This document shows positions 1 to 64,000 of a stretch of 64,000 nt of DNA, piece by piece. The stretch lies in contig SCUJ01000006.1 of the NCBI GenBank assembly GCA_004297165.1, forward strand, positions 186,001 to 250,000, given 5' to 3'. The stretch's first letter is position 1. Every line of letters begins with the position of its first letter. This DNA is from Gammaproteobacteria bacterium (GTDB lineage Bacteria > Pseudomonadota > Gammaproteobacteria > Eutrophobiales > Eutrophobiaceae). The position numbers and the translations under genes are program-made. The notes under the pieces are model-generated. The model ran no database searches and was not told the origin of the DNA. It was given only the letters and a program-made list of their open reading frames with translations.

Positions 1-1
1 C

Positions 2-400
2 ATCAGCGCGGATCCGCTATTCGATCAGGCGATGGTCATCGGCGAGGCCCGTCCGGCCCTGACTGCGCTGGTGGTGTTGAACCCCGCCCAATGGGAGAAG
101 CTCGCCGCCGCCAACGGAATCAGCGTGACGGAATACGACACGCATACGGCGGAACGCCTGTTCCTCGATCGCATTGCTAAATCCCTGCATAACTTTCCGG
201 GATATGCCCGCATCCGGAGGGTGGCTGCGACCCGCGAGGAGTGGACCGTGGAGAATGGCCTGCTGACGCCGACGCTGAAGGTCAAACGCCCGCAGGTGCA
301 GGCGCATTACGCGGACGCCATCGAGGCGATGTACCATGAGTATGACGAACCCCGGGGCGCAACCGCGAAGGCGCCTGCCAATGCCGACAAATCAGAATAA
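2..400 (+). CDS. Long-chain acyl-CoA synthetase, C-terminal end (partial)
   Basis: This is the 3' end of a gene that begins before the window; the frame is open from base 2 to the TAA at 398-400. The visible 132 residues look like the C-terminal lid domain of the AMP-forming long-chain fatty-acid-CoA ligases (FAA1/FadD15 type), which load CoA onto fatty acids through an acyl-adenylate. Supporting stretches are the early VIGEARPALTALVV segment and the late LTPTLKVKRP segment, where the lysine after TPTL sits where this family keeps its adenylation lysine. The tail beyond the lid is short, polar and alanine-rich. The stop overlaps the next gene by 20 bp. Core metabolism; probably outside the accessory island. 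Confidence 0.8.
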   Translation: MSADPLFDQAMVIGEARPALTALVVLNPAQWEKLAAANGISVTEYDTHTAERLFLDRIAKSLHNFPGYARIRRVAATREEWTVENGLLTPTLKVKRPQVQAHYADAIEAMYHEYDEPRGATAKAPANADKSE

Positions 401-917
401 CCTCCCGTTAATCTTCAAGGCCGTCGCCTTCGCCGCCGCCAAACACCGGGACCAGCGGCGCAAGGACGCGGAGGCCACGCCTTATATCAACCATCCCATC
501 GCGGTCGCCGAGCTACTCGTCAACGCCGGCATTCAGGACCCGGAGGCGATCTGTGCCGCCCTGTTGCACGACACCATTGAAGACACGGAAACCTCGGCGA
601 TAGAGCTGGAGGCTTTGTTCGGCGGGCGCATCGCCGCGATAGTGCTGGAAGTGACCGACGATAAAAAGTTGGAGAAGGCGGAGCGCAAACGCCGGCAGGT
701 GGAGAAGGCCGCGGATGCGAGCGGGCCGGCCCGGCTGGTGAAACTCGCAGACAAGATCTGCAACCTGCGGGACATCAACAGCAGCCCGCCGGCCGGCTGG
801 ACGCTGGAACGCAAACAGGAATACTTCGATTGGGCCAAACAGGTCGTCGACCGGATCCGGGGTGTCAACGTCAGACTCGAAACATTGTTTGATGAGGAAT
901 ACGCGCGGCGACCTTGA
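381..917 (+). CDS. MESH1-like HD-domain (p)ppGpp/nucleotide hydrolase
   Basis: A 178-residue protein of the single-domain HD hydrolases related to the SpoT hydrolase half and to metazoan MESH1, which remove the 3'-pyrophosphate of (p)ppGpp or dephosphorylate NADPH. Visible family motifs are HRDQRRKD near residue 23, YINHP near 37, and the metal-binding HDTIEDT near 68, with a later KLADKICNL helix. No synthetase, TGS or ACT domain is present, and the length fits the single-domain family. The ATG at 381 was chosen over one at 336 because the conserved region starts right after it; the ribosome-binding site is weak, and the gene overlaps the preceding one. The last gene of the left core flank. 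Confidence 0.85.
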   Translation: MPTNQNNLPLIFKAVAFAAAKHRDQRRKDAEATPYINHPIAVAELLVNAGIQDPEAICAALLHDTIEDTETSAIELEALFGGRIAAIVLEVTDDKKLEKAERKRRQVEKAADASGPARLVKLADKICNLRDINSSPPAGWTLERKQEYFDWAKQVVDRIRGVNVRLETLFDEEYARRP

Positions 918-1000
918 TGAGGCCAATTTGTCGCGCCACAGACACTCGCGCCATTTTAATTGTCGCGCAACGGATATGTGCGACGAATTAATGAATCGCC

Positions 1001-1071
1001 CTGAGCTTGTCGAAGGGCAACGAATTCGAGCGGAATCAACGAGTATTCTATTCATGCTTCGACAGGCTCAG
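1001..1071. repeat. REP-like inverted repeat at the island's left edge
   Basis: CTGAGCTTGTCGAAG (1001-1015) and CTTCGACAGGCTCAG (1057-1071) are inverted copies with one mismatch, about 41 bp apart. Together with the flanking GCACGAACGG this resembles a REP/MITE-type repeat scattered in many proteobacterial genomes (recalled, not searched). It lies in the 230-bp gap between the core HD hydrolase and the end of jetD, so it marks the transition into the island. No gene is seen in the gap. Confidence 0.6.
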
Positions 1072-1147
1072 CACGAACGGGTGCTTGTAAAGAGCTTCCT
1101 TAGCATGCATGCGGAAACCAATGACACGCAGCTTTGTGCATACGACA

Positions 1148-2329
1148 TTAACAGAGGGATTGTCGCAGCCGGTTTGCCAGCCACCCGAACCCGACTCTCT
1201 CTTGCTCGAGCCGGAGACCTTCGCGGATTCGGTTGTCGCGCAAGTCGGTGTAAAGGGCCTGCTCATCAGGTGTCAGTCTGTTTAGTGCGGTTCGCAACGG
1301 AGTGTCTTCGAACCCCCAGAAAGCACGATGGGCTTCCAGCGTCGCGCGGTCCATGAGAAACGAAGCGACATGACTGAAATGCGCCCTCAACTGGTCCAGG
1401 ATGCCGAAGCCATGAGTATCGATATCGCCCCAGTAATGGATCGCGCAACTTGCGAGCCATTGGGCTTGCGCCAGAGCCTCCCAGCCATAACCTGCGCCGA
1501 AGATGACGATGGCGCCGGCCATCTCCGGAAAGGCCAGAAAGTTGGTTTCGTTCTCGGTGATGAACACCCGCTGCACGAGTAGACACAGGGAGGCGAAGCT
1601 TTCGGCATCTAGCGTAATGTCCGCGCAGCCAACGACGCCGGATAGCGACGGTAAAGAGGCGTCCAACAGGCGGAAGCGGATGCGCGCCGGTTTGTCCCGG
1701 AAGCCGTAGCGGCGGGCGAATTGGCCAACGCCACCGGCGGCGGCATCGATAGTGTCGACGGGCAGTGCCTGATCGAAGAGTTCGATCAGAATGCCCCGGT
1801 GGGTCTCGATGAATTTGCTGTCCACTCCCGGCACATCCACTTGTCGCAGATAGATGTCGGGGCGCGGATGCGCCGCCATCCACTGCACCACTGCCAGGAG
1901 GCGTTGCCAGCGATCGGCCAGTTCCAGCGCCTTCAGGGGGCGTCGAATGAGCCAGGGTGCAAGCTGTGGCAGCGCATCACCGGTTTGCGACCACAGTTCC
2001 CTGAAATGCCGTGTCTCTCCTGACCTGCCGATCAAGGCGAGTGCATCATCCAGGCTATCCACCCATGCTGCAATCGGGAGACTTTGGGCGCCTTGCACCC
2101 GATGCCGCCGTTCAGCCCACTCGATGCGCACGTGGACGGCCGCAGCTAACTCGGCCGCCCAGGCGCGTACGGCATCGAATCGGTCGGATAGATCGGCGGC
2201 GGTGGGCATCTTCAGGGGTATGCGTAGCGGCCAGGCGATGGCGTTCGTCACACACGCCCTTAACAAATCGCCTCGTTCCCACAGGCGTATCACTTGGACG
2301 CGCAGATCGGCTGGCGTGGTCCAGCTCAT
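1148..2329 (-). CDS. jetD: Wadjet JetD, Toprim-type DNA-cleaving subunit
   Basis: A 393-residue protein with the layout of JetD (DUF3322 N-terminal part, DUF2220 Toprim-like C-terminal part), the nuclease that cuts circular plasmid DNA extruded by the JetABC SMC complex. In the C-terminal third the sequence [13 protein letters not shown] supplies the Toprim glutamate and [16 protein letters not shown] supplies the D-x-D pair followed by H and G, so the active site looks intact. The ATG at 2329 was chosen because it overlaps the jetC stop as ATGA, implying coupled translation. It is the last gene of the minus-strand jetABCD operon. Length and order agree with type I Wadjet. Confidence 0.93.
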
Positions 2330-5300
2330 GAGGTTGGGGATCCGATGAGTTGCTCCGGTTGACTTGCGCCTGCCGCCTTCTGCGACCGGTACTCCTCTAT
2401 GGTCAAGCATCGCAACCGAGAATCCCGCCCGCCCTCATTGTGGACGAAACCCACGCTCGCCACGAAGGGTTCGATGATGTGGATCTTCTGCAGCGGTGTG
2501 ACAATCAAAAGTTGAAGGTTGAGTTTCTGGAACAGGCGTAATCCATACTGCGCCGATTCGTCAGAGCCGCGTCCGAAGGCCTCGTCGATGACCACAAAGC
2601 GGAAGGAACGCGAACGTACGGCGCCCCATTCCAGGCCGAACTGGTAGGCAAGACTCGCTGCGAGCACAGTGTAGGCGAGTTTTTCCTTTTGTCCGCCCGA
2701 CTTGCCGCCAGAGTCAGAGTAGTGCTCGTATTCCGCGTCGTCCTCGCGCCAGCGTTCGCTGGCCGAAAACAGGAACCAGTTACGCACATCGGTCACTTTG
2801 GCCGTCCACCGCCGGTCTGTCTCGGATAGACCCTCGCGGCCATGGAAGCGATCTATGATGGCCTTGACCTGAAGGTATTTGGCCTCCGAATACTGGTCGT
2901 CTTGCGAACCCGTCAAGGTTCCCTCGGTGCAGGCGCGTAAATCCTGGTGGAAATCGCGTATCTCGGCATCGGGACTGGGTTGCGAAACCAATACGATGTA
3001 GCGTCCCGTGTTGTAGTCGATGGTTTGCAGGGATAGATTGATGCGCTCGATGCGCTCCTTGATCGTCTCCCGCTCGCGAGCGAGATGGGCGTTAAAGTTG
3101 GCGATCTCGTTGATGGTGTTGACGTTGAGCAGTTCCTTGAAACGCGCCTCGAAACGCGGCAGGTCGTCCCGTGTGAGCGCGCCGAGCATTCGCTCGAACT
3201 CGGGTGCGGCGGCAAGGCTAGCGTCCGCCTCGGCGGCTTCGATCTTGAATTCCTCCTTGAATCCACGCATGGCGCCCACGATGCGTTCGGCCAGGCGCAT
3301 GGCGCGCTTGTCCTCGGTATCGATGCGCGCCTGCAGCCATTGCCGCATGTCCTGCTCGCGATTGTCGCAAGATTCCACTGAGAGCTGGTGTTCGCCGAGC
3401 GCTTCGCCACGCAGGACATTCAGGCGCTCTATCATGATGTCGGTTAATGGCGCCGACTGCCAGACGGCTTCGGTCTGTTCGTGCAGGGCCTGTGCATCAT
3501 CGCGCTTCTGTTCGACTTTGGCTCTCTCTTCGCGCGCCGCATTCAGCCGAGCTTCGGTGACCGCCAGCGCGTTCGTGGCTGCCGTCAATTGGCGGGTGAG
3601 TTCCTGCAATGTGTCGGAAGCCGCCGTGAGCCGCGCGTGCTCCACCTTGAGCGACTCGATTTCTAATGCGAGGCTCATCCAGTCCAGCTCGGCGAAGCTG
3701 GCAAACTCGTCAAGCCTGGCTAACGCATCGAGCCGCCCCTCCAGTTCCTGACGGGCTGCCTGAACCTTGCCGATACGCGTCCCACGGTCAGCCAGTTGTT
3801 TTTCGATTCGATCGCGCTTGCTTACCAGCGTGCGCAGCTTGTCGGCATTGCTCCAGCCCAGAACATAACGACTACGATCGTCGATGCGGCTCCGGTCATC
3901 CTTTTCGTGGCGGCCGCTAGGGTCTTTGATCTGACCGGCGCGAGTGATGGCGCGGGCCTCACGGCGAAACTGCTCATGCGTTTCGCAACAGGCAAGATTG
4001 AAACGGTTGGCGAGATCCTGTTCCAGCCATTCGTAGTGTGCTGAGTCGGGTTTGATCGCCAGTTTCCTCGCCAGCGATTGCGGATGCAAAGCGCCAGTTA
4101 TGGCTGCTTTGCGCGGTCGAACGTGTAAGTACACCAGTCGTGCCCCCAGGTGCTGACGGTCCACCCACTCGGCTACTGTCTTGTAATGTGCATCGGGCAC
4201 CAATAGCGACAGGCCGTAACCACGTAGCAGGCGCTCGATCGCGCCCTCCCAATCGCTCTCGTCTTCCCGCACCTGGATTAGTTCACCGGCAAAGAGAAGA
4301 TCCTCTTCGGGAATGGACAGTGCCGCACACAGGGTATCACGGATGCGGATCTGCGTTGCCTCGATGTTGCTCTTGCGACGCTTGAGGCTATCGATCTCTA
4401 CGCTAAGCGCCACATGCTCCTCCCGCCCTTTGCGGAATGAAAAGTCTTCTTCGCGCTCGCGATTGTTCAATTCGGCAATGCGGGCGCGTAAACTTTCGCC
4501 ACGGTCGCCAACGGCCTGACGCTGGGCGAGGAAAGCGGCTTCGTCCTTGGTCGCTGTCTCGCCAATGCGAGCCAGCAATTCGGTGTGACGGTCGGCCTTC
4601 TGACGGCGCTGCTGCTGCTCGGCATCATTGCGGCGAATCTCGGCGGCGAGCTGTTCCAGGCGGTCGCCGCCGTTCTCGCGTAAGGCACGCTCCAGATCGC
4701 CCACCGTACGACGCCCGCTATCGCGTTCTCCTGTCAATCGCTTGACCTGGGCGTTGAGCCGATCCCAGTCCTGGCCCAACAGCGAGAGGCGGCGATCCAG
4801 TAGTTCCCCTTTAAGTCGAGCGAAGCAGGATCGCAACGAATCGCGGCAACTGCGCCACCCCTCTATTTCGGTAGCGAGCTGCGCATGGCGATTGCAGTCA
4901 TCCACCAAGGGTGTGAGCAATGCCATCTGGCGCTTGGCTTTGAGCACGGATTGGTGGGCGCGATCCAGGTCATCGAAGTGGTGGATCAGCGCCTCTATGC
5001 GACCGCCGATATCGAAGGGTTCCAGCATATGGTGACGAACGAAGTCGGTGAGATTACCTACTGATTTCATCGATACAGTCTGGTGGAACAGTTCCAGCGC
5101 CTGTTCATGCTCGATGCCGAAGCGGCGGCGGAACCAGGCGCCATAACGCGGAAAACTGTCGAACAGATCGCAGCCGGCCGTACGCAGCTTCTTACGTAAA
5201 CTCGGGATGTCGTCGCCGAAACCTGAAAAATCTTCAGCGATTGACAATGCCCGCTCGGCGGCCACGAACAGGCGCGCGGGCAGCCCTTGTTGGTCCTTTA

Positions 5301-5727
5301 GCCAGAACACCTGCGCCAGCGTCACAGTCTGGTCATAGCCCTCGTTGCGGAAAGCGCCCAGGATCACCGAGTAACTGCCCGCAACCCGTAGCGCCACCGG
5401 CCGGGCGGCGCCCGTGTCTTCATTGCGTTCACTTTTGTAATGGCCAAGCACGTAGGATCGCAACGTCCGCTCGCGGGTGTCAGCCCCGGCGGCTTTGTTG
5501 TAGGCGACGCGGTGTGCGGGCACCAGCAGTGTGGTGATGGCATCGACCAGTGTGGATTTGCCCGAGCCGATCTCGCCAGTCAACAGGCCATTGTGCCCTT
5601 CAAGTTCGTAGCGCCAGATCCGCCTGTCGAAGGTGCCCCAATTGAAAACTTCCAGTCGTTGCAGGCGAAAGCCTATGCGGCTATCGTCGCCGACGAAGTC
5701 CAGACCAAGTGAGGCGGCATCACTCAT
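2326..5727 (-). CDS. jetC: Wadjet JetC, SMC/MukB-like ATPase
   Basis: An 1133-residue SMC-like ATPase, the loop-extruding motor of Wadjet. Residues 20-60 form the nucleotide-binding start with Walker [10 protein letters not shown] at about 51-59. The middle is long, charged and heptad-like (coiled coil) with a hinge-like region near residues 480-620. The C-terminal part carries the ABC signature in [13 protein letters not shown] and Walker B in [13 protein letters not shown]. The start at 5727 follows the conserved region and overlaps the end of jetB by 8 bp; an upstream in-frame start at 5820 would add 31 atypical residues lying within jetB. No frameshift is seen, so the motor should be functional. 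Confidence 0.95.
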
Positions 5728-6409
5728 CTGCCGCATCATTGCCACGCACGGCGCCCGCAAGCGCAGTGCGGTAAGTCTCCAGATGGGCGTCAAACTCGGC
5801 CAGCCACTGAGCATCGACAAAGGATTTCAGAATACGGCGAACCTCATAGTTGTTCATGTTCTGAGTCGCACTACCAACGGTAGGCTTGAGTTGGCGAAGG
5901 AAACCGAGATCGACCACCTTGTTGATCGTAGCATCCACCTGGTCGATTAGTTTTGCCTCATTCGGTCCCGCGGATAGGAACACCCGCACCAGATCCACCA
6001 GTTCGTCACGCGTTAACACGAGTCGCGTGTCCCCGCTGCCGGCGTCGAATTCGGCCAGCTTTTTGCGCAACAGTGCCAACATCAGGCTCACTGCATAAGT
6101 CAACTGCCGGCGCACCACCAAGCGCGGCATTCGCGGCGCACCTACCGCGTCATCGGTATCCGGCCGGCTTTTAAAGAACGCATAACCCTCCGCCTCGTCG
6201 AGCACCAGATCCAGCCACAGCACGGTCGCCAACTCACGCACTCGCGCCTGCAAACGCAGCAGGGCGTCCCACTGGCGCTCATCGTCCTCGCGATAGATCA
6301 CGCCCTTGAGCAGATAGATCATGATCTGAGAGAGCCCGGGGGTGACCTGTCCCGCACTGGGTAGACGACTTGGCTCTACCGTTTCCATATCGTTGTCCAG
6401 ATCATTCAT
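5720..6409 (-). CDS. jetB: Wadjet JetB, MukE-like (DUF4194) subunit
   Basis: A 229-residue protein matching the DUF4194/KITE-type winged-helix subunit of Wadjet, which together with JetA bridges the SMC heads. A recognisable stretch is the RDEAEGYAF-like segment ([14 protein letters not shown], about residues 70-85), followed by an R[12 protein letters not shown] segment and a C-terminal winged-helix half ending near [11 protein letters not shown]. It starts 25 bp after the jetA stop and overlaps jetC by 8 bp, so jetABC are probably translated together. Confidence 0.9.
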
Positions 6410-6434
6410 CGCATACTTTCCCTCGGCAGTCCCG

Positions 6435-7901
6435 TTAGCGCACGTAGACCACCCGCGGCAGACGAGCCACTCGGGTGATCATACGATCCTGCGCGTCGCG
6501 CGCTTGCCAGCGCACCGGTTCCATCACGGCTTCGTCAACTACCGCCCGGAAGCCCTCGGCCACCTCGCTCTCGCCATGGGCCAGTTGCAGATAGGCCACC
6601 AACTCAGCGAGGCCATGGGCGAGCGGCATGCGTTCGACGAGATCTCGCAAGGTAACCTGCGCCTGACCACGCAGGGCGCGGCGGATACCGTCGGCGAGGA
6701 GCGTTTTGTCCACCACAATCTGGTCAAAGAGACGCGTGATGTCAATGTCGTCTTCGCCAGCTTGCAACGCCAGATTATCCAGCAAGGGCTTGACGCTGGG
6801 GTTAAACAGAGGCCGCTCCAGCGGCAACTTGATTTCTGCCCCCATGGCGTCGATGGAAATAATCGTGTCCACAGGCTGAGACTCACGCAAAGCCAGCGCC
6901 TTGCTCTCGATGCAGTGCAGCAAATCCATGATGCGGCGGTTCTCCAGAAACGCAGCATCGTCCAGAAAGCGACGTAACTGCTGCGAAAGTTGCGCCACCG
7001 TACGCTGGGTGTGTTCCCCCGCTTCTAGCCAGTCGTAGTGCACGCGGCGCGTACGGGCATCGGGTTTCAAGGCTGTCACGACCGGCAGGCTGAGTACCTT
7101 GTCCAGCCGCTCGGAAAGCTCTTCCTGCCTGATGCTGGACATCAGGAAATCCCAGAATGCGCGGAAGCTCCGGCCTTGGTCCGAGTCGGCAATGGCATCG
7201 CGTTCGCCCATAATCTCGTCGAGCAGCGCGCCCTTGCTGCCTTCCCACAAGGCGATCTTCTCGCGCACCTTGCGGTCGAGCAGGCGGAAGTTATGTTCAA
7301 CCTCACGAAAATCGGAGAGGAGCTCGCGCGCCAGTTGCTGAAACTGCTGAAAGCGATCCTTCACCGCTGCATCGTCCAGCAATGGCACATCGCCCGAAAG
7401 CACACGGGCGATCTCGGCATCGATTTCGTCGCGCTTCTTGCGCAGATCTTCAAGACGCCTGACGGGGTCGGTTTCGGTGCCTACAGTGATCTGTTCGAGG
7501 AGGGCGAACAGCGTCATCAGTCGAGACTCAGTGCCCACGAAGGGCCTCTCGGTGAGGGATGCCAACCAAGCGATTGCCTTTTCGGTGGCCGGTGTCAGGT
7601 CGAACTGCGCCTCGTCCGTGCCCGCCTTGTAGAATTTGCGCAGCCAGCCCTTTTCCGGCGAAGTCCAATCGTTCAGATATTCGACCGCGGACTTGGGAAA
7701 GGCATCCTCGCCCAGATGCTCGCGCAGCGCGAAAAGCTCATTCTCAAGCGCCTCGGTGAAATCCGCCGCCGCCATAACACGGGCGTTGGTCGTCACGAAC
7801 ACCCGGTGCAGAAAGCTCGCCACCAGCGGCGCATGATCCGAGCGCAATAACCTCCACGCGGGGTGGCGGGTGCGCAGGACATCAAGGGTGCCGTAGTCCA
7901 T
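6435..7901 (-). CDS. jetA: Wadjet JetA, kleisin-like (DUF3375) subunit
   Basis: A 488-residue protein of the DUF3375 family, the MukF/kleisin-like subunit of Wadjet. The N-terminus (TLDVLRTRHPAWRLLRSDHA, about residues 5-24) is the typical opening. A helical middle region (about 170-330) contains DRKVREKIALWEGSKG, and the C-terminal part fits the winged-helix end. First gene of jetABCD. The ATG at 7901 lies 3 bp after the stop of a small TTG-initiated frame (7905-8084), so its translation may be coupled to that frame. Only a weak GGTGGG ribosome-binding site precedes it. Confidence 0.92.
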   Translation of the reverse strand: MDYGTLDVLRTRHPAWRLLRSDHAPLVASFLHRVFVTTNARVMAAADFTEALENELFALREHLGEDAFPKSAVEYLNDWTSPEKGWLRKFYKAGTDEAQFDLTPATEKAIAWLASLTERPFVGTESRLMTLFALLEQITVGTETDPVRRLEDLRKKRDEIDAEIARVLSGDVPLLDDAAVKDRFQQFQQLARELLSDFREVEHNFRLLDRKVREKIALWEGSKGALLDEIMGERDAIADSDQGRSFRAFWDFLMSSIRQEELSERLDKVLSLPVVTALKPDARTRRVHYDWLEAGEHTQRTVAQLSQQLRRFLDDAAFLENRRIMDLLHCIESKALALRESQPVDTIISIDAMGAEIKLPLERPLFNPSVKPLLDNLALQAGEDDIDITRLFDQIVVDKTLLADGIRRALRGQAQVTLRDLVERMPLAHGLAELVAYLQLAHGESEVAEGFRAVVDEAVMEPVRWQARDAQDRMITRVARLPRVVYVR

Positions 7902-7904
7902 GAT

Positions 7905-8084
7905 TCACCCACCGTAAAATAGTATCAGCCAGTCACATTGATATGAGTTGTAGGCGTGGCTTCCATCGATCTGGCTTTTCAGACGAGAGCTCATCGCGGC
8001 ACTCTCGACACTCCATTCTGCAGCCAGCCGCTCGCGCAAACGCGGGTCGCCGATTTGGCTGATCAGATCGTGAATGGCTGACAA
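7905..8084 (-). CDS. Short TTG-start reading frame leading into jetA
   Basis: A 59-codon frame starting at TTG (8084-8082), with a very strong GGGGAGGAG Shine-Dalgarno 5-6 bases upstream, ending 3 bp before jetA. The first half (SAIHDLISQIGDPRLRERLA) resembles the N-terminal helix of some site-specific adenine methyltransferases (recalled, not searched). After about 40 residues it continues into an unrelated-looking tail (DGSHAYNSYQCDWLILFYGG). It could be a leader peptide coupling translation into jetA, or the stump of a methylase gene fused by a recombination junction. The ribosome-binding site is the main evidence that it is translated. Confidence 0.5.
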   Translation of the reverse strand: MSAIHDLISQIGDPRLRERLAAEWSVESAAMSSRLKSQIDGSHAYNSYQCDWLILFYGG

Positions 8085-8105
8085 TATATCTCCTCCCCGG
8101 CAGCC

Positions 8106-8230
8106 AGATTACCCGATAACCTGTGCCGGAAGAAACAACAACAACGGGTTATCTGGGGCGGCTGTGGATCCGAAACGCAGATAGCAGCTCGTCGCCTGTT
8201 CGTCGAGCGCTTCGTGGACGGCGACAAAGG
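8106..8230 (-). pseudogene. Remnant of a GNAT toxin gene (3' end only)
   Basis: Read on the minus strand, this stretch encodes EALDEQATSCYLRFGSTAA followed by DNPLLLFLPAQV, a close match to the C-terminus of the intact GNAT toxin at 9233-9718 (ALDEQAAGYYRRFGFTAA, then DNPLLLFLPATV). Only the last 35-40 codons survive, without the acetyl-CoA-binding core, so it cannot be functional. The DinD-like gene lies between this remnant and the intact copy, both in the same orientation, which points to a duplication or an insertion by homologous exchange. Confidence 0.75.
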
Positions 8231-8289
8231 CCGAAAAGGTTTTCGCGGAGGCGATAAAATCGTGGCGTTTCCGTGAGTTGGCAATCGGC

Positions 8290-9141
8290 TTATTTACGCC
8301 TCTTCTTTGTCAGCTTAATTCGCGTCGATTCAAGCTGTTTAATGCTTGTCTCCGGCTTGGGCAGATGTTCAGGCATGGCGCCGCCCAGCTCCCGGATGGT
8401 CCGGCGAACCTTGCGCCCGACCTCGAAATGGGTACGGTTCGCCTGGGGCTTGCCGCGCACCTTGTCACGTCGGAGCTTTTCTTCAGTCTGTGTGGCGCGA
8501 AACAGATTGGCGGCCAGCTCCGTGCTGCCCATGTGATCCAGTATCTTCTGGTTTTTCGTCAGCCCTTTGCGGGCGTGAATCTCCTTGCTGCTTAGGCCCC
8601 CGTACAGGCCCTTGTAGCCGTGATCCTGAAAGATGGCAAAGTCCAACCCGGTTTCCACTCCGGCCTCCTTGGCAGCGGCGGCAAGATGCTTGTTGTGGGT
8701 GGCAAGTTCATTGCGAATGGCCAGGCGTTTTTCGTCTTCGCTAAGCTGTGCGAATTGCTTGTCATCGGCCAGCTCCTGACGTCGCGTCTGAATGGCGAAA
8801 TAGGTTTGGCCATTGGCGATCACCGGTTTCGAAGGATCGCCGTTTTGCACGATCAAGTAGCAGGCATAACGGGAGAGGCGCACGTCCTCAACCTGACGCT
8901 TCGCGCCTGAGCCGATATCGACCATTGTGAGGACAACCTCCATATGGTCGGTCACTGCGTGGCCGCTGTTGCGACAGGCCTCGCGCGCCCGTTCGAGCAC
9001 AGGTAGAAAGTGCCGATACTGGGAATAGTCGAGCACTTTCGAAAGCGCACGGGCGAGCCAGAATTCATTGCCGGCCTTGTCGAACTGACGGATGCCTTCG
9101 AAGGTGATGTCGTGGTTCTGGGCGATGTTTTTGCGTTTCAT
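8290..9141 (-). CDS. dinD: DinD-like DNA-damage-inducible protein
   Basis: A 283-residue protein matching the DinD family. Visible features are an N-terminal Bro-N/KilA-like segment with the signature WLARALSKVLDYSQYRHF (about residues 28-45), a KQFAQLSEDEKRLAIRNELATHN-type middle helix near 130-150, and the conserved FQDHGYKGLYGG near 170. E. coli DinD (RecA-inhibiting) is under SOS control. Here no CTGT-N8-ACAG LexA box is seen upstream; the region is A+T-rich (9190-9230). The ATG at 9141, 8 bases after AAGGA, is preferred over the TTG at 9147. It sits between a GNAT toxin remnant and the intact toxin, consistent with defence-island cargo. Confidence 0.88.
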   Translation of the reverse strand: MKRKNIAQNHDITFEGIRQFDKAGNEFWLARALSKVLDYSQYRHFLPVLERAREACRNSGHAVTDHMEVVLTMVDIGSGAKRQVEDVRLSRYACYLIVQNGDPSKPVIANGQTYFAIQTRRQELADDKQFAQLSEDEKRLAIRNELATHNKHLAAAAKEAGVETGLDFAIFQDHGYKGLYGGLSSKEIHARKGLTKNQKILDHMGSTELAANLFRATQTEEKLRRDKVRGKPQANRTHFEVGRKVRRTIRELGGAMPEHLPKPETSIKQLESTRIKLTKKRRK

Positions 9142-9232
9142 ATTCAAATTCCTTTTGAGGGTTGATTGAAGGCTTGGGCGAGCAATTTTACTTCAATTTG
9201 TGCATATAATTATGATGACAAATAAAACAGCC

Positions 9233-9718
9233 TCACACCCCCAACACAGTGGCCGGCAGAAACAGCAACAACGGGTTATCATGGGCGGCAGTGAAGCCGA
9301 AACGCCGGTAGTAGCCCGCCGCCTGCTCGTCGAGCGCATCGACAAACAGGCCAATTCCGCCGGCCTCAATTGCGATGCGTCGCGTGCGGGACAGCGCATC
9401 GACCAGCAACAACTCACCCAGACCTTTTCTCTGGAATGTTTTGTCCACGGCCAGCCGTCCCAGTCGTACGCCGGGAATGCGGCGCGGCAGTTTTTTGCGC
9501 CAGGCATCCGGCAGGTGGCGGTTTTCGATCTCGGCAAGCGTCAGCGCGTAGTAACCGCAGATGCGCGCCGGCTCTTTCTCTCGTACAGCGACGAAGGTCT
9601 TGGACAATCCCTTGTCCTGATGCTGGCGGGCAACCCCCCGCAGCCACGCATTCAGTTCCTCGCGGCCGCAGTCGAAGCCTTGCCGGTCATGGTCCCCAGT
9701 TAAAGGCAGTACCCGCAT
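9233..9718 (-). CDS. GNAT-family acetyltransferase toxin (TacT/AtaT type)
   Basis: A 161-residue GNAT acetyltransferase of the toxin type, which blocks translation by acetylating aminoacyl-tRNA. The acetyl-CoA-binding loop is visible as LAVDKTFQRKGLGELLLVDAL (about residues 91-111, Q/R-x-x-G-x-G). The typical start LTGDHDRQGFDCGREELNAWL (residues 6-26) and end FTAAHDNPLLLFLP are present. The catalytic-tyrosine region YYRRFGF is near residue 138. It overlaps the upstream DUF1778 antitoxin by 32 bp, as is usual for this type II module. A truncated copy of its 3' end lies at 8106-8230. Confidence 0.92.
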   Translation of the reverse strand: MRVLPLTGDHDRQGFDCGREELNAWLRGVARQHQDKGLSKTFVAVREKEPARICGYYALTLAEIENRHLPDAWRKKLPRRIPGVRLGRLAVDKTFQRKGLGELLLVDALSRTRRIAIEAGGIGLFVDALDEQAAGYYRRFGFTAAHDNPLLLFLPATVLGV

Positions 9719-9998
9719 CGTCTCGCTTGGCCTTCTGGTAGCGCTTCATGGCTGCCTTCAGTCTGGCTGTGGGTTTGCTTGGGTTTTCCATGAGATCGAG
9801 CAGCCAATTCCAGTCGCGGGGTGACAGGCGGATCACGTCCTCCCGCTCGATGATGGCTTGGGCCTCTTTCAACGCGGCCTGCACGAGAAACTGGTTAACC
9901 GTGGCGCCAGACAGTTCGGCGGCGCGGCATAGTGTTTCATAGACCTCATGGGGGACGCGGGCGCCGATACGATCTTGCTTGGCGATGGCGCTTTCCAT
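9687..9998 (-). CDS. DUF1778 ribbon-helix-helix antitoxin
   Basis: A 103-residue antitoxin partner of the GNAT toxin. The N-terminal ribbon-helix-helix part is visible (KQDRIGARVPHEVYETLCRAAELSG, split here by its strand and helix at about residues 6-30), followed by VNQFLVQAALKEA. The C-terminal part, about residues 65-103, would wrap the toxin. A good GGAG site lies 8 bases before the ATG. Such antitoxins bind their own promoter; a palindromic TGGCG...CGCCA element lies 41-59 bp upstream of the start (10039-10057). Confidence 0.92.
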   Translation of the reverse strand: MESAIAKQDRIGARVPHEVYETLCRAAELSGATVNQFLVQAALKEAQAIIEREDVIRLSPRDWNWLLDLMENPSKPTARLKAAMKRYQKAKRDDAGTAFNWGP

Positions 9999-10038
9999 AT
10001 TTCATCTCCGACAATTGATTGAAGATCCAGTGTATCAC

Positions 10039-10057
10039 TGGCGCCATTTTGACGCCA
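10039..10057. promoter_or_regulatory. Candidate operator of the DUF1778-GNAT module
   Basis: TGGCG and CGCCA half-sites form an inverted repeat separated by 9 bases (19 bp in all), located upstream of the antitoxin start. Size and place fit autoregulation by a ribbon-helix-helix antitoxin. Based on symmetry and position only. Confidence 0.45.
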
Positions 10058-10110
10058 ATATGCCGGGCAGTGTGTAAACTGCGCCAGGACTGGCGTATCG
10101 AGAAGGGATT

Positions 10111-10136
10111 AAAAAAGCCAGCGCGAGGCTGGCTTT
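10111..10136 (-). terminator. Rho-independent terminator, minus strand
   Basis: AAAGCCAGC and GCTGGCTTT pair around a 5-base loop. On the minus strand the stem is followed by six or more T residues. It would stop a leftward transcript coming from about 10.14-10.4 kb, before the toxin-antitoxin genes. The plus-strand T run is only three bases, so termination is directional. Confidence 0.7.
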
Positions 10137-10360
10137 GGTGTGATTGGTGGTGCTGACGCGACGCCACGAAACCGACTGCGGCTGCAACGGGCACGAACCA
10201 GCTTGAGCCAGCACCAATGGGCGAATTGTAGCCCAACTCATCCCGGAGTCTCAATCGTCGAAGCCGGCCAGTTGTTGTTTCGGTGGTCTGCAGTTCGATC
10301 CCCAAACACACAATCGAACCGCTGCCCTCATTAGAGATATCGGCCAGCAGCAAGCGCTTG
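10137..10360 (-). other. P4-like immunity (ash/CI RNA) region candidate
   Basis: This 220-bp stretch lies between the terminator and the WYL promoter. On the minus strand one frame reads PIGAGSSWFVPVAAAVGFVA and then RQHHQSHQSQPRAGFF. This wording recalls the ash/Icd-like frames that overlap the CI RNA immunity region in P4-type satellites and related elements (recognised from memory). The stretch is rich in inverted repeats (for example GGTGCTG 10149-10155 with CAGCACC 10209-10215, and GCAGTTCGAT facing ATCGAACCGCTGC near 10290-10324) and ends in a strong leftward terminator. A short structured RNA is more likely than a protein. It could equally be a decayed remnant. Confidence 0.35.
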
Positions 10361-10402
10361 TTGAGTTACAGTTTGCGGCGCATAATGTCATCAGTTTGAT
10401 GA
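10361..10402 (+). promoter_or_regulatory. Promoter and palindromic operator of the WYL/defence operon
   Basis: A plausible promoter is TTGAGT (10361-10366), 16 bases, TAATGT (10383-10388). Directly after it is the perfect palindrome TCATCA-GTT-TGATGA (10388-10402), covering the expected transcription start. The next gene encodes a WYL-domain regulator of the kind that represses its own defence operon, so this is the most likely operator for the operon reaching to 20690. Confidence 0.55.
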
Positions 10403-10482
10403 TATAAAGCGCCTAGCAATGAGCAAACATAAAACCAATTCCGGTCTTACCGTCGCCTGCCGTGGATGAGGAGCTTCTGACC

Positions 10483-11385
10483 ATGCACCCCCAGCGCGTC
10501 GAGAACTTGAGCCACGCCCAGCGGGAGCGCCTGGCCTATATCGATTTCCGACTCTACTTCTTCGGCGAGATCGGGCGTCCCGATTTAACCAGCCGGTTCG
10601 GCGTAGCACCAGCAGGCGCAACGCGCGATCTGGCTCTGTACCGGGAAATCGCACCGCAGAACATCGAGTTCGACGGCAGCAGCAAGGTTTATCGCATCGG
10701 CAAGGACTTCGTGCCGTTGTTTGAGCACGCATCACAGCGCGTGCTGTCAGCGATTGCCTTGGGGTTTGGCGATGGCGTAAACGTTGATTCTCAGCCACTA
10801 TTACCCTGCGAATCGCCCACAGCTCTGAGCAGTCCTAGGATGGATGTGTTGGCCCCGATCTGCCGGGCCATCTACGCCAAGCGCCCGGTGACCATCCGCT
10901 ACCACTCGATGAGCAACGGTGAGTCCGAGCGCGTAATCGTGCCCTTTGCTTTGGTCGACACCGGGCTGCGCTGGCACGTTCGGGCCTTTGATCGTAAGAG
11001 CGGCGAGTTCCGCGACTTCGTCGTGACGCGCATTGAAGCGCCGACGTTGCTCGATGAGGAACCTAAGGCGAACGAGCGCCCGGACAACGATATCCAGTGG
11101 ACGCGCATCGTTGAACTGGATTTCGTACCCCATCCGCGTCTGAGTCGTCCTGAAATTATCAGGATGGACTACGGGATGAAGGATGGCCCGATACGGATGC
11201 GTGTCCGCGCGGCGGTCGCTGGCTACATGCTGCTGCGCTGGAGCGTCGATGCATCTCCTGACCACAGCCTGAAAGAAGAGCAGTACCGCCTCTGGCTCAG
11301 CGATCCGCTGGCCTTGTACGGGGTAGAGAACGCAAAGCTCGCACCTGGGTACCAAGCGCCAGCAGCCAAAACATTACGGAAATAG
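10483..11385 (+). CDS. WYL-domain transcriptional regulator of the defence operon
   Basis: A 300-residue protein with an N-terminal winged-helix segment (about residues 10-70, containing [14 protein letters not shown] and [16 protein letters not shown]) and a central WYL-type ligand-binding domain (about 125-200, with [13 protein letters not shown] and [10 protein letters not shown]). The C-terminal WCX-like extension runs to residue 300. This matches the BrxR/CapW-type regulators found at the head of phage-defence loci, thought to sense nucleic acid or nucleotide signals. The ATG at 10483 is preferred (GAGGAG upstream); an in-frame ATG at 10462 would add 7 residues. hsdM follows after 11 bp, so they are probably co-transcribed. 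Confidence 0.85.
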
Positions 11386-11396
11386 GACAGGACACG

Positions 11397-12936
<1,540 letters not shown>

Positions 12937-12947
<11 letters not shown>

Positions 12948-14256
12948 AACTCGCGCCTTCGGAGCCCTCTTTGCCGAACCTCCCCGTAACGGACTTACCC
13001 GCCCCAAAGCTGTCCGGGGGGCTGGAACAAAGATGGTAAATATGGGGGAGCTGTTTGCGTTCCCTCGAATCCGCAATGTATCGATGGACAGGGTGCCGCT
13101 CAGCAAAACCGAGACTGATCGTTTCACGCTAAAGAAAGGAGACCTGCTGTTCGCTAGGCAATCGCTCGTGCTTGAGGGTGCAGGTAAGTGCTCAATTTTT
13201 CTTGACGATGAAGAATCAGTAACCTTTGAGTCACATGTAACACGCGTAAGACTCAATACAAACGAGGCAGATCCACAGTTCTATTTCTACTATTTGCAGT
13301 CTCATCACGGGCGAGCAGCCATCAGTAGCATCGTTGAACAAGGCGCTGGAGCATCTGGCATTCGGGGCAGTGATCTTGGTGGCCTTAACGTCATTTGGTA
13401 TCCACCTCGTGAACAACGCGCCATCGCTCACATCCTAGGCACGCTCGACGACAAGATCGAACTCAACCGCAAGCAAAACGAAACGCTGGAGGCCATGGCT
13501 CGCGCTTTGTTCAAATCGTGGTTTGTAGATTTCGATCCTGTGCGCGCAAAAATCGACGGCCGCTGGCAACGCGGCCAGTCGCTACCTGGATTGCCCGCCC
13601 ATCTCTATGATCTCTTTCCCGACCGTCTTGTAGATTCGGAACTGGGCGAAATTCCTGATGGATGGGGTATTGGAAAACTTGGTGACGTGGCGGAACACCC
13701 ACGCCGAGGAGTACAACCAAACCAGTTCAATTCAGCCACGCCGTACATCGCACTTGAACACATGCCAAAACGATGTATTGCACTCTCCGAGTGGGCGAAC
13801 GCGGACGGGCTGCAAAGCAACAAGTTCAAATTCAAACGCGGTGAAATTCTCTTTGGCAAGCTGCGCCCATATTTCCATAAAGTCGGAGTCGCACCATTGG
13901 ACGGTGTATGTTCAACTGACATCGTCGTTATCGCACCAAAGGCTGAAAAATGGTTCGGCTTTGTGCTTGGTCATGTGTTCAGCGATCAGTTTGTCGAGTA
14001 CACAAACGCTGGATCGACCGGAACAAAAATGCCGCGAACAAACTGGGCGGATATGGCGCGCTACACCGTGCTGTGCCCGTCAGAGAGTGTCGCTGAAGCA
14101 TTTAATTCGAAAGTCCGACCGATGACTGACGAACTAATCTCCTCAATTCACGAATCTAGAACCCTCTCCACCCTGCGCGACACACTGCTACCCAGGTTGG
14201 TTTCGGGCGAAATTCGGGTACAGGACATTGAACGTATCGTTGGAGCAGCGGTATGA
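12937..14256 (+). CDS. hsdS: Type I restriction-modification specificity subunit HsdS
   Basis: A 439-residue specificity subunit with two target-recognition domains. TRD1 covers about residues 1-160 and ends in the typical [20 protein letters not shown] helix start (near 160-180). TRD2 starts around residue 235 ([16 protein letters not shown]) and ends in a second helical spacer near 400-439 ([19 protein letters not shown]). The ATG at 12937, 7 bases after AAGGAG, is preferred over the TTG at 12931. The N-terminus starts inside TRD1 without the usual short leader segment. Base composition is clearly more A+T-rich than in hsdM, as expected for a frequently exchanged specificity gene. Confidence 0.93.
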
Positions 14257-14995
14257 GTTTGGACTGGTGCCCGGGCATTCGGGAGGCCTGCTCGCACTGG
14301 CGCGACGCGCCAATGCTGCAGCAGACCTTCGAGGAATTAGAACGAGCGCTGGCTGAAGACAACGACGCCTGCATCGACTCGGCAAAGGCCATCGTCGAGG
14401 TGGTTTGCCAGATCATCCTGCAGGAGTTGGACTCGCCGTCAAACCCAGTGCGCCCAGTCGAGGCACTGCCGACCTTTGGTGCCTGGATGAGCGCAGCTGT
14501 CCGGGCGTTGAAACTCGGAGACGTCCGGCACAACGGGTTCCAGAAGCTGGTGTCCCAGCACAGGAAACTCACGGACGCACTTGGCGATCTACGCAACGAG
14601 GCTGGAACGGCCAGCCACGGGCGCGAAGGATTTCTGCAGCGCCTGTCGGTTCATCACCGCCGTGCGGCGGTGTTGTCGTCCGACGCCATCGTCACCTTCC
14701 TGCATCAGGCCTATCTGGAGGCCGAGTTGGACTTGGTGCGGACACGCGAACCCTACGAACGCTTCGACCATCTGCACCGGATGATCGATGCGCAGGTTTC
14801 ATTGCAGGCCGATGTCGACGAGGAAGGTTTTCTGGCAGTGGACGTGACGCTGCCTTCCGGCGACGTACTGCCCTTGCGCGTTGAGGCGAGTCGACTGCTC
14901 TACCAACTGGATCGAGACGCCTATGTCGAGGCGTTGAACGCTGCACGCGGGGCTCCTGCTCCTGTGGTGGAGCAGGACGGAGAACAAGGAGAAGA

Positions 14996-14999
<4 letters not shown>
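14253..14999 (+). CDS. Abortive-infection family protein between hsdS and hsdR
   Basis: A 248-residue protein resembling the Abi_C-type abortive infection family. The central part contains [18 protein letters not shown] (about residues 43-60) and the downstream [15 protein letters not shown] (about 112-126), a conserved R-N-x-x-G-x-x-H-G signature of these proteins. The C-terminal third (about 175-248) is acidic and not recognised. It overlaps hsdS as ATGA and hsdR by 4 bp, so it is fully embedded in the type I operon. It may guard restriction activity or act as an independent abortive-infection toxin; the context favours co-regulation with the restriction enzyme. Confidence 0.75.
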
Positions 15000-18142
<3,143 letters not shown>

Positions 18143-18143
18143 G

Positions 18144-19586
18144 ATGGATGATCGGGAAATTGAGCTGTTCATTAAAGACTTCCTGAAAGAAATTCGGGAA
18201 GACAACGCGGCAATTTTTGCGGGGGCCGGTCTATCAGCATCAGCTGGCTTTGTGAATTGGCGCGAACTGCTTCGGCCAATAGCCGACGAACTTCGTCTTG
18301 ATGTGGATAAGGAAAGCGATCTAGTAGCAGTTGCGCAGTACCACTGCAATGAAAATGCCGGCAACAGGCATCGTCTCAATCAAGCCATCATTGATCAGCT
18401 TTCAGTCGGCGTTGCGCCTACAGAAAATCATCGCATTCTGGCTCGCCTTCCCATCAGCACCTACTGGACGACCAATTACGACCAACTAATTGAGTCTGCC
18501 TTGAAGGCGGCGGGAAAGATTCCGGACGTCAAGTACACGACAGAGCAGCTCGCCACAACCAGAGCCCGACGTGATGCCATCGTTTACAAGATGCACGGTG
18601 ATGTAGAGCATCCACACGATGCCGTCCTTATTAAGGACGACTACGAGAAGTATCACGTCAAGCGTGGCGCATTTATTAACGCGCTCGCGGGTGATCTCGT
18701 ATCAAAGACGTTTCTGTTTATCGGGTTCAGCTTTACTGATCCCAACCTTGAATACGTTCTCAGCCGGGTCCGGGTGACATTTCGTGAGAACCAGCGTCGG
18801 CACTACTGCATTTTCAAAAAGAGGATCAAGCAGGATGGCGAAAGCGATGCCGAATTCGAGAACGCGCAGATCAAGCAACGACTCGCAATTGAGGATCTCA
18901 AAAGATTCAACATCAAGACTCTGTTGATCGATGATTACGCCCAGATCACGGATGTGCTGGCGCGAATTGAACGGCAGTATCGCCAGAGGACGATCTTTAT
19001 TTCCGGTAGCGCTGAAGAGTATGGCGCGTGGACAAAATCGGCGACAGAAGAATTTTTGCGTGACCTGAGTCGCGCCTTAGTTCAACAGGGCTATCGAGTT
19101 GCAACCGGTGTTGGCCTTGGAGTTGGTGACGCCGTCATTACGGGCGCAATTGAGGAGGTCTATCGCGCTCGGACTGGCCACATAGAGGATTCGCTGGTAA
19201 TGCGTCCATTTCCACGGGCCAACCCTGACGAGACAGTTCGCCAGCGTCTGTGGGAAGACTATCGCCAAGACTTGATTTCAGCGGCGGGGATCTGTCTTGT
19301 GGTTCTTGGCAACAAGCGGGTTGATGGGCAGATCGTTTCCGCTGGCGGTGTTCGACGAGAGTACGAAATTGCCCGCCAGCACGGTTTGAACGTGGTTCCT
19401 CTCGGAGCAACTGGGTATATGGCCAACGAGATTTGGTCCGAAATGTCATCAACGTTTGAGACACATTACCCAAATGCAAAGGCAGATCTGCGTGAGCAAT
19501 TCAGCAGACTTGGCGACGCCGTAGAAAAGCCAGCCGAACTCATTTCTCGAACGCTTGAATTTATCGGACTAATTTCCAAGGAGTAA
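18144..19586 (+). CDS. thsA: Thoeris ThsA, SIR2-SLOG NADase effector
   Basis: A 480-residue protein with an N-terminal SIR2 domain (1-275) and a C-terminal SLOG domain (about 281-480), the architecture of type I Thoeris ThsA, which depletes NAD+ on receiving a TIR-made cyclic ADP-ribose signal. The SIR2 motif GAGLS is at 27-31, and the catalytic pair is visible as N111 in TTNYD and H151 in MHGD. The published Bacillus cereus ThsA pair is N112/H152, so spacing is conserved. The SLOG part contains FISGSAEEYGAW (285-296) and ATGVGLGVGDAV (320-331). The ATG at 18144 is 1 bp after hsdR. Two TIR genes follow. Confidence 0.95.
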   Translation: MDDREIELFIKDFLKEIREDNAAIFAGAGLSASAGFVNWRELLRPIADELRLDVDKESDLVAVAQYHCNENAGNRHRLNQAIIDQLSVGVAPTENHRILARLPISTYWTTNYDQLIESALKAAGKIPDVKYTTEQLATTRARRDAIVYKMHGDVEHPHDAVLIKDDYEKYHVKRGAFINALAGDLVSKTFLFIGFSFTDPNLEYVLSRVRVTFRENQRRHYCIFKKRIKQDGESDAEFENAQIKQRLAIEDLKRFNIKTLLIDDYAQITDVLARIERQYRQRTIFISGSAEEYGAWTKSATEEFLRDLSRALVQQGYRVATGVGLGVGDAVITGAIEEVYRARTGHIEDSLVMRPFPRANPDETVRQRLWEDYRQDLISAAGICLVVLGNKRVDGQIVSAGGVRREYEIARQHGLNVVPLGATGYMANEIWSEMSSTFETHYPNAKADLREQFSRLGDAVEKPAELISRTLEFIGLISKE

Positions 19587-19590
19587 AAAC

Positions 19591-20082
19591 ATGGCACGAC
19601 GTGTATTTTTTAGTTTTCATTTCGAGCGAGATGTCTGGCGTGCTGGGCAGGTGCGCAACAGCTGGGTGACGAAGGCTGACAGAGAGTCGGCAGGCTTCTG
19701 GGACGCCGCCGATTGGGAGGAGGTCAAAAAAAAGGGAGACGACGCGATCAAACGGTGGATCGACAAGCAGCTGGAAGGGACATCAGTTACGGCGGTTCTC
19801 ATTGGAGCAGAAACCTCTGAGCGCGAGTACGTCGGATACGAAATATCGCAAAGCCATAAACGCGGAAACGGGTTACTCGGGATTTACATCAACAAGGTAA
19901 AAGATTCATCCGGCAAAACTGACGTGAAGGGAAAGAATCCCTTCGATAACTGGTACGTCACCGTGAACGGCCAGCGGCGTTACTTCTCAGATATGTACAA
20001 GACTTACGACTGGGTCGATGACGATGGCTACAACAACCTCTCCAAGTGGGTAGAGGCGGCCGCGAAAGCAGCTGGCCGTTAG
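19591..20082 (+). CDS. thsB: Thoeris ThsB, TIR-like (DUF1863) sensor
   Basis: A 163-residue protein of the TIR-like DUF1863 type used as ThsB, which makes the cyclic ADP-ribose isomer that activates ThsA when it detects phage. The opening RRVFFSFHFERDVWRAGQVR (3-22) is the typical beta-A strand and loop. The segment around residue 84 (SEREYVGYEISQS) supplies the expected catalytic glutamate. The C-terminal part has YKTYDWVDDDGYNNLSKWVE. It lies 4 bp after thsA and 17 bp before a second TIR gene. Confidence 0.93.
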   Translation: MARRVFFSFHFERDVWRAGQVRNSWVTKADRESAGFWDAADWEEVKKKGDDAIKRWIDKQLEGTSVTAVLIGAETSEREYVGYEISQSHKRGNGLLGIYINKVKDSSGKTDVKGKNPFDNWYVTVNGQRRYFSDMYKTYDWVDDDGYNNLSKWVEAAAKAAGR

Positions 20083-20099
20083 TCGAAAGGAGATATCAC

Positions 20100-20690
20100 G
20101 TGGCGTATATCACCAAGGACGAAGCGCGACAGGCAGCGCGTTCACGTCTACAAAAGAGTTACGGTAGTTCGGCGACTCAGATTCTGCGAGAGGAGGTTCG
20201 AGCATCCGCCTCGACAGAATCTTTCGATGTTTTTTTATCGCACTCATCCGAGGACGCGGAGATCGTACTTGGCGTCCGGGAAATTCTCGTGGGCCTTGGC
20301 CTGAAGGTTTATATCGATTGGATCGATGATCCACAACTCGACCGGGGCAATGTGACAGCGGAGAACGCAGATCTTCTTCGCAGGAGGATGCGTGCATCGA
20401 AGAGTCTGGTATTCCTGACTACGAAAAGCAGCTCAACCTCTCGTTGGATGCCGTGGGAGCTGGGTTACTTCGATGGACTGCGGGCAGGTTTTATAGGGAT
20501 ATTGCCTGTCGTTGATTCGGGGGGAACATTTTCTGGACAAGAGTACCTCGACCTGTACCCTCTGGTAGAGAGGCTTCCAATCACAGGTGGCGGTACAAAA
20601 TTCTGCGTCGTAGAGAAAGCCAGGAAGGGATACCGATTCCTTGATGACTTTGCTCGAGGCCAGTCCACGATCCGTGCATTTGGTAGCTAA
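20100..20690 (+). CDS. Second Thoeris TIR protein
   Basis: A 196-residue protein with a canonical TIR fold: SFDVFLSHSSED at residues 41-52, YIDWIDD at 71-77, and the catalytic-glutamate helix RWMPWELGYFDG at 115-126 (E120). A short N-terminal helix (1-38) precedes the TIR. The start is a GTG at 20100 with AAAGGAG 7 bases upstream; a start at 20046 would overlap thsB. It is of a different TIR subfamily from the preceding DUF1863 protein, as in Thoeris loci with several sensors that recognise different phages. Last gene of the operon, ending 4 bp from the convergent prophage lysozyme. Confidence 0.88.
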   Translation: MAYITKDEARQAARSRLQKSYGSSATQILREEVRASASTESFDVFLSHSSEDAEIVLGVREILVGLGLKVYIDWIDDPQLDRGNVTAENADLLRRRMRASKSLVFLTTKSSSTSRWMPWELGYFDGLRAGFIGILPVVDSGGTFSGQEYLDLYPLVERLPITGGGTKFCVVEKARKGYRFLDDFARGQSTIRAFGS

Positions 20691-20694
20691 GAAT

Positions 20695-21156
20695 TCATAA
20701 TCTCAAGAGGTTGGCCTCGGCTTCCCTGCGTACAACCAACCCTGGCAGCACTTTCCCGCCGCCATAGACCCATCGGCGCATTTCCTGCCCAGCGACAGCC
20801 CAATCACGCTGGTTGATGCGCCGCTTCAGCGTCGACGTCTGCAGCCGTCCCGCCCCAAGATTGAAGGTGAAGTCCACAATGGCGGCCAGCCGCCCCTCCG
20901 GCTCTGTGGTCAGCACCGGGCAATAGCGCAGGGTCGCCACCAGCGCCGTTTGCAGATCACGCGCCAGATAGACCTCGGCTTCGGCGTCAGAGATCGGTGG
21001 ATGCTTCGGATCGCAGAGGTGGCCGTAGCCAATCGTCCAGAACCCTGCGGGGCAGATGTAGGGAACGGCGGTGATCTCAACGCCACGCTTCACCTTGCGC
21101 TCGAACCCTTCGAAACGCTTTGCCAGTTCAATGGCGGCTTGCGGCACATCCATCAC
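20695..21156 (-). CDS. Phage lysozyme (GH24 endolysin)
   Basis: A 153-residue T4-type muramidase that cuts the cell-wall glycan at lysis. The catalytic glutamate is E16 in KRFEGF. The family's active-site strand follows with CPAGFWTIGYGH (about 55-66), and the helical core has VDFTFNLGAG near 109. No signal peptide or signal-anchor is visible, so export should depend on the holin encoded directly upstream, whose stop it overlaps as ATGA. Last gene of the prophage late operon. Confidence 0.9.
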   Translation of the reverse strand: MMDVPQAAIELAKRFEGFERKVKRGVEITAVPYICPAGFWTIGYGHLCDPKHPPISDAEAEVYLARDLQTALVATLRYCPVLTTEPEGRLAAIVDFTFNLGAGRLQTSTLKRRINQRDWAVAGQEMRRWVYGGGKVLPGLVVRREAEANLLRL

Positions 21157-21629
21157 GGTCGCACCCGGTCAAACACGCGCCCAAGGAACCAGAAATTCAG
21201 CACGCCGGCCCACAGCGCCTGATCGGCCTCTGTCCAAGCGTGCAGGATCGCCGTGCCCCAACCTGCGCCAGCCATCACGGCCGCCGCAAACGCCGCTGCC
21301 TTGGCGGCACAATACAGAGCCATGAACCAGTAGGTGATCACCGGCCGCACGCTGATCGACAAGGCGTCAGCCCAGCGCACACCAGAGCGCTGCCCCTGCG
21401 CCGCGACGGCTTCGCGCAAGGCATCGATGGCCCCGGTGTTCCACGCGACGTCGGCGGCAGCGCCGATCTCGCCCATCCGTTGCGCACCACGCAACTTCTC
21501 GAATTCCAGCGCCTTGTCCTGCATCGCCAGTTCGTGACTGCGCTCGCCTTTGCGATCCACCCATTTCAGGATTTCCGGGGCCAGACGGAAGGCTCCTCCG
21601 AGGAGGCCACCGAGCAGAGTCTCGATCAT
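21153..21629 (-). CDS. Putative three-segment phage holin
   Basis: A 158-residue protein in the lysis cassette. An amphipathic N-terminal region starts with IETLLGGLLGGAFRLAPEI, a charged middle runs over about residues 25-85, and hydrophobic segments cluster at about 93-150 (PVITYWFMALYCAAKAAAFA, then GTAILHAW and LWAGVLNFWFLG). The position between a small membrane protein and the lysozyme, with ATGA overlaps on both sides, supports a holin of the 3TM type. The family was assigned by general resemblance only. Confidence 0.65.
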   Translation of the reverse strand: MIETLLGGLLGGAFRLAPEILKWVDRKGERSHELAMQDKALEFEKLRGAQRMGEIGAAADVAWNTGAIDALREAVAAQGQRSGVRWADALSISVRPVITYWFMALYCAAKAAAFAAAVMAGAGWGTAILHAWTEADQALWAGVLNFWFLGRVFDRVRP

Positions 21630-21919
21630 TGCCCGCCTCCGAACAGCTTGAGTTTCACGAATGCGCCGGCCAGTAGCGCCATGACCATTCCGGTCACCAG
21701 CATCTTGATGATGGTGAGTCCGGCGGTTTTCTTGGCCTCATTGAAGGCGTCGAGCAGATTACGCAACTCGCGAATGTCGTGGGCAGCATCCTCGCCATCG
21801 AGTCCAACTTCGTGCAATGCGTGCCGAGCCCCGCGTTCGGCGGCACGTTCCAGAATTGCCTCGAATTCTTCCTGCGGCAGCGTCACCATCTTTCGCCGCT
21901 CCACTTGGGTTGCGTCCAT
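21626..21919 (-). CDS. Small single-span membrane protein of the lysis cassette
   Basis: A 97-residue protein with an N-terminal glutamate- and arginine-rich helix (LPQEEFEAILERAAERGARH, 14-33), a second helix, and one C-terminal membrane segment (about 70-90, TIIKMLVTGMVMALLAGAFV). It resembles the DUF6127-type phage proteins. The neighbours (terminator upstream, holin downstream) suggest a holin accessory or spanin-like role, which is not shown by the sequence. A ribosome-binding site (GGAGGA) precedes the ATG. Confidence 0.6.
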   Translation of the reverse strand: MDATQVERRKMVTLPQEEFEAILERAAERGARHALHEVGLDGEDAAHDIRELRNLLDAFNEAKKTAGLTIIKMLVTGMVMALLAGAFVKLKLFGGGQ

Positions 21920-21939
21920 GTTTTCATCCTCCAGAAATG

Positions 21940-21963
21940 CAAAACCCGCCTCGTGGGCGGGTT
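21940..21963 (-). terminator. Terminator between tail and lysis genes
   Basis: AACCCGCC and GGCGGGTT pair around a short loop and are followed on the minus strand by TTTTGC. It should end most transcripts coming from the tail genes, so the lysis cassette either receives read-through or has its own promoter. Confidence 0.65.
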
Positions 21964-21984
21964 CGCGGGGTTGGTGAATCAGTG

Positions 21985-22335
21985 TCAGATGGCGATACCG
22001 GCGCTCCAGCCAGTAGTCTTGAAAGCCGAGAGCACCGTCTCATCATCGATGTAGCAGAGCCAGCCCACCTTGGGCGTGTAGTACTCCCAGGTGCTCGCTA
22101 CCCGGACTGCAATCTGATTGGTCTTGCCGGCCCACACACCCGTAGCGGCAGCCGGGACGATGTAGCGGTCGCCATCGACAGGACTGGCCGGCGGTGTAGT
22201 CAGATCCCGGTCCTTGACCGAGAGTCCGACCACCGCGCCGAGTCGCTTCAAATTGCCGTCCATCGTCGTGTGCCACCCGGACTCGCCGAGCGTCCAGCCG
22301 TAGGTGAGTCCGAGATTCGGATCAGTGCTTGCCAT
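21985..22335 (-). CDS. DUF2793-type phage tail-associated protein
   Basis: A 116-residue protein matching DUF2793 proteins found at the end of phage tail-tip operons. The characteristic part is a conserved PPASPVDGDRYIVPAAATG (about residues 47-65), followed by WAGKTNQIAV and a KVGWLCYIDDETVL segment. Its function is probably a receptor-binding or fibre-attachment domain. The start codon shares one base with the stop of the large tail-tip gene. Confidence 0.8.
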   Translation of the reverse strand: MASTDPNLGLTYGWTLGESGWHTTMDGNLKRLGAVVGLSVKDRDLTTPPASPVDGDRYIVPAAATGVWAGKTNQIAVRVASTWEYYTPKVGWLCYIDDETVLSAFKTTGWSAGIAI

Positions 22336-24542
22336 CAGATGCCTCCGTAGTATTTGCCATAGTTCAGGCCATACCCCGCGCGGTCGACGCTACGGGTCTG
22401 CTTCTGCCAACTGGTGTAACCGGCGCGCACCGCTTCGATTTCAACCTTGAACTTGCCGTTGATGCGGCCCAGTCCGCTGTCGGTCGCCTCGTCAGCAGTG
22501 AGATACGTCCAGGCGGTCGTGGTGAGTCCGGCCACAGTTTTCTGGAGCGAGTTGTTCTCGTTGTAGAACCGCACGGTGTAGGTGACGCCTGCCTCCGGGC
22601 CAATATTGCCCTCCGACTGCGTCACCAGATAGACCGTCTGCTGCATCCGGTCGCGATGGGCCCAGGTGAGCGCCATCTGGCCGACAATCGTCGCCGGCCA
22701 CATCACGTTATTCACTCTGACGTTCCCCGGCGGATAGGGCCGGATCATGCGTCCAGCAAACGTGTAGCTGTCCGCCGGTGCTGCCGATTCCGCCAGTCGC
22801 CCGAGGCCGGTCGCCGGTAGCATCTTGACCTGCAGCGACTCGCCGGAGAGGTATTGCTCCGTGACCAGCGCCTCCAGGGCATCGGCGAACCAGATGCGCG
22901 CCGATGCCAGATGCGGTGCCGGTACCGTGTCGAGCACGCCCCGATCCACCGTGACCGTGCCGGCTACCAGATTGATCGCCTTGACCGCCACGATCTCGTT
23001 GTCAAGATAGGCATAGGTGTCGAGTTTCACGACGTCCAGATCTTGCCCATTGCCGATGGCAAGCACCGTGGTCTGCTCGTCGATGGCGTTGGTCACCGTC
23101 GCATTGGGGGTGAAGCCCATCGTGTCCACTTCGGCATAGGCAGCACTGCCCTGGCGCGTCAGCAGCTTGATGTTGAGCGAATCGCTGGAGGGGCGGCTCG
23201 CGCAGGCCACCAGCAACCCGCCCTGCGGGTCCAACTCATCTCGGGCCGTCTGCGATTCGCCGACCACACGCTTGACCACGGTCCACCACGGCGCTTCACT
23301 CAACCGCCGATACGGCACCTGAGCCGGCGAAGTCAGCGGTGACACCCACGAGGTCGGAGTCGGGGATACGTAGGAGGCGGACGGCAGGCCGAAGATGTCT
23401 TCGACGCATTCGATCCTTACCCGGCCGTCGGTCAGCGTTCCATACGACACGCGCACGACTCGCATCACCAGTTGGGCGATGCCCAGTTCCGACCAGGTGA
23501 ACTTGAACACGTCGCCGATGTTGAGGTTCGACGCCTGCCGATTGGCGATCAGCGTCCCCTTAGCCAGCGGTACCGAGAGTTGCTTGAGGTCGCCGAGCGC
23601 CACCCGCGAGGCCAGGCTGCCGTTGGCGATTCCCGGATAATCGACTGTCGCCGAGGACACCACACCGCCCGCCAGTTCCAGTGCGGCCAGGTCATGCACG
23701 GTGATCGCGGCATCCTTGTCGGTGGAACGATCATGGTAACGAACGGTGATCTGATTGACGAGTTCCGATTCCGAGGGCCGGGAGAAGCTCTCCAGTTCCA
23801 GAATGTTCGAGGCATCGAGCACCAGAAGGCTGGAGACGTTGTAGTCGGCCCGAGCCAGTTTCAGAACGAACTTCCCGGTACGCGGATGGACATAGAGCGT
23901 GCCATCGATGTGCCGAAGTATCTCGGCGATGAATTCCTCCAGCGGCTGTTCGCGCTCCCAGAGCAAGGACAGCCCGTACTGCTCCGAAGCCAGCGTATTC
24001 GCGGCGGTCTGGAAACTGGTCGCATCGATCTCGCTTGCCGCGTAGCCCAAGCCCCACGTGGCATTGTTCAGGCACTCGTAAATGATGTGCGCCGGGTTGG
24101 CGTCGCCATTTATGTAGCCACTCCCCAGCGCCGCCGGTGCCGGGATACGCCGCGCCTCGATACTCCAGGGTTTGATGTAGGGGTTCATCGCCGACAACTG
24201 GCACTGCTGGGCGATGATCGACACCACCCCTCGGAAAGCGGGAATGACACTGCCCAGTTTCTGCTGCAGATAGCCCGACACCGTTTCCGCCGCACCGCCC
24301 AGCTTGACCTCGACGTAGCCCTGGACGCCGCCCTCGCGGGAATCCCCGCCGAACAATTCCGGGGCATTGACGTAGAGGGTCTGCGAGGACGTGACGCTGC
24401 CGCTCCAGGCCGTGCGTTCGCCGACGATGATGCGCGTCACCGCGTCCACTGGCCCGTGGCAGATCGCCAGGTGCAGGCCGGCGTAATACCGATGGCCAAC
24501 GACGTAGGATGACGAGCCGCCACCTTTTCCGCCGCCGCCCAT
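22335..24542 (-). CDS. Tail-tip host-specificity protein (gpJ-like)
   Basis: A 735-residue protein with a glycine-rich start (MGGGGKGGGSSSYVVGHRYY) followed by a hub-like domain with GEVAWSG-like GERTAWSG near 42. A central gpJ/GTA-type domain (about 150-400, with WGLGYAASEIDATSF and HIDGTLYVHPRTGKFVL) and a fibronectin-like C-terminal part (about 600-700) complete it. It occupies the position of the central tail fibre or hub protein that contacts the receptor. Five smaller tail-tip genes lie upstream in the same operon. Confidence 0.85.
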   Translation of the reverse strand: MGGGGKGGGSSSYVVGHRYYAGLHLAICHGPVDAVTRIIVGERTAWSGSVTSSQTLYVNAPELFGGDSREGGVQGYVEVKLGGAAETVSGYLQQKLGSVIPAFRGVVSIIAQQCQLSAMNPYIKPWSIEARRIPAPAALGSGYINGDANPAHIIYECLNNATWGLGYAASEIDATSFQTAANTLASEQYGLSLLWEREQPLEEFIAEILRHIDGTLYVHPRTGKFVLKLARADYNVSSLLVLDASNILELESFSRPSESELVNQITVRYHDRSTDKDAAITVHDLAALELAGGVVSSATVDYPGIANGSLASRVALGDLKQLSVPLAKGTLIANRQASNLNIGDVFKFTWSELGIAQLVMRVVRVSYGTLTDGRVRIECVEDIFGLPSASYVSPTPTSWVSPLTSPAQVPYRRLSEAPWWTVVKRVVGESQTARDELDPQGGLLVACASRPSSDSLNIKLLTRQGSAAYAEVDTMGFTPNATVTNAIDEQTTVLAIGNGQDLDVVKLDTYAYLDNEIVAVKAINLVAGTVTVDRGVLDTVPAPHLASARIWFADALEALVTEQYLSGESLQVKMLPATGLGRLAESAAPADSYTFAGRMIRPYPPGNVRVNNVMWPATIVGQMALTWAHRDRMQQTVYLVTQSEGNIGPEAGVTYTVRFYNENNSLQKTVAGLTTTAWTYLTADEATDSGLGRINGKFKVEIEAVRAGYTSWQKQTRSVDRAGYGLNYGKYYGGI

Positions 24543-24746
24543 TTACGTGCTCTCCTGCGACTGTCGCAGTCGTTCCACCTCGTCGGCCAGCCGGGCCGCC
24601 ATCGCATCGCCCGTCGCACGCAGCCACTCGGCCGTGACGCCGCGTTGCCGGAAGTCGTCGAAGGTCACGCCATCACGAGGGAACCACTTGCGCAGGCCGG
24701 CGTTGCAATACCCGAAGGCCTTGGCATCATCGTGCGTCACGATCAT
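24543..24746 (-). CDS. Small tail-tip operon protein
   Basis: A 67-residue soluble protein (MIVTHDDAKAFGYCNAGLRK...), with a single helix-rich body and an arginine-rich end. The start at 24746 gives a 4-bp ATGA overlap with the upstream gene, and only the frame after it looks protein-like. Similar small proteins stand between the gpI-like and gpJ-like genes in related siphophages. Function unknown. Confidence 0.7.
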   Translation of the reverse strand: MIVTHDDAKAFGYCNAGLRKWFPRDGVTFDDFRQRGVTAEWLRATGDAMAARLADEVERLRQSQEST

Positions 24747-24982
24747 TTCTTGCCTCCACTGCCCGATGACTGTCGAATCTCGGTGGTCTTCACGTCGCCA
24801 TACCAGACGACGTTGGCCTGCCGGATGACGCGGGTACCGAACAGCACCGGTATGGGTTTGCCGGATTCCGCCACCGGCACGTCGAGGTTGCCCGGCGTTG
24901 CGGAAGCCGGCTTGGGCGGCTTCGGCGCAAGCAGCATGCCGATGACCGTGGTGATAACCCAGATCGCGATCTGTACCCACAT
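24743..24982 (-). CDS. Small tail-tip assembly protein with N-terminal hydrophobic segment
   Basis: A 79-residue protein. The first 17 residues are hydrophobic (VQIAIWVITTVIGMLLA) and are followed by PKPPKPASATPG and a compact VPVAESGKPIPVLFGTRVI segment. This recalls the tail-assembly proteins of gpI type that precede gpJ. The start at 24982 was chosen because upstream codons overlap the previous gene in a non-protein-like frame. Function inferred from position only. Confidence 0.7.
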   Translation of the reverse strand: MWVQIAIWVITTVIGMLLAPKPPKPASATPGNLDVPVAESGKPIPVLFGTRVIRQANVVWYGDVKTTEIRQSSGSGGKK

Positions 24983-24992
24983 GGAATTACCC

Positions 24993-25790
24993 TCAAACGA
25001 TGGAATCCCCGGCGAAGGGGTTCTTGGCAGGAATCCAGGGAAACCCGCCGAAGTTGAGACTGTTGCCGAACTTGGACTGGCAGGTGGCGAACGTCCGGTC
25101 GCAGCCGGCGAAAGCCTCGAACGCCACGCCCACGGCAAGTCCCGGCAACACCGCCGAGAGCGTGATCGTGTCGCCCGAGTGATTGGTGATCATGCGTGGC
25201 ACCCCTGCCACGCGCAGATAGCCGCCGGTAAGCCAGCCGGATGCCTGCGACAGAAAGGTGCTGGAGGTCACATTCAGCCCAGAGAAGGACGCCACCGTGC
25301 CGGCGAGTTTGTAGGCCTGGTTGTTCACGCCGCATCCCGGATCGAACAACGCGTGGCGGCAGCCGGTCTGGTAGTGAGCGCGCAGGCCAGGGCGTTTCAG
25401 GGCCGTGAAGATCGACTCGCAGCGAATCTTGGCGGTACTGCCGGCAAACGCTACAGAGGCCACGCGCCCCTTCCACCAGGTAATGTATTCCGAGTCGCCG
25501 AGATGGTTACGGAACACGGTCAGCGACACCACGCCGTTGGGGCGCGCGGCCGCGAATAGTTGCGCCACTGCGAAATCCCGCGCGCATTCGAGGTCGATAC
25601 CGTTCCGAGCAAACTCCGGCGATTGCTCGACCGCCGAGCGGCGGATCACGGCTGGCTGGTAGCTCTCGACCTGATAGGTGATCGCCTCGCGACCGCTCGT
25701 CACTGTCCACACCTGCTGGCCGAGAACGAAACGATAGAGTTCCACCGGCTGGCCGGCGGCCGCCGAGATTTCCTGCGTGTTGTAGCTCAT
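24993..25790 (-). CDS. Phage BR0599-type tail protein (DUF2163)
   Basis: A 265-residue protein with an N-terminal DUF2163-like part (about 1-150) and a C-terminal phage_BR0599 part. The C-terminal signature is visible as AFAGCDRTFATCQSKFGNSLNFGGFPWIPAKNPF split over residues 228-261, with the two conserved cysteines. CRHALFDPGCGVN near 145 is also typical. These proteins form part of the distal tail/hub in gene-transfer-agent-like and siphophage tails. Confidence 0.88.
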   Translation of the reverse strand: MSYNTQEISAAAGQPVELYRFVLGQQVWTVTSGREAITYQVESYQPAVIRRSAVEQSPEFARNGIDLECARDFAVAQLFAAARPNGVVSLTVFRNHLGDSEYITWWKGRVASVAFAGSTAKIRCESIFTALKRPGLRAHYQTGCRHALFDPGCGVNNQAYKLAGTVASFSGLNVTSSTFLSQASGWLTGGYLRVAGVPRMITNHSGDTITLSAVLPGLAVGVAFEAFAGCDRTFATCQSKFGNSLNFGGFPWIPAKNPFAGDSIV

Positions 25791-25803
25791 CCTTGGATCT
25801 CGG

Positions 25804-27492
25804 TTACGACTTCACGCTGCGCATTGGCAGCGAGACTTCCGCGACGCTGTCGGTCTGCCAGTTGATTTCGATCTGGTCGGCATCGAGCCGGGTTTTTTCC
25901 AGAAAGCAGATGGCGACCCAGTCCTCGGGATTGACGTCGAAGCCGAAGGACTGATTGATCGTCATCACTTCTTCGTCGCCGGTGGTGCCGGCACCGAAAC
26001 CCTGGATGGTGCGGAAGTACCAGCTGCCGTTCTTGTGCAGGAAGGCAGCTTCCGTGCGCCCCGGCATCGGATTGAAGTACAGGGCGTAGCCGCGCGAGGC
26101 CACCGTCATGACCGTTTGGTTGGACAGGATTTTCTTGGTCGGGACGATGGAGGCTTCCCATGTGGGATGCCAAAACGCAGTCAGGCGGCCCAGCCGGGCG
26201 GCCAGCCAGCCCCGGAAGGCGGCGATCTCGCTGCGGTTCTTGAAAAGGTAGTCGAAGGAGCGCCGCACGAAGGGGCGCGCGGCATGGTCATCCACCGCCG
26301 TGATCCCGGTCTCGAAATCCAGCACCTCGGCCAGTCGCTGATAGTCGACACTGACATCACGCACCCGATTCGGTCGTGTGATCCACACCGGAGTTGAATT
26401 GAAGGTCGTCGTCGATTCCTGCTTCGCGATGGCCGTGGTGCCGGCGATGTCGAACACGAGACGGGCGCGGGCTATGGCGTCGGTCACCCTTGAGACTGCC
26501 TGGGTCACCCGCAGCCTCGCCGTGCGTGCCGGCACGACGAACGATCCGGCCGCCCAGTTCGACAGGAGCGGCTGCTTCAGGGTCACGGCATTGCTGGCTA
26601 CCGAGAGCACTTCGGCTGCCTCGGTGTTGCGGCTGTCGCTGCCGATCACCAGCAGGCCGTCGGCCTCGTACTCGAGGCTCAAAGTCGTGATCGGAATCAC
26701 CGTACTGCCAGCAGTGATGGCGGCCGAGAGGAAAGTCTTGTCCGGCCAGATGGGCAAGGCATAGACGCGCGACTGCCAGGCCGACAGCAGCACGTCGAGC
26801 AGCGCCGCATCATCGCGGCCGACCAGGATCGAGAATTCCAGCGAGCGGCGCGGCTTGGCGCGCAGGCTGACGCGCTGCTCGGTGCCATCGCGGGCAGTCA
26901 GCACGTCGGTGGCCCACATCAGACGTTCCAGCCAGCCGTCCGCCCAGTTGGGTTTCAGGCCAAACACCACGACGCGCCGACCGGAGATCGACAGGGTCGG
27001 TGCCTCGTCCGGAAACTGGAAGGTAAAACTCGCCTCGATCACCGGCGGCCCGTCGAGGCTCACCGAGACGTTATGCAGGCGCGACTCCAGCATCCCGTAG
27101 GTGGTCGGCGGATTCGCCGGTGCAGCGAGCGTGATGCCGCCATCGTTCTGGCCGACGACTGCCGACAATGTCTTGGAAGCGAAGTGGGCGTTCCACACCT
27201 CGACCTGGCGGATCTGCGTTGACAGCAAGTTTCCCAGCGCAATCTTGGCCGGCAGCAGGTGGACGTGGTGATACCAGTCCTGCTCGAACTGACGAACCCT
27301 GTTCCCCGCGAAGGTCGATACGATCTCGGCAACCGGCAGATTGTTGGTAAGCAGGCCCGCGTTCGGTGGGTTACTGGCCAGGGCACTCGGGTATGGCAAC
27401 GTCAGGGGTGCCGGCAGGAACTTGTACGCAGCGCCATAGGCGGGATCGGACGGCAGCCCGGATGGCAGGATGGCTCCAGCGTAGGTGGTCAT
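25804..27492 (-). CDS. Large tail-tip structural protein
   Basis: A 562-residue protein between the tail fibre-like genes and the BR0599-type protein. The N-terminus (LPAPLTLPYPSALASNPPN, about 27-45) suggests an extended region. The middle has the tail-protein-like segment RRSLEFSILVGRDDAALLDVL (about 214-234), and near 420 it has RSFDYLFKNRSEIAAFRGWL, a pattern seen in distal tail proteins. Length and operon position fit a distal-tail or baseplate hub component; no precise family is assigned. It overlaps the next upstream gene as ATGA. Confidence 0.75.
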   Translation of the reverse strand: MTTYAGAILPSGLPSDPAYGAAYKFLPAPLTLPYPSALASNPPNAGLLTNNLPVAEIVSTFAGNRVRQFEQDWYHHVHLLPAKIALGNLLSTQIRQVEVWNAHFASKTLSAVVGQNDGGITLAAPANPPTTYGMLESRLHNVSVSLDGPPVIEASFTFQFPDEAPTLSISGRRVVVFGLKPNWADGWLERLMWATDVLTARDGTEQRVSLRAKPRRSLEFSILVGRDDAALLDVLLSAWQSRVYALPIWPDKTFLSAAITAGSTVIPITTLSLEYEADGLLVIGSDSRNTEAAEVLSVASNAVTLKQPLLSNWAAGSFVVPARTARLRVTQAVSRVTDAIARARLVFDIAGTTAIAKQESTTTFNSTPVWITRPNRVRDVSVDYQRLAEVLDFETGITAVDDHAARPFVRRSFDYLFKNRSEIAAFRGWLAARLGRLTAFWHPTWEASIVPTKKILSNQTVMTVASRGYALYFNPMPGRTEAAFLHKNGSWYFRTIQGFGAGTTGDEEVMTINQSFGFDVNPEDWVAICFLEKTRLDADQIEINWQTDSVAEVSLPMRSVKS

Positions 27493-28247
27493 TTCAGGAA
27501 TGCGTAACCGCCATAGCTCATGCTAAAAACCATCCAATCGTTCCCGCCCAGCGTGACGATGTCCTTGTTAACGTACTGCCCGTTCATCCTCAGCAGGCGC
27601 ACGCCAGGTGCGTAGCCCATCATCGAGTAGAAGTAGGTGGGCGTCGGGCGACCGACTTCGACCGTGCAGGGATACAAGGGCGTCACACTGTTGAAGGCGA
27701 TGGGCGAATAGCCGTCGAGCCCCCGCGTTGTCGCCGTATAGAACGTGCGCACAGCATCGGTGCCGGATGTGCCGACCTTCCACTTGTTGGTATTGCCGTC
27801 GATGTCGGCCCGCACGTAGGTCGTGTAGGTGTCCGACAGGAAGGCTCCTCCGGTGAAGGTGCAGGTCTTGGTGATCGCGCCGAAGATGATCGGCGCGTAG
27901 GAGGTACTCGCCCACTGCACGACGCAATAGCACCAGCCATCACCGCCGAACAGGAAATATTCGGCACTGCCTGACAACTGGGCCAGCGAGTACGAGCCCG
28001 AGGCGACGGTCTGCGAACCGTAGGCCAGACCGCTGTTGAAGCTCGTCGAGCCGTACCAGGCCACATAGGTCGAGTAGGAATGCAGATGAACATACTGGCC
28101 GCTGGCGACGTGTTGCAGATGCAGACGGTTGTAGCCGGCATCGGCTTGGTACATCAACTGCGTGTAGCCGCAGACCCCTGTGGCGAAGAGCCGAATCTTG
28201 TCGAGCAGGTCGTTCGGCGAGGTGGTGATGCCGGATTGAAATGCCAT
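27489..28247 (-). CDS. Tail protein, paralogue 2 of a tandem pair
   Basis: A 252-residue protein rich in Y, G, S and T, typical of a beta-structured phage surface protein. Its start (MAFQSGITTSPNDLLDKIRLF) is recognisably similar to that of the next gene upstream (MAFTSGTATDYLDLLNRLKQF), so the two appear to be diverged tandem copies with a shared attachment domain. The rest of the chain differs. A tail-spike or accessory baseplate role is inferred from position. Confidence 0.75.
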   Translation of the reverse strand: MAFQSGITTSPNDLLDKIRLFATGVCGYTQLMYQADAGYNRLHLQHVASGQYVHLHSYSTYVAWYGSTSFNSGLAYGSQTVASGSYSLAQLSGSAEYFLFGGDGWCYCVVQWASTSYAPIIFGAITKTCTFTGGAFLSDTYTTYVRADIDGNTNKWKVGTSGTDAVRTFYTATTRGLDGYSPIAFNSVTPLYPCTVEVGRPTPTYFYSMMGYAPGVRLLRMNGQYVNKDIVTLGGNDWMVFSMSYGGYAFLK

Positions 28248-28255
28248 CGATTACC

Positions 28256-29062
28256 TCACGCGAGCTTCAAGGCCCAGTAGTCGCTGTAGCCGGTGCGAAA
28301 CACGTCCTGCACCACCAGATGATCGACGCCGCCGACGCTGACGATGTTCTCGACGGCATTGGCATAGCCGGGCACGCAGTAGCAGCCTTCCATCTCCCCC
28401 AGGCCAGCCAGGATGAAGGGCAGCAGCGGGTAGGAGCCGTCCGGGCATTCACGGGTATTGCTGCCCCAACTGGTCGGCCACATCGCCGACACCCCTGTCC
28501 AGATGCCGGTCGGCGCGTAGTACGCCCCCGAGTAGCCCTGCGACTTGGGCAGGTGATTGCGGTAGGTGTAGGAATTGCTCCAGCGCGTCGAACTGTTGTA
28601 CGTGCCGCCGACCAGGAGTGGGTACGGGTACTGGCCCGGCGTCGCATAGGGCAGGAACAGGCCCAGATGCAGCATCTCGTAGTAGGTGCCGGTCTTCGCC
28701 ACCATTACGATGCGGCGACCATTGGCCACGATCCAGTAGGGCATGGCCGATGCCATGAGAAGCGCGTAGAACGTGCCGCTCGGGTTGTACTGGCCGTCGA
28801 AGGTCTGCGCCGCATTCCATCCGACGAAGCCGCGCAGTTTCCAGTTGCCGTAGTCCGCCCCGGCTTCGGACAAGATGCCGACGTTGATCTGGTCGGTGCC
28901 GGCGAGCCCCGGCCCCTGCAGCACCAGTTCAGCGGGCGGCCCAGGCACCCAGCGCAAGACCGACCAGCGCTCGTTGGCTGGCAGCATGTCCTGCGTGACG
29001 AACTGCTTGAGCCGGTTCAGCAGGTCGAGATAGTCGGTGGCGGTGCCACTGGTGAACGCCAT
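28256..29062 (-). CDS. Tail protein, paralogue 1 of a tandem pair
   Basis: A 268-residue protein beginning MAFTSGTATDYLDLLNRLKQF, with a body rich in aromatic residues (for example GNWKLRGFVGWNAAQTFDGQ near 91). It lies directly after the tape-measure gene on the same strand, where siphophages encode distal-tail proteins. The similar N-terminus of its downstream neighbour suggests gene duplication. No enzyme motif is seen. Confidence 0.75.
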   Translation of the reverse strand: MAFTSGTATDYLDLLNRLKQFVTQDMLPANERWSVLRWVPGPPAELVLQGPGLAGTDQINVGILSEAGADYGNWKLRGFVGWNAAQTFDGQYNPSGTFYALLMASAMPYWIVANGRRIVMVAKTGTYYEMLHLGLFLPYATPGQYPYPLLVGGTYNSSTRWSNSYTYRNHLPKSQGYSGAYYAPTGIWTGVSAMWPTSWGSNTRECPDGSYPLLPFILAGLGEMEGCYCVPGYANAVENIVSVGGVDHLVVQDVFRTGYSDYWALKLA

Positions 29063-29067
29063 GAGCT

Positions 29068-31839
29068 TTACCTCAGCAATTCGCGCACAGCCGAGCCGTT
29101 ACGCGAGAGGACGTTGAGAATGGTTTTTTCACCGGCGGCGGAATTCAGATAGTCGGCCGCCATGCCGGGATCGATGACATTGACGATGCGCACCGCTTGC
29201 GAGGGTGCGGCAGCCGGGGCTTGGGCGACATCCGGCACAAGGCCACCCTCGGCGAATGCCAGGCGCGGGCCCGACCAGCGTGGCCCAGACAGTCCGCCGT
29301 TCAGGGCATGCAGGAAGTCCACGCCCACCCGGCGCACGACTTCGGCACGCAGCACGAATTCCCCGGCGGACAGGCGTGCCGGAATGGAGTCCGATGTCGA
29401 AGTGCCCGGCCCCGACACCAGGCCGCCGGCGGCGAACTTCTTGACCTTGCCCAGGAGCGCCATCACGGCGGCGACCATCGCCACCATCGCGGCTACCGCC
29501 AGCGCCGGGCCGACGTAGGGAATGGATGCCTGTGATGCCGCCGCGCCGGCACCCGCCTTGGCGGCATCCATCGAGACCACGGCAGTGGTTTCCGAAGACT
29601 TCTGCGCGACCTTGGTGACGCTCGCCGCCGTATCCGCCGCCTGCTCCTGCTGGATGAAACCGAGCTTGAGCGCCAGCATCCGCGCCTGCATGGCAATCCA
29701 CTGCTGGAAGGGCTGGATGACCAGTTGCTGCAGGAAGGCGTTGGCGACCTGCAGGAACAGCGCGGACATGGCGTTGCGCCAGGTCTGCGTGCCAGTCAGT
29801 ATGCCGTTCAGGGCACCGCCGAAGGCCTCACCGATGCGGTTCCACAGCGGAGCCATCTCGTCTACGACGAGGCGGGTGCGTTCCAGCTCGTTGCGCCAGG
29901 ACTGCACGCGAATCACCGCATCCGGCCCGATGGCCTGTGCGGCTTGCTGCATGGTCGGCAGCAGGCGCTCCATCTCGGCGGCCGATTGCTGCTGCAGAGC
30001 CACGATCTGCTGGCGGGCCTGCGCCTCGGTCAGCAAGCCCGCCTGCTGCTGGGTCTGGATCGATTCCTGCGCATTGCGCAGGCGCTCGGTCACCTGCCGC
30101 CACAGGGATTCCAGGGCTGCCAGATTGGCTTGCGCAGCTTTCACATCGATCAGCCTGTCGACGAGCGAGACACCGCCGGCATCGCTTTCCGCCGCCAGGC
30201 GGGCGCGCAGATCGCGGTAGCTGCGGGCAATCGCCGCCTGCCGATCCGCATCGGTCGAGGTGCCGGTGATCTGTGTCAGTTCTTCCCGCGCCTGAGCCAA
30301 GGCGTTGGCAAGCTCGCGCTCGGCCTGTGCCGACTTGCGGGCGTTGGCCTGCTCGATGTCGGCACGCCGGTTGTTGAGCGTGATGAGATCGGATTCCGCC
30401 TTGGCGACCTCGGCCTTGGCACGCAGGCGGTCGTTCTCGGACTTGCCGGTGCTCGCGATCTGCTGGCTTCGGGCCAGCTCCTGCTGCTTGCGGGCGATCT
30501 CGGCATCGACCTCGCGTTGCTCGATGGCGGTTTTCTGGGTGTAGTAATCGCGCACCGAGACCAGACGGTCTTCGAGCGCGGCGTCCAGCGCCGTTTGCTG
30601 CCGGGTCAGTCCATCCTTCAGAAGGGCGAATTCGGCGTCCAACTGCGCCTTCATCAGCGCGGTCTGCGCGCCGGTCGTGTCCTTTTCGGCCCCACCGGCG
30701 GACTTCTTCTCGCACTTGCCATTGACCCATTGCCCGCCCGAGACCACGCAGGCGATGCGCTGCATGTCCTCCGTGGGCTTGCCGGTCGGGGTCCTTTCCT
30801 CGGGACGCCTGGGGCTGGTCAAAGCATCCAGCCGCTGCTTGGCCGCCGTCAGTTCCTGTTCCCATTGGGCGAGGTTCTTGCGCAGCGTCGCCATCGCACC
30901 GTCGTTGAACTTGACGTCGAAGGGCATAAACGGCACCGGGGCCTTGCCGGAATCGACCTTCTTGCGCGTCGAATCGACCAGTTCCTGAATCCGCGCGACC
31001 TCGTCCCGGGCGCGCTTGATCTCGGTACCGTTGAAGACCAGATTGCCGACCCCACCCAGACCGACCCATAACGCCTTCAGCGTTCCAGCCTCGTTGGCCG
31101 CCTCACGCATGGCATTGGTGATGTTGGTCAGTTCCGGCAGGAAGTCGCGGGCCAGGGCAATGCCGAGCGAGGAGCTTGATGCCTTGAGTGCCGTGAGGTT
31201 GTCGTTGAACGCCTCGGCGGAACGCGCAGTTTCTGTGGTGAGCTTGAGGCCAAGCCGCTCGGCCTCGGCGGTCAGTTGATTGATGCCGGCCGCCCCCTGA
31301 TTCAGGAACGGGATCATATCCATGCCGCTCTTGCCGAAGATCTTCACGGCGAGCGCCGTTTTGACCGCGCCATCCTCCAGGTTGGCGAAAACATCGGCCA
31401 CCTGAAGCAACACGGCTTCGGTGGACTTCAGGCTGCCGTCGGCATTTTTGACGGAAATCCCCAGGGCTTCGAACACCTGCGCCCCGTCGCCGATACCGGT
31501 ATTGGCCTCGGCGATGTTCTGTGACAGCCCCTTGATGCCCTTTTGCAAAGTCTCCAGGCTCACATCCGACAGTTGCGCGGCGAAGCGCAAGGTCGACAAA
31601 GCCTCGACCGAGATGCCGATCTTCTGCGAGAGCTTGTTCAGTTGATCCGCCGCGTCGATTGCGCTCTTGATCATCGTGGCAAAGCCTGCGACCGAAAGAG
31701 AGACGCCAAGTCCGGCCAGCAGCCCCTTCACGCGATTCGACTCATCGCCGAGCTTGGCCAGGTTGCCGCGAATCGAGTCGAAGGCCGAGCGGGTCTGATC
31801 GACGGCGGTAATCAGCAGTTGGGCACGATCCTGGGTCAC
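29068..31839 (-). CDS. Tail tape-measure protein
   Basis: A 923-residue protein that sets tail length and lines the tail tube. The N-terminal part (DRAQLLITAVDQTRSAFDSI, 4-23) and the following QLNKLSQKIGISVEALSTL (about 68-86) are typical of lambda-family tape measures. A long alpha-helical, Q/A/R-rich middle (about 380-690) and hydrophobic segments near 760-800 (VGPALAVAAMVAMVAAVMAL) support the call. It is the largest gene of the tail module and follows the frameshifted gpG/gpGT genes as in lambda. Confidence 0.93.
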   Translation of the reverse strand: MTQDRAQLLITAVDQTRSAFDSIRGNLAKLGDESNRVKGLLAGLGVSLSVAGFATMIKSAIDAADQLNKLSQKIGISVEALSTLRFAAQLSDVSLETLQKGIKGLSQNIAEANTGIGDGAQVFEALGISVKNADGSLKSTEAVLLQVADVFANLEDGAVKTALAVKIFGKSGMDMIPFLNQGAAGINQLTAEAERLGLKLTTETARSAEAFNDNLTALKASSSSLGIALARDFLPELTNITNAMREAANEAGTLKALWVGLGGVGNLVFNGTEIKRARDEVARIQELVDSTRKKVDSGKAPVPFMPFDVKFNDGAMATLRKNLAQWEQELTAAKQRLDALTSPRRPEERTPTGKPTEDMQRIACVVSGGQWVNGKCEKKSAGGAEKDTTGAQTALMKAQLDAEFALLKDGLTRQQTALDAALEDRLVSVRDYYTQKTAIEQREVDAEIARKQQELARSQQIASTGKSENDRLRAKAEVAKAESDLITLNNRRADIEQANARKSAQAERELANALAQAREELTQITGTSTDADRQAAIARSYRDLRARLAAESDAGGVSLVDRLIDVKAAQANLAALESLWRQVTERLRNAQESIQTQQQAGLLTEAQARQQIVALQQQSAAEMERLLPTMQQAAQAIGPDAVIRVQSWRNELERTRLVVDEMAPLWNRIGEAFGGALNGILTGTQTWRNAMSALFLQVANAFLQQLVIQPFQQWIAMQARMLALKLGFIQQEQAADTAASVTKVAQKSSETTAVVSMDAAKAGAGAAASQASIPYVGPALAVAAMVAMVAAVMALLGKVKKFAAGGLVSGPGTSTSDSIPARLSAGEFVLRAEVVRRVGVDFLHALNGGLSGPRWSGPRLAFAEGGLVPDVAQAPAAAPSQAVRIVNVIDPGMAADYLNSAAGEKTILNVLSRNGSAVRELLR

Positions 31840-31855
31840 GACGTGGTCATCTCTC

Positions 31856-32506
31856 TCAAATCTTGTTCAGTTGCTTCTCGATGGCGCGTGCCAGGACGGA
31901 CAACTGGCCGCGTACCACGCCTTCCAGATCGAAGCGGCGTTTCAGGGTGACGTTTGGCACCAGCACGGCGATGGGAATCTCCGTGCCGCGCTTGATGGAT
32001 TTCGCCCCGGTGCGCTGGCGCTCGGCCCGCTTGAACTGAGCCAGTACCGAGGAGTTTTCTTTGATGTTCTCGGCCATCAGGATGGCCTGGCCGTTCTTTC
32101 GGATGAAGTAGGCATTACCGGAACGGATCAGTGCGTCGACAACTCGCTTGAACGCACGACGACCGATGCGCCGCCCCTCCGGGGTCAGAGGAATCAGCAT
32201 CCGGCCCGAAAGTGTGCCGCCCCGAACGTGGATGCCCAGCCACGGTATCCGCGATCCAATGAGCAGCGCCGGCAGCTTGTCCGGGTTGCGGTCATAGACC
32301 TTAGCCCGCAGCGATTTCACGAACGCCGCCTTCCTGACCGTGAAATCGGCATTCATCCTGCTGCGCACGGCGTCGGCCATCGACTTGCCGCCCGATTGCA
32401 TTCCGGCCGCGACCGCCTTGTGGATGGCCGCCTGCTTCTGCCGGGCCCACGCCTCGAGCTTGGACTTATCCAGCAGGCCGGTCGCGGTCAGGGAAAGCTT
32501 CAGCAC
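31856..32506 (-). CDS. DUF6441-like minor tail/head-tail protein
   Basis: A 216-residue basic protein between the gpG/gpGT genes and the tape measure. It has a helical start (LEAWARQKQAAIHKAVAAGM, about 18-37) and a middle containing IPWLGIHVRGGTLSGRMLIPL, the pattern of a tail-completion-like fold. It resembles the DUF6441 family from phages with the same gene order. A role in joining tail tube and tape measure is inferred from position. Its start overlaps the stop of the gpGT frame by 7 bp. Confidence 0.7.
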   Translation of the reverse strand: MLKLSLTATGLLDKSKLEAWARQKQAAIHKAVAAGMQSGGKSMADAVRSRMNADFTVRKAAFVKSLRAKVYDRNPDKLPALLIGSRIPWLGIHVRGGTLSGRMLIPLTPEGRRIGRRAFKRVVDALIRSGNAYFIRKNGQAILMAENIKENSSVLAQFKRAERQRTGAKSIKRGTEIPIAVLVPNVTLKRRFDLEGVVRGQLSVLARAIEKQLNKI

Positions 32507-33086
32507 GACAGCGCCTTCATCATTCGACGCAACGCCTCACTGCCGCCCTGACTGCCGGTCGCGGTTATCGACAGGAGATTCGCCAGTTGCCGAGACTCCT
32601 GCCGGTCGATGGCAGCGAGGAATGCGTTGGTTTGCGCCAGCGTGTAGTTGAGAATGTCGGCGTAGGCGTGCCCTGCGCCGATCAGGCGTTGGACGGTATT
32701 GCTCCACGCGTCGGTATTTCCAGTGTCTGGCCGATCCGCGCCGCTGCCTGCGTCACGCTCGGCAACAGGCGCCGGATAAAAAAATCGGCATTCACCCCGA
32801 GCACTGCTTCGCCCAGATGCACAGCCTCGTCGAGATCGAGCCCCGCCACCCAGTCGACCGGGCGGCGCGTGGCAATGGCAATGGCGGCGATCACGGCTTC
32901 GCCGTGTTCGGCCAACAGTGCCAACCAGTCGGGCGATGCCGACAGTCTCGCCGCGATGGGTTGCACCGCACGGGCGAATGCCGGCACCTCGCCGACCTTG
33001 AGCGGCGTGAGATCGATGCGCTCGCCCGCGATCTCGACGGACAGCGGAACCGGCGGCAGTGCCGCGAATGTGTCGTTGTCCATCAC
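32500..33086 (-). CDS. gpGT-like tail assembly chaperone made by -1 frameshift
   Basis: The frame -1 to gpG is open from inside gpG to the TGA at 32500 and has no ATG, GTG or TTG start of its own in the relevant part. A seven-T run (minus-strand bases 32784-32778) lies in gpG as T TTT TTT, the ideal X-XXY-YYZ slippery heptamer. Slippage there joins gpG residues 1-103 to 92 residues beginning YPAPVAERDAG and containing LIGAGHAYADILNYTLAQTN, about 195 in all. In lambda, gpG/gpGT chaperones load the tape measure and tube proteins at the same map position. Expression by frameshift is inferred. Confidence 0.8.
32682..33086 (-). CDS. gpG-like tail assembly chaperone (unshifted product)
   Basis: A 134-residue protein starting MMDNDTFAALPPVPLSVEIAG, with a compact alpha/beta core (DLTPLKVGEVPAFARAVQ, about 25-42) and a helical AVIAAIAIATRRPVDWVAGL segment (about 64-83). 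It lies between the tail tube gene and the tape measure, like lambda gpG. The T7 slippery stretch sits at about codons 101-103, so most ribosomes should finish this short form and some the longer gpGT form. It overlaps the tail tube stop as ATGA. Confidence 0.85.
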   Translation of the reverse strand: MMDNDTFAALPPVPLSVEIAGERIDLTPLKVGEVPAFARAVQPIAARLSASPDWLALLAEHGEAVIAAIAIATRRPVDWVAGLDLDEAVHLGEAVLGVNADFFIRRLLPSVTQAAARIGQTLEIPTRGAIPSNA

Positions 33087-33817
33087 AGCAGCACGATCCG
33101 ACCGAATTGACCGAGCGCACCGGCAGCTGGCTTGGTGAGATCGGCCAGTACCTGCCCCGACAACTCGAATTTCATCAGGTCAGTGCCGATCACCGACAAA
33201 TCCTTGGCCGGATTGATCGCTACTCGATACAGGTCGATCACGACTTCCTTGTTGGCGTCGGCCGTGTTCAGCCCTTCGAAGCGTACCCAGCGCTCCGGCA
33301 GGGGCTGCGTGAACATCGCGGTGGCACTGGAGGCACCGTAGCTGTAGCTGGCGGTGATCGCACCCGTCACGCCGGTGATGTCGGTGAACTGGATGGAGCC
33401 GTGCTTGGCATTGACGGTGTACTTGGTGTTAGTGACCGTGGTCGCACCAGCCTTGATGACCACGCTGGAGACGTTCTGCTTGCCAAGCAGGTAGAGCTTG
33501 CCGAGTTCAGCCGTCGCGATGACAGGCTCGTCGGTCACGGTGCCGCTGGTGACCGCCGTCGTGGATCCGTAGAGAGACAGTTCGAGGTTCGTCTGGATCA
33601 GTTCTTCCAGTGTGCAGGCAAACTCGCCCTTCTTGGTTTTGATGAGCTGCAGGTCGGTCAGTCGCTGGCCGGATTGGGATTCCTGGTGTTCCAAGGTTTC
33701 CACCGAGAGCGATACCTTGAGGTCGGGCACGTTGCCGACGAAAACCAACCCCTGCGGGTTGCCGTTGGTGTCACGCGCGCCGATGAAAACGCGTCCTTGT
33801 CCGGAAAAGTAGGCCAT
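33083..33817 (-). CDS. Major tail tube protein
   Basis: A 244-residue beta-rich protein beginning AYFSGQGRVFIGARDTNGN. The conserved LKVSLSVETLEHQESQSGQR segment (about 33-52) is typical of siphophage tail tube proteins, as is the Ig-like ITGVTGAITASYSYGA repeat near 155. Equivalent of lambda gpV by position. Length fits the family. Confidence 0.88.
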   Translation of the reverse strand: MAYFSGQGRVFIGARDTNGNPQGLVFVGNVPDLKVSLSVETLEHQESQSGQRLTDLQLIKTKKGEFACTLEELIQTNLELSLYGSTTAVTSGTVTDEPVIATAELGKLYLLGKQNVSSVVIKAGATTVTNTKYTVNAKHGSIQFTDITGVTGAITASYSYGASSATAMFTQPLPERWVRFEGLNTADANKEVVIDLYRVAINPAKDLSVIGTDLMKFELSGQVLADLTKPAAGALGQFGRIVLL

Positions 33818-33820
33818 TGC

Positions 33821-34009
33821 TTACTCCTGAGTGATGTTGGATTGCTTGGAGGGTTTCGCGGAAGACGCGGGGTCAGTCGCTGGTCGTGCGCTGCCGATCT
33901 GGCACAGCCATTGGGCGCTGTCTTCGGCCAGGTCGATGACTTCGCCGGGGTTACGCGCGATGCCGGCGTGTTCGTGAGGTTTCAGAAGTTCGACTTGCAT
34001 GGGTTTCAT
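33821..34009 (-). CDS. Small phage protein between tail terminator and tail tube genes
   Basis: A 62-residue protein (MKPMQVELLKPHEHAGI...). The N-terminal half contains ELLKPHEHAGIARNPGEVIDL, a short beta-barrel-like pattern often seen in small head-tail proteins (DUF7210-like), and the C-terminal third is S/A/K-rich. The ATG at 34009 gives an ATGA overlap with the upstream gene; the ATG at 34000 is an alternative. Function unknown. Confidence 0.65.
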   Translation of the reverse strand: MKPMQVELLKPHEHAGIARNPGEVIDLAEDSAQWLCQIGSARPATDPASSAKPSKQSNITQE

Positions 34010-34449
34010 CCTTGGATTGAGAGATCGGTGGCGAGCGTGCGGTAGGTGATCTGGTAACGAGCCGGAATGGCGGCTGCCGTCGCATCGGCGTCCTCCACGT
34101 CCCACTCGCAGTCCAGTTCATGGATGCCGAGACACAGGCCGCCGAGATTGAGATCAGCCATCAGCACCACGTGGGCGGCCACCAGCAACCGGTCGGCGAT
34201 CACTTCCGGGGCTTCGCTTCCGGTTTCGCGCGCCAACGCCACTACCCGCACGACCAACTGCCGCTCGACGCGGTCGTTGGGCCGTTGAGTGATGGCATCT
34301 GACTCCGGGAACACCAGCAGTGCCGGCGACTGCTCGCGCGTGACGCCGGTCGGCGGCGAGCGCCGCAGTTGCGCCCCGGCTGCGGTGGCGACGGGCGCAA
34401 GAAGCCCCGTCACCGCTTGCAGAATCTGCTCGCGGATCGAGTTAGGCAT
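34006..34449 (-). CDS. Tail terminator protein (gpU-like)
   Basis: A 147-residue protein with an IREQILQAVTGLLAPVATAA helix (5-24), a central RQLVVRVVALARETGSEAPE strand-helix, and a C-terminal IPARYQITYRTLATDLS end typical of gpU-like tail terminators, which cap the tail tube. Map position agrees with the lambda order (FII-Z-U-V). Confidence 0.8.
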   Translation of the reverse strand: MPNSIREQILQAVTGLLAPVATAAGAQLRRSPPTGVTREQSPALLVFPESDAITQRPNDRVERQLVVRVVALARETGSEAPEVIADRLLVAAHVVLMADLNLGGLCLGIHELDCEWDVEDADATAAAIPARYQITYRTLATDLSIQG

Positions 34450-34457
34450 GACCAGTC

Positions 34458-34742
34458 CTACAGTCGGGTGAGCGAGGCGCGGGCCTCGGTGCCATCGCCC
34501 ATCGCGATCACCTCTCGCACGCGATAGGCCTGGCCCGCGATTTCCAGCGTGTTGCCGGCGGCCAAGAGCGGCAACCGGCTGACCGGATAGCGGATGGTGT
34601 GGTTGCGGGAGACACCCAAACCGTCGAGCACGTCCTCATCGTGGGCGCGGAAATCGACCATGACCTCGGTGCCCCCGACGATTGCCCGCATCAGCAGGTT
34701 TGAGCGCGCCGCTGCGTCGTAGATGTCCTCGACGAATGCCAT
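34458..34742 (-). CDS. Head-tail joining protein (gpFII-like)
   Basis: A 94-residue protein (MAFVEDIYDAAARSNLLMRA...). It contains GTEVMVDFRAHDEDVLDGLG near 24-43 and ends in a VREVIAMGDGTEARASLTRL strand, the pattern of FII-type head-tail connectors, which have an EVxxDFxxxDE segment. The start shares one base with the capsid stop. The place directly after the capsid gene supports the call. Confidence 0.82.
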   Translation of the reverse strand: MAFVEDIYDAAARSNLLMRAIVGGTEVMVDFRAHDEDVLDGLGVSRNHTIRYPVSRLPLLAAGNTLEIAGQAYRVREVIAMGDGTEARASLTRL

Positions 34743-35746
34743 CAGGACGCCAGCACCTTCACCAGCACGGCCGGGCGATGGCACATCGGCAGCGGGTTGG
34801 ACTGGGTGTGGATGTCGGTACCGCGCTCGAACTTGCGCGGCTCCTGCTTCGCGTACAGCGGCTGGCCCAACGTGTTCGCCGTCTCGTTGAAGTCAGCGGG
34901 CGCAAAGTAGGTGGCGAAGGTGTCCACCGTGCCCAGCGGGAAGGCGTGCCCTTCGCCGGCAGCGATAAAGCGATGCACGTTGTCGTCGCCGTCGCTGGCT
35001 TCGCCCGAGTATTCCTCGAAGGTGATGCCGGCGAAGGTGAAGCCCGAGCGCAGATCGGAACGCAACGCCAAGCCATCCTGCCAACGGTCGTAGGCAACCT
35101 TGACGTTGTCGTGACTGGTCAGCGCGTCGAAGAACTCCTCGGATACCAGGCAGTGCACCCCGTTCATCCGCTCGCCCTTGAGGTTCTTCTCCAGGTAACG
35201 CTTGAGATCGAGGCACTTCTTCTTCACGTCTGTCGCAGCGTTGCTCAGCTGGAAGTTGACCACCTTGGGCGTGATGTCGAACAGGTTGAACAGGTTGTAG
35301 AGCTCCGAACCGTCGGCATCGAGGATGATGCCCTTGAGCGCGCCGATGCGCAGGTGCTCCAGGGTGATGGAGTGCTTGTTGCGCATCGTCTGCAGGTGCT
35401 CGGCCATCACAGAGGCCACGGTCGAGAGTTCGGTTTCCGAACCAAAGGCGCGGATGCCTTGGACTTCCTCGGGCAGCACCACGTCGTCGTGCGGGATGTG
35501 CGGGATGGCGAACGAGCGCAGCTTGCGCTTGCCGCGCTTGCCGACGGTACCGGGCGAGCCGACAGGCATGGTCGGCAGCAGGGTCAGGATGCCGTTTTTC
35601 TCCTCCACCACCACGGAACGGAAGCGCACCGGCTTGGCCGGGAACAGGCCCATGCTTTCCATGAGGCCGTAGTTGTTGGGCAGGATGTTGATGGCGGCGG
35701 TCAGCGCCGACATCGAGAACGACGGATTGTCGAAGGGGTTGTTCAT
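34742..35746 (-). CDS. Major capsid protein (lambda gpE family)
   Basis: A 334-residue protein of the HK97-fold phage_cap_E family. Typical parts are SALTAAINILPNNYGLMESM (13-32), IPHIPHDDVVLPEEVQGIRA (about 81-100) and NNVAYD-like DNVKVAYDRWQDGLALR near 213, with the C-terminal YFAPADFNETANTLGQPLYA. It is preceded by the gpD-like and protease genes as in lambda. Confidence 0.95.
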   Translation of the reverse strand: MNNPFDNPSFSMSALTAAINILPNNYGLMESMGLFPAKPVRFRSVVVEEKNGILTLLPTMPVGSPGTVGKRGKRKLRSFAIPHIPHDDVVLPEEVQGIRAFGSETELSTVASVMAEHLQTMRNKHSITLEHLRIGALKGIILDADGSELYNLFNLFDITPKVVNFQLSNAATDVKKKCLDLKRYLEKNLKGERMNGVHCLVSEEFFDALTSHDNVKVAYDRWQDGLALRSDLRSGFTFAGITFEEYSGEASDGDDNVHRFIAAGEGHAFPLGTVDTFATYFAPADFNETANTLGQPLYAKQEPRKFERGTDIHTQSNPLPMCHRPAVLVKVLAS

Positions 35747-35748
35747 GG

Positions 35749-36126
35749 TCAGACTCCTTTGCGGATGAGGACGCCGAGGCTCTTCAGCTGCAGGACGGCG
35801 GCCTGCTTCTCGGCGACGGTGATGGCGGCAGGCCAGGTCAGGGCGTGGTCGGCGACGATGGCGTGACGCGCCACCATCAGCCCGTCCTCGCGGTCGATGA
35901 GCGCCGCGTCACAAGGTTGCATCAGGACGCCTGCGGCGTACTGGCTGCCGTCGGTGGCGCTGGGGTCGATCTGCTTCACCTTGCCAGTGGCAGTAACGAT
36001 GCCGACCACCGCGCCCAAGGGCAGCGTCTGGCCGGAGGCGACCGTCACCTGATCGCGGGAAAACAGGTTCGGCGCTTCGTACTTCAGAAGGTCGCCGAGG
36101 TTGAGTCCTTCGGTGATGGCGGGCAT
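35749..36126 (-). CDS. Head decoration protein (gpD-like)
   Basis: A 125-residue protein with the gpD core visible as VTVASGQTLPLGAVVGIVTA (about 28-47) and the later AAGVLMQPCDA and DREDGLMVARHAIVADHALT. gpD trimers cement the capsid. The ATG at 36126 was chosen over 36162, which would extend into the protease gene. It lies between the protease/scaffold and capsid genes, the lambda order. Confidence 0.9.
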   Translation of the reverse strand: MPAITEGLNLGDLLKYEAPNLFSRDQVTVASGQTLPLGAVVGIVTATGKVKQIDPSATDGSQYAAGVLMQPCDAALIDREDGLMVARHAIVADHALTWPAAITVAEKQAAVLQLKSLGVLIRKGV

Positions 36127-36127
36127 T

Positions 36128-36472
36128 TCAGTTCTCCTTGCCGGCACGGGCCGAATTCGCACGGGAATGCGCGGCCATCACCAGCGGGTTGTCGTTGAGG
36201 GATTGGGGATTCGGCTTGGCCGCATCGGGTGCGATGCGGCTCGTGATTTCCGGGCCTTCGGAACGGGCGGTGAGCAGCTGGCTGCGTACCGTGGCCGGCG
36301 AGGTGCGCGCCGCGAGATAGCCCGGGATACGTTCGGGGCAGCCGGCCAGCGCGCAGAGTTCGGCGACCTCCTGGGCGTCGTCGATGGTCATTGCCGGGGT
36401 GGGCGTTGCAGGAGTAGCGCGATCAGGATCAACGCCAGTCCCATCAGCAGCAGGGGTTGCGGGTTCATTCAT
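36128..36472 (-). CDS. Nu3-like scaffold from an internal in-frame start
   Basis: Within the protease gene an in-frame ATG at 36472 is preceded by GGAGACATCC, a good Shine-Dalgarno at proper spacing. The predicted 114-residue product (MNEPATPAADGTG...) has a flexible T/P/A-rich start and a helical ALAGCPERIPGYLAART-type middle, like lambda Nu3, which is made from the 3' part of gene C in the same way. The internal start is inferred from the ribosome-binding site and by analogy. Confidence 0.65.
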   Translation of the reverse strand: MNEPATPAADGTGVDPDRATPATPTPAMTIDDAQEVAELCALAGCPERIPGYLAARTSPATVRSQLLTARSEGPEITSRIAPDAAKPNPQSLNDNPLVMAAHSRANSARAGKEN

Positions 36473-37378
36473 GGATGTCTCCAGTCTGAGTTGCGAGGAA
36501 ATGCCCTGCGCGGCCGCGACCGTGGAAACGGCAGCCGGCAACACAAGACGTTGGGAAAGCGAATCGGTGAGTTCGAGCAGCACGTCGTCGAAGGTGCCGA
36601 CGGCATCGGCCAGACCGGCGGCGACTGCGTCGCCCCCGAAATAGATGCCGGCCTCGGTGGCGCGCACCGCGTCCGCCGAGAGATTCCGGTTGCGGGCGAC
36701 GGTGTCGACGAACAGGTCATAGACGCGCCCGACTTCAGCCTTGAGGAAGGCGTGCGCTTCGTCGGAGATCGGCTCGTGCGGGTTGAGATCGTTCTTGCGC
36801 GCACCGGCGAATACGGTCGTGTAGCGCACGCCGTCCTTGGCATCCTTCACCGACTGGTCGGCGTGCATCGCGATGACGCCAATGGAGCCGATGCCGCCGG
36901 TGCGCGTGACGATGAGGCGACTCGCCGCCGAGCCGATGGCATAGGCCGCCGAGAAGGCCATATCGTTGGCCAGCGCCCAGACCGGCTTGACCTTGGTCGC
37001 GGCGTGTACCCGGTCGGCCAGATCGAACACGCCTCCCGACTCGCCCCCGGCACTGTCGATGTCGAGCAGGATCGCGGCGACGTTGGGGTCGGCCACTGCC
37101 GCATCCAGCATCGTGGCGACGCCCTGATAACTGGCGAGGCCAGATTCGGCTTCCAGGCCGACCGTGCGGCGCACAAGCGTGCCGTAGACTGGCAGCACGG
37201 CGATGCCGGTGGCACCAGTCGGCGTGGCGACTCGATCCGGAATGGCATCGCTCGGTATGGCCGCCTGCGGCAGACCAATGCGCGGGCCCAGCACGGCGAG
37301 GATCACCTCTAGCTTGGGACGGTGGATCATCAGCGGCGCACCGAAGAGGCGCGCCGCCATATGGGGCAACAGATTCAT
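36128..37378 (-). CDS. Head maturation protease with C-terminal scaffold (gpC-like, S49)
   Basis: A 416-residue S49/SppA-type serine protease. The catalytic domain (about 50-270) contains the VYGTLVRR segment, ILLDIDSAGGESGGV near 105, and the nucleophile serine in ANDMAFSAAYAIGSAA near 145. RTGGIGSIGVIAMHAD follows. The C-terminal part (after about 300) is P/A/D-rich and unstructured-looking, as in scaffolds. An internal in-frame ATG (36472) with its own ribosome-binding site would give a separate Nu3-like scaffold. Confidence 0.93.
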   Translation of the reverse strand: MNLLPHMAARLFGAPLMIHRPKLEVILAVLGPRIGLPQAAIPSDAIPDRVATPTGATGIAVLPVYGTLVRRTVGLEAESGLASYQGVATMLDAAVADPNVAAILLDIDSAGGESGGVFDLADRVHAATKVKPVWALANDMAFSAAYAIGSAASRLIVTRTGGIGSIGVIAMHADQSVKDAKDGVRYTTVFAGARKNDLNPHEPISDEAHAFLKAEVGRVYDLFVDTVARNRNLSADAVRATEAGIYFGGDAVAAGLADAVGTFDDVLLELTDSLSQRLVLPAAVSTVAAAQGISSQLRLETSMNEPATPAADGTGVDPDRATPATPTPAMTIDDAQEVAELCALAGCPERIPGYLAARTSPATVRSQLLTARSEGPEITSRIAPDAAKPNPQSLNDNPLVMAAHSRANSARAGKEN

Positions 37379-37382
37379 GGAG

Positions 37383-38849
37383 TCAGTCCTGAGGTGGAGG
37401 CGGCGGGGTTGCCGTAGTGGCCTTGGCCGCCTTGCGCGGATCGGAATCGAGGATCAGCCCGAGCGCATCGGCGCGGGCGTTGTCAGCGGCGATCTCACGG
37501 TCGACGTCCTCGGCATCCATGCCGAAGGCCGAGATTGCCTCCGACCGGGACATCAGGCCGGCGCGAATCGCCAGCAGCATCGCTTTGAATTCCTTCTCGG
37601 GATCGACCCACTGCCAGCCCTGAGGAATCCACTTGCAGGCGGCGTATTCGCGACGGCGGCGTGCAAATCCGGGCGCAACCAGGCTACCTGCCAGCACCGC
37701 CTGATCGAGCCAGGCATTCCAGACCGGACGGCACATCTGATGAACAATCACGCCGTGCTGGATGGCCTCCATCCGGCGGCGAAATTCCAGCAGCCCGGCG
37801 CGGATCGACGAGTAATTCACGCCCGTCAGGTCGCCGGTCAGCTGCTCATAAGTGATGCCGATGGCAGCGGCCACCGCGCGGAACTGGGTGCGCAGGAATT
37901 CCGCGTAGCTGCCCCCGACGTCAGCAGGGTCGGAGAATTTCACGTCCTCGCCAGGCTCCAGGATTTGCAAAGTGCCCGGCTCCAGACCCGCGAGCGCCAC
38001 GCCGTCGGCATCCGACAGGCCTTCGCCCATCAGGTTGTCCTCGGGGGCGAGCCGGGTGATGAAACCGGCGAACATCGCGGCGGTCTTCTTGCGCACCAAC
38101 TCGGCATCGTCATACTGGTCGAGCTCGTTCAGCTTCACCAGGGCACGGGCGAGCCACGGCTCGCCGCGAATCTGGCCGGGCCGCAAGACACGGTAGAGAT
38201 GCATGATTTCGGCCGCCGGCACCCGCACCGTGTCCTGCCCGCCCTGACCCGACATCGGCGAGAGCCGACCGTCCTCCGGATGCGAGCGGTAGAGGTGGTA
38301 GGCCACGCGCCGCCCCATCGCGTCGAACTCGATGCCAGAGCGCACCACGTTGCCCGAGGCCAGTTCGGTGTTGAGCGTCAGCGGCAGGTGCTCGGCTTCC
38401 AGCAGCTGCAGCTGAAGCGGCACGGCCAGCCGATCCTCGGGGCGGCGGGGACGCAGCCGGATGAAGCACTCGCCACCCTCGCACATCGCTCGGGCCGCCA
38501 GTGACTGCAGACCGTAGAAATCGGTCTGGCCAGTGGCGTCGGCCTCTTCCGTCCAGTCGCGCCAGAGCGCCTGCACGGCGACGCGGAAGGTTTCGTCCTG
38601 CGTCATCGACTGCGGCTTGATGCCGGTGCCGACGGCATTGGCGACGAAGGCCTCGATGCCGGCGTTGGCCCAGGCGTTCCGGCGCACCAGATCCCGGGAC
38701 TTCACGCGCAGTTCGTTGGAGGTCGCCAGCATTGCTGCCACCGCACCGGGATTGCCGGGCATCCATGCGAGCGCACGACGGCCGCGCCCGGCCACCTCGT
38801 GTACCGGAGCACCACCGAACAGGGTGCGGATTCGGGTCATCCAGCTCAT
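37383..38849 (-). CDS. Portal protein (lambda gpB family)
   Basis: A 488-residue portal protein. Family features are RDLVRRNAWANAGIEAFVAN (about 49-68), QSLAARAMCEGGECFIRLRP (about 110-130), and the long helical region with YEQLTGDLTGVNYSSIRAGL near 340. VNYSSIRAGLLEFRR is highly typical. The C-terminus ends in a run of prolines. The ATG at 38849 shares a base with the gpW-like stop; the longer upstream frame is not protein-like. Confidence 0.94.
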   Translation of the reverse strand: MSWMTRIRTLFGGAPVHEVAGRGRRALAWMPGNPGAVAAMLATSNELRVKSRDLVRRNAWANAGIEAFVANAVGTGIKPQSMTQDETFRVAVQALWRDWTEEADATGQTDFYGLQSLAARAMCEGGECFIRLRPRRPEDRLAVPLQLQLLEAEHLPLTLNTELASGNVVRSGIEFDAMGRRVAYHLYRSHPEDGRLSPMSGQGGQDTVRVPAAEIMHLYRVLRPGQIRGEPWLARALVKLNELDQYDDAELVRKKTAAMFAGFITRLAPEDNLMGEGLSDADGVALAGLEPGTLQILEPGEDVKFSDPADVGGSYAEFLRTQFRAVAAAIGITYEQLTGDLTGVNYSSIRAGLLEFRRRMEAIQHGVIVHQMCRPVWNAWLDQAVLAGSLVAPGFARRRREYAACKWIPQGWQWVDPEKEFKAMLLAIRAGLMSRSEAISAFGMDAEDVDREIAADNARADALGLILDSDPRKAAKATTATPPPPPQD

Positions 38850-39079
38850 CAGAATCCCTTCCCGGTAGTCACTCGGATCTGGCGCGGCGCACGCGGATAC
38901 AGGCCGGTGGCCACGGCATCTTTGTGCATCGCCGCTTCCACCTCGGCGATGGCCTGTTTCAGTTCCTCGACGGTGCGGTACTCGACCGTCTTGTCGCCGA
39001 AAGTCACGCGCTTCTCGCCACGGGCCAAGCTGTCGCGCAGGGCCTGCAGCTGCGCTTCGGTGTAAGTCGGCGTGCTCAT
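38849..39079 (-). CDS. gpW-like head-tail joining protein
   Basis: A 76-residue protein: TEAQLQALRDSLARGEKRVT (7-26) followed by FGDKTVEYRTVEELKQAIAE is the gpW pattern (helix, beta hairpin, helix). gpW closes the filled head before tail attachment. The genes on both sides overlap it by 1 and 4 bp. In lambda it lies directly after gpA; here two fibre-like genes intervene. Confidence 0.9.
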   Translation of the reverse strand: MSTPTYTEAQLQALRDSLARGEKRVTFGDKTVEYRTVEELKQAIAEVEAAMHKDAVATGLYPRAPRQIRVTTGKGF

Positions 39080-39468
39080 CGATAGACCACCAGGCTGATC
39101 TCGGGCGTGTCAGCCAGCGATGCCGCCGAGGTGGTGCAGACCAGTTCGAGGTAATCGGTAGTCTTGCCGTCGGTCGTGCTCCGGGCCGCCGCGAAACGGA
39201 TGGTTCCCGTCGCGGTGTTGCTCCTACCAGTGGCGACCCAGCAGTACTTGGCATCGGGGAACGGCGTCTCGAAATCAATGCGGTAGCGGCCCGTTGCCAA
39301 GCGGGTCACCGAGGCAACGTTGTAGGCGGCGCGAAGCTGAATCGCCCCGCCGACGTAACCGAAATTCGCCCAGGCCCGGGCGAGTCCCGGATGGTCGGGG
39401 CGAATCAGCCCCTTGATCTCGGTGCCAATGCGGGCGGCGAGCGCCGACAGTTGGGCGACGAGGCTCAT
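39076..39468 (-). CDS. Fibre-like phage protein inserted before gpW
   Basis: A 130-residue protein with a helical start (SLVAQLSALAARIGTEIKGL) and a beta-rich body containing YRIDFETPFPDAKYCWVATG near 74-93, as in C-terminal domains of phage tail or head fibres. It shares its short N-terminal helix pattern with the next gene upstream, so the two may be parts of one fibre (shaft and tip). Its place between terminase and gpW is unusual for a tail fibre and suggests a head fibre. Confidence 0.65.
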   Translation of the reverse strand: MSLVAQLSALAARIGTEIKGLIRPDHPGLARAWANFGYVGGAIQLRAAYNVASVTRLATGRYRIDFETPFPDAKYCWVATGRSNTATGTIRFAAARSTTDGKTTDYLELVCTTSAASLADTPEISLVVYR

Positions 39469-39471
39469 CCC

Positions 39472-39963
39472 TTACACCAGGGCCGCGTTGAAGATCGCGA
39501 CGAAGTCGGTGCTGGTGTCGCCGATGTCGCTGGCGGCGACCGCGCCGATGTTGCTGCGCGCTTGCGTCTGTTCGGGGACGGTCAGCGTCTGCGCGGCATC
39601 AAAGCGCACCCGTTTGTCGATGGCGGCGGTGAGTGCCGCGATGCCGGTCTGGTCGTTTTGCAGCGCCTGCTGGAGTTCCAGCAGGGTGTCGAAGGCCGGG
39701 TCGGCACCGCCCAGGATGTCGGCCTTGAGGGCATCGAGCACCGAGACGATCTTCGACGAGGAGTAGGTGCTGGTCGTGGTAACCGTCGCGTCGTCGATGG
39801 CCACCGCAGTGAGGATGGCGGTCTTCAGTTCGTTGATCGCCGCGACCAGACTCGACTTGTCGGTGGTGGTCAGCGCGGTCAGTGTGCCGGTGCGGCCCTT
39901 GACGGTGTTGAATTCCTCCGCGACGCGCAGGACGAAGCTGTTGAGTTGGGTTTGCAGACTCAT
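39472..39963 (-). CDS. Fibre shaft-like protein next to the terminase gene
   Basis: A 163-residue protein starting SLQTQLNSFVLRVAEEFNTV, with T/A-rich repeats in the centre and the fibre motif FDAAQTLTVPEQTQARSNIG (about 125-144), known from many phage fibre and collar proteins. It precedes the similar 39076-39468 gene by 3 bp. Role as a capsid or tail fibre inferred. Confidence 0.7.
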   Translation of the reverse strand: MSLQTQLNSFVLRVAEEFNTVKGRTGTLTALTTTDKSSLVAAINELKTAILTAVAIDDATVTTTSTYSSSKIVSVLDALKADILGGADPAFDTLLELQQALQNDQTGIAALTAAIDKRVRFDAAQTLTVPEQTQARSNIGAVAASDIGDTSTDFVAIFNAALV

Positions 39964-39987
39964 GGTGGTTTTCTCCAGTGGTGGTGA

Positions 39988-41952
39988 TCAACTGAACCAG
40001 CGACTACGAATGACGCGCCGGCCCGTTCGCGGGGTTCCAGAAACAGCGAGGCCACCGCGTTGGGTGGCCTCAGTGGGTTGCTCGATTTGCGGATCGGGCT
40101 CGCCGGGCGGCGAGAGTCCGATTTGTCGTTCCAGTTCGCGCCAGTGCCGCTCTTCGAAACGGTCGAGGCCGGCAGCACTCGCCGCCGCGCGGGCATACAC
40201 GTAGCAGTCCAGGGCTTCGTTGCGCTCGCGCATCTTCTGCCACTCGCGGATGGCGAAGCCGTTGCGGTCGCGCCGGGTGATCAGCTGCTCGGCGCACAAC
40301 TGCTGCACGAATTCCGCATCGACCTTGGGCAGATGCACGAAGCCGGTGGGGTAACGCAGCGTGACGCCGTCCTCCAGCACATCCGCCGCCTTGCGCAGGT
40401 TGTTGTAGAACTCCAGCTTGGCGATGCCGACTGCGACCGAGAACACCTTGATGCCCCGGCGCAGCATCTTGCCGCCTTGTGAGAGATCGACCGCTGTCGG
40501 CGTGCCGACCAGGGCCGCGCCCTTGGGCACACCCTTGACCGCCATGACGCGAGGATCGCGTACCAGCCGCACGAAGGTGTAGGCTTCCTGCGTGGCGAAG
40601 CCGGTATCCAGCGCGAACCGGGCGAGCGGCAACTGCACGCCCGATTCGTGCGACCACGTCTCAGCGATCAGCTCACCGAGGCGTTTCCACACCGCGTCGC
40701 GGGCGGTGTCGCCCATCAGCACCCGGTGCTCGACGAGCCAGGACTCTTTGCTACGCCCGAAGGCCCAGATCGAGGTCTCGATGCGATCCTTCTGCACGTC
40801 GGCACCACCGACCAGCAGCAGACCGCCAGCCGGGATGCGGCCGATTGGATAGTCCTCGCGCCGCTCGATGAGCCGCTGCCAGTCGGGGGCTTCGCCTTCC
40901 TCGACCCAAGTCTCGCCAAGCTCGGTGTTCTTGAAGGTCTTGATGGCGGCCGCCGATCCGGATTCCTTGTTCACTGCACTCTCCCAGGCGGCGGCAATCT
41001 CCCGCCAACTGCGCCAGCCGACCGGGCTGTACAGGGACGAGAGGTGGAAGCCGGCGGTCTTGGCCCCGTTCTCCGGCACAAGTGCCCGCCACTCGCCGTG
41101 CTCCAGCATCCATGTCTTGTGCTGCTCCGGGATGGGCTCGTCGCAGGCCTCGCAGACGTAGGCTGCCGTCTCGGGCTGCCCTTTCTCCCATCGCAGCTGC
41201 TCGAAACGCAACCATTGCCGGTGCGAACAGTGCGGGCACGGCAGGAAGTAGCGGCGCTGGTCGCTGGCCTCGTACTCCCGCTCGATGCTGCTCGCGCCGG
41301 CAATCGTCGGCGTCGAGACGATGAAAATCTTGCGCCGGGCGAAGGTGCGGGTGCGCGCCTCGGCGAGCGAGATCGCATCGCCCTCGCCATCGACGTCCGA
41401 TGGGTAGCCATCGACCTCATCGAGAAACAGGTAACGCACCGGCATTGAGCGCAGGCCGACGGCGCTGTTCGCACCCGTCATCACCAGCACGCCACCGCGA
41501 AACTCCTTCGCCAGGATCGTGTTGCCGGCATCGCGGCTTCGGGCCGGCGCGATCAGTTCGGCCAGCACCGGCGATTCCTCGATCAGCGGGTCAATCCGCT
41601 GCTTGGAATTGCGCTTCGCCATTTCCACCGTGGGCGACACGGCCATCATCGGCCCGGGCGCGTGATGGATCACGTAGCCGATCCAGTTGTTGCCCATCTC
41701 GGTCGCGCCCAGTTGCGCCGCCTTCATGAACACGATCCGCTCGACTGCCGACATCGGCGACAGGCAGTCCATGATCGCCTTCAGGTACGGCGTGCGGCTG
41801 GTGCGCCAGCGGCCCGGCTCGGCTGACGCCTTGCTGGACAACATCCGGTGACGATCAGACCACTCGGATACGGTCAGCAGCGGATCGGGTGTCAGGCCCT
41901 CCCGCCAAGCACGCTCGATGTCGAGCCCTCCTTCGTAATCAGTATCCAGCAT
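39988..41952 (-). CDS. Terminase large subunit (gpA family)
   Basis: A 654-residue packaging ATPase and nuclease of the lambda gpA type. The N-terminal ATPase part has LTVSEWSDRHRMLSSKASAE (26-45), the Walker-A-like KAAQLGATEMGNNWIGY near 75 and the acidic LFLDEVDGYPSD near 163. A zinc-like CPHCSHRQW near 225 with a later CEACDEP pair is typical. The nuclease part starts near 400 (GGADVQKDRIETSIWAFG, with the metal-binding D). Start at 41952, sharing one base with the TerS stop. Confidence 0.95.
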   Translation of the reverse strand: MLDTDYEGGLDIERAWREGLTPDPLLTVSEWSDRHRMLSSKASAEPGRWRTSRTPYLKAIMDCLSPMSAVERIVFMKAAQLGATEMGNNWIGYVIHHAPGPMMAVSPTVEMAKRNSKQRIDPLIEESPVLAELIAPARSRDAGNTILAKEFRGGVLVMTGANSAVGLRSMPVRYLFLDEVDGYPSDVDGEGDAISLAEARTRTFARRKIFIVSTPTIAGASSIEREYEASDQRRYFLPCPHCSHRQWLRFEQLRWEKGQPETAAYVCEACDEPIPEQHKTWMLEHGEWRALVPENGAKTAGFHLSSLYSPVGWRSWREIAAAWESAVNKESGSAAAIKTFKNTELGETWVEEGEAPDWQRLIERREDYPIGRIPAGGLLLVGGADVQKDRIETSIWAFGRSKESWLVEHRVLMGDTARDAVWKRLGELIAETWSHESGVQLPLARFALDTGFATQEAYTFVRLVRDPRVMAVKGVPKGAALVGTPTAVDLSQGGKMLRRGIKVFSVAVGIAKLEFYNNLRKAADVLEDGVTLRYPTGFVHLPKVDAEFVQQLCAEQLITRRDRNGFAIREWQKMRERNEALDCYVYARAAASAAGLDRFEERHWRELERQIGLSPPGEPDPQIEQPTEATQRGGLAVSGTPRTGRRVIRSRWFS

Positions 41953-42482
41953 CAGTCCACCCGGGGGCGAACGTCGCCCAGTTCCTGCAAGTGTTCCCGC
42001 ACGGCAGTCTCCAGCGCGACGTGCAGCGTGTGAGCATCGACGCCGAGCTTCGATGCCATCTGGCCCGAGATGCGTGCTGGCCAGTTGAGCCACGCATCGC
42101 GCTCGGAACGTGCCAGTTTGAAAACGTGGGCGATGGCCTGAGGCCGGTCGACCAGTTCACCCTTGAGGCGTGCCAGGCGCACCTTGTTGGTCTGCGCCTT
42201 GACGACCTCATTGACGGTGCGGGCCTGCAGCAGCGACGTGCCACCGGCATTCATCGCCGGAGCAACCGGTTCGCCGGTAGGTTCCTTGACCGCGACCGTT
42301 TCAGCCCGGCGCTTGGTGCCCTCCTTGGGCGTGTCGGAATTCTTCGCCCAGTCCCGGTCGGCCTTGTCCGGATCGATGCTGCCATCGGCCTCCGGCGTGA
42401 TCCGCCCGGCACGAATGGCCTTGTGCACGGCGGTGTCCGACACCCCTCGGTGCCGTGCATAGGCGCGAATCGACAGTCCCAT
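41952..42482 (-). CDS. Terminase small subunit (Nu1-like)
   Basis: A 176-residue protein with an N-terminal helix-turn-helix (GLSIRAYARHRGVSDTAVHK, about 2-21, then AIRAG), a charged linker, and a helical oligomerisation part (about 80-176). It recognises the packaging site and delivers DNA to the large subunit. The ATG at 42482 has GGAG only 3 bases away; the ATG at 42491 and TTG at 42494 are alternatives. First gene of the head operon; divergent from the plus-strand cassette. Confidence 0.85.
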   Translation of the reverse strand: MGLSIRAYARHRGVSDTAVHKAIRAGRITPEADGSIDPDKADRDWAKNSDTPKEGTKRRAETVAVKEPTGEPVAPAMNAGGTSLLQARTVNEVVKAQTNKVRLARLKGELVDRPQAIAHVFKLARSERDAWLNWPARISGQMASKLGVDAHTLHVALETAVREHLQELGDVRPRVD

Positions 42483-42523
42483 GATCTCCATCAAGCATTG
42501 GTGCGGCCCCCAATCAGATTCAG

Positions 42524-42553
42524 CTTGGCTTCACTCGCGAACAGCGCGTTCAT
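42524..42553 (+). repeat. 30-bp leader repeat, copy 1
   Basis: CTTGGCTTC, a variable stretch, then ACAGCGCGTTCAT, followed by CATCAAC. It ends 36 bp before the start of the next small gene (42589). The copy has a near-palindromic GAACAGCGCGTTC. See the corresponding finding. Confidence 0.8.
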
Positions 42554-42588
42554 GCCATCACCATCAACGACGCCACAAGGTGAAAAAC

Positions 42589-42777
42589 ATGAGCAAGCAA
42601 GCCGCCAAAACCCTCGACCAGCAACTGCAGCAGATCGCGCTGGATCACCTGTTCATCGAAACCCTGGAAACCCGCCACAGCGACCGGCTGGACTTCCACG
42701 AGGTCAGCGTCTCGGGCATCAAGAGCGCCCTGTTGGCGGCCTACGAGGCGGGCCGGCAGGCCGCGAAGCAGGACTGA
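42589..42777 (+). CDS. Small DUF6900-like phage protein
   Basis: A 62-residue, mostly helical acidic protein (MSKQAAKTLDQQLQQIALDH...). It resembles small DUF6900 proteins of phages and plasmids; function unknown. First of four plus-strand genes in an otherwise minus-strand prophage, each with the same leader repeat. An AAGGTG site precedes the ATG. Confidence 0.7.
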   Translation: MSKQAAKTLDQQLQQIALDHLFIETLETRHSDRLDFHEVSVSGIKSALLAAYEAGRQAAKQD

Positions 42778-42794
42778 GAAAGAAGCAGAAGTCG

Positions 42795-42824
42795 CTTGGC
42801 TTCACTCTCGAACAGCGCGTTCAT
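42795..42824 (+). repeat. 30-bp leader repeat, copy 2
   Basis: Same element as copy 1, differing in one base of the variable part (CACTCTCG for CACTCGCG). It ends 35 bp before the start of the DUF3489 gene, with CATCAAC between. Confidence 0.8.
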
Positions 42825-42858
42825 GACCACACCATCAACCACCACGAAGGAGCATCAA

Positions 42859-43407
42859 ATGACCACCATCCAACTGACCCCTGCCCAGCACGCGATCCTC
42901 GCCTACGCCATCGAGCACACAGGCGGCAAGATCGAATGGTTCCCCGACAACATCAAGGGCGGTGCCCGCACCAAGGTGATGGAGGGCCTGTTCAACAAGG
43001 CTCTGATCACCCGAGACAGCACCGACTGGTTCGTCGCCGCCGAGGGCTACGACGCCCTGGGGCGCGCCCGGCCGACGCCGGCCACCATCCACCCCGACCC
43101 CGAGGTCGAGGCCGCCGTGTCGGCCGCAGAGGCCAACTGGGCGCAAGAAAAACAGGACGCGGCCAAGCAACTGCTCAAGGTCGGTGTCGAGGGCAAACCG
43201 CGCACCCGCGAGAACAGCAAGCAGGCCGCCGTGATCCAGATGCTGCAGCGCCCGGAGGGAGCCACCATCAACCAGATCTGCGCGGCCACCGGCTGGCAGG
43301 CGCACACCGTGCGCGGCACCTTTGCCGGGGCATTCAAGAAGAAACTCGGGCTCACCATCATCTCGGAGAAGCCCGAGGGCGGTGAGCGCATCTACCGCGT
43401 CGGTTGA
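42859..43407 (+). CDS. DUF3489 family protein
   Basis: A 182-residue protein. The C-terminal DUF3489 part is clear: RENSKQAAVIQMLQRPEGAT (about 114-133), INQICAATGWQAHTVRGTFA and GAFKKKLGLTI, a winged-helix-like DNA-binding fold. The N-terminal part (1-65) resembles a second small winged domain (LTPAQHAILAYAIEHTGGKI). Probably a phage or mobile-element regulator. A strong AAGGAG lies before the ATG. Confidence 0.85.
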   Translation: MTTIQLTPAQHAILAYAIEHTGGKIEWFPDNIKGGARTKVMEGLFNKALITRDSTDWFVAAEGYDALGRARPTPATIHPDPEVEAAVSAAEANWAQEKQDAAKQLLKVGVEGKPRTRENSKQAAVIQMLQRPEGATINQICAATGWQAHTVRGTFAGAFKKKLGLTIISEKPEGGERIYRVG

Positions 43408-43462
43408 ATTCGAGACGGGGTGGCGACATATCCACGCCACCCCAACGCGATCACCGAAATAG

Positions 43463-43492
43463 CTTGGCTTCCCGATTGAACAGCGCGTTCAT
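43463..43492 (+). repeat. 30-bp leader repeat, copy 3
   Basis: CTTGGCTTC, variable CCGATT, then GAACAGCGCGTTCAT. CATCAAC follows, then an AGGAG site and the ATG at 43527 (34 bp after the repeat). Confidence 0.8.
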
Positions 43493-43526
43493 ACGACTGT
43501 CATCAACGCAACCAGGAGCAACTGCC

Positions 43527-43859
43527 ATGACCACCGAAATCAGCAACCACGCCAACCCTATCCGTGTCCGATTCACCCGCAAGCCCGTCGACCTGCAGGA
43601 GGTGCTGGCGGCCACGCCCTACGACGAGCGCCCGGAGCCGGTGGTGGTCAGCGAAACCCGCGCATTGACCGTCGCCGAATACGATGTCTTCGCCAGCACG
43701 CTGCTGCAGGATCGCGACTGGCTGGCCGGCAAGGGCGGGTACCCCGACCAGACCACTCGGCACGTCGTCGAAGTCAAGGCCGAGAATCGCAAGACCCTGT
43801 ACGTCGACCCCTCGGGCAGCGCCTACGGGCGTTACGTCGGAATTGCGGTGGAAGCCTGA
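43527..43859 (+). CDS. Small phage protein of unknown function
   Basis: A 110-residue protein (MTTEISNHANPIRVRF...) with a mixed alpha/beta look: LQEVLAATPYDERPEPVVVS then RALTVAEYDVFASTLLQDRD and WLAGKGG, ending in a strand-rich RKTLYVDPSGSAYGRYVGIA. No family name is assigned with confidence. Third gene of the plus-strand cassette. Confidence 0.7.
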   Translation: MTTEISNHANPIRVRFTRKPVDLQEVLAATPYDERPEPVVVSETRALTVAEYDVFASTLLQDRDWLAGKGGYPDQTTRHVVEVKAENRKTLYVDPSGSAYGRYVGIAVEA

Positions 43860-43879
43860 AAAAAATGATTCAGAATGCG

Positions 43880-43909
43880 CTTGGCTTCTCAATCGAACAG
43901 CGCGTTCAT
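43880..43909 (+). repeat. 30-bp leader repeat, copy 4
   Basis: CTTGGCTTC, variable TCAATC, then GAACAGCGCGTTCAT. It ends 36 bp before the ATG at 43946, with CATCAAC and a GAAGGAG site between. Confidence 0.8.
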
Positions 43910-43945
43910 ACGGGTGTCGCAACCATCAACCCGAAGGAGAAAACG

Positions 43946-44314
43946 ATGACCACCACCAACACCATCCCCGCCACCCAAAACGATGCCTGGGGTTTTTGGG
44001 GAACGATGAACGACGACGCTCAGGCCGCCTGGCCCATCGCGATGACCGCGATCTCGGACGCCACCTGCCAGCCCCTCGAATCGGTCAGGGTTTTCCTCGA
44101 CAGCCGCCACGGGCGGCACTTTGCCGATGACGTCCTGAACGAGATGCTCCGGGGCCACGCGATCCAACAGGCGGTCGACGCGGCGGTTGCCCGCTGGATG
44201 GGCTGGACGATTGGCCGCCAGACCAGCAAGGAGTACGGCATCCCCAAGGGCCTGCCCTACCTGACGGGCTTTGTGATTCACTGCGAAATCTTCGAAGAAG
44301 AACTCGCCGCCTGA
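43946..44314 (+). CDS. Small phage protein of unknown function, end of plus-strand cassette
   Basis: A 122-residue helical protein. The middle has IQQAVDAAVARWMGWTIGRQ (about 73-92), followed by SKEYGIPKGLPYLTGFVIHC. An in-frame start further upstream would translate through leader copy 4, but the ATG at 43946 has the good ribosome-binding site. The gene ends 37 bp inside the convergent methyltransferase gene. Function unknown. Confidence 0.7.
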   Translation: MTTTNTIPATQNDAWGFWGTMNDDAQAAWPIAMTAISDATCQPLESVRVFLDSRHGRHFADDVLNEMLRGHAIQQAVDAAVARWMGWTIGRQTSKEYGIPKGLPYLTGFVIHCEIFEEELAA

Positions 44315-45546
44315 TCGAAGGGGACGCCATCCCCAAGCCGGGTGGCTTCACCGCCGCTGAAATCCTGCCAGCGGCGCACGATCACATCCACGTACTTCGG
44401 GTCGAGCTCGATGAGTCGCGCCCGTCGCCCCGACTTCTCGGCGGCGATCAGCGTGCTGCCGGAACCGCCAAACGGATCGAGCACCACGTCACCCGGGCGA
44501 CTGGAATTCCGAATTGCCCGCTCCATCAGTTCCACCGGCTTCATCGTTGGGTGCAGATCGTTCTTCTGCGGCTTCTTGATCTGCCAGACGTCGCCCTGGT
44601 CGCGGTCGCCACACCAGTGGCGCTCACCACCCTCCGGCCAGCCGTAGAGAATGGGCTCGTACTGGCGCTGGTAATCAGCCCGCCCCAGGGTGAAGGTGTT
44701 CTTGGCCCAAATGATGAACGTCGACCAGTGACCGCCGGCAGCCCGGAAAGCGGACTGCAGGGTATCCAGTTCGCTGGAGGACATCGCCACGTAGACGCCG
44801 CCCCGACAGTGGGCCAGCGTCGGTGTCAGTGCCGCCCGCAGGAAATCGTAGAAGCCATCGCCCAAGTTGTCGTTGAGGATCGCGCGGTTCTTGCCGCGCA
44901 TCTTGTCCTTGGCGCTGTTGGCGTAGTTCACATTGTAGGGCGGGTCGGTGAACACCATGCCGGCCAACTCGTCGCGCAGCACCGTGGCGTAAGCATCGGC
45001 ATCGGTGGCATCGCCGCAGAGCACACGATGCTCGCCGCAGACCCAGACATCGCCCGGTCGTGACACCGGCGTCTCCGGTACCTCGGGAGCGGCATCCTCG
45101 TCAGTCTGTCCCTCAGTGGTCGTCTCGCCACCGGCGAGCAGATCGACCAAGGCATCGGCATCGAAACCGGTCAGGGTCAGGTCGAAGTCGTCATCCTGCA
45201 GAGCGGCCAATTCCACTTGCAGCATCGCCTCGTCCCAGCCGGCATTTTCGGCGATCCGGTTGTCCGCGATCACCAGCGCCCGGCGCTGGGTTGGCGTCAG
45301 GTGGTCGAGCACCACGACCGGCACCGTTCCGATGCCGAGCTTATGGGCGGCGGCGAGTCGGCCATGCCCGGCCACGATAACGCCATCGCTGCCCGCGAGG
45401 ATGGGATTGGTGAAACCGAACTCCGCAATCGAGGCCGCGATCTGCGCCACCTGCGATTCGGAATGAGTACGGGCGTTCCGGGCATAGGGCACGAGCCGGT
45501 CGGTCGGCCACTGCTCGATCTTGTCGGCGAGCCAGGAGATGCTCAT
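44278..45546 (-). CDS. ParB-like domain fused to DPPY DNA methyltransferase
   Basis: A 422-residue protein. Residues 1-110 form a ParB/Srx-like domain (LVPYARNARTHSESQVAQIA, then GVIVAGHGRLAAA with the G-H-G-R core). Residues about 165-400 are a beta-class N6-adenine/N4-cytosine methyltransferase with catalytic TDPPYNV near 200 and SAM motif DPFGGSGST near 365. The target is unknown. Probably protects phage DNA. It overlaps the second, paralogous methyltransferase as ATGA. Confidence 0.92.
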   Translation of the reverse strand: MSISWLADKIEQWPTDRLVPYARNARTHSESQVAQIAASIAEFGFTNPILAGSDGVIVAGHGRLAAAHKLGIGTVPVVVLDHLTPTQRRALVIADNRIAENAGWDEAMLQVELAALQDDDFDLTLTGFDADALVDLLAGGETTTEGQTDEDAAPEVPETPVSRPGDVWVCGEHRVLCGDATDADAYATVLRDELAGMVFTDPPYNVNYANSAKDKMRGKNRAILNDNLGDGFYDFLRAALTPTLAHCRGGVYVAMSSSELDTLQSAFRAAGGHWSTFIIWAKNTFTLGRADYQRQYEPILYGWPEGGERHWCGDRDQGDVWQIKKPQKNDLHPTMKPVELMERAIRNSSRPGDVVLDPFGGSGSTLIAAEKSGRRARLIELDPKYVDVIVRRWQDFSGGEATRLGDGVPFDQAASSSSKISQ

Positions 45547-46949
45547 GCCCGCGCTCCCAATCGTTCGGCGATGACCTCATCGAAGGTCTGCCCGGTGGCC
45601 ACCAGGGTCACCGGCACGTCGGGAAAGTTCTGCTGGAAGCGCTTGACCGTCACGTCGACGTACTCGGGCGCGATCTCCGTCGCCCGAACTACTCGCCCGG
45701 TACGCTGGGCGGCGAGGATGGTGGTGCCCGAACCGCAGAACGGTTCGAACACGATCTCACCCTCGTCGGTGTAGGACTCCAGCACGAACTGGGGCAGCGC
45801 CACCGGGAACACGGCCGGGTGGTCAATGTCCTGCCCGATCTTTCCCTTGTGCCGCATGATGCGAACCACTGCGTCGGGAATGCGGAAGTCCTGAGTGACG
45901 GTGCCGACGTGGTTCCACGCTGTCTTGCTGCCGTCCTTGTTGCGCATGCCGCCGGCACTGGTGCCGTCGCCACGCAGATGGGTGTCGCGGCCGGCGTAGA
46001 TGCAGGGCACGATCTTGTTGGGGCGGCGCGCCTCGCTGTCCTTCCGGTTGAAGTGAAAGACGAATTCGAAGGCCGGTGCGAGCCGACCGTTCCAGTCGCC
46101 AGGCAACCCCGGTCCCTGATCCCAGACGTACCAGGCGAAGCGCCGCCAGCCCTGGGTACGCATCCAGTCAAGCCAGGCATCCCAGTACGGGATGACTTCC
46201 TGCTCGCGGTGGATCAGCCCGAGATTCACCAACACCTGGCCGTTGGCGGCCATCGGCAGCTGGGCGAAGACGCCGCGCATCAGGGCGTCCCAATCGATGA
46301 TTGTGTTGGTGTAGTCGCGCTGGTTGCCATAGGGCGGCGAGGTGAAGCAGAGCGCCGCTTGCTCGCCGGCCATCAGGGCCGCGACCACCTCGGCATCGGC
46401 TGCGTCGCCGCAAATGACGCGATGGGCACCCAGCTGCCAGACGTCACCGGGCCGGGAGACAGGCGTTGCCGGAGTGGCCGGCACGTCGTCGGCCGCATCG
46501 GGCTCGTCGTTCTCCTGATCATCGTCCGCTTCGTCGCCGACTGCAACATCGGTGGCGAGCAACTGCTCGATCTCGGCATCGTCGAAGCCGGTGAGCGCGA
46601 GGTCGTATCCCGCCTCGGACAGATCAGCCAGTTCCAGCGCCAGCATCGCGTCATCCCATCCGGCATCGAGCGCCAGGCGGTTGTCGGAAATCACGTAGGC
46701 GCGCTTCTGGGTGGGCGACAGGTGAGCCAGTTCGATGACTGGCACCTCGGCCAGTTCCAGCTTGCGCGCAGCCGCCAGCCGTCCGTGGCCAGCAATGATG
46801 CCGTTCTCGCCGTCCACCAGGATCGGATTCGTCCAGCCGTACTCGACGATGCTGGCAGCGATCTTCGCCACCTGCTCGTCGTTGTGCGTCCTCGGATTCC
46901 GGGCGTAGGGGATCAGCGTCTCGACCTTGCGGTACTCGACGTTGAGCAT
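45543..46949 (-). CDS. ParB-like domain fused to SPPY DNA methyltransferase
   Basis: A 468-residue protein (from MLNVEYRKVE) with the same plan as its neighbour: ParB/Srx-like domain (YARNPRTHNDEQVAKIAASI, then IIAGHGRLAAA) followed by a methyltransferase with TSPPYGN near 225 and the SAM motif EPFCGSGTT near 405. S-P-P-Y suggests N4-cytosine methylation. A linker near 150-180 is very acidic (DEADDDQENDEPDAADD). The ATG at 46949 is preferred; a GTG at 47012 would add 21 residues. The neighbouring paralogue differs in catalytic motif, so the two probably modify different bases. Confidence 0.9.
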   Translation of the reverse strand: MLNVEYRKVETLIPYARNPRTHNDEQVAKIAASIVEYGWTNPILVDGENGIIAGHGRLAAARKLELAEVPVIELAHLSPTQKRAYVISDNRLALDAGWDDAMLALELADLSEAGYDLALTGFDDAEIEQLLATDVAVGDEADDDQENDEPDAADDVPATPATPVSRPGDVWQLGAHRVICGDAADAEVVAALMAGEQAALCFTSPPYGNQRDYTNTIIDWDALMRGVFAQLPMAANGQVLVNLGLIHREQEVIPYWDAWLDWMRTQGWRRFAWYVWDQGPGLPGDWNGRLAPAFEFVFHFNRKDSEARRPNKIVPCIYAGRDTHLRGDGTSAGGMRNKDGSKTAWNHVGTVTQDFRIPDAVVRIMRHKGKIGQDIDHPAVFPVALPQFVLESYTDEGEIVFEPFCGSGTTILAAQRTGRVVRATEIAPEYVDVTVKRFQQNFPDVPVTLVATGQTFDEVIAERLGARA

Positions 46950-47044
46950 GTTCAGTTCGGGTTTCCAAAAAAGGTGCGGCCCGGACGGGTGAAAGGAGGA
47001 AAGCCCCGTCACGGGCCGCGAGGGTCGCTGCTGCGGTAGAAACT

Positions 47045-47068
47045 AAAAGGCCCGCGCAGTGGCGGGCC
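47045..47068 (-). terminator. Rho-independent terminator, minus strand
   Basis: GGCCCGC (47062-47068 complement) pairs with GCGGGCC and TTTTAG follows on the minus strand. It should end the replication operon transcript before the methyltransferase genes. Confidence 0.65.
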
Positions 47069-47082
47069 GGTAGGACTGGGGT

Positions 47083-47117
47083 GCAAACCTGCAAACCCTG
47101 CAAACCTCGGTTTGCAG
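47083..47117. repeat. GCAAACC direct and inverted repeats
   Basis: Three direct GCAAACC units (47083-47089, 47091-47097 and 47100-47106) are followed by an inverted unit. The last pair forms a perfect palindrome CTGCAAACC-TC-GGTTTGCAG (47098-47117). It lies between the terminator and the upstream gene, at the place of a promoter for the methyltransferase pair; an operator is likely. Confidence 0.6.
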
Positions 47118-47335
47118 TTTGACGCTAGCGAAATGCTGCGCTCGCGCCCCCCGCATGGGATTTTGGGAAGGAAGGACCCCTCTTGATTCGTGAGACCTTC
47201 ACTGCCCGCACCGCTGTCCAGAAGATAGCTGAAATACTACCCTTGATCGGCCCCCTTTGTTGCAGGGGGAAAAGTCGCGTTCTGCAACCGATGGCAGCGC
47301 ATGACAGCCCATGCACGACCAATCACGCTGAAAGA
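47118..47335. other. Non-coding stretch upstream of the methyltransferase genes
   Basis: Together with the terminator and GCAAACC repeats this completes a 386-bp gene-free stretch (46950-47335). A minus-strand frame of 65 codons (47125-47322) has no protein-like features and no ribosome-binding site. A promoter for the methyltransferase operon is expected here, but no clear -35/-10 pair was identified. Confidence 0.4.
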
Positions 47336-47725
47336 CTATCCCGCGACCGTGCAACCGTTCAGTTGGTCAGCCACCGTCTGCAATGCCCGTTGCCAGCGCC
47401 GCCACGCCGTCGTCCGGTCACAGCCGAAGCGCCGGCAGATGTCCTTCCACTCGCGTTGCTTGGCGCGCATCCAGATCAGGTGGCGTTGCTCCTCCTCCAG
47501 CCATTGCACCCAGCGCATCGTCTCCAGCATTCGGTCGATGGCCTCAGGGGTGGCTGGCAGTGGTCGGTACTGGTAGTCCCTGTCAGCGAATCCTTCCCAC
47601 TCCTTGCGCACGAAAGCGGGCCACACGTTGAAGTAGCCCTGCACTCTGACCGGGGGTAGTCGCCGCCCCGTCTCGGCCGCTTCGGCAAACCGAGCCGCCA
47701 CGTCGTCCATCGTCCATTCAGCCAT
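47336..47725 (-). CDS. DUF6362-like phage protein
   Basis: A 129-residue protein (MAEWTMDDVAARFAEAAETG...) with a conserved LPPVRVQGYFNVWPAFVRKE segment (about 23-42) and a C-terminal helix-turn-helix-like part: EWKDICRRFGCDRTTAWRRW (about 95-114). It fits DUF6362, putative phage regulators placed at the end of replication operons. GGAGG 9 bases before the ATG at 47725. Confidence 0.8.
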   Translation of the reverse strand: MAEWTMDDVAARFAEAAETGRRLPPVRVQGYFNVWPAFVRKEWEGFADRDYQYRPLPATPEAIDRMLETMRWVQWLEEEQRHLIWMRAKQREWKDICRRFGCDRTTAWRRWQRALQTVADQLNGCTVAG

Positions 47726-47921
47726 GACGTTTTCCTCCGTACAGGCGTTCCCCAATCCGCCGCACAAATTCACGCTCAACGAAATCCAGCCGCGTGTCCT
47801 CCTCGGATACCACGAGAATGTGCTGGTCACGCCAGCCGGTTTGCTTGATGGCTTCCAGGTCGGATGTCTGCGGTTGCAGGCGGCCGAGGGGGCAGCGGTA
47901 TTGCTGTGCCGGGATCTTCAC
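47718..47921 (-). CDS. Small phage protein, GTG start
   Basis: A 67-residue protein starting with GTG at 47921 after AGGAGG. It has a KIPAQQYRCPLGRLQPQTSD start and a DTRLDFVEREFVRRIGERLY end. It overlaps its downstream neighbour by 8 bp and follows the RuvC-like gene by 1 bp, so it belongs to the operon. Function unknown. Confidence 0.6.
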   Translation of the reverse strand: MKIPAQQYRCPLGRLQPQTSDLEAIKQTGWRDQHILVVSEEDTRLDFVEREFVRRIGERLYGGKRHG

Positions 47922-47922
47922 G

Positions 47923-48387
47923 TCACACCTCCTGCGTCTCGATGGCCCAGTGCAGCAGTGCCAGGGCATCGGCTTCGTTGTCGTCCTTGGGATCGTGACC
48001 CCGTGTCTGGGCGGCGACGATCATCTCGTCCTTGCCGGCATTGCCTTTGCCGGTCGCGTGCTTCTTGATCGTGCCGACCGGCACGCCCTGGTACGGAATG
48101 TTCTGGTGCTCACACCAGGCAGTGAGGTGGCCCATGAAACCACCGTAGGCGTGTGCCGCATCCACGCCCGCGTGTCGCCGAACCTCTTCGAAGTACACCG
48201 CGTTGACGGAATGGCAGGCCGACAGCAGTTCGTTGAGCCAGCGCTTGAATCGCAGGAAGCGCATTCCGCCGCCCTCGAATCTCTGCGGCTTGAAGCATTC
48301 CGTGCCGCTGATGATGCTGCCATCCAAGTGGTGCAGCGCCCACCCTGTCTTCGTGCCCAGATCGAGGGCCAATATCGTCGTGTTCAT
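47923..48387 (-). CDS. RuvC-like Holliday-junction resolvase
   Basis: A 154-residue RNase H-fold nuclease of the phage RuvC type. The first acidic residue is D9 in LALDLGTKTGWAL, the second is in VYFEEVRRH near 68, and the last are in DPKDDNEADALALLHWAI near 135-150. It would resolve branched replication and recombination intermediates before packaging. The ATG at 48387 was chosen because the conserved first strand begins right after it. Confidence 0.85.
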   Translation of the reverse strand: MNTTILALDLGTKTGWALHHLDGSIISGTECFKPQRFEGGGMRFLRFKRWLNELLSACHSVNAVYFEEVRRHAGVDAAHAYGGFMGHLTAWCEHQNIPYQGVPVGTIKKHATGKGNAGKDEMIVAAQTRGHDPKDDNEADALALLHWAIETQEV

Positions 48388-48412
48388 GTGCTCAGTCCTT
48401 TTGCGCTCTCGG

Positions 48413-48508
48413 TCTGACGCAGCTGACACGGAATGTCGAAACCCTCCATGAGGCGTGCGCACGCGCACACGCGTAGGAGTTACGACGAACTGCGTCAGCT
48501 GCGTCAGA
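48413..48508. repeat. 15-bp perfect inverted repeat between primase and resolvase genes
   Basis: TCTGACGCAGCTGAC (48413-48427) and GTCAGCTGCGTCAGA (48494-48508) are perfect inverted copies 66 bp apart. The right arm is part of a direct GCGTCAG-CT-GCGTCAG doublet, and the loop has an alternating GTGCGCACGCGCACACGCG stretch. It lies in the 140-bp gap after the primase stop. It could be a phage replication origin or a large RNA structure. Confidence 0.55.
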
Positions 48509-48527
48509 CGGCGTGGTTTTCATAGGG

Positions 48528-50822
48528 TCAGTTGTCTGCGTAGGGGGTATAGGCTGGAGTGGGCGGGTTCTTGAGGCCGATCCCCTGAAATCCCCGAACA
48601 CCCACGCTGTTTCGCCATTTCTCGATTCCGCGTGTGATGAGCAGATCGGAAAAGCGCCGTTGCGCACCGATGAATTCGCCCGCCGCTTCGGCCCACTGCT
48701 TCCAGTCGTTGAACAGTTCGGCGGTCAGCGACTTGGCGTTGGGCTCACGCACACAACGCTCCTCCAGCCAACGTCCCAGCGCATCCTCGGCCTCGAAATA
48801 CTCCTCGGTTGCATCCACCACCTGCTGTGGTGGATCGAGCCGCCCAAGGCGCTGCCAGTCCAGGCAACCCTGCACAGCCCAAGCCAGAATGCCGTCACGC
48901 TCGGCCAGCAATTTCTGCTGGAGGTGCTTGTCGCGGCGCTCGGGCGGCACGGTGATCGTGAACGGGATCAGGTGCAGCCGCCGCTTCATCGCTTCGTCGA
49001 TGTTGCGGATGGCAGGCTTGTGGTTGCCTGCCACGAACAACTTGAACTGCGGGAAGAACTCGAAGAAGTCCTGGCGCATGAAGCGCGCGGAGATCTTGTC
49101 GCCCCCGGTCAGGTTCTTGACCTTCGATTCGGCCCAGCGTCGCCCCTGCTCGGTTTCGATGGCTGCAACGAAGCGCGCGCCACGTAGCCCGGCCATATCG
49201 GTCGGATGCCGGTCGGTGCGCGTCTCCATGAAGGTATCCATCGGCGCGTTGGTGGCGTAGTCGCCGAGGATCGTGGCCAGCGTGTTCACGAATACCGACT
49301 TGCCATTCGCGCCCGTCCCGTACAGGAAGAACAAGGCGTGCTCCCGGGTTGAGCCGGTGAGCGCGTAGCCAACCACTCGTTGCAGATAGGCCTGCAGCTC
49401 GTTGTCGCCGCCTGTCACCTCGTCGAGGAACTGCCGCCAGGTCGGACAATCGCTCCCGGGTGTGGCAGTGGTGATCTTGGTGATGCGGTCGGCGCGTTCG
49501 TGCGGGCGCTGCCTGCCTGTCTTGAGGTCGACCACGCCGCCCGGGGTGTTGAGCAGCCAAGGATCGGCATCCCACTCGTCGCTGGTGGCCGCGTGCCGAC
49601 GATCCGCCCGCGCCAGCCGTTCCACGCCACCGACCGTGCCGGAACTGGCGAGCTTGGCTGCCACCTTGGGGTTCTCGGCGCGCACGGCGGTATGCCGGCA
49701 AACACTGCGGATCAGGTCGGTGGCAGCCAGGGTGTCCTCGGTACGCCAGCGATTGCCATCCCACACAAGCCAACGACCCCAGGTCGCAACATAGCGCCAG
49801 TCGCGGTGGTAGCGCCGCGTGAACGCCAGGGCCAATGCGTCCTCCGTACCCCAGACCGATTCGTCGCTACTGACCACGGGCTCGGCTGCTACGGTGACGT
49901 CGTGCATCTGCAGGCGCGGGCCATGAGCGAGAAAGGCCGCGACGTCAAAGCTTTCGGCGATGGCATCGGCCGCATCCCATCCATCAGCCGCTTCCTCGGG
50001 CGGGTACAGGATGTGGCAGGTCTTTGCGCCTGCCGACAGAATGGCCTGCGCCGCCTGCGTCGCGTACTCCCAGCCCGGCTTGTCGCGGTCAGGCCAGATC
50101 AGCACGGACTTGCCGGCCAGGGGCGACCAATCGGTTTTCTCTACCGGGGCATTCGCACCGTGCATCGCCGTCGTGGCCACGATGCTCGCATCGATGAGTG
50201 CCTGCGCGCATTTTTCGCCTTCGACCAGCACTACTTGCGCGGCATTTGTCATCCCCGGCTGGTTGTAAAGCGGACGTGGATCGGGCGGTGCCATCTTGCG
50301 ACGCTTGGCATCCCATGGCCGGAACTGCTTCTTCTGCCCGGGCGGGTCGTAGCGGTAGACGACGGCAATGAGATGGCCCGCCGGATCGAGGTAGTCCCAC
50401 TTCGACGTGGCTGGGCCGAGCTCGTCGACCGGAGCTTCCTTCTTGCCAGATTTGGGCATCGGCATTACCCGGGCACGACCGAGCAGGTCCGCAGCTGCAT
50501 CGAGTACACGATTGAAGTCGGTGTGGATGTTTAGCGCTAAATGTCCGGCGATCAGTGAAAAAATGTCGCCGCCATCGCCCGTCGCGCGATCCGTCCAGAG
50601 TCCTGTCTTCTCGCCGTCGAGCACCACCTCGAGACTATCGCCGGGACTGCCCAGCACGTCGCCGATCAGGAATTTGCCCCGGCGCTTCTTGCCTGCCGGA
50701 AACATCGTGGACAGTACCGATGAAAGGCGCGCGATCAGCCCGGCCCGAAGTTCCTCGCGCTCGCTATCATTGAGGATGCTCGGTGGCTCGACAGATTGCG
50801 GTGTGTCGTTGAAATCAAGCAT
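48528..50822 (-). CDS. P4-type phage primase/SF3 helicase
   Basis: A 764-residue replication protein. The N-terminal half has a Toprim primase part with VVLVEGEKCAQALIDA (VEGEK near 200) and SVLIWPDRDKPG, and the C-terminal half is a D5-N/DUF5906-type SF3 helicase with Walker A GTGANGKS near 501-508. Typical SF3 residues follow (MDTFMETRTDRHPTDMAGLR, KLFVAGNHKPAIRN). The ATG at 50822 lies 8 bases after GGAGG. It should start DNA synthesis of the phage. Confidence 0.92.
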   Translation of the reverse strand: MLDFNDTPQSVEPPSILNDSEREELRAGLIARLSSVLSTMFPAGKKRRGKFLIGDVLGSPGDSLEVVLDGEKTGLWTDRATGDGGDIFSLIAGHLALNIHTDFNRVLDAAADLLGRARVMPMPKSGKKEAPVDELGPATSKWDYLDPAGHLIAVVYRYDPPGQKKQFRPWDAKRRKMAPPDPRPLYNQPGMTNAAQVVLVEGEKCAQALIDASIVATTAMHGANAPVEKTDWSPLAGKSVLIWPDRDKPGWEYATQAAQAILSAGAKTCHILYPPEEAADGWDAADAIAESFDVAAFLAHGPRLQMHDVTVAAEPVVSSDESVWGTEDALALAFTRRYHRDWRYVATWGRWLVWDGNRWRTEDTLAATDLIRSVCRHTAVRAENPKVAAKLASSGTVGGVERLARADRRHAATSDEWDADPWLLNTPGGVVDLKTGRQRPHERADRITKITTATPGSDCPTWRQFLDEVTGGDNELQAYLQRVVGYALTGSTREHALFFLYGTGANGKSVFVNTLATILGDYATNAPMDTFMETRTDRHPTDMAGLRGARFVAAIETEQGRRWAESKVKNLTGGDKISARFMRQDFFEFFPQFKLFVAGNHKPAIRNIDEAMKRRLHLIPFTITVPPERRDKHLQQKLLAERDGILAWAVQGCLDWQRLGRLDPPQQVVDATEEYFEAEDALGRWLEERCVREPNAKSLTAELFNDWKQWAEAAGEFIGAQRRFSDLLITRGIEKWRNSVGVRGFQGIGLKNPPTPAYTPYADN

Positions 50823-51414
50823 CGGCGGCACCTCCGATTACGTCGGCGATACCGGCCAGATCACGCGGGATGCGCGATTCATGACGCAACTTGCGTAGCG
50901 CCTTGACTTCGATTTGGCGGATGCGCTCGCGCGAAACCTCCATCTGTTCGGCGATTTCATCCAGCGACGAACCGACAAAGAAGCGCTCGCGGATCACATT
51001 CGCCTCACGAGGCGTCAGCGAATCGAGGGCGCCCTGAAGAATGCGGCCTGCCTGTGCATGGCTGGCCAACCGCAAAGGGTCGGCGGCAGTGCGCGTGCCG
51101 CAGACCAGCGCCTGCACGCTATCCGCGTCCAGATCGATGCTGGAATGGTTCTGCTCTAGCGGCTGCAGTTGGGCATCCGACCACAGGTCGGATGGAGATG
51201 CGCGCAGGTAGTCACACAAGGCCCACGCGCACTCCCGCAGCAGGCCCTCCCGGTTGAGAGGGGAGCGCGTGAGGTTGAGGTAAGGCAGCAGCGATCCGTA
51301 GTAGCTGATCCCGACGGTGGCGGCGAACTGCGCCCCCGGCCTGTGGCCTGCCTGCTCGATGGCGCGCAGCAAGCGTGCATTGCGCACCGTGATTCGGACA
51401 CGGTAGTCACTCAT
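50815..51414 (-). CDS. Sigma-70 region 4-containing phage regulator
   Basis: A 199-residue protein whose C-terminal part is a nearly complete sigma-70 region 4: LTPREANVIRERFFVGSSLD (about 134-153) then IAEQMEVSRERIRQIEVKAL. The N-terminal part has a helix-turn-helix-like ARLLRAIEQAGHRPGAQFAA segment but no region 2, so it cannot act as a classical sigma factor alone. It may redirect host polymerase or act as a decoy. It overlaps the primase gene by 8 bp. Confidence 0.85.
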   Translation of the reverse strand: MSDYRVRITVRNARLLRAIEQAGHRPGAQFAATVGISYYGSLLPYLNLTRSPLNREGLLRECAWALCDYLRASPSDLWSDAQLQPLEQNHSSIDLDADSVQALVCGTRTAADPLRLASHAQAGRILQGALDSLTPREANVIRERFFVGSSLDEIAEQMEVSRERIRQIEVKALRKLRHESRIPRDLAGIADVIGGAADA

Positions 51415-51619
51415 GAGTGCCTCCCTGCGTCGCCGCCCATGTGGAGAGTTCCGATATCCGAAAGCGAACCATCTGGCCGACCCGATAGTGCGGGATACGC
51501 TTAGAAGCGCGGCTGCTGGGCTTGGTGAAAAAATGCAGCGGCAGAGCCAAGGTGCGTGCGGCGTGCTGCGCGCCGACCATCGGCTCCACTGCCTGTGGTT
51601 GTGAATAGGAATGCTTCAT
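51407..51619 (-). CDS. Small helix-turn-helix/excisionase-like protein
   Basis: A 70-residue protein (MKHSYSQPQAVEPMVGAQHA...) with an AARTLALPLHFFTKPSSRAS helix-wing and KRIPHYRVGQMVRFRISELS, the typical end of MerR/AlpA-type excisionase folds. GGAGG lies 8 bases before the ATG at 51619. It overlaps both neighbours. Confidence 0.7.
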   Translation of the reverse strand: MKHSYSQPQAVEPMVGAQHAARTLALPLHFFTKPSSRASKRIPHYRVGQMVRFRISELSTWAATQGGTHE

Positions 51620-52353
51620 GGTGTTGTCCTCCAGCAGCGGTCTTGCCACGCGCACATCCGGCATTCGAAATGGGTCTGGTCATTGAAGGCACGCGGCAGG
51701 AGCTCTCCTGCCTCGGTTGCCGTGATGACCTTCACCGCCCGATCCGACATGCGCTGGGCCAGGGCTGCGTCAAAGGGCACGGCCTCGGTGTATATCTCCA
51801 TCGTGTCGGCGTGGAGCGCCGTGAAGATTGCCGGGTGTTCGTGTAGTTCGAGATAGGCTTGGTAGATCGCTACTTGCGCGGCGTAGATGGGCTTAGCGAT
51901 GGCCAGTCCACTTTTTTCCAGCACACGCCAGGACTTGTTCCCCAGGCACTTGTTCTCCCAGAGCGCGGGATATGCGAAGCCCTCCGGGCCGCCGACGATG
52001 ACGCCGTCGATGTGACCCTGCAGGCGGTCATCAGCCACCGAGAAACCGAACTGTTCGCCGTCGGCCTTGCGGGTGCGCAGATCGAAGCCCGCATCCCGAA
52101 GCCATACGACCATGCAGTCCTCCATGACGTGGCCACGCTCGAAGATGCGCAGCATCCGCCCGGGGATATCACGCCCGTGGTCGACGGGCGCCTTAGCGTA
52201 CTCGAACTGCAGCGCGCGCTCGCAGGCCACACCCAGACGCGAGGCACCGAGGTACTGGCGCTCGGTCTGGCGGGCACGGGCCTGCTGCATCCCGAGGTCG
52301 ATTAGCGCCGTGACCTGACCGGAGAGGCTCGATGATGAGTTGAAGTCCATCAT
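51616..52353 (-). CDS. Cas4-like PD-(D/E)XK nuclease with Fe-S cysteines
   Basis: A 245-residue nuclease. The core acidic residues are D116 in HIDGVI and E133-x-K135 in WENKCL, followed by Q160 in AAQVAIYQAY (Q-x-x-x-Y motif). One N-terminal cysteine (C44, GVACERALQ) and three C-terminal ones in FECRMCAWQDRCW match the four-cysteine iron-sulphur layout of Cas4/AddB-type nucleases. It probably resects DNA ends for recombination together with the Sak4-like protein of the same operon. Confidence 0.8.
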   Translation of the reverse strand: MMDFNSSSSLSGQVTALIDLGMQQARARQTERQYLGASRLGVACERALQFEYAKAPVDHGRDIPGRMLRIFERGHVMEDCMVVWLRDAGFDLRTRKADGEQFGFSVADDRLQGHIDGVIVGGPEGFAYPALWENKCLGNKSWRVLEKSGLAIAKPIYAAQVAIYQAYLELHEHPAIFTALHADTMEIYTEAVPFDAALAQRMSDRAVKVITATEAGELLPRAFNDQTHFECRMCAWQDRCWRTTP

Positions 52354-52850
52354 GGTTTTTTCCCCTTCGGTTCATCCCACGGCAGGTCGTCCTCGAGATC
52401 GGCGAACGGGTTGGCGCTGTCCGGCGACAAGGGATCGGGCATGGGCGGCAAGCCCCGCACAGGCGGGAACTTGCTCTGCTCGTGTTGCGCTACCATCGCG
52501 TCCGACCAGCAGGTGACGATTGCGTTGATTACCTGCAGCGCCTCCGCTTCGGAGTAGTCGCCCAGCGGTTTGGCAAAGCCGATCTCGCCCGCCGCCTCGC
52601 CGAATGCCTTGAGGCACTGCCTCATCGCGGCAATCTCGATATCAGACGGATCGATCATGGCGACCTCCTTGATATCGATTCGGCCTTCCTTGGCGCGCAG
52701 CCAGTTGCCGTAGAGCAGGTGGAAGGTGTCCTGGCAGCGGCGCGAGCAGAACACCCAGTCGATGGGGTAGCGGTGCGGGTCGGCTGTCTTGAATCGACCG
52801 TCCGAGTGCCCGTAGCCGCGTGCTTGACGTTTGCAGACCCAGCATTTCAC
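52350..52850 (-). CDS. DUF6511-like zinc-binding phage protein
   Basis: A 166-residue protein with an N-terminal treble-clef-like cysteine set: C3 and C6 in KCWVCKRQARG, C35 and C39 in WVFCSRRCQDTFH. The middle is helical (IDPSDIEIAAMRQCLKAFGE, about 66-85) and the end is proline-rich and acidic. It resembles DUF6511 proteins. Function unknown. It overlaps the genes on both sides as ATGA. Confidence 0.75.
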   Translation of the reverse strand: MKCWVCKRQARGYGHSDGRFKTADPHRYPIDWVFCSRRCQDTFHLLYGNWLRAKEGRIDIKEVAMIDPSDIEIAAMRQCLKAFGEAAGEIGFAKPLGDYSEAEALQVINAIVTCWSDAMVAQHEQSKFPPVRGLPPMPDPLSPDSANPFADLEDDLPWDEPKGKKP

Positions 52851-53704
52851 GCCTCATCCTCGAACTCATCGAGCAGCAGGCCCAATTGCAGGGCAGCGCC
52901 AGCGAAGGCGGCCTCACAGCGGCGCTTGAAGTCGGGGTAGCTCATCGAACTGCGCGCGATGGCTGTGACCGCGTGAATCTGCGATTCCAGATGCGCGAGG
53001 CCTTGGTCGGACAACCACTGGTGGTGCTTCTGCGAGATACCCTTGCGGTTGCGAATCTCGCCCAGCAGATCCTCCGGCAACACCGGGCCGTACACCCAGC
53101 GCAGCGTGATCTGGCCGATGACGTGCGGCGGGTTCTGCTCGTGCCCCTGATACCGCCAGTTGAAGAGGCGGTACAAAGCGCGGTAATAGTCTGGATGGAA
53201 GCGCCGCTCCCATGACGAGCAGGATTGCCGCAGCAGCTTGGAGATCAGTTCCTGCAGCGCGTCGGGTGCGCGGTGGTACTGGAACCCGGTCGCCTCATCG
53301 ATCAGCGCGGTTTCTCCGGTGACCGCCAGCGCCGACAGAATCTTGCGGCAGTTGGGGATAAGGTGCTGGCGCTTAGGATGCAGCTGTCCAAGCAATGCGG
53401 CATCGATGACGCCGAGCGCCACATCACCAACAATTCCAGCCGGAAAGAATGTACCGGTTTGCCCCGAGGGCAGGCGGACCTTTGCGTACCCTTTTTTCTC
53501 AAACGCTGACAATGACTTAGCGGCAAATTCGCGGATCAAAGCGCCAATCTGCGTACTAGGGCTTTTTTCCCGCAGACCCAGAGCACGAGCCAGTTGGCGC
53601 TGGACGTAGCCGCGTTCGCCGTTGGTGAGCACAACAGCTTCGCAGTCGAGATCACCGAAATGCACAACGCCGTAGTGGCTGGCGGTGAGGACGGATGTGT
53701 TCAT
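52847..53704 (-). CDS. P63C-domain phage protein
   Basis: A 285-residue protein. The C-terminal half (about 150-260) is the P63C domain with HPDYYRALYRLFNWRYQGHE and ITLRWVYGPVLPEDLLGEIR, followed by NRKGISQKHHQWLSDQGLAH. The N-terminal half has a DUF-type RGYVQRQLARALGLREKSPS segment. Known from phages and mobile elements; role unknown. The ATG at 53704, 6 bases after GAGGAG, is preferred to 53710. Confidence 0.85.
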   Translation of the reverse strand: MNTSVLTASHYGVVHFGDLDCEAVVLTNGERGYVQRQLARALGLREKSPSTQIGALIREFAAKSLSAFEKKGYAKVRLPSGQTGTFFPAGIVGDVALGVIDAALLGQLHPKRQHLIPNCRKILSALAVTGETALIDEATGFQYHRAPDALQELISKLLRQSCSSWERRFHPDYYRALYRLFNWRYQGHEQNPPHVIGQITLRWVYGPVLPEDLLGEIRNRKGISQKHHQWLSDQGLAHLESQIHAVTAIARSSMSYPDFKRRCEAAFAGAALQLGLLLDEFEDEA

Positions 53705-53714
53705 GGTCATCTCC

Positions 53715-54341
53715 TCACTGGGCCCAGGACGGTTTGCCCGTCATGGGTGCGCGTTGTTGGGCCGGTGCCGCGTAAGCAGGAGCCGCCTGCGCCGGAGCGC
53801 CGGAAGTGCCACCATCGGTGGTCTTGGGCGGCACCCCCATCACCTTGGCGTAATCGGGGTGGTCAGGTTCGACCGCGACCTTGACCACGTTGCGGTCTTG
53901 GCCATTGCTGTCCTTCTCGATGTCCACGCGGGCCAGAAACTCCAGGCCATCCAGTTCGTGGAAGCCCTGGATGCGGCGCGCGGCAGCTGCCTGCGGGCTG
54001 TTGTCCTGCGGATGGACATTGCGGGCGCTGTTAAGCGCAGCACGGATGAAGCTGCGTCCCATCTGGCCCCAGGTCGGCCCTTTGCGGGAGTGGAGCCCGA
54101 TGTTCGACCACAGCTTGCGTTTGGCGTACTCGCCGCCGGTAATGACGAATTCGGCGGCGAGATAGACCGCTCCGGTGTCGAAGGACTCGGTGGCGTAGCC
54201 GCCCGTCCAGCCCTTACTCGCGTCGTCATGGCCGCCCGGCTTGAAGGTCATGCGCATCGGCGCGATGACCCCTTTGGGGATCAGATCAAAGCCGGACTGT
54301 TGGGGATCAGCATCTTGAAAATCAAAATAGTTGGACGACAT
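53715..54341 (-). CDS. Phage protein upstream of P63C gene, possible ssDNA-binding role
   Basis: A 208-residue protein (MSSNYFDFQDADPQQSGFDL...) with a core beta domain (PMRMTFKPGGHDDASKGWTG, then AVYLAAEFVITGGEYAKRKL, DUF669-like) and a C-terminal A/P/Q-rich tail typical of single-stranded DNA-binding proteins. The tail ends KPSWAQ, without the acidic tip of SSB. It lies next to a Sak4-like ATPase, which usually works with such a protein. Function inferred. Confidence 0.6.
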   Translation of the reverse strand: MSSNYFDFQDADPQQSGFDLIPKGVIAPMRMTFKPGGHDDASKGWTGGYATESFDTGAVYLAAEFVITGGEYAKRKLWSNIGLHSRKGPTWGQMGRSFIRAALNSARNVHPQDNSPQAAAARRIQGFHELDGLEFLARVDIEKDSNGQDRNVVKVAVEPDHPDYAKVMGVPPKTTDGGTSGAPAQAAPAYAAPAQQRAPMTGKPSWAQ

Positions 54342-54346
54342 GGCAA

Positions 54347-55180
54347 TTACTCCTTGGATTCGGTGGTGTTCGGGGTGGCAGACGTGACCGATGCGCACTT
54401 GGCGATCAGCGCGCCGAGATGCGGCGGTTCCAGCAGGTCGAGACGACCGCTGCGGTCTTTGGCCGGGAAGCTGTAGGGATTGACGGTGTGCGTGACGAAG
54501 GCGCGGTAGGACGTACCGTCCTCTGCCTTGATCTCGGCCAACGTCACAACCTCATCGACGATGCCGGGCAGCTCCAGGCTGGTCTTGCTGCCTTCGATCT
54601 GAGGCACGAAAACCTTGCGGTTGTAGTCATCGAGCCGTTCGTCGAGGATGGCCACGAACACCACGTTCTTGCCCCGTGCGTGCTGTAAGTGGGTCAGTGC
54701 GCCGACCATCTCCTGCCCGAGCAAGCCGTAGGCAGCGCGCAGGTCGGGCTTGCCGGAGCGGTCGCTAGTGGCACCCGGCTGCGTCTTGCACCACGCGAAA
54801 CACTGGCGCGAGAGCTGCGTGATCGAGTCGAGGAAAAAAGTCTGGTAACGCTCGAGTTGTGCCGGGTCACCGAACTTCTCGACGACGTGGTCGTAGTGAG
54901 CCTGCGAGAACGCGCTTTCCGGTGGCAGCGACTTGTCCGGGCCTGCGAGGAACACGAAGAAATCTCGGCTGTCTGGCCATGAGGCCGGGCGGATGGTGTC
55001 AACCGGATGGTCGGCAATGGCCAGATCACCTGCCTCGACATCGATGAACAGCGTCGTGGCCGGGTCGAGATCTTTGATTCGGGTGGTTTTGCCGATGCCG
55101 GATTTGCCGAGCATCAGCAGCTTCACGCCTTTGCGTTCTGCCATCCGCTCGATGGCGGATACGATGGGGAGCCTTTTCAT
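54347..55180 (-). CDS. AAA_24/Sak4-like recombination ATPase
   Basis: A 277-residue RecA-fold ATPase. Walker A GKSGIGKTT is at 25-33, Walker B-like FFLDSITQLSRQ near 115, and a FVAILDERLDDYNRKVFVPQ strand follows. This corresponds to the AAA_24 family, which includes the phage single-strand-annealing recombinase Sak4. Neighbouring nuclease and SSB-like genes support a recombination role. Confidence 0.85.
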   Translation of the reverse strand: MKRLPIVSAIERMAERKGVKLLMLGKSGIGKTTRIKDLDPATTLFIDVEAGDLAIADHPVDTIRPASWPDSRDFFVFLAGPDKSLPPESAFSQAHYDHVVEKFGDPAQLERYQTFFLDSITQLSRQCFAWCKTQPGATSDRSGKPDLRAAYGLLGQEMVGALTHLQHARGKNVVFVAILDERLDDYNRKVFVPQIEGSKTSLELPGIVDEVVTLAEIKAEDGTSYRAFVTHTVNPYSFPAKDRSGRLDLLEPPHLGALIAKCASVTSATPNTTESKE

Positions 55181-55659
55181 GCCGCCTCCCCCTCGATGGT
55201 CAGAGTGATGGTCGGCTTGCCTTCATCCACCGTGCGTGCGGCGGCGAATTGCTGCTGCAGCGCCGTGGGCCAGCTCGTGTAACGGGTTTCGGATACCGAC
55301 AACTTGATGTCGATGTAGTCCTCGACCTTGTCGCCCGATGCCACGATGCGCTCGGCAATCTCTTTCAGGATCGTCTGGTTCCAGGTGACCTTCTTGGGCA
55401 ACTCGAACTTGACGTGTAACGGGCCGTCGCTGATGTGGGCGGTACCGAAATCTCGGCCGGCTTCCCGCAATGCGATGCGGGCCTGCTCGCTGAAACGCTG
55501 CGCCTTGGCGGCATCCAGCTTGCTACGCAGTTGTTTGAGGTATGCGATGGCCTCGTCGACGTGGCCTTCGGACTCCATAAAGTCACGAATTGGCAAGGAC
55601 ACCAGTTGGGCGACCGTCATGCTGTCGAGGTCTGCTGGATAGTGGGTAAGGTCTTTCAT
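55177..55659 (-). CDS. Phage protein of unknown function
   Basis: A 160-residue protein (MKDLTHYPADLDSMTVAQLV...) with a first helical part containing DEAIAYLKQLRSKLDAAKAQ and a second alpha/beta part (HVKFELPKKVTWNQTILKEI, then ASGDKVEDYIDIKL). It is probably a conserved partner in Sak4-type operons. The ATG at 55659, 6 bases after GAGGAG, was chosen. Function unknown. Confidence 0.7.
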   Translation of the reverse strand: MKDLTHYPADLDSMTVAQLVSLPIRDFMESEGHVDEAIAYLKQLRSKLDAAKAQRFSEQARIALREAGRDFGTAHISDGPLHVKFELPKKVTWNQTILKEIAERIVASGDKVEDYIDIKLSVSETRYTSWPTALQQQFAAARTVDEGKPTITLTIEGEAA

Positions 55660-55669
55660 GGTCATCTCC

Positions 55670-55981
55670 TCAACCCGGTACACGTTCGGAGGTCGAGACG
55701 TAGAGGTGGCGTTTCTCGTAATCGAGCACGCCGTTCTCGCCGTCCAAGGGATAGGCCACCTTCTTCGAGAACTTATTGAAGACCGGGCCACGGCCAAGAC
55801 CGCGCCAGCGCGTGAGCGTCTTGGGGGACATGCCCCAGCGGCCCGCCAGCTCGACTTCGCTCAGGAAGCGGCGCTCGGACAGTGCCGAAGATTGAGGGGA
55901 AGGCTTCGAGTTGAACCCGACGCCGGAATTGAGGCCCGGTTTGCCACCGAAGCCAGGGGACATTGCCATTGAATAGGCCAT
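55670..55981 (-). CDS. Helix-turn-helix protein, first gene of the early operon
   Basis: A 103-residue protein with a G/S/P-rich N-terminal part and a C-terminal MerR/excisionase-like DNA-binding part: FLSEVELAGRWGMSPKTLTR (about 40-59) then WRGLGRGPVFNKFSKKVAYP. It could be the early regulator or excisionase. The ATG at 55981 has AAAGGAG 7 bases away; 55987 is too close. Two tandem palindromes lie about 100-130 bp upstream. Confidence 0.75.
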   Translation of the reverse strand: MAYSMAMSPGFGGKPGLNSGVGFNSKPSPQSSALSERRFLSEVELAGRWGMSPKTLTRWRGLGRGPVFNKFSKKVAYPLDGENGVLDYEKRHLYVSTSERVPG

Positions 55982-56023
55982 TGCCATGCTCCTTTCCCAT
56001 TCAGGGATTGGGGCGTGAGCGGT

Positions 56024-56042
56024 GGCCAGTCCTGTACTGGCC
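56024..56042. promoter_or_regulatory. Palindrome upstream of the early operon
   Basis: GGCCAGT and ACTGGCC form a perfect 7-bp inverted repeat around CCTGT. It lies between the HTH gene start and the tandem 17-bp palindromes. It may be an operator or an RNA hairpin in the leader. Confidence 0.4.
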
Positions 56043-56076
56043 GTTGATGCCGTTTCACGCCTTCATCGGGGAAGGC

Positions 56077-56114
56077 GCTACATCCGGCGTAGCAACAGCT
56101 ACATTTGGCGTAGC
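56077..56114. promoter_or_regulatory. Two tandem 17-bp palindromic operators
   Basis: GCTAC-ATCCGGC-GTAGC (56077-56093) and GCTAC-ATTTGGC-GTAGC (56098-56114) have identical 5-bp inverted arms and are offset by exactly 21 bp, two helical turns. They lie in the 158-bp gap upstream of the early operon. A dimeric repressor binding both sites cooperatively is likely; the HTH proteins at 55670 and 56140 are candidates. Confidence 0.6.
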
Positions 56115-56139
56115 GGAAAACTTTTTTCTCGGCCCTCCG

Positions 56140-56616
56140 CTAGCCGAGTGACGCGATCAACCGGCGTTGCTCATCCCAGTCGAAGGGCACCTTGGCCCGC
56201 AGAATGGCCTCCAGCGACACAGCCCGTGGAAATGTTCCGTTGTAGGCGGCCTGGACGATATCCGGGGCGAGAAGCGCCAGCCGCAGCATTTCGTTGATCG
56301 TGGCGCGGTGGATGCCCTCGCGCTCAGCGATTTCCATCGTTGTGGCCACCGCCCCGGTATCGAGCAGTTGCTGCCAGTAGATGCCGCGCCCCATTGCCTT
56401 GAGCAGGGGCTGATCCTGCTCGGGGGTAAGTACGGGCGACGCCGTGACGGCAACCGGCTGGCTGACTCCGTCCGGGGCGACGATTACCTTCTTGATGCCC
56501 CGCTTCTTGAAGTGAAAAGGCACAAAGGTGGTGATCCGCACTCCGCCGCTTTCCAGTGGATGGCGGCGCTCGTGGGGCAACCCGTCACCGATCAGCTTTT
56601 TGGATGAGCGATTCAC
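56140..56616 (-). CDS. ParB-like HTH protein of the recombinase operon
   Basis: A 158-residue protein starting at a GTG that overlaps the recombinase stop as GTGA. The C-terminal part is helix-turn-helix: TTMEIAEREGIHRATINEML (about 99-118), RLALLAPDIVQAAYNGTF. The N-terminal strand-rich part is FVPFHFKKRGIKKVIVAP. Such proteins regularly follow serine recombinases in these elements. It may control recombination or the early promoter. Confidence 0.75.
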   Translation of the reverse strand: MNRSSKKLIGDGLPHERRHPLESGGVRITTFVPFHFKKRGIKKVIVAPDGVSQPVAVTASPVLTPEQDQPLLKAMGRGIYWQQLLDTGAVATTMEIAEREGIHRATINEMLRLALLAPDIVQAAYNGTFPRAVSLEAILRAKVPFDWDEQRRLIASLG

Positions 56617-57980
56617 GACGCCACCTCGATTTCCAACAGCTCGCCACCGATGGTGTCCGGACTCAGTTCCCCTGCCAGTTCTCGCCATCCGGATTCGCGC
56701 CAGACGATGTCAACGCCGTCGGAGAGCAACTGGACACGCTCAATCAGCAGATTGATCAGGCGCACCTGCTCGGCAGGGAATAGTTGCCGCCAGACGTCGC
56801 CGAGGCGGCGCATGGCCAACACGGTGGTTGGTTCGTCGATCTCTGGGTATTTGTCGCAGACGATATTCCAGACCCCTTGGATGCTCTCCGGTGACTGGAG
56901 CGCGCCCACCAGCAGGTTCACCACCACTTCCTCGATCTGGTCGGCCGGAATCATCCCGGTAGCGCTGCTGCGGTAGCCGTACCGCTTGTCCGCCTTGGGG
57001 ATGTAGTAGCGGTATTTCTTGCCCGAGGGTTTCTTGCTGTAGGTGATGTGGTACTTGCCACCGTCAGGCCCGTACATCAACCCACGCAGCAAGGCATCGG
57101 TTTTGTGGCGGGTCTGGGTCTTGCCCATCCGCTCGTGCGCATCCTCGGCCAGGATGGCCTGCACCCGATCCCACAGTTGCCTGCTGATGATCGGCTCGTG
57201 CTGGCCCGCGAAAACTGTACCCTTGTGGCAGATCTCGCCAACGTAGATCGGATTGCGCAGCAGCTTGGAGATGTACTTCTTGTCCATCGGCGTACCGTTA
57301 CGCACGCCGCCGTTCTTCAAACGGTTGGGCTTGGTGGTGATGCCTTCGAGGGAGATTTCCCGGACGATGTCGGTGATAGATCGCAGCTCGGTGAATCGCG
57401 TAAAAATGCGCCTGATGATCTCGGCGTCCTTGTCCTCGATGATGAGCTTGCGGTCTCTGACCTCGTAGCCCAGAGGCGTGTAGCCGCCCATCCACAGGCC
57501 CTTGCGCTTGCTGGCCGCGATCTTGTCGCGGATGCGCTCGCCCGTGACCTCGCGCTCAAACTGGGCAAAGGACAGCAGGATGTTGAGCATCAAACGCCCC
57601 ATCGAGGTGGTGGTGTTGAACTGCTGCGTGACCGAAACGAACGACACCTTGTGCCGCTCGAAAACTTCGATCAGCCTGGAGAAGTCGGTCAGGCTGCGCG
57701 TCAGGCGGTCGATCTTGTAGACCACCACGATATCGATCTGGTCGGCGGCGATGTCGGCCATCAGACGCTTCAAGGCCGGGCGCTCCATGTTGCCGCCGGA
57801 GTAGCCGCCGTCGTCGTAGTCGTCGCCGACCGGCATCCAGCCCTCAGCGCGCTGGCTCACGATGTAGGCTTGGCCTGCCTCGCGCTGGGCATCGAGGGAG
57901 TTGAAGGACTGGTCGAGACGCTCGTCCGTAGAAACGCGGGTGTAGACGGCGCAGCGCTTTTTGGTCACGACGGCGTTCAT
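56613..57980 (-). CDS. Serine recombinase (probable prophage integrase)
   Basis: A 455-residue serine recombinase with the catalytic resolvase domain (1-150) and the recombinase domain (about 165-300). The nucleophile is S17 in CAVYTRVSTDE. IDIVVVYKIDRLTRSLTDFS (near 75-95) and the later AQFEREVTGERIRDKIAASK are typical, and GGYTPLGYEV opens the DNA-binding part. It is shorter than most large phage integrases (above 500) and lacks an obvious zinc ribbon cysteine set. No tyrosine integrase is present, so it most likely integrates the prophage. Confidence 0.9.
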   Translation of the reverse strand: MNAVVTKKRCAVYTRVSTDERLDQSFNSLDAQREAGQAYIVSQRAEGWMPVGDDYDDGGYSGGNMERPALKRLMADIAADQIDIVVVYKIDRLTRSLTDFSRLIEVFERHKVSFVSVTQQFNTTTSMGRLMLNILLSFAQFEREVTGERIRDKIAASKRKGLWMGGYTPLGYEVRDRKLIIEDKDAEIIRRIFTRFTELRSITDIVREISLEGITTKPNRLKNGGVRNGTPMDKKYISKLLRNPIYVGEICHKGTVFAGQHEPIISRQLWDRVQAILAEDAHERMGKTQTRHKTDALLRGLMYGPDGGKYHITYSKKPSGKKYRYYIPKADKRYGYRSSATGMIPADQIEEVVVNLLVGALQSPESIQGVWNIVCDKYPEIDEPTTVLAMRRLGDVWRQLFPAEQVRLINLLIERVQLLSDGVDIVWRESGWRELAGELSPDTIGGELLEIEVAS

Positions 57981-58438
57981 TTCACACCTCGCTTCGATTT
58001 GCCCTTGATGATTCCGAAGAACAGGGGGCCCGACCATTGGGTGCCGGTGATGTGGCGGGCTACGGCAGACAGGCTCTTGTAACGGCGGCCCTCGTACTCG
58101 AAGGAGCCATCAGCCTGCGCCGTGACGCGGTGCTCGCGGCTGTCGAACTCCCGTACCAGCACCGTGCCGGGCACGACCTGGACCTCGACGCCACGCTGCG
58201 TTTTTATGTTGGATTGGGCTTCGCCGATCCGCGCCATCTGGGTCAGCACGACCAGCTTCGTGCTCAGTGCTTCCTCCTGAATCTTGTAGGCGACGCGGCC
58301 TTCGACGTAGGCCCGGTTGTTGTGTGGTGGGCGGCGCGGAAAATACTTGTCCCAAAGCGCCCACAGATCGTTCATGGCCAGTCCGGGCAGATTGGCAATT
58401 TGCGCCGCCAGGGACGGGCCGGTTATCGGTATATTCAT
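57977..58438 (-). CDS. DUF2924 family protein
   Basis: A 153-residue protein of the DUF2924 family, usually encoded directly before serine recombinases of this type. The N-terminal part contains LPGLAMNDLWALWDKYFPRR (about 17-36) and RAYVEGRVAYKIQEEAL. The C-terminal part has YEGRRYKSLSAVARHITGTQ, the conserved DUF2924 end. The ATG at 58438 lies 7 bases after AAGGAG. Coupled to the recombinase gene (ATGA). Role unknown, possibly a recombination accessory factor. Confidence 0.88.
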   Translation of the reverse strand: MNIPITGPSLAAQIANLPGLAMNDLWALWDKYFPRRPPHNNRAYVEGRVAYKIQEEALSTKLVVLTQMARIGEAQSNIKTQRGVEVQVVPGTVLVREFDSREHRVTAQADGSFEYEGRRYKSLSAVARHITGTQWSGPLFFGIIKGKSKRGVK

Positions 58439-58623
58439 TTGCAAACTCCTTCTGTAGAGGGGTTTGTATGAACGCGCTCGGGTTGCGAGAAGCCAAGTGG
58501 AATATCGCTGTCTCGTGGCCGGGTGGAGTGCAGGCGGGCAATGGCGGCGGCGATAATTTCTGCGGCCTCACGCGCCCGCTGGCGGGGAGACATCAATTCG
58601 GGGAGAGTTTGTTCGACGGTCAT
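58435..58623 (-). CDS. Small protein at the head of the recombinase operon
   Basis: A 62-residue protein (MTVEQTLPELMSPRQRAREA...). The helix SPRQRAREAAEIIAAAIARL resembles the small proteins that precede DUF2924/recombinase pairs. The stop overlaps DUF2924 as ATGA. The fifth copy of the 30-bp leader repeat lies inside this gene, read in frame as LGFSQPERVH. It encodes the first gene of the operon, divergent from the nuclease gene. Confidence 0.65.
   Translation of the reverse strand: MTVEQTLPELMSPRQRAREAAEIIAAAIARLHSTRPRDSDIPLGFSQPERVHTNPSTEGVCK
58468..58497 (-). repeat. 30-bp leader repeat, copy 5 (diverged, coding)
   Basis: On the minus strand CTTGGCTTC, a variable stretch, then GAGCGCGTTCAT: the same 30-bp element as at 42.5-43.9 kb, with more differences in the middle. 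It lies within the small 58435-58623 gene, 29 bp before the DUF2924 start. Confidence 0.7.
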
Positions 58624-58711
58624 TTCGGCATCCAATAGAGTAATCAGACCGTCACGAAGAATATGCGCGCAAGGCGGTCGGAGTATCCCGTTTGGGAGCG
58701 CATCAGCAGGG

Positions 58712-59245
58712 GTGAGCGAGATTACGAATAAATTCTTGATGGCATTTCTGGTCGCCCTCGCGGCGAGCTGTGCAGGTGCCGAAACAATCACGGGCAAGGT
58801 GGTCGGCGTGTCCGATGGCGACACGATCACCGTGCTGGACGCCGAAAGGAATCAATACAAGATCCGGGTGACTGGGATTGATGCGCCAGAAAAGGCACAG
58901 GCCTTCGGTCAGCGTTCTAAAGAGTCAATGTCTGCCCTGGTGTTCGGCAAAGACGTCGATGTGGTGACGAGCAAACGCGACCGCTACGGAAGGCACATCG
59001 GCAAGGTGATGGTCACGGAGCCGTCTTGCAGCGCGCGCAACTGCCCCAAGACTCTGGACGCGGGGCTGGCCCAGATCACCGTCGGCATGGCGTGGTGGTA
59101 CCGCCAGTACGCCCGTGAGCAGTCCGCTGAGGATGCCGGGGCCTACGAATTTGCCGAGCACGAGGCTCGGAGCCGTAGCGTCGGGTTGTGGCGCGATCCA
59201 AACCCAATTCCGCCGTGGGACTGGCGACACACATCCCGCCGTTAG
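58712..59245 (+). CDS. Secreted thermonuclease-like (SNase) protein
   Basis: A 177-residue staphylococcal-nuclease-fold protein. A signal peptide is likely (FLMAFLVALAASCAGA, cleavage before ETITG). The nuclease core shows GVSDGDTITVLDAE (metal-binding D), KIRVTGIDAPEKAQAFG with the active-site R and D, and RDRYGRHIGKV. A C-terminal CSARNCPKTLDAGLA insertion carries two cysteines. Start GTG 58712 is preferred because it gives a lysine in the signal; ATG 58739 is an alternative. Divergent from the recombinase operon. Confidence 0.88.
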   Translation: MSEITNKFLMAFLVALAASCAGAETITGKVVGVSDGDTITVLDAERNQYKIRVTGIDAPEKAQAFGQRSKESMSALVFGKDVDVVTSKRDRYGRHIGKVMVTEPSCSARNCPKTLDAGLAQITVGMAWWYRQYAREQSAEDAGAYEFAEHEARSRSVGLWRDPNPIPPWDWRHTSRR

Positions 59246-59284
59246 TTAGTCAGGCTAGAGAACATTCGTGCGTGGTCGCCTCCA

Positions 59285-59313
59285 TTGACCTGATGTTCAT
59301 CAGGTCATATATT
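59285..59313 (+). promoter_or_regulatory. Self-regulated promoter of the LexA-like gene
   Basis: TTGACC (59285-59290), exactly 17 bases, TATATT (59308-59313). A perfect inverted repeat of 9-bp arms, TGACCTGAT and ATCAGGTCA around GTTC (59286-59307), fills the -35 and spacer. A repressor bound there would exclude polymerase. The downstream gene encodes a small LexA-type DNA-binding protein, the obvious candidate. Confidence 0.75.
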
Positions 59314-59338
59314 TACACAATCGGCGAGGAGCAATGCC

Positions 59339-59572
59339 ATGAGCAAGCAAAAGACCGAAGGCATTACGGAGCCGCAGGCAAGAACGCTGAGAGCGATCTG
59401 CCAAATCCTCGATAGCACGGGCCTGCCGCCCACCGTCAAGGAACTGGCCGAGGCGCTCGGCATCAGCCATGCCAGCGCCCACGAACAGATCGCGCAGTTG
59501 GTACGCAAGGGGTATTTGAGGAAAGAAGAAAAGAAAGCGCGGAGCATCGTCGTCATCAAGCGAAACGAATGA
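59339..59572 (+). CDS. Stand-alone LexA-type DNA-binding protein
   Basis: A 77-residue protein consisting only of the LexA N-terminal winged helix: TEPQARTLRAICQILDSTGL (about 10-29), PPTVKELAEALGISHASAHE and QIAQLVRKGYLRKEE. The peptidase half with the Ser-Lys dyad is missing, so it cannot cleave itself on DNA damage. It likely represses its own promoter and the following two genes. GAGGAG precedes the ATG. Confidence 0.88.
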   Translation: MSKQKTEGITEPQARTLRAICQILDSTGLPPTVKELAEALGISHASAHEQIAQLVRKGYLRKEEKKARSIVVIKRNE

Positions 59573-59607
59573 CAACAATGTACCGATCTCAATAAGGGGA
59601 GTCCTGA

Positions 59608-60396
59608 ATGGGGCATGTTCGGCTTGGGCTGTTGCCAAGAACGAGGGCATGGAAGGAGGTCGTCGAGCTGATCGCCGCCGGTGCCGACGTGTCCCAAATA
59701 GCCAATGCCACCATCACGGCGGCTGAAAAGGCTTTCTCCTTCGTGATGAAGGACGTGGGGTACACCGAGGCGGTCTGGCTGATGACACAGATGGCGATAG
59801 CCGCCAAGAAGCCCGACATCCACCAGCACCTCGCGGCGGCGGGCATTCATCTCCCCGCTGATCCCTCGCTCATTGACGTGACGACGGCGATTACCGAAGC
59901 GCTGGATCGCCGCGTGGAAGGGAACGGCAAACGATCCGATCTCGGGGCGCTGGCCAACCGTGCCATCGTCGGGGCAGTCAACGACGTTCTGTCTCCCAAG
60001 CTCCATTCACTGTTTTCGTCAGATCCGGACACGATGCGGGCAGCCCTTGCGGATTTGGGCAAACCGAAGGAGTTCGGCGAGTTTTCGCGGCGCTTCTTTG
60101 GCCGTCTGGCCAACGAGAGCCTGCAGTATTTCCTGAGCAAGGTCGTCAACACGCAACTGGGCGACGGGATGCGCTTTGCGACGATGAATCAGTCGGCGCA
60201 ATTCAATGCTGCGCTGGAAACCCACACCCGTGAGGCGTCGGTCATCGTCGAACAGTTTTCGAGTGAGTGGTTTTCCAAGCACCGTTTTCATGAGGGCGGT
60301 GACATTTCCAGAAAATCGTCGGACGGATTCGCAGGCTTCGCGCTGAAAAAGATGAAGGACGAACTGAAAGCGGGAGCGCGCAGCGATGCAAAGTAA
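59608..60396 (+). CDS. Unknown helical protein paired with a QueC-like protein
   Basis: A 262-residue, mostly alpha-helical protein of no family I recognise. The N-terminal part reads GLLPRTRAWKEVVELIAAGA and DVSQIANATITAAEKAFSFV; the middle has LANRAIVGAVNDVLSPKLHS, and the C-terminal part FAGFALKKMKDEL. No membrane segment or catalytic motif is obvious. It overlaps the QueC-like gene by 11 bp, so the two are translated together and probably form one system. Confidence 0.75.
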   Translation: MGHVRLGLLPRTRAWKEVVELIAAGADVSQIANATITAAEKAFSFVMKDVGYTEAVWLMTQMAIAAKKPDIHQHLAAAGIHLPADPSLIDVTTAITEALDRRVEGNGKRSDLGALANRAIVGAVNDVLSPKLHSLFSSDPDTMRAALADLGKPKEFGEFSRRFFGRLANESLQYFLSKVVNTQLGDGMRFATMNQSAQFNAALETHTREASVIVEQFSSEWFSKHRFHEGGDISRKSSDGFAGFALKKMKDELKAGARSDAK

Positions 60397-62512
60397 GCGA
60401 TACGTCCTGTGCGGCAACGCGTCCGCAAAAGGCGTCAGTGAAGACCCAGCGCACGATCTGCGGTTGCGGCTGTCGGGCAAGGAAGGAAAGGGCAACATCA
60501 CGCTGCGCATCGAGGACGTCCACAGGAAGATGTTCCAGCCAGTGCCTACGCGATTCAACGATCTGCTGGAGGTTGCCACCTACGTCTACAGCGCCGACCA
60601 GGTCATCCGACGTGGCGCGGATGACGTCGATTCCTTCGGGGACGGCTGGCGGCGCGATTTGCACTTCGTCGTGCCGGTGCGCGACCCCGACTTCTGGAAC
60701 AGATCACAAGTTCAGGAGGCGCTGTGCTCGACGCTCGGATTCTTGTCCGATGATCAGTACCGGTTCGACTTCGTCAAACTCGACCAGGATCACCCTTTCC
60801 AGGACTACCTTGGGTTCGATGACACCCAGCAGATGTACCGCAAGCCCGAACAGGTAGTGATGTTCTCCGGCGGACTGGACTCGCTGGCCGGCACCATCGA
60901 CGAGGTGCTGAACCAGAAGCGGCGCGTGGTCTTGGTGACGCACAAGGCCACCTCCAAACTCAACAAGCGCTACCAAACTCTTGAGCAACTGCTGGCCGAG
61001 AAGGCGGATGGCAACGCGCCGCCTCGCATCAGCGTCCGGGTTCACAAGACCAAGGATCTGAACCACGAATACACGCAACGCAGCCGGTCATTCCTGTACG
61101 TCTCCATCGGCGCGACGATTGCCAAGATGCTGGGGCTGAACAGCGTGCGTTTCTATGAGAACGGCGTGATCAGCCTGAACCTGCCGGTGTGTGCCCAAGT
61201 GGTCGGTGGCCGCGCCACGCGCACGACTCACCCGAGGGTGATGAAGGGCTTTCAGGATATCGTCTCGCTGGTGGCGGGCGAGTCCTTCACGGTCGAGAAC
61301 CCGTACATCTGGAAAACCAAGGCCGACGTCGTCAAGGTCATCACGGACGCGGGTTGCCAAGACCTGATTAAGCATTCGATGACCTGCACGCATACCTGGG
61401 AGATGACGAACCAGCACACCCATTGCGGTGGTTGCTCGCAGTGCATTGACCGACGCTTCGCCGTCCTCGCGGCCAATGCCGACCAGCACGACCCGGTGGA
61501 GCACTACAAATTCGACGTGTTCACGCAGAGCCGTGACGCCCAGGACAAGAAGAAGAACGTGGAGAAGGTCATGGCAGCGGCCTACCTAGAGCGAGCTAAC
61601 CAGGTGAAGAATCTGGCCGACGTCACCCAGTTCGTCAGCAGCTACCCCGATGTGGGCCGCGTTTTCAGGTTCCTAAGCAGCGACACCGGACAAGCGGCGC
61701 AGCGGGTGTTTGACCTCTACAAGCGGCACGCTAACGAGGTGATGGGGGCATTGGATGATCTGCTCAGTCGCCACAGCAAGGGGATTCGTGAGCGCACGCT
61801 GCCCGGCGACTGCCTGCTCCGGACGGCCTACGAGTCTGGATCAACGATCTCGATGTCGTCCGTCGTTTCGGTGGAGAAGCATCCGGAGAATTTCTTCCGC
61901 CTGCGGGGGGGCGGATGGGAGGCTCGCTTCCAGGGCAGGGACTGGGTTCGGATTCTCGGTGTGGACAAAGGGGCGGAATACATCAATCTGCTCCTTGCTC
62001 ATCCGGAGCGGGAAACCTCGGTCTACGAGATCGTTTGCGGCCACGCACTTGGCTTTGGAGGATCGGCAAATTCTGGGCTGGAGCACGACGACATCGAGGA
62101 AGGTTTTCAGGTGACGACGGGAGCGCCGTTGAGCGACGCTGGGGTCGTGGTAGACCGGAAGGCCCTTGCACAGTACCAAGCACGCTTCCAGCTGCTGACC
62201 ACCGAGAAGGCGGAAGCCGAGGAGGATGGTGATCACCAGCGTGTGGAAGAGATCGATGTCGAGATGGCTCAAATTTTTGAAGCCATCACCGGCGGGACTG
62301 CCAAAGGCGGAAAACTACGCAAAGCAGGAGACAAGCGCAAGAACGTCCGCGATGCCTTCCGTAATGCCGTCAACCGCGCCATCAAGCAGATCGAGAAGTA
62401 CGACAAGCCACTGGCCGCTCACCTAAAGGCCAGCATCAAGCACGGCAACGAGGTGGTCTACCGGCCTGAGACGTCGATCACCTGGGACGTCCGGCCCATT
62501 GTGAACACGTAG
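60386..62512 (+). CDS. QueC-like protein fused to a regulator-type C-terminal module
   Basis: A 708-residue protein. Residues 1-150 are an unrecognised alpha/beta part. Residues about 155-400 are a QueC-type PP-loop domain: ATP-binding VVMFSGGLDS (157-166) and a zinc site C334, C347, C350, C353 in CTHTWEMT...HCGGCSQC, as in 7-cyano-7-deazaguanine synthase. Residues about 495-708 resemble the tail of large bacterial regulators (WEARFQGRDWVRILGVDKGA, DAFRNAVNRAIKQIEKYDKP, ending VVYRPETSITW). QueC itself has about 230 residues. The fusion, pairing and defence surroundings suggest a nucleobase-transfer defence enzyme (compare QatC and Cap9). Confidence 0.8.
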   Translation: MQSKRYVLCGNASAKGVSEDPAHDLRLRLSGKEGKGNITLRIEDVHRKMFQPVPTRFNDLLEVATYVYSADQVIRRGADDVDSFGDGWRRDLHFVVPVRDPDFWNRSQVQEALCSTLGFLSDDQYRFDFVKLDQDHPFQDYLGFDDTQQMYRKPEQVVMFSGGLDSLAGTIDEVLNQKRRVVLVTHKATSKLNKRYQTLEQLLAEKADGNAPPRISVRVHKTKDLNHEYTQRSRSFLYVSIGATIAKMLGLNSVRFYENGVISLNLPVCAQVVGGRATRTTHPRVMKGFQDIVSLVAGESFTVENPYIWKTKADVVKVITDAGCQDLIKHSMTCTHTWEMTNQHTHCGGCSQCIDRRFAVLAANADQHDPVEHYKFDVFTQSRDAQDKKKNVEKVMAAAYLERANQVKNLADVTQFVSSYPDVGRVFRFLSSDTGQAAQRVFDLYKRHANEVMGALDDLLSRHSKGIRERTLPGDCLLRTAYESGSTISMSSVVSVEKHPENFFRLRGGGWEARFQGRDWVRILGVDKGAEYINLLLAHPERETSVYEIVCGHALGFGGSANSGLEHDDIEEGFQVTTGAPLSDAGVVVDRKALAQYQARFQLLTTEKAEAEEDGDHQRVEEIDVEMAQIFEAITGGTAKGGKLRKAGDKRKNVRDAFRNAVNRAIKQIEKYDKPLAAHLKASIKHGNEVVYRPETSITWDVRPIVNT

Positions 62513-62732
62513 TCCCGTTCCCCGGCCGGGTCGCCCGCGTGTAGGCTGTTTCCCAGACGAACAAGGAGCCGGAAACCGGCGCCAATGCTGGAGAAGGTGC
62601 GGCGGCGTCCTTCGCAGAAACAGAGAATAGGCTGAGACAGAGACCGAAAAAGCGCCCGAAACCGGGCTATTGGGGACAGCGACGTCCGTCGCAGCGGAGC
62701 CCGAACACGCGCCAACACTGGGTGGAACGGGC
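62513..62732. other. Gene-free stretch with degenerate repeats between QueC-like gene and tRNA
   Basis: No gene is seen. Three weakly similar GC-rich stretches occur (GGAAACCGGCGCCAATGCTGG near 62571, CCGAAACCGGGCTATTGGGG near 62656, GAACACGCGCCAACACTGG near 62703), and GCGTCCTTCGCAG (62605) resembles ACGTCCGTCGCAG (62682). It may hold an attachment site at the right edge of the island. Confidence 0.35.
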
Positions 62733-62766
62733 GAAAAAAAACCAACCGAGAGTGGTTGGTTTTTTA
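62733..62766. terminator. Bidirectional terminator between island and tRNA-Ala
   Basis: AAAACCAACC and GGTTGGTTTT pair around GAGAGT, flanked by A-rich and T-rich tracts on both sides. It serves as terminator for tRNA-Ala on the minus strand and for transcription coming from the QueC-like gene on the plus strand. Confidence 0.85.
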
Positions 62767-62771
62767 AATAA

Positions 62772-62847
<76 letters not shown>

Positions 62848-62991
62848 GTGTGATGTCTGGGTGAAGACGGCGGCCCGGACGGGCAACCGGGCGCTATTGT
62901 AGCCCGGCACATGGGCTGGAGCAAATGCGAACGGCGCGCGTCTTGTGAAGACTTGAGTGCATTCCGCGTCGCTGGCGTTATCCTATCCCCG

Positions 62992-63666
62992 ATGCGGATC
63001 TCCATCATTATCCCGGTTCTCAATGAAGCGGCCATCGTGCGCGAGGCCCTGCTGGCCTTGCAGCCCGTGCGCGCGGAGGGACATGAACTTATCGTTGTCG
63101 ATGGCGGCAGTGAGGACGCGACCTGCATGCTTGCCGGACCGCTCGTGGATCGCCTGCTGACAAGCGCTCCGGGCAGGGCACGGCAGATGAACGCGGGCGC
63201 AGCGGCGGCACGGAATCCATTGTTGGTGTTTCTGCATATCGATACCCGCATCCCCTTCAATTTGCAGAGAGTGCTTGGCGAAATTGTCGGTGACGTCTCA
63301 GCCTGGGGCCGCTTCGATGTGCGGTTATCCGGGGCGCATCCACTCTTGCGGGTCATCGAGTTCATGATGAATCTGCGTTCGCGTCTGACCGGGATTGCGA
63401 CCGGCGATCAGGCGATCTTCTGTACGCGGGATCTGTTTCTACGCGCAGGCGGTTTCCCGGAGATCGCGCTAATGGAGGATATCGCGATCTCGACCTTGCT
63501 CCGGAGGCTGGCATCTCCTCTGTGTCTGCAACAGAAGGTGATTACCTCCAGCCGGCGTTGGGAGACGCAGGGGACCATCCGCACGGTGTTGCAGATGTGG
63601 GGCCTGCGTTTGCTGTATTTCTTTGGGGTAAGTCCGGAGGTGCTGGCAAGGTTATACCGCGGTTGA
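62992..63666 (+). CDS. TIGR04283-type family 2 glycosyltransferase
   Basis: A 224-residue glycosyltransferase. The GT-A start SIIIPVLNEAAIVREALLAL (3-22) contains the nucleotide-sugar strand, followed by ELIVVDGGSEDATCML and LVFLHIDTRIP (D-x-D-like). The later ATGDQAIFCTRDLFLRAGGF and EDIAISTLLRR fit the TIGR04283 group, which usually pairs with a TIGR04282-type enzyme in the same pathway. The ATG at 62992 was chosen because the conserved strand begins at once. Right core flank. Confidence 0.88.
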   Translation: MRISIIIPVLNEAAIVREALLALQPVRAEGHELIVVDGGSEDATCMLAGPLVDRLLTSAPGRARQMNAGAAAARNPLLVFLHIDTRIPFNLQRVLGEIVGDVSAWGRFDVRLSGAHPLLRVIEFMMNLRSRLTGIATGDQAIFCTRDLFLRAGGFPEIALMEDIAISTLLRRLASPLCLQQKVITSSRRWETQGTIRTVLQMWGLRLLYFFGVSPEVLARLYRG

Positions 63667-63672
63667 GTCGCG

Positions 63673-64000
63673 TCAGGGTACCGTGCGGTCGCGAAACAAC
63701 TCGTTGAGTTGCTTTATCGGCAAATACAGTCGGGCCGGTTCCCCGGCGACGGGGATGAAACCAAAGTGCAGGTAGAAGGTTCGGGCTGTGGTGCTCGCGG
63801 CCTGCACCATGACCAGGCGGGTGCCGGTCTGGGCGCTGGCGTCTTCGATGCGTTGCAGGGCGTCGATCAGGAGGCTCGCGCCCACGCCCTTGCGGGCGCA
63901 GGTCTTGTCGACGGCGAGGTGCGAGATGAAGGCGGCGGGTATGGGGTATTCCGTTACCGATGGCGGCAGCGTCTCGGGACGGTTGGCGAATTCGATGTTG
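63673..64000 (-). CDS. GNAT acetyltransferase, C-terminal part (partial)
   Basis: The 3' end of a gene that continues past the window. The visible 108 residues include FISHLAVDKTCARKGVGASL (acetyl-CoA loop R-K-G-V-G) followed by LIDALQRIEDASAQTGTRLV and ARTFYLHFGFIPVAGEP with the catalytic tyrosine area. It resembles toxin-type GNAT enzymes of the TacT group, but the partner gene, if any, lies outside. It ends 6 bp from the convergent glycosyltransferase gene. Confidence 0.8.
   Translation of the reverse strand, partial: NIEFANRPETLPPSVTEYPIPAAFISHLAVDKTCARKGVGASLLIDALQRIEDASAQTGTRLVMVQAASTTARTFYLHFGFIPVAGEPARLYLPIKQLNELFRDRTVP

Follow-up and report, generated by a model that had tools for sequence, protein, structure and literature searches.

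The window analysed here, a stretch of 64,000 nucleotides, holds a long series of phage genes on the minus strand and, facing them on the plus strand, a single run of defence genes at 10.46–20.69 kb (Table 1). The order of this run is WYL, HsdM, HsdS, Abi_C, HsdR, ThsA, ThsB1 and ThsB2. The three type I RM subunits (HsdM, HsdS and HsdR) are found together in the one operon, and ThsA, which has both the SIR2 and the SLOG (STALD) domains, is followed directly downstream by two ThsB genes, the arrangement of a Thoeris system. Leftward of the run come minus-strand genes for TacA, a BRO-N protein and Wadjet JetABCD, and at the far end of the phage genes is a tRNA-Ala(CGC).

Table 1. Coordinates of the features in the window, from left to right
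Feature	Position	Strand	Basis
Terminator-like hairpin with T run, directly outside attL after CACCACCA	10110..10136	-	-13.7 kcal/mol, z -5.06
Putative attL, 24-bp motif ending CACCACCA	10145..10168	-	22 of 24 bases as in L294
WYL-domain regulator, first gene of the operon	10462..11385	+	PF13280 E 2.4e-14
HsdM, type I methyltransferase	11397..12947	+	PADLOC MTase_I E 2e-214; N6_Mtase
HsdS, specificity subunit	12931..14256	+	PADLOC Specificity_I E 8e-98
Abi_C-domain protein within the RM operon	14253..14999	+	PF14355 E 6.5e-15
HsdR, restriction subunit	14996..18142	+	PADLOC REase_I, 1164 bits
ThsA, SIR2-SLOG Thoeris effector	18126..19586	+	Pfam SIR2_2 and STALD; PADLOC ThsA E 5e-209
ThsB1, TIR-like sensor	19591..20082	+	ThsB_TIR E 5e-24
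ThsB2, TIR protein	20101..20690	+	TIR_2; 8btn (TIR protein) E 6.5e-38
4-bp gap, convergent stops	20691..20694	.	Stop positions of both genes
Phage lysozyme, final phage gene ahead of the cargo	20695..21156	-	PF00959 (Phage_lysozyme) E 1.4e-30
158-aa gene adjoining lysozyme	21153..21629	-	AcaML1 gp63 homologue, 90.5%
Tail, tape measure, portal, protease, large terminase, ParB-methyltransferase, primase and Sak4 genes	21985..55180	-	PHROGs
Serine recombinase (integrase)	56613..58037	-	Resolvase, Recombinase and zinc ribbon domains
DUF2924 gene adjoining the integrase	57977..58444	-	PF11149 E 1.2e-39
262-aa protein and 708-aa QatC-like protein	59608..62512	+	Kept between integrase and att in relatives
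Putative attR crossover, CCACCA at the tRNA-Ala 3' end	62772..62777	-	Likeness of relatives ceases at the tRNA-Ala/tmRNA 3' end
tRNA-Ala(CGC), integration target	62772..62847	-	ARAGORN

The Thoeris proteins resemble members of their families with known structures. ThsA aligns with 6lhx (ThsA) at 576 bits and keeps the Asn that is replaced in 8bto together with an aligned His; ThsB1 aligns with 9b7d (ThsB1) at E 2.9e-38; and ThsB2, for which we set the start at the GTG at 20101, preceded by GGAG, in preference to 20046, retains MPWELGYFDG in its alignment with 8btn. The Glu in the YEI and WEL stretches of the window TIR proteins is likewise retained. We take the Asn and His of ThsA and the Glu of the TIR proteins to be catalytic residues. 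Domains and aligned residues of ThsA, ThsB1 and ThsB2 are thus compatible with active proteins, as far as can be judged from sequence. The G+C content is about 52% in parts of HsdS and the Thoeris genes (13001–14000 and 18001–20000), about 60% in the rest of the operon and 61–67% in the phage, and the lower values suggest that these parts of HsdS and the Thoeris genes were acquired separately.

Both att sites (called from sequence), an integrase, packaging genes and tail genes are all present, as expected of an intact phage; ten window phage proteins were covered by the PHROGs scan. The integrase-side end is placed at the CCA of tRNA-Ala(CGC), 62772–62777. Past DUF2924 come an SNase gene, the 262-aa gene, the QatC-like gene and then the tRNA. 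When viral contigs were scanned with the integrase, 43 loci were returned, and 41 of these (L165–L205) were compared. Homology in these 41 extends past the integrase, and 15 of the contigs reach the 3' end of a tRNA-Ala or tmRNA, a T-arm-like core or an attP-like core; many of the other loci are contig fragments that end earlier. ARAGORN reports tRNA-Ala(CGC) in L169, L174, L184 and L191 and a tmRNA in L196, while elsewhere the contig holds only the 3' part. The phage right arm begins directly after CCA. We also considered an end at 58.4 kb, by DUF2924; this was ruled out, as the likeness of the relatives continues to the tRNA. The 708-aa protein matches QatC at E 2e-59 in PADLOC, under the NCBIfam cut-off. 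It and the 262-aa gene are kept in many relatives of the integrase, so that the prophage has a second defence-like pair at this other end.

At the cargo-side end, just beyond the WYL gene, the minus strand at 10168–10145 carries the motif CGTGGCGTCGCGTCAGCACCACCA. The bases that it shares with L294 lie at 8171 on the reverse strand of that contig, which is the cargo-side end of the L088 prophage, likewise at a tRNA-Ala(CGC). A related, more diverged copy is found at L057:16477 and, since the motif used for scanning was built from the window and L294 sequences, this is an independent find. With up to 6 mismatches allowed, neither strand of 164 kb holds a further match. Local alignment of the window attL with L294 gives z 6.5 (1000 shuffles), and a gapped collinear alignment of the window arm with the L288 arm gives z 6.2 (0 of 500 shuffles); against seven other arms z runs from 1.3 to 4.5 (L286 1.3, L125 1.9). 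The att core common to both window ends is 6 bp, CCACCA, and the crossover probably fell within its copy at 10145–10150. The attL call depends on the second of two arm types, present in three elements, the window prophage among them. The core of most relatives, GGACGCGGGTTCGGTTCC, is absent from the window and from 80 kb leftward, and a profile of five arm sequences finds no match in the same DNA. Searching the viral contigs for exact patterns of the arm or attP of the window prophage gave no match either.

The hairpin that follows the motif was not reported by a scan with a consensus terminator; we read it as a probable terminator that once served the tRNA-Ala gene. L246, which comes from a genome in this family, has the same tRNA-Ala and, 185 bp past it, DNA that is 78% identical over 807 bp to window 10058–9252, the TacA region adjoining attL. 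TacA modules are mobile, therefore their place beside the L246 tRNA is supporting evidence and not proof. Taken together, the motif shared with L294 and L057, the terminator and the L246 TacA region place attL at 10145–10168. Past the motif, both L294 and L057 continue into an apparent right arm of a second element, which makes them tandem-insertion junctions and not clean host junctions. L294 itself (reverse strand, 8187–9925) has the att motif and then a second right arm with another serine recombinase gene, and is apparently a case of two elements in tandem at one tRNA-Ala. Two other candidates for the left end were rejected: a direct repeat of the tRNA 3' end, of which there is none of at least 12 bp in 164 kb, and a core-like stretch near 10320 (GCGGTTCGATTGTGTGTT), which was set aside because the 10145 motif matches better and is then followed by the terminator. 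No closely related empty site was found, and 53 genomes of this family, searched with the phage end or with ThsB2, yielded only the genome of origin.

By sequence, these ends mark out a prophage of about 52.6 kb (10145–62777) in the 3' end of tRNA-Ala(CGC), with the RM-Thoeris operon inside it, in a slot of 10.5 kb between lysozyme and att. We hold this reading with high confidence. An earlier note on this DNA had proposed that the defence genes sit inside the prophage, between the lysis genes and an att site, and the position of attL, 10.5 kb past lysozyme, supports that proposal.

How far left might the prophage reach? Its true end could lie outside the window, in which case TacA, BRO and Wadjet would be part of it. 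In L164 and L148, relatives for which one att end could be located, the cargo amounts to some 28–31 kb, and more DNA has been added here: tRNA-Ala and tRNA-Ser lie about 106 kb apart (G000:C13, window -43 kb to 62.8 kb), against 2.4 kb in G001, of the same genus, which indicates that the locus acquired more than the prophage. However, two relatives have an att end that matches the 10145–10168 motif, next to which lie the terminator and then the very TacA region that adjoins the tRNA in L246, and no other arm is present in 80 kb leftward. We regard so long a prophage as very improbable; the toxin-antitoxin (TA), BRO and Wadjet genes appear to be outside the prophage. The Wadjet JetABCD set looks complete (window 1148–7901), adjoins the BRO-N gene and the TacA antitoxin, and could be part of a different island. 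Two copies of the end of the TA region, 8125–8214 and 9252–9341, 84% alike over 90 bp, flank BRO, a pattern that insertion of BRO or loss of a TA copy would produce.

The junction itself, where the defence genes meet the phage, is as tight as the earlier note had described. The stop codon of ThsB2, the second TIR gene (TAA, 20688–20690), and that of lysozyme on the minus strand (TGA, which reads TCA on the plus strand, 20695–20697) almost touch. Could a deletion have joined a prophage remnant to an unrelated defence island, with loss of the left end of the phage? The very tight gap and the missing core of the common left arm would fit this, but an att-like end is present at 10.15 kb and both flanking genes are complete. 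ThsB2 is matched by its PADLOC profile to position 192 of 194 and lysozyme ends 1–2 residues from where the likeness of its relatives ceases; with the usual C-terminus in place in each, neither is a truncated fusion. We also surveyed related loci in which lysozyme has an ORF of 150 aa or more downstream, 97 of them after redundancy was removed. This ORF is convergent with lysozyme in 63 of them, and among these 63 the stop-to-stop gap is at most 10 bp in 14 (small overlaps counted) and at most 30 bp in 23. Abutting convergent stops are common in this phage family, and hence no deletion is needed to explain the junction. The fusion of two elements that the earlier note had offered as its second explanation is superfluous, and we consider it a shade less probable still than the longer prophage. 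Least credible of all is that the prophage ends at lysozyme, with attL at about 20.69 kb and the operon a resident host defence island: many viral records do end at lysozyme and Wadjet and TA defence genes continue left of 10 kb, but 20.6–20.8 kb has no att core, in line with the earlier note's remark that an att site is lacking here, and no notable direct repeat, the note's own check for an attL exactly at 20.69 kb came back empty, the att motif is matched at 10145–10168, and related prophages in other hosts have an operon of the same type in the same place with the att end past it.

The cargo reading of the junction is also backed by 12 related elements in which we could locate the cargo-side att end, each with cargo between lysozyme and that end. 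A common arm follows lysozyme in AcaML1, L027 (which shares its contig with L091), L125 and L141 and in the records behind L093, L123, L144, L148, L149 and L164; L088 and L057 carry the second arm type. Both ends are known for L125, L144, L149, L088 and AcaML1 (the last from its published integration site), and only the cargo-side end for the others. From the lysozyme stop to the arm the distance is 5.5 kb (L057) to about 31 kb (L148). The phage form of the site can be seen in L187 and L188, which hold an attP with both arms around one core, GGACGCGGGTTCGGTTCCGTGTTCCACCACCA, directly preceded by genes that by eye are like McrB and McrC; the counterparts of these genes in L027 gave no PADLOC match at the limits used.

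The contents of the slot are diverse. Classed from scans of selected proteins, the cargo is of defence type in seven of the 12 delimited elements, an exporter in three, and was assigned to neither class in two (L027 and L148). Defence cargo includes the annotated Dcm-McrBC of AcaML1, which lies between lysozyme and the att core, a methyltransferase (L057), a PLD-helicase with a DUF1156 methyltransferase and DUF499 (L093), DUF1156 with a helicase (L123), a type IIG system (L125) and type I RM with a GmrSD-like Orf5/HEC-06 protein (L149); L088, described below, is the seventh. The exporters are of the AcrB family in L144 and L164 and MMPL in L141. AcrB-type or MMPL exporters in place of defence genes are seen in the slot at L286, L289 and L141. 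For the PADLOC tally, reported as a list of families, 94 cargo proteins were drawn from 250 non-redundant ones and 91 remained after three from a reversed locus were dropped.

Some relatives share parts of the window cargo. Of 122 loci with at least 800 bp past lysozyme, 23 hold a protein like the window WYL, RM or Thoeris proteins (E <=1e-5). The closest is the prophage of L088, L294 and L295, which lies at a tRNA-Ala(CGC) in a genome whose label names a different host class. Its HsdR, ThsA and ThsB1 are 94–96% identical to those of the window at the protein level (L088), the HsdR-ThsA-ThsB1 DNA is 87% identical, in the same slot, and the slot ends at the window's att motif; at the position of ThsB2, L088 has a GmrSD-type protein. 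L040, L049, L111, L124 and L172 have relatives of HsdR or of the TIR proteins with different partners. L288 reads lysozyme, RM, WYL, arm, CACCACCA and terminator, with a tmRNA at the opposite end, and the WYL protein adjoining its attL is 91% identical to that of the window. Between most loci the cargo differs, that is, content turnover is high, and the relatives thus have a cargo port in the stretch from lysozyme to att.

L288 (2113–17649) and L125 (127–19857) are short elements, with both att ends, lysozyme and defence cargo, and with the integrase region inverted. L288 has 15.5 kb between its att ends, with an integrase, lysozyme and an RM-WYL operon and with no head or tail genes recognized; L125 is an element of 19.7 kb, and the two have few or no structural genes. 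It is conceivable, though we think it doubtful, that lysozyme, cargo, attP and integrase form a portable docking module that occurs across tail types and in small elements, and that the small ones are satellites or phage-derived islands. If so, elements like L288 and L125 would carry operons for defence and export from one bacterium to another, with a related helper doing the packaging.

How might such a prophage work? The circular phage would have the order lysozyme, cargo, attP, right arm and integrase, and the serine integrase would recombine attP with the 3' end of a tRNA or tmRNA gene within CCACCA. The slot would permit exchange because nothing essential would lie between the lysozyme stop and attP, which would make the operons swappable. 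Because the operon runs against the late genes and is equipped with a regulator, it could be read in the lysogen while the late genes are silent. Tail to tail with those genes and under its own WYL regulator, it would be expressed in the lysogen and protect it. The working steps are those established for the RM and Thoeris families: HsdMS would methylate host and prophage DNA and HsdR would cut unmodified DNA, while ThsB1 and ThsB2 would sense infection and produce a cyclic ADP-ribose signal that activates the NAD-destroying ThsA. The phage would in this way shield its host cell, and hence itself, from other phages, with RM acting first and Thoeris as a suicidal backup. We infer that the prophage can excise and that the operon is active in defence.

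These results are of use in several ways. A set of Thoeris and type I RM genes can be phage cargo, which bears on the spread of defence islands; in the window the cargo makes up 10.5 kb of the prophage. The region from downstream of lysozyme to the att arm is also a search handle for defence genes as yet unnamed. Furthermore, prophage callers that trim at lysozyme will ascribe such cargo to the host.

Several known systems are comparable. A search of the literature, mostly of listings and the openings of abstracts, returned no description of a defence slot between lysozyme and att, and the portions covered of PMC5567305 and PMC12429752 contain no such slot. Thoeris as represented by 6lhx, 9b7d and 8btn is matched in all three proteins, in the domains and in the aligned residues of catalytic type, and differs in its setting here, a single gene run on a prophage in which a type I RM operon comes first. 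AcaML1, an Acidithiobacillus phage (JX507079), shares the lysozyme and gp63 homologues and the placement of cargo between lysozyme and att. Its own cargo, Dcm-McrBC with IS elements, differs from that of the window, and it has an annotated tail sheath, whereas no sheath was matched among the ten window phage proteins scanned. In the sections of PMC3826726 covered, AcaML1 is described as an inducible phage integrated in the tmRNA gene with 10-bp repeats. Closest in kind are the defence hotspots of P2-like phages and P4-like satellites, which, according to the part of PMC9122126 covered, occupy some 1–5 kb between two conserved genes; the same part describes two further hotspots, in prophages of Vibrio and Bacillus, that lie close to integrases. 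In both the P2/P4 hotspots, as there described, and the slot reported here, defence genes turn over fast next to fixed phage genes, and in the 12 related elements the cargo lies between fixed landmarks, lysozyme and the att arm. The differences from those partly covered accounts are of boundary and size: the window slot is bounded by lysozyme and the attachment site itself, and slots of this type, at 5.5–31 kb, are larger than the small P2/P4 hotspots. On this comparison, the window slot is a large, att-proximal variant of the known prophage defence hotspots.
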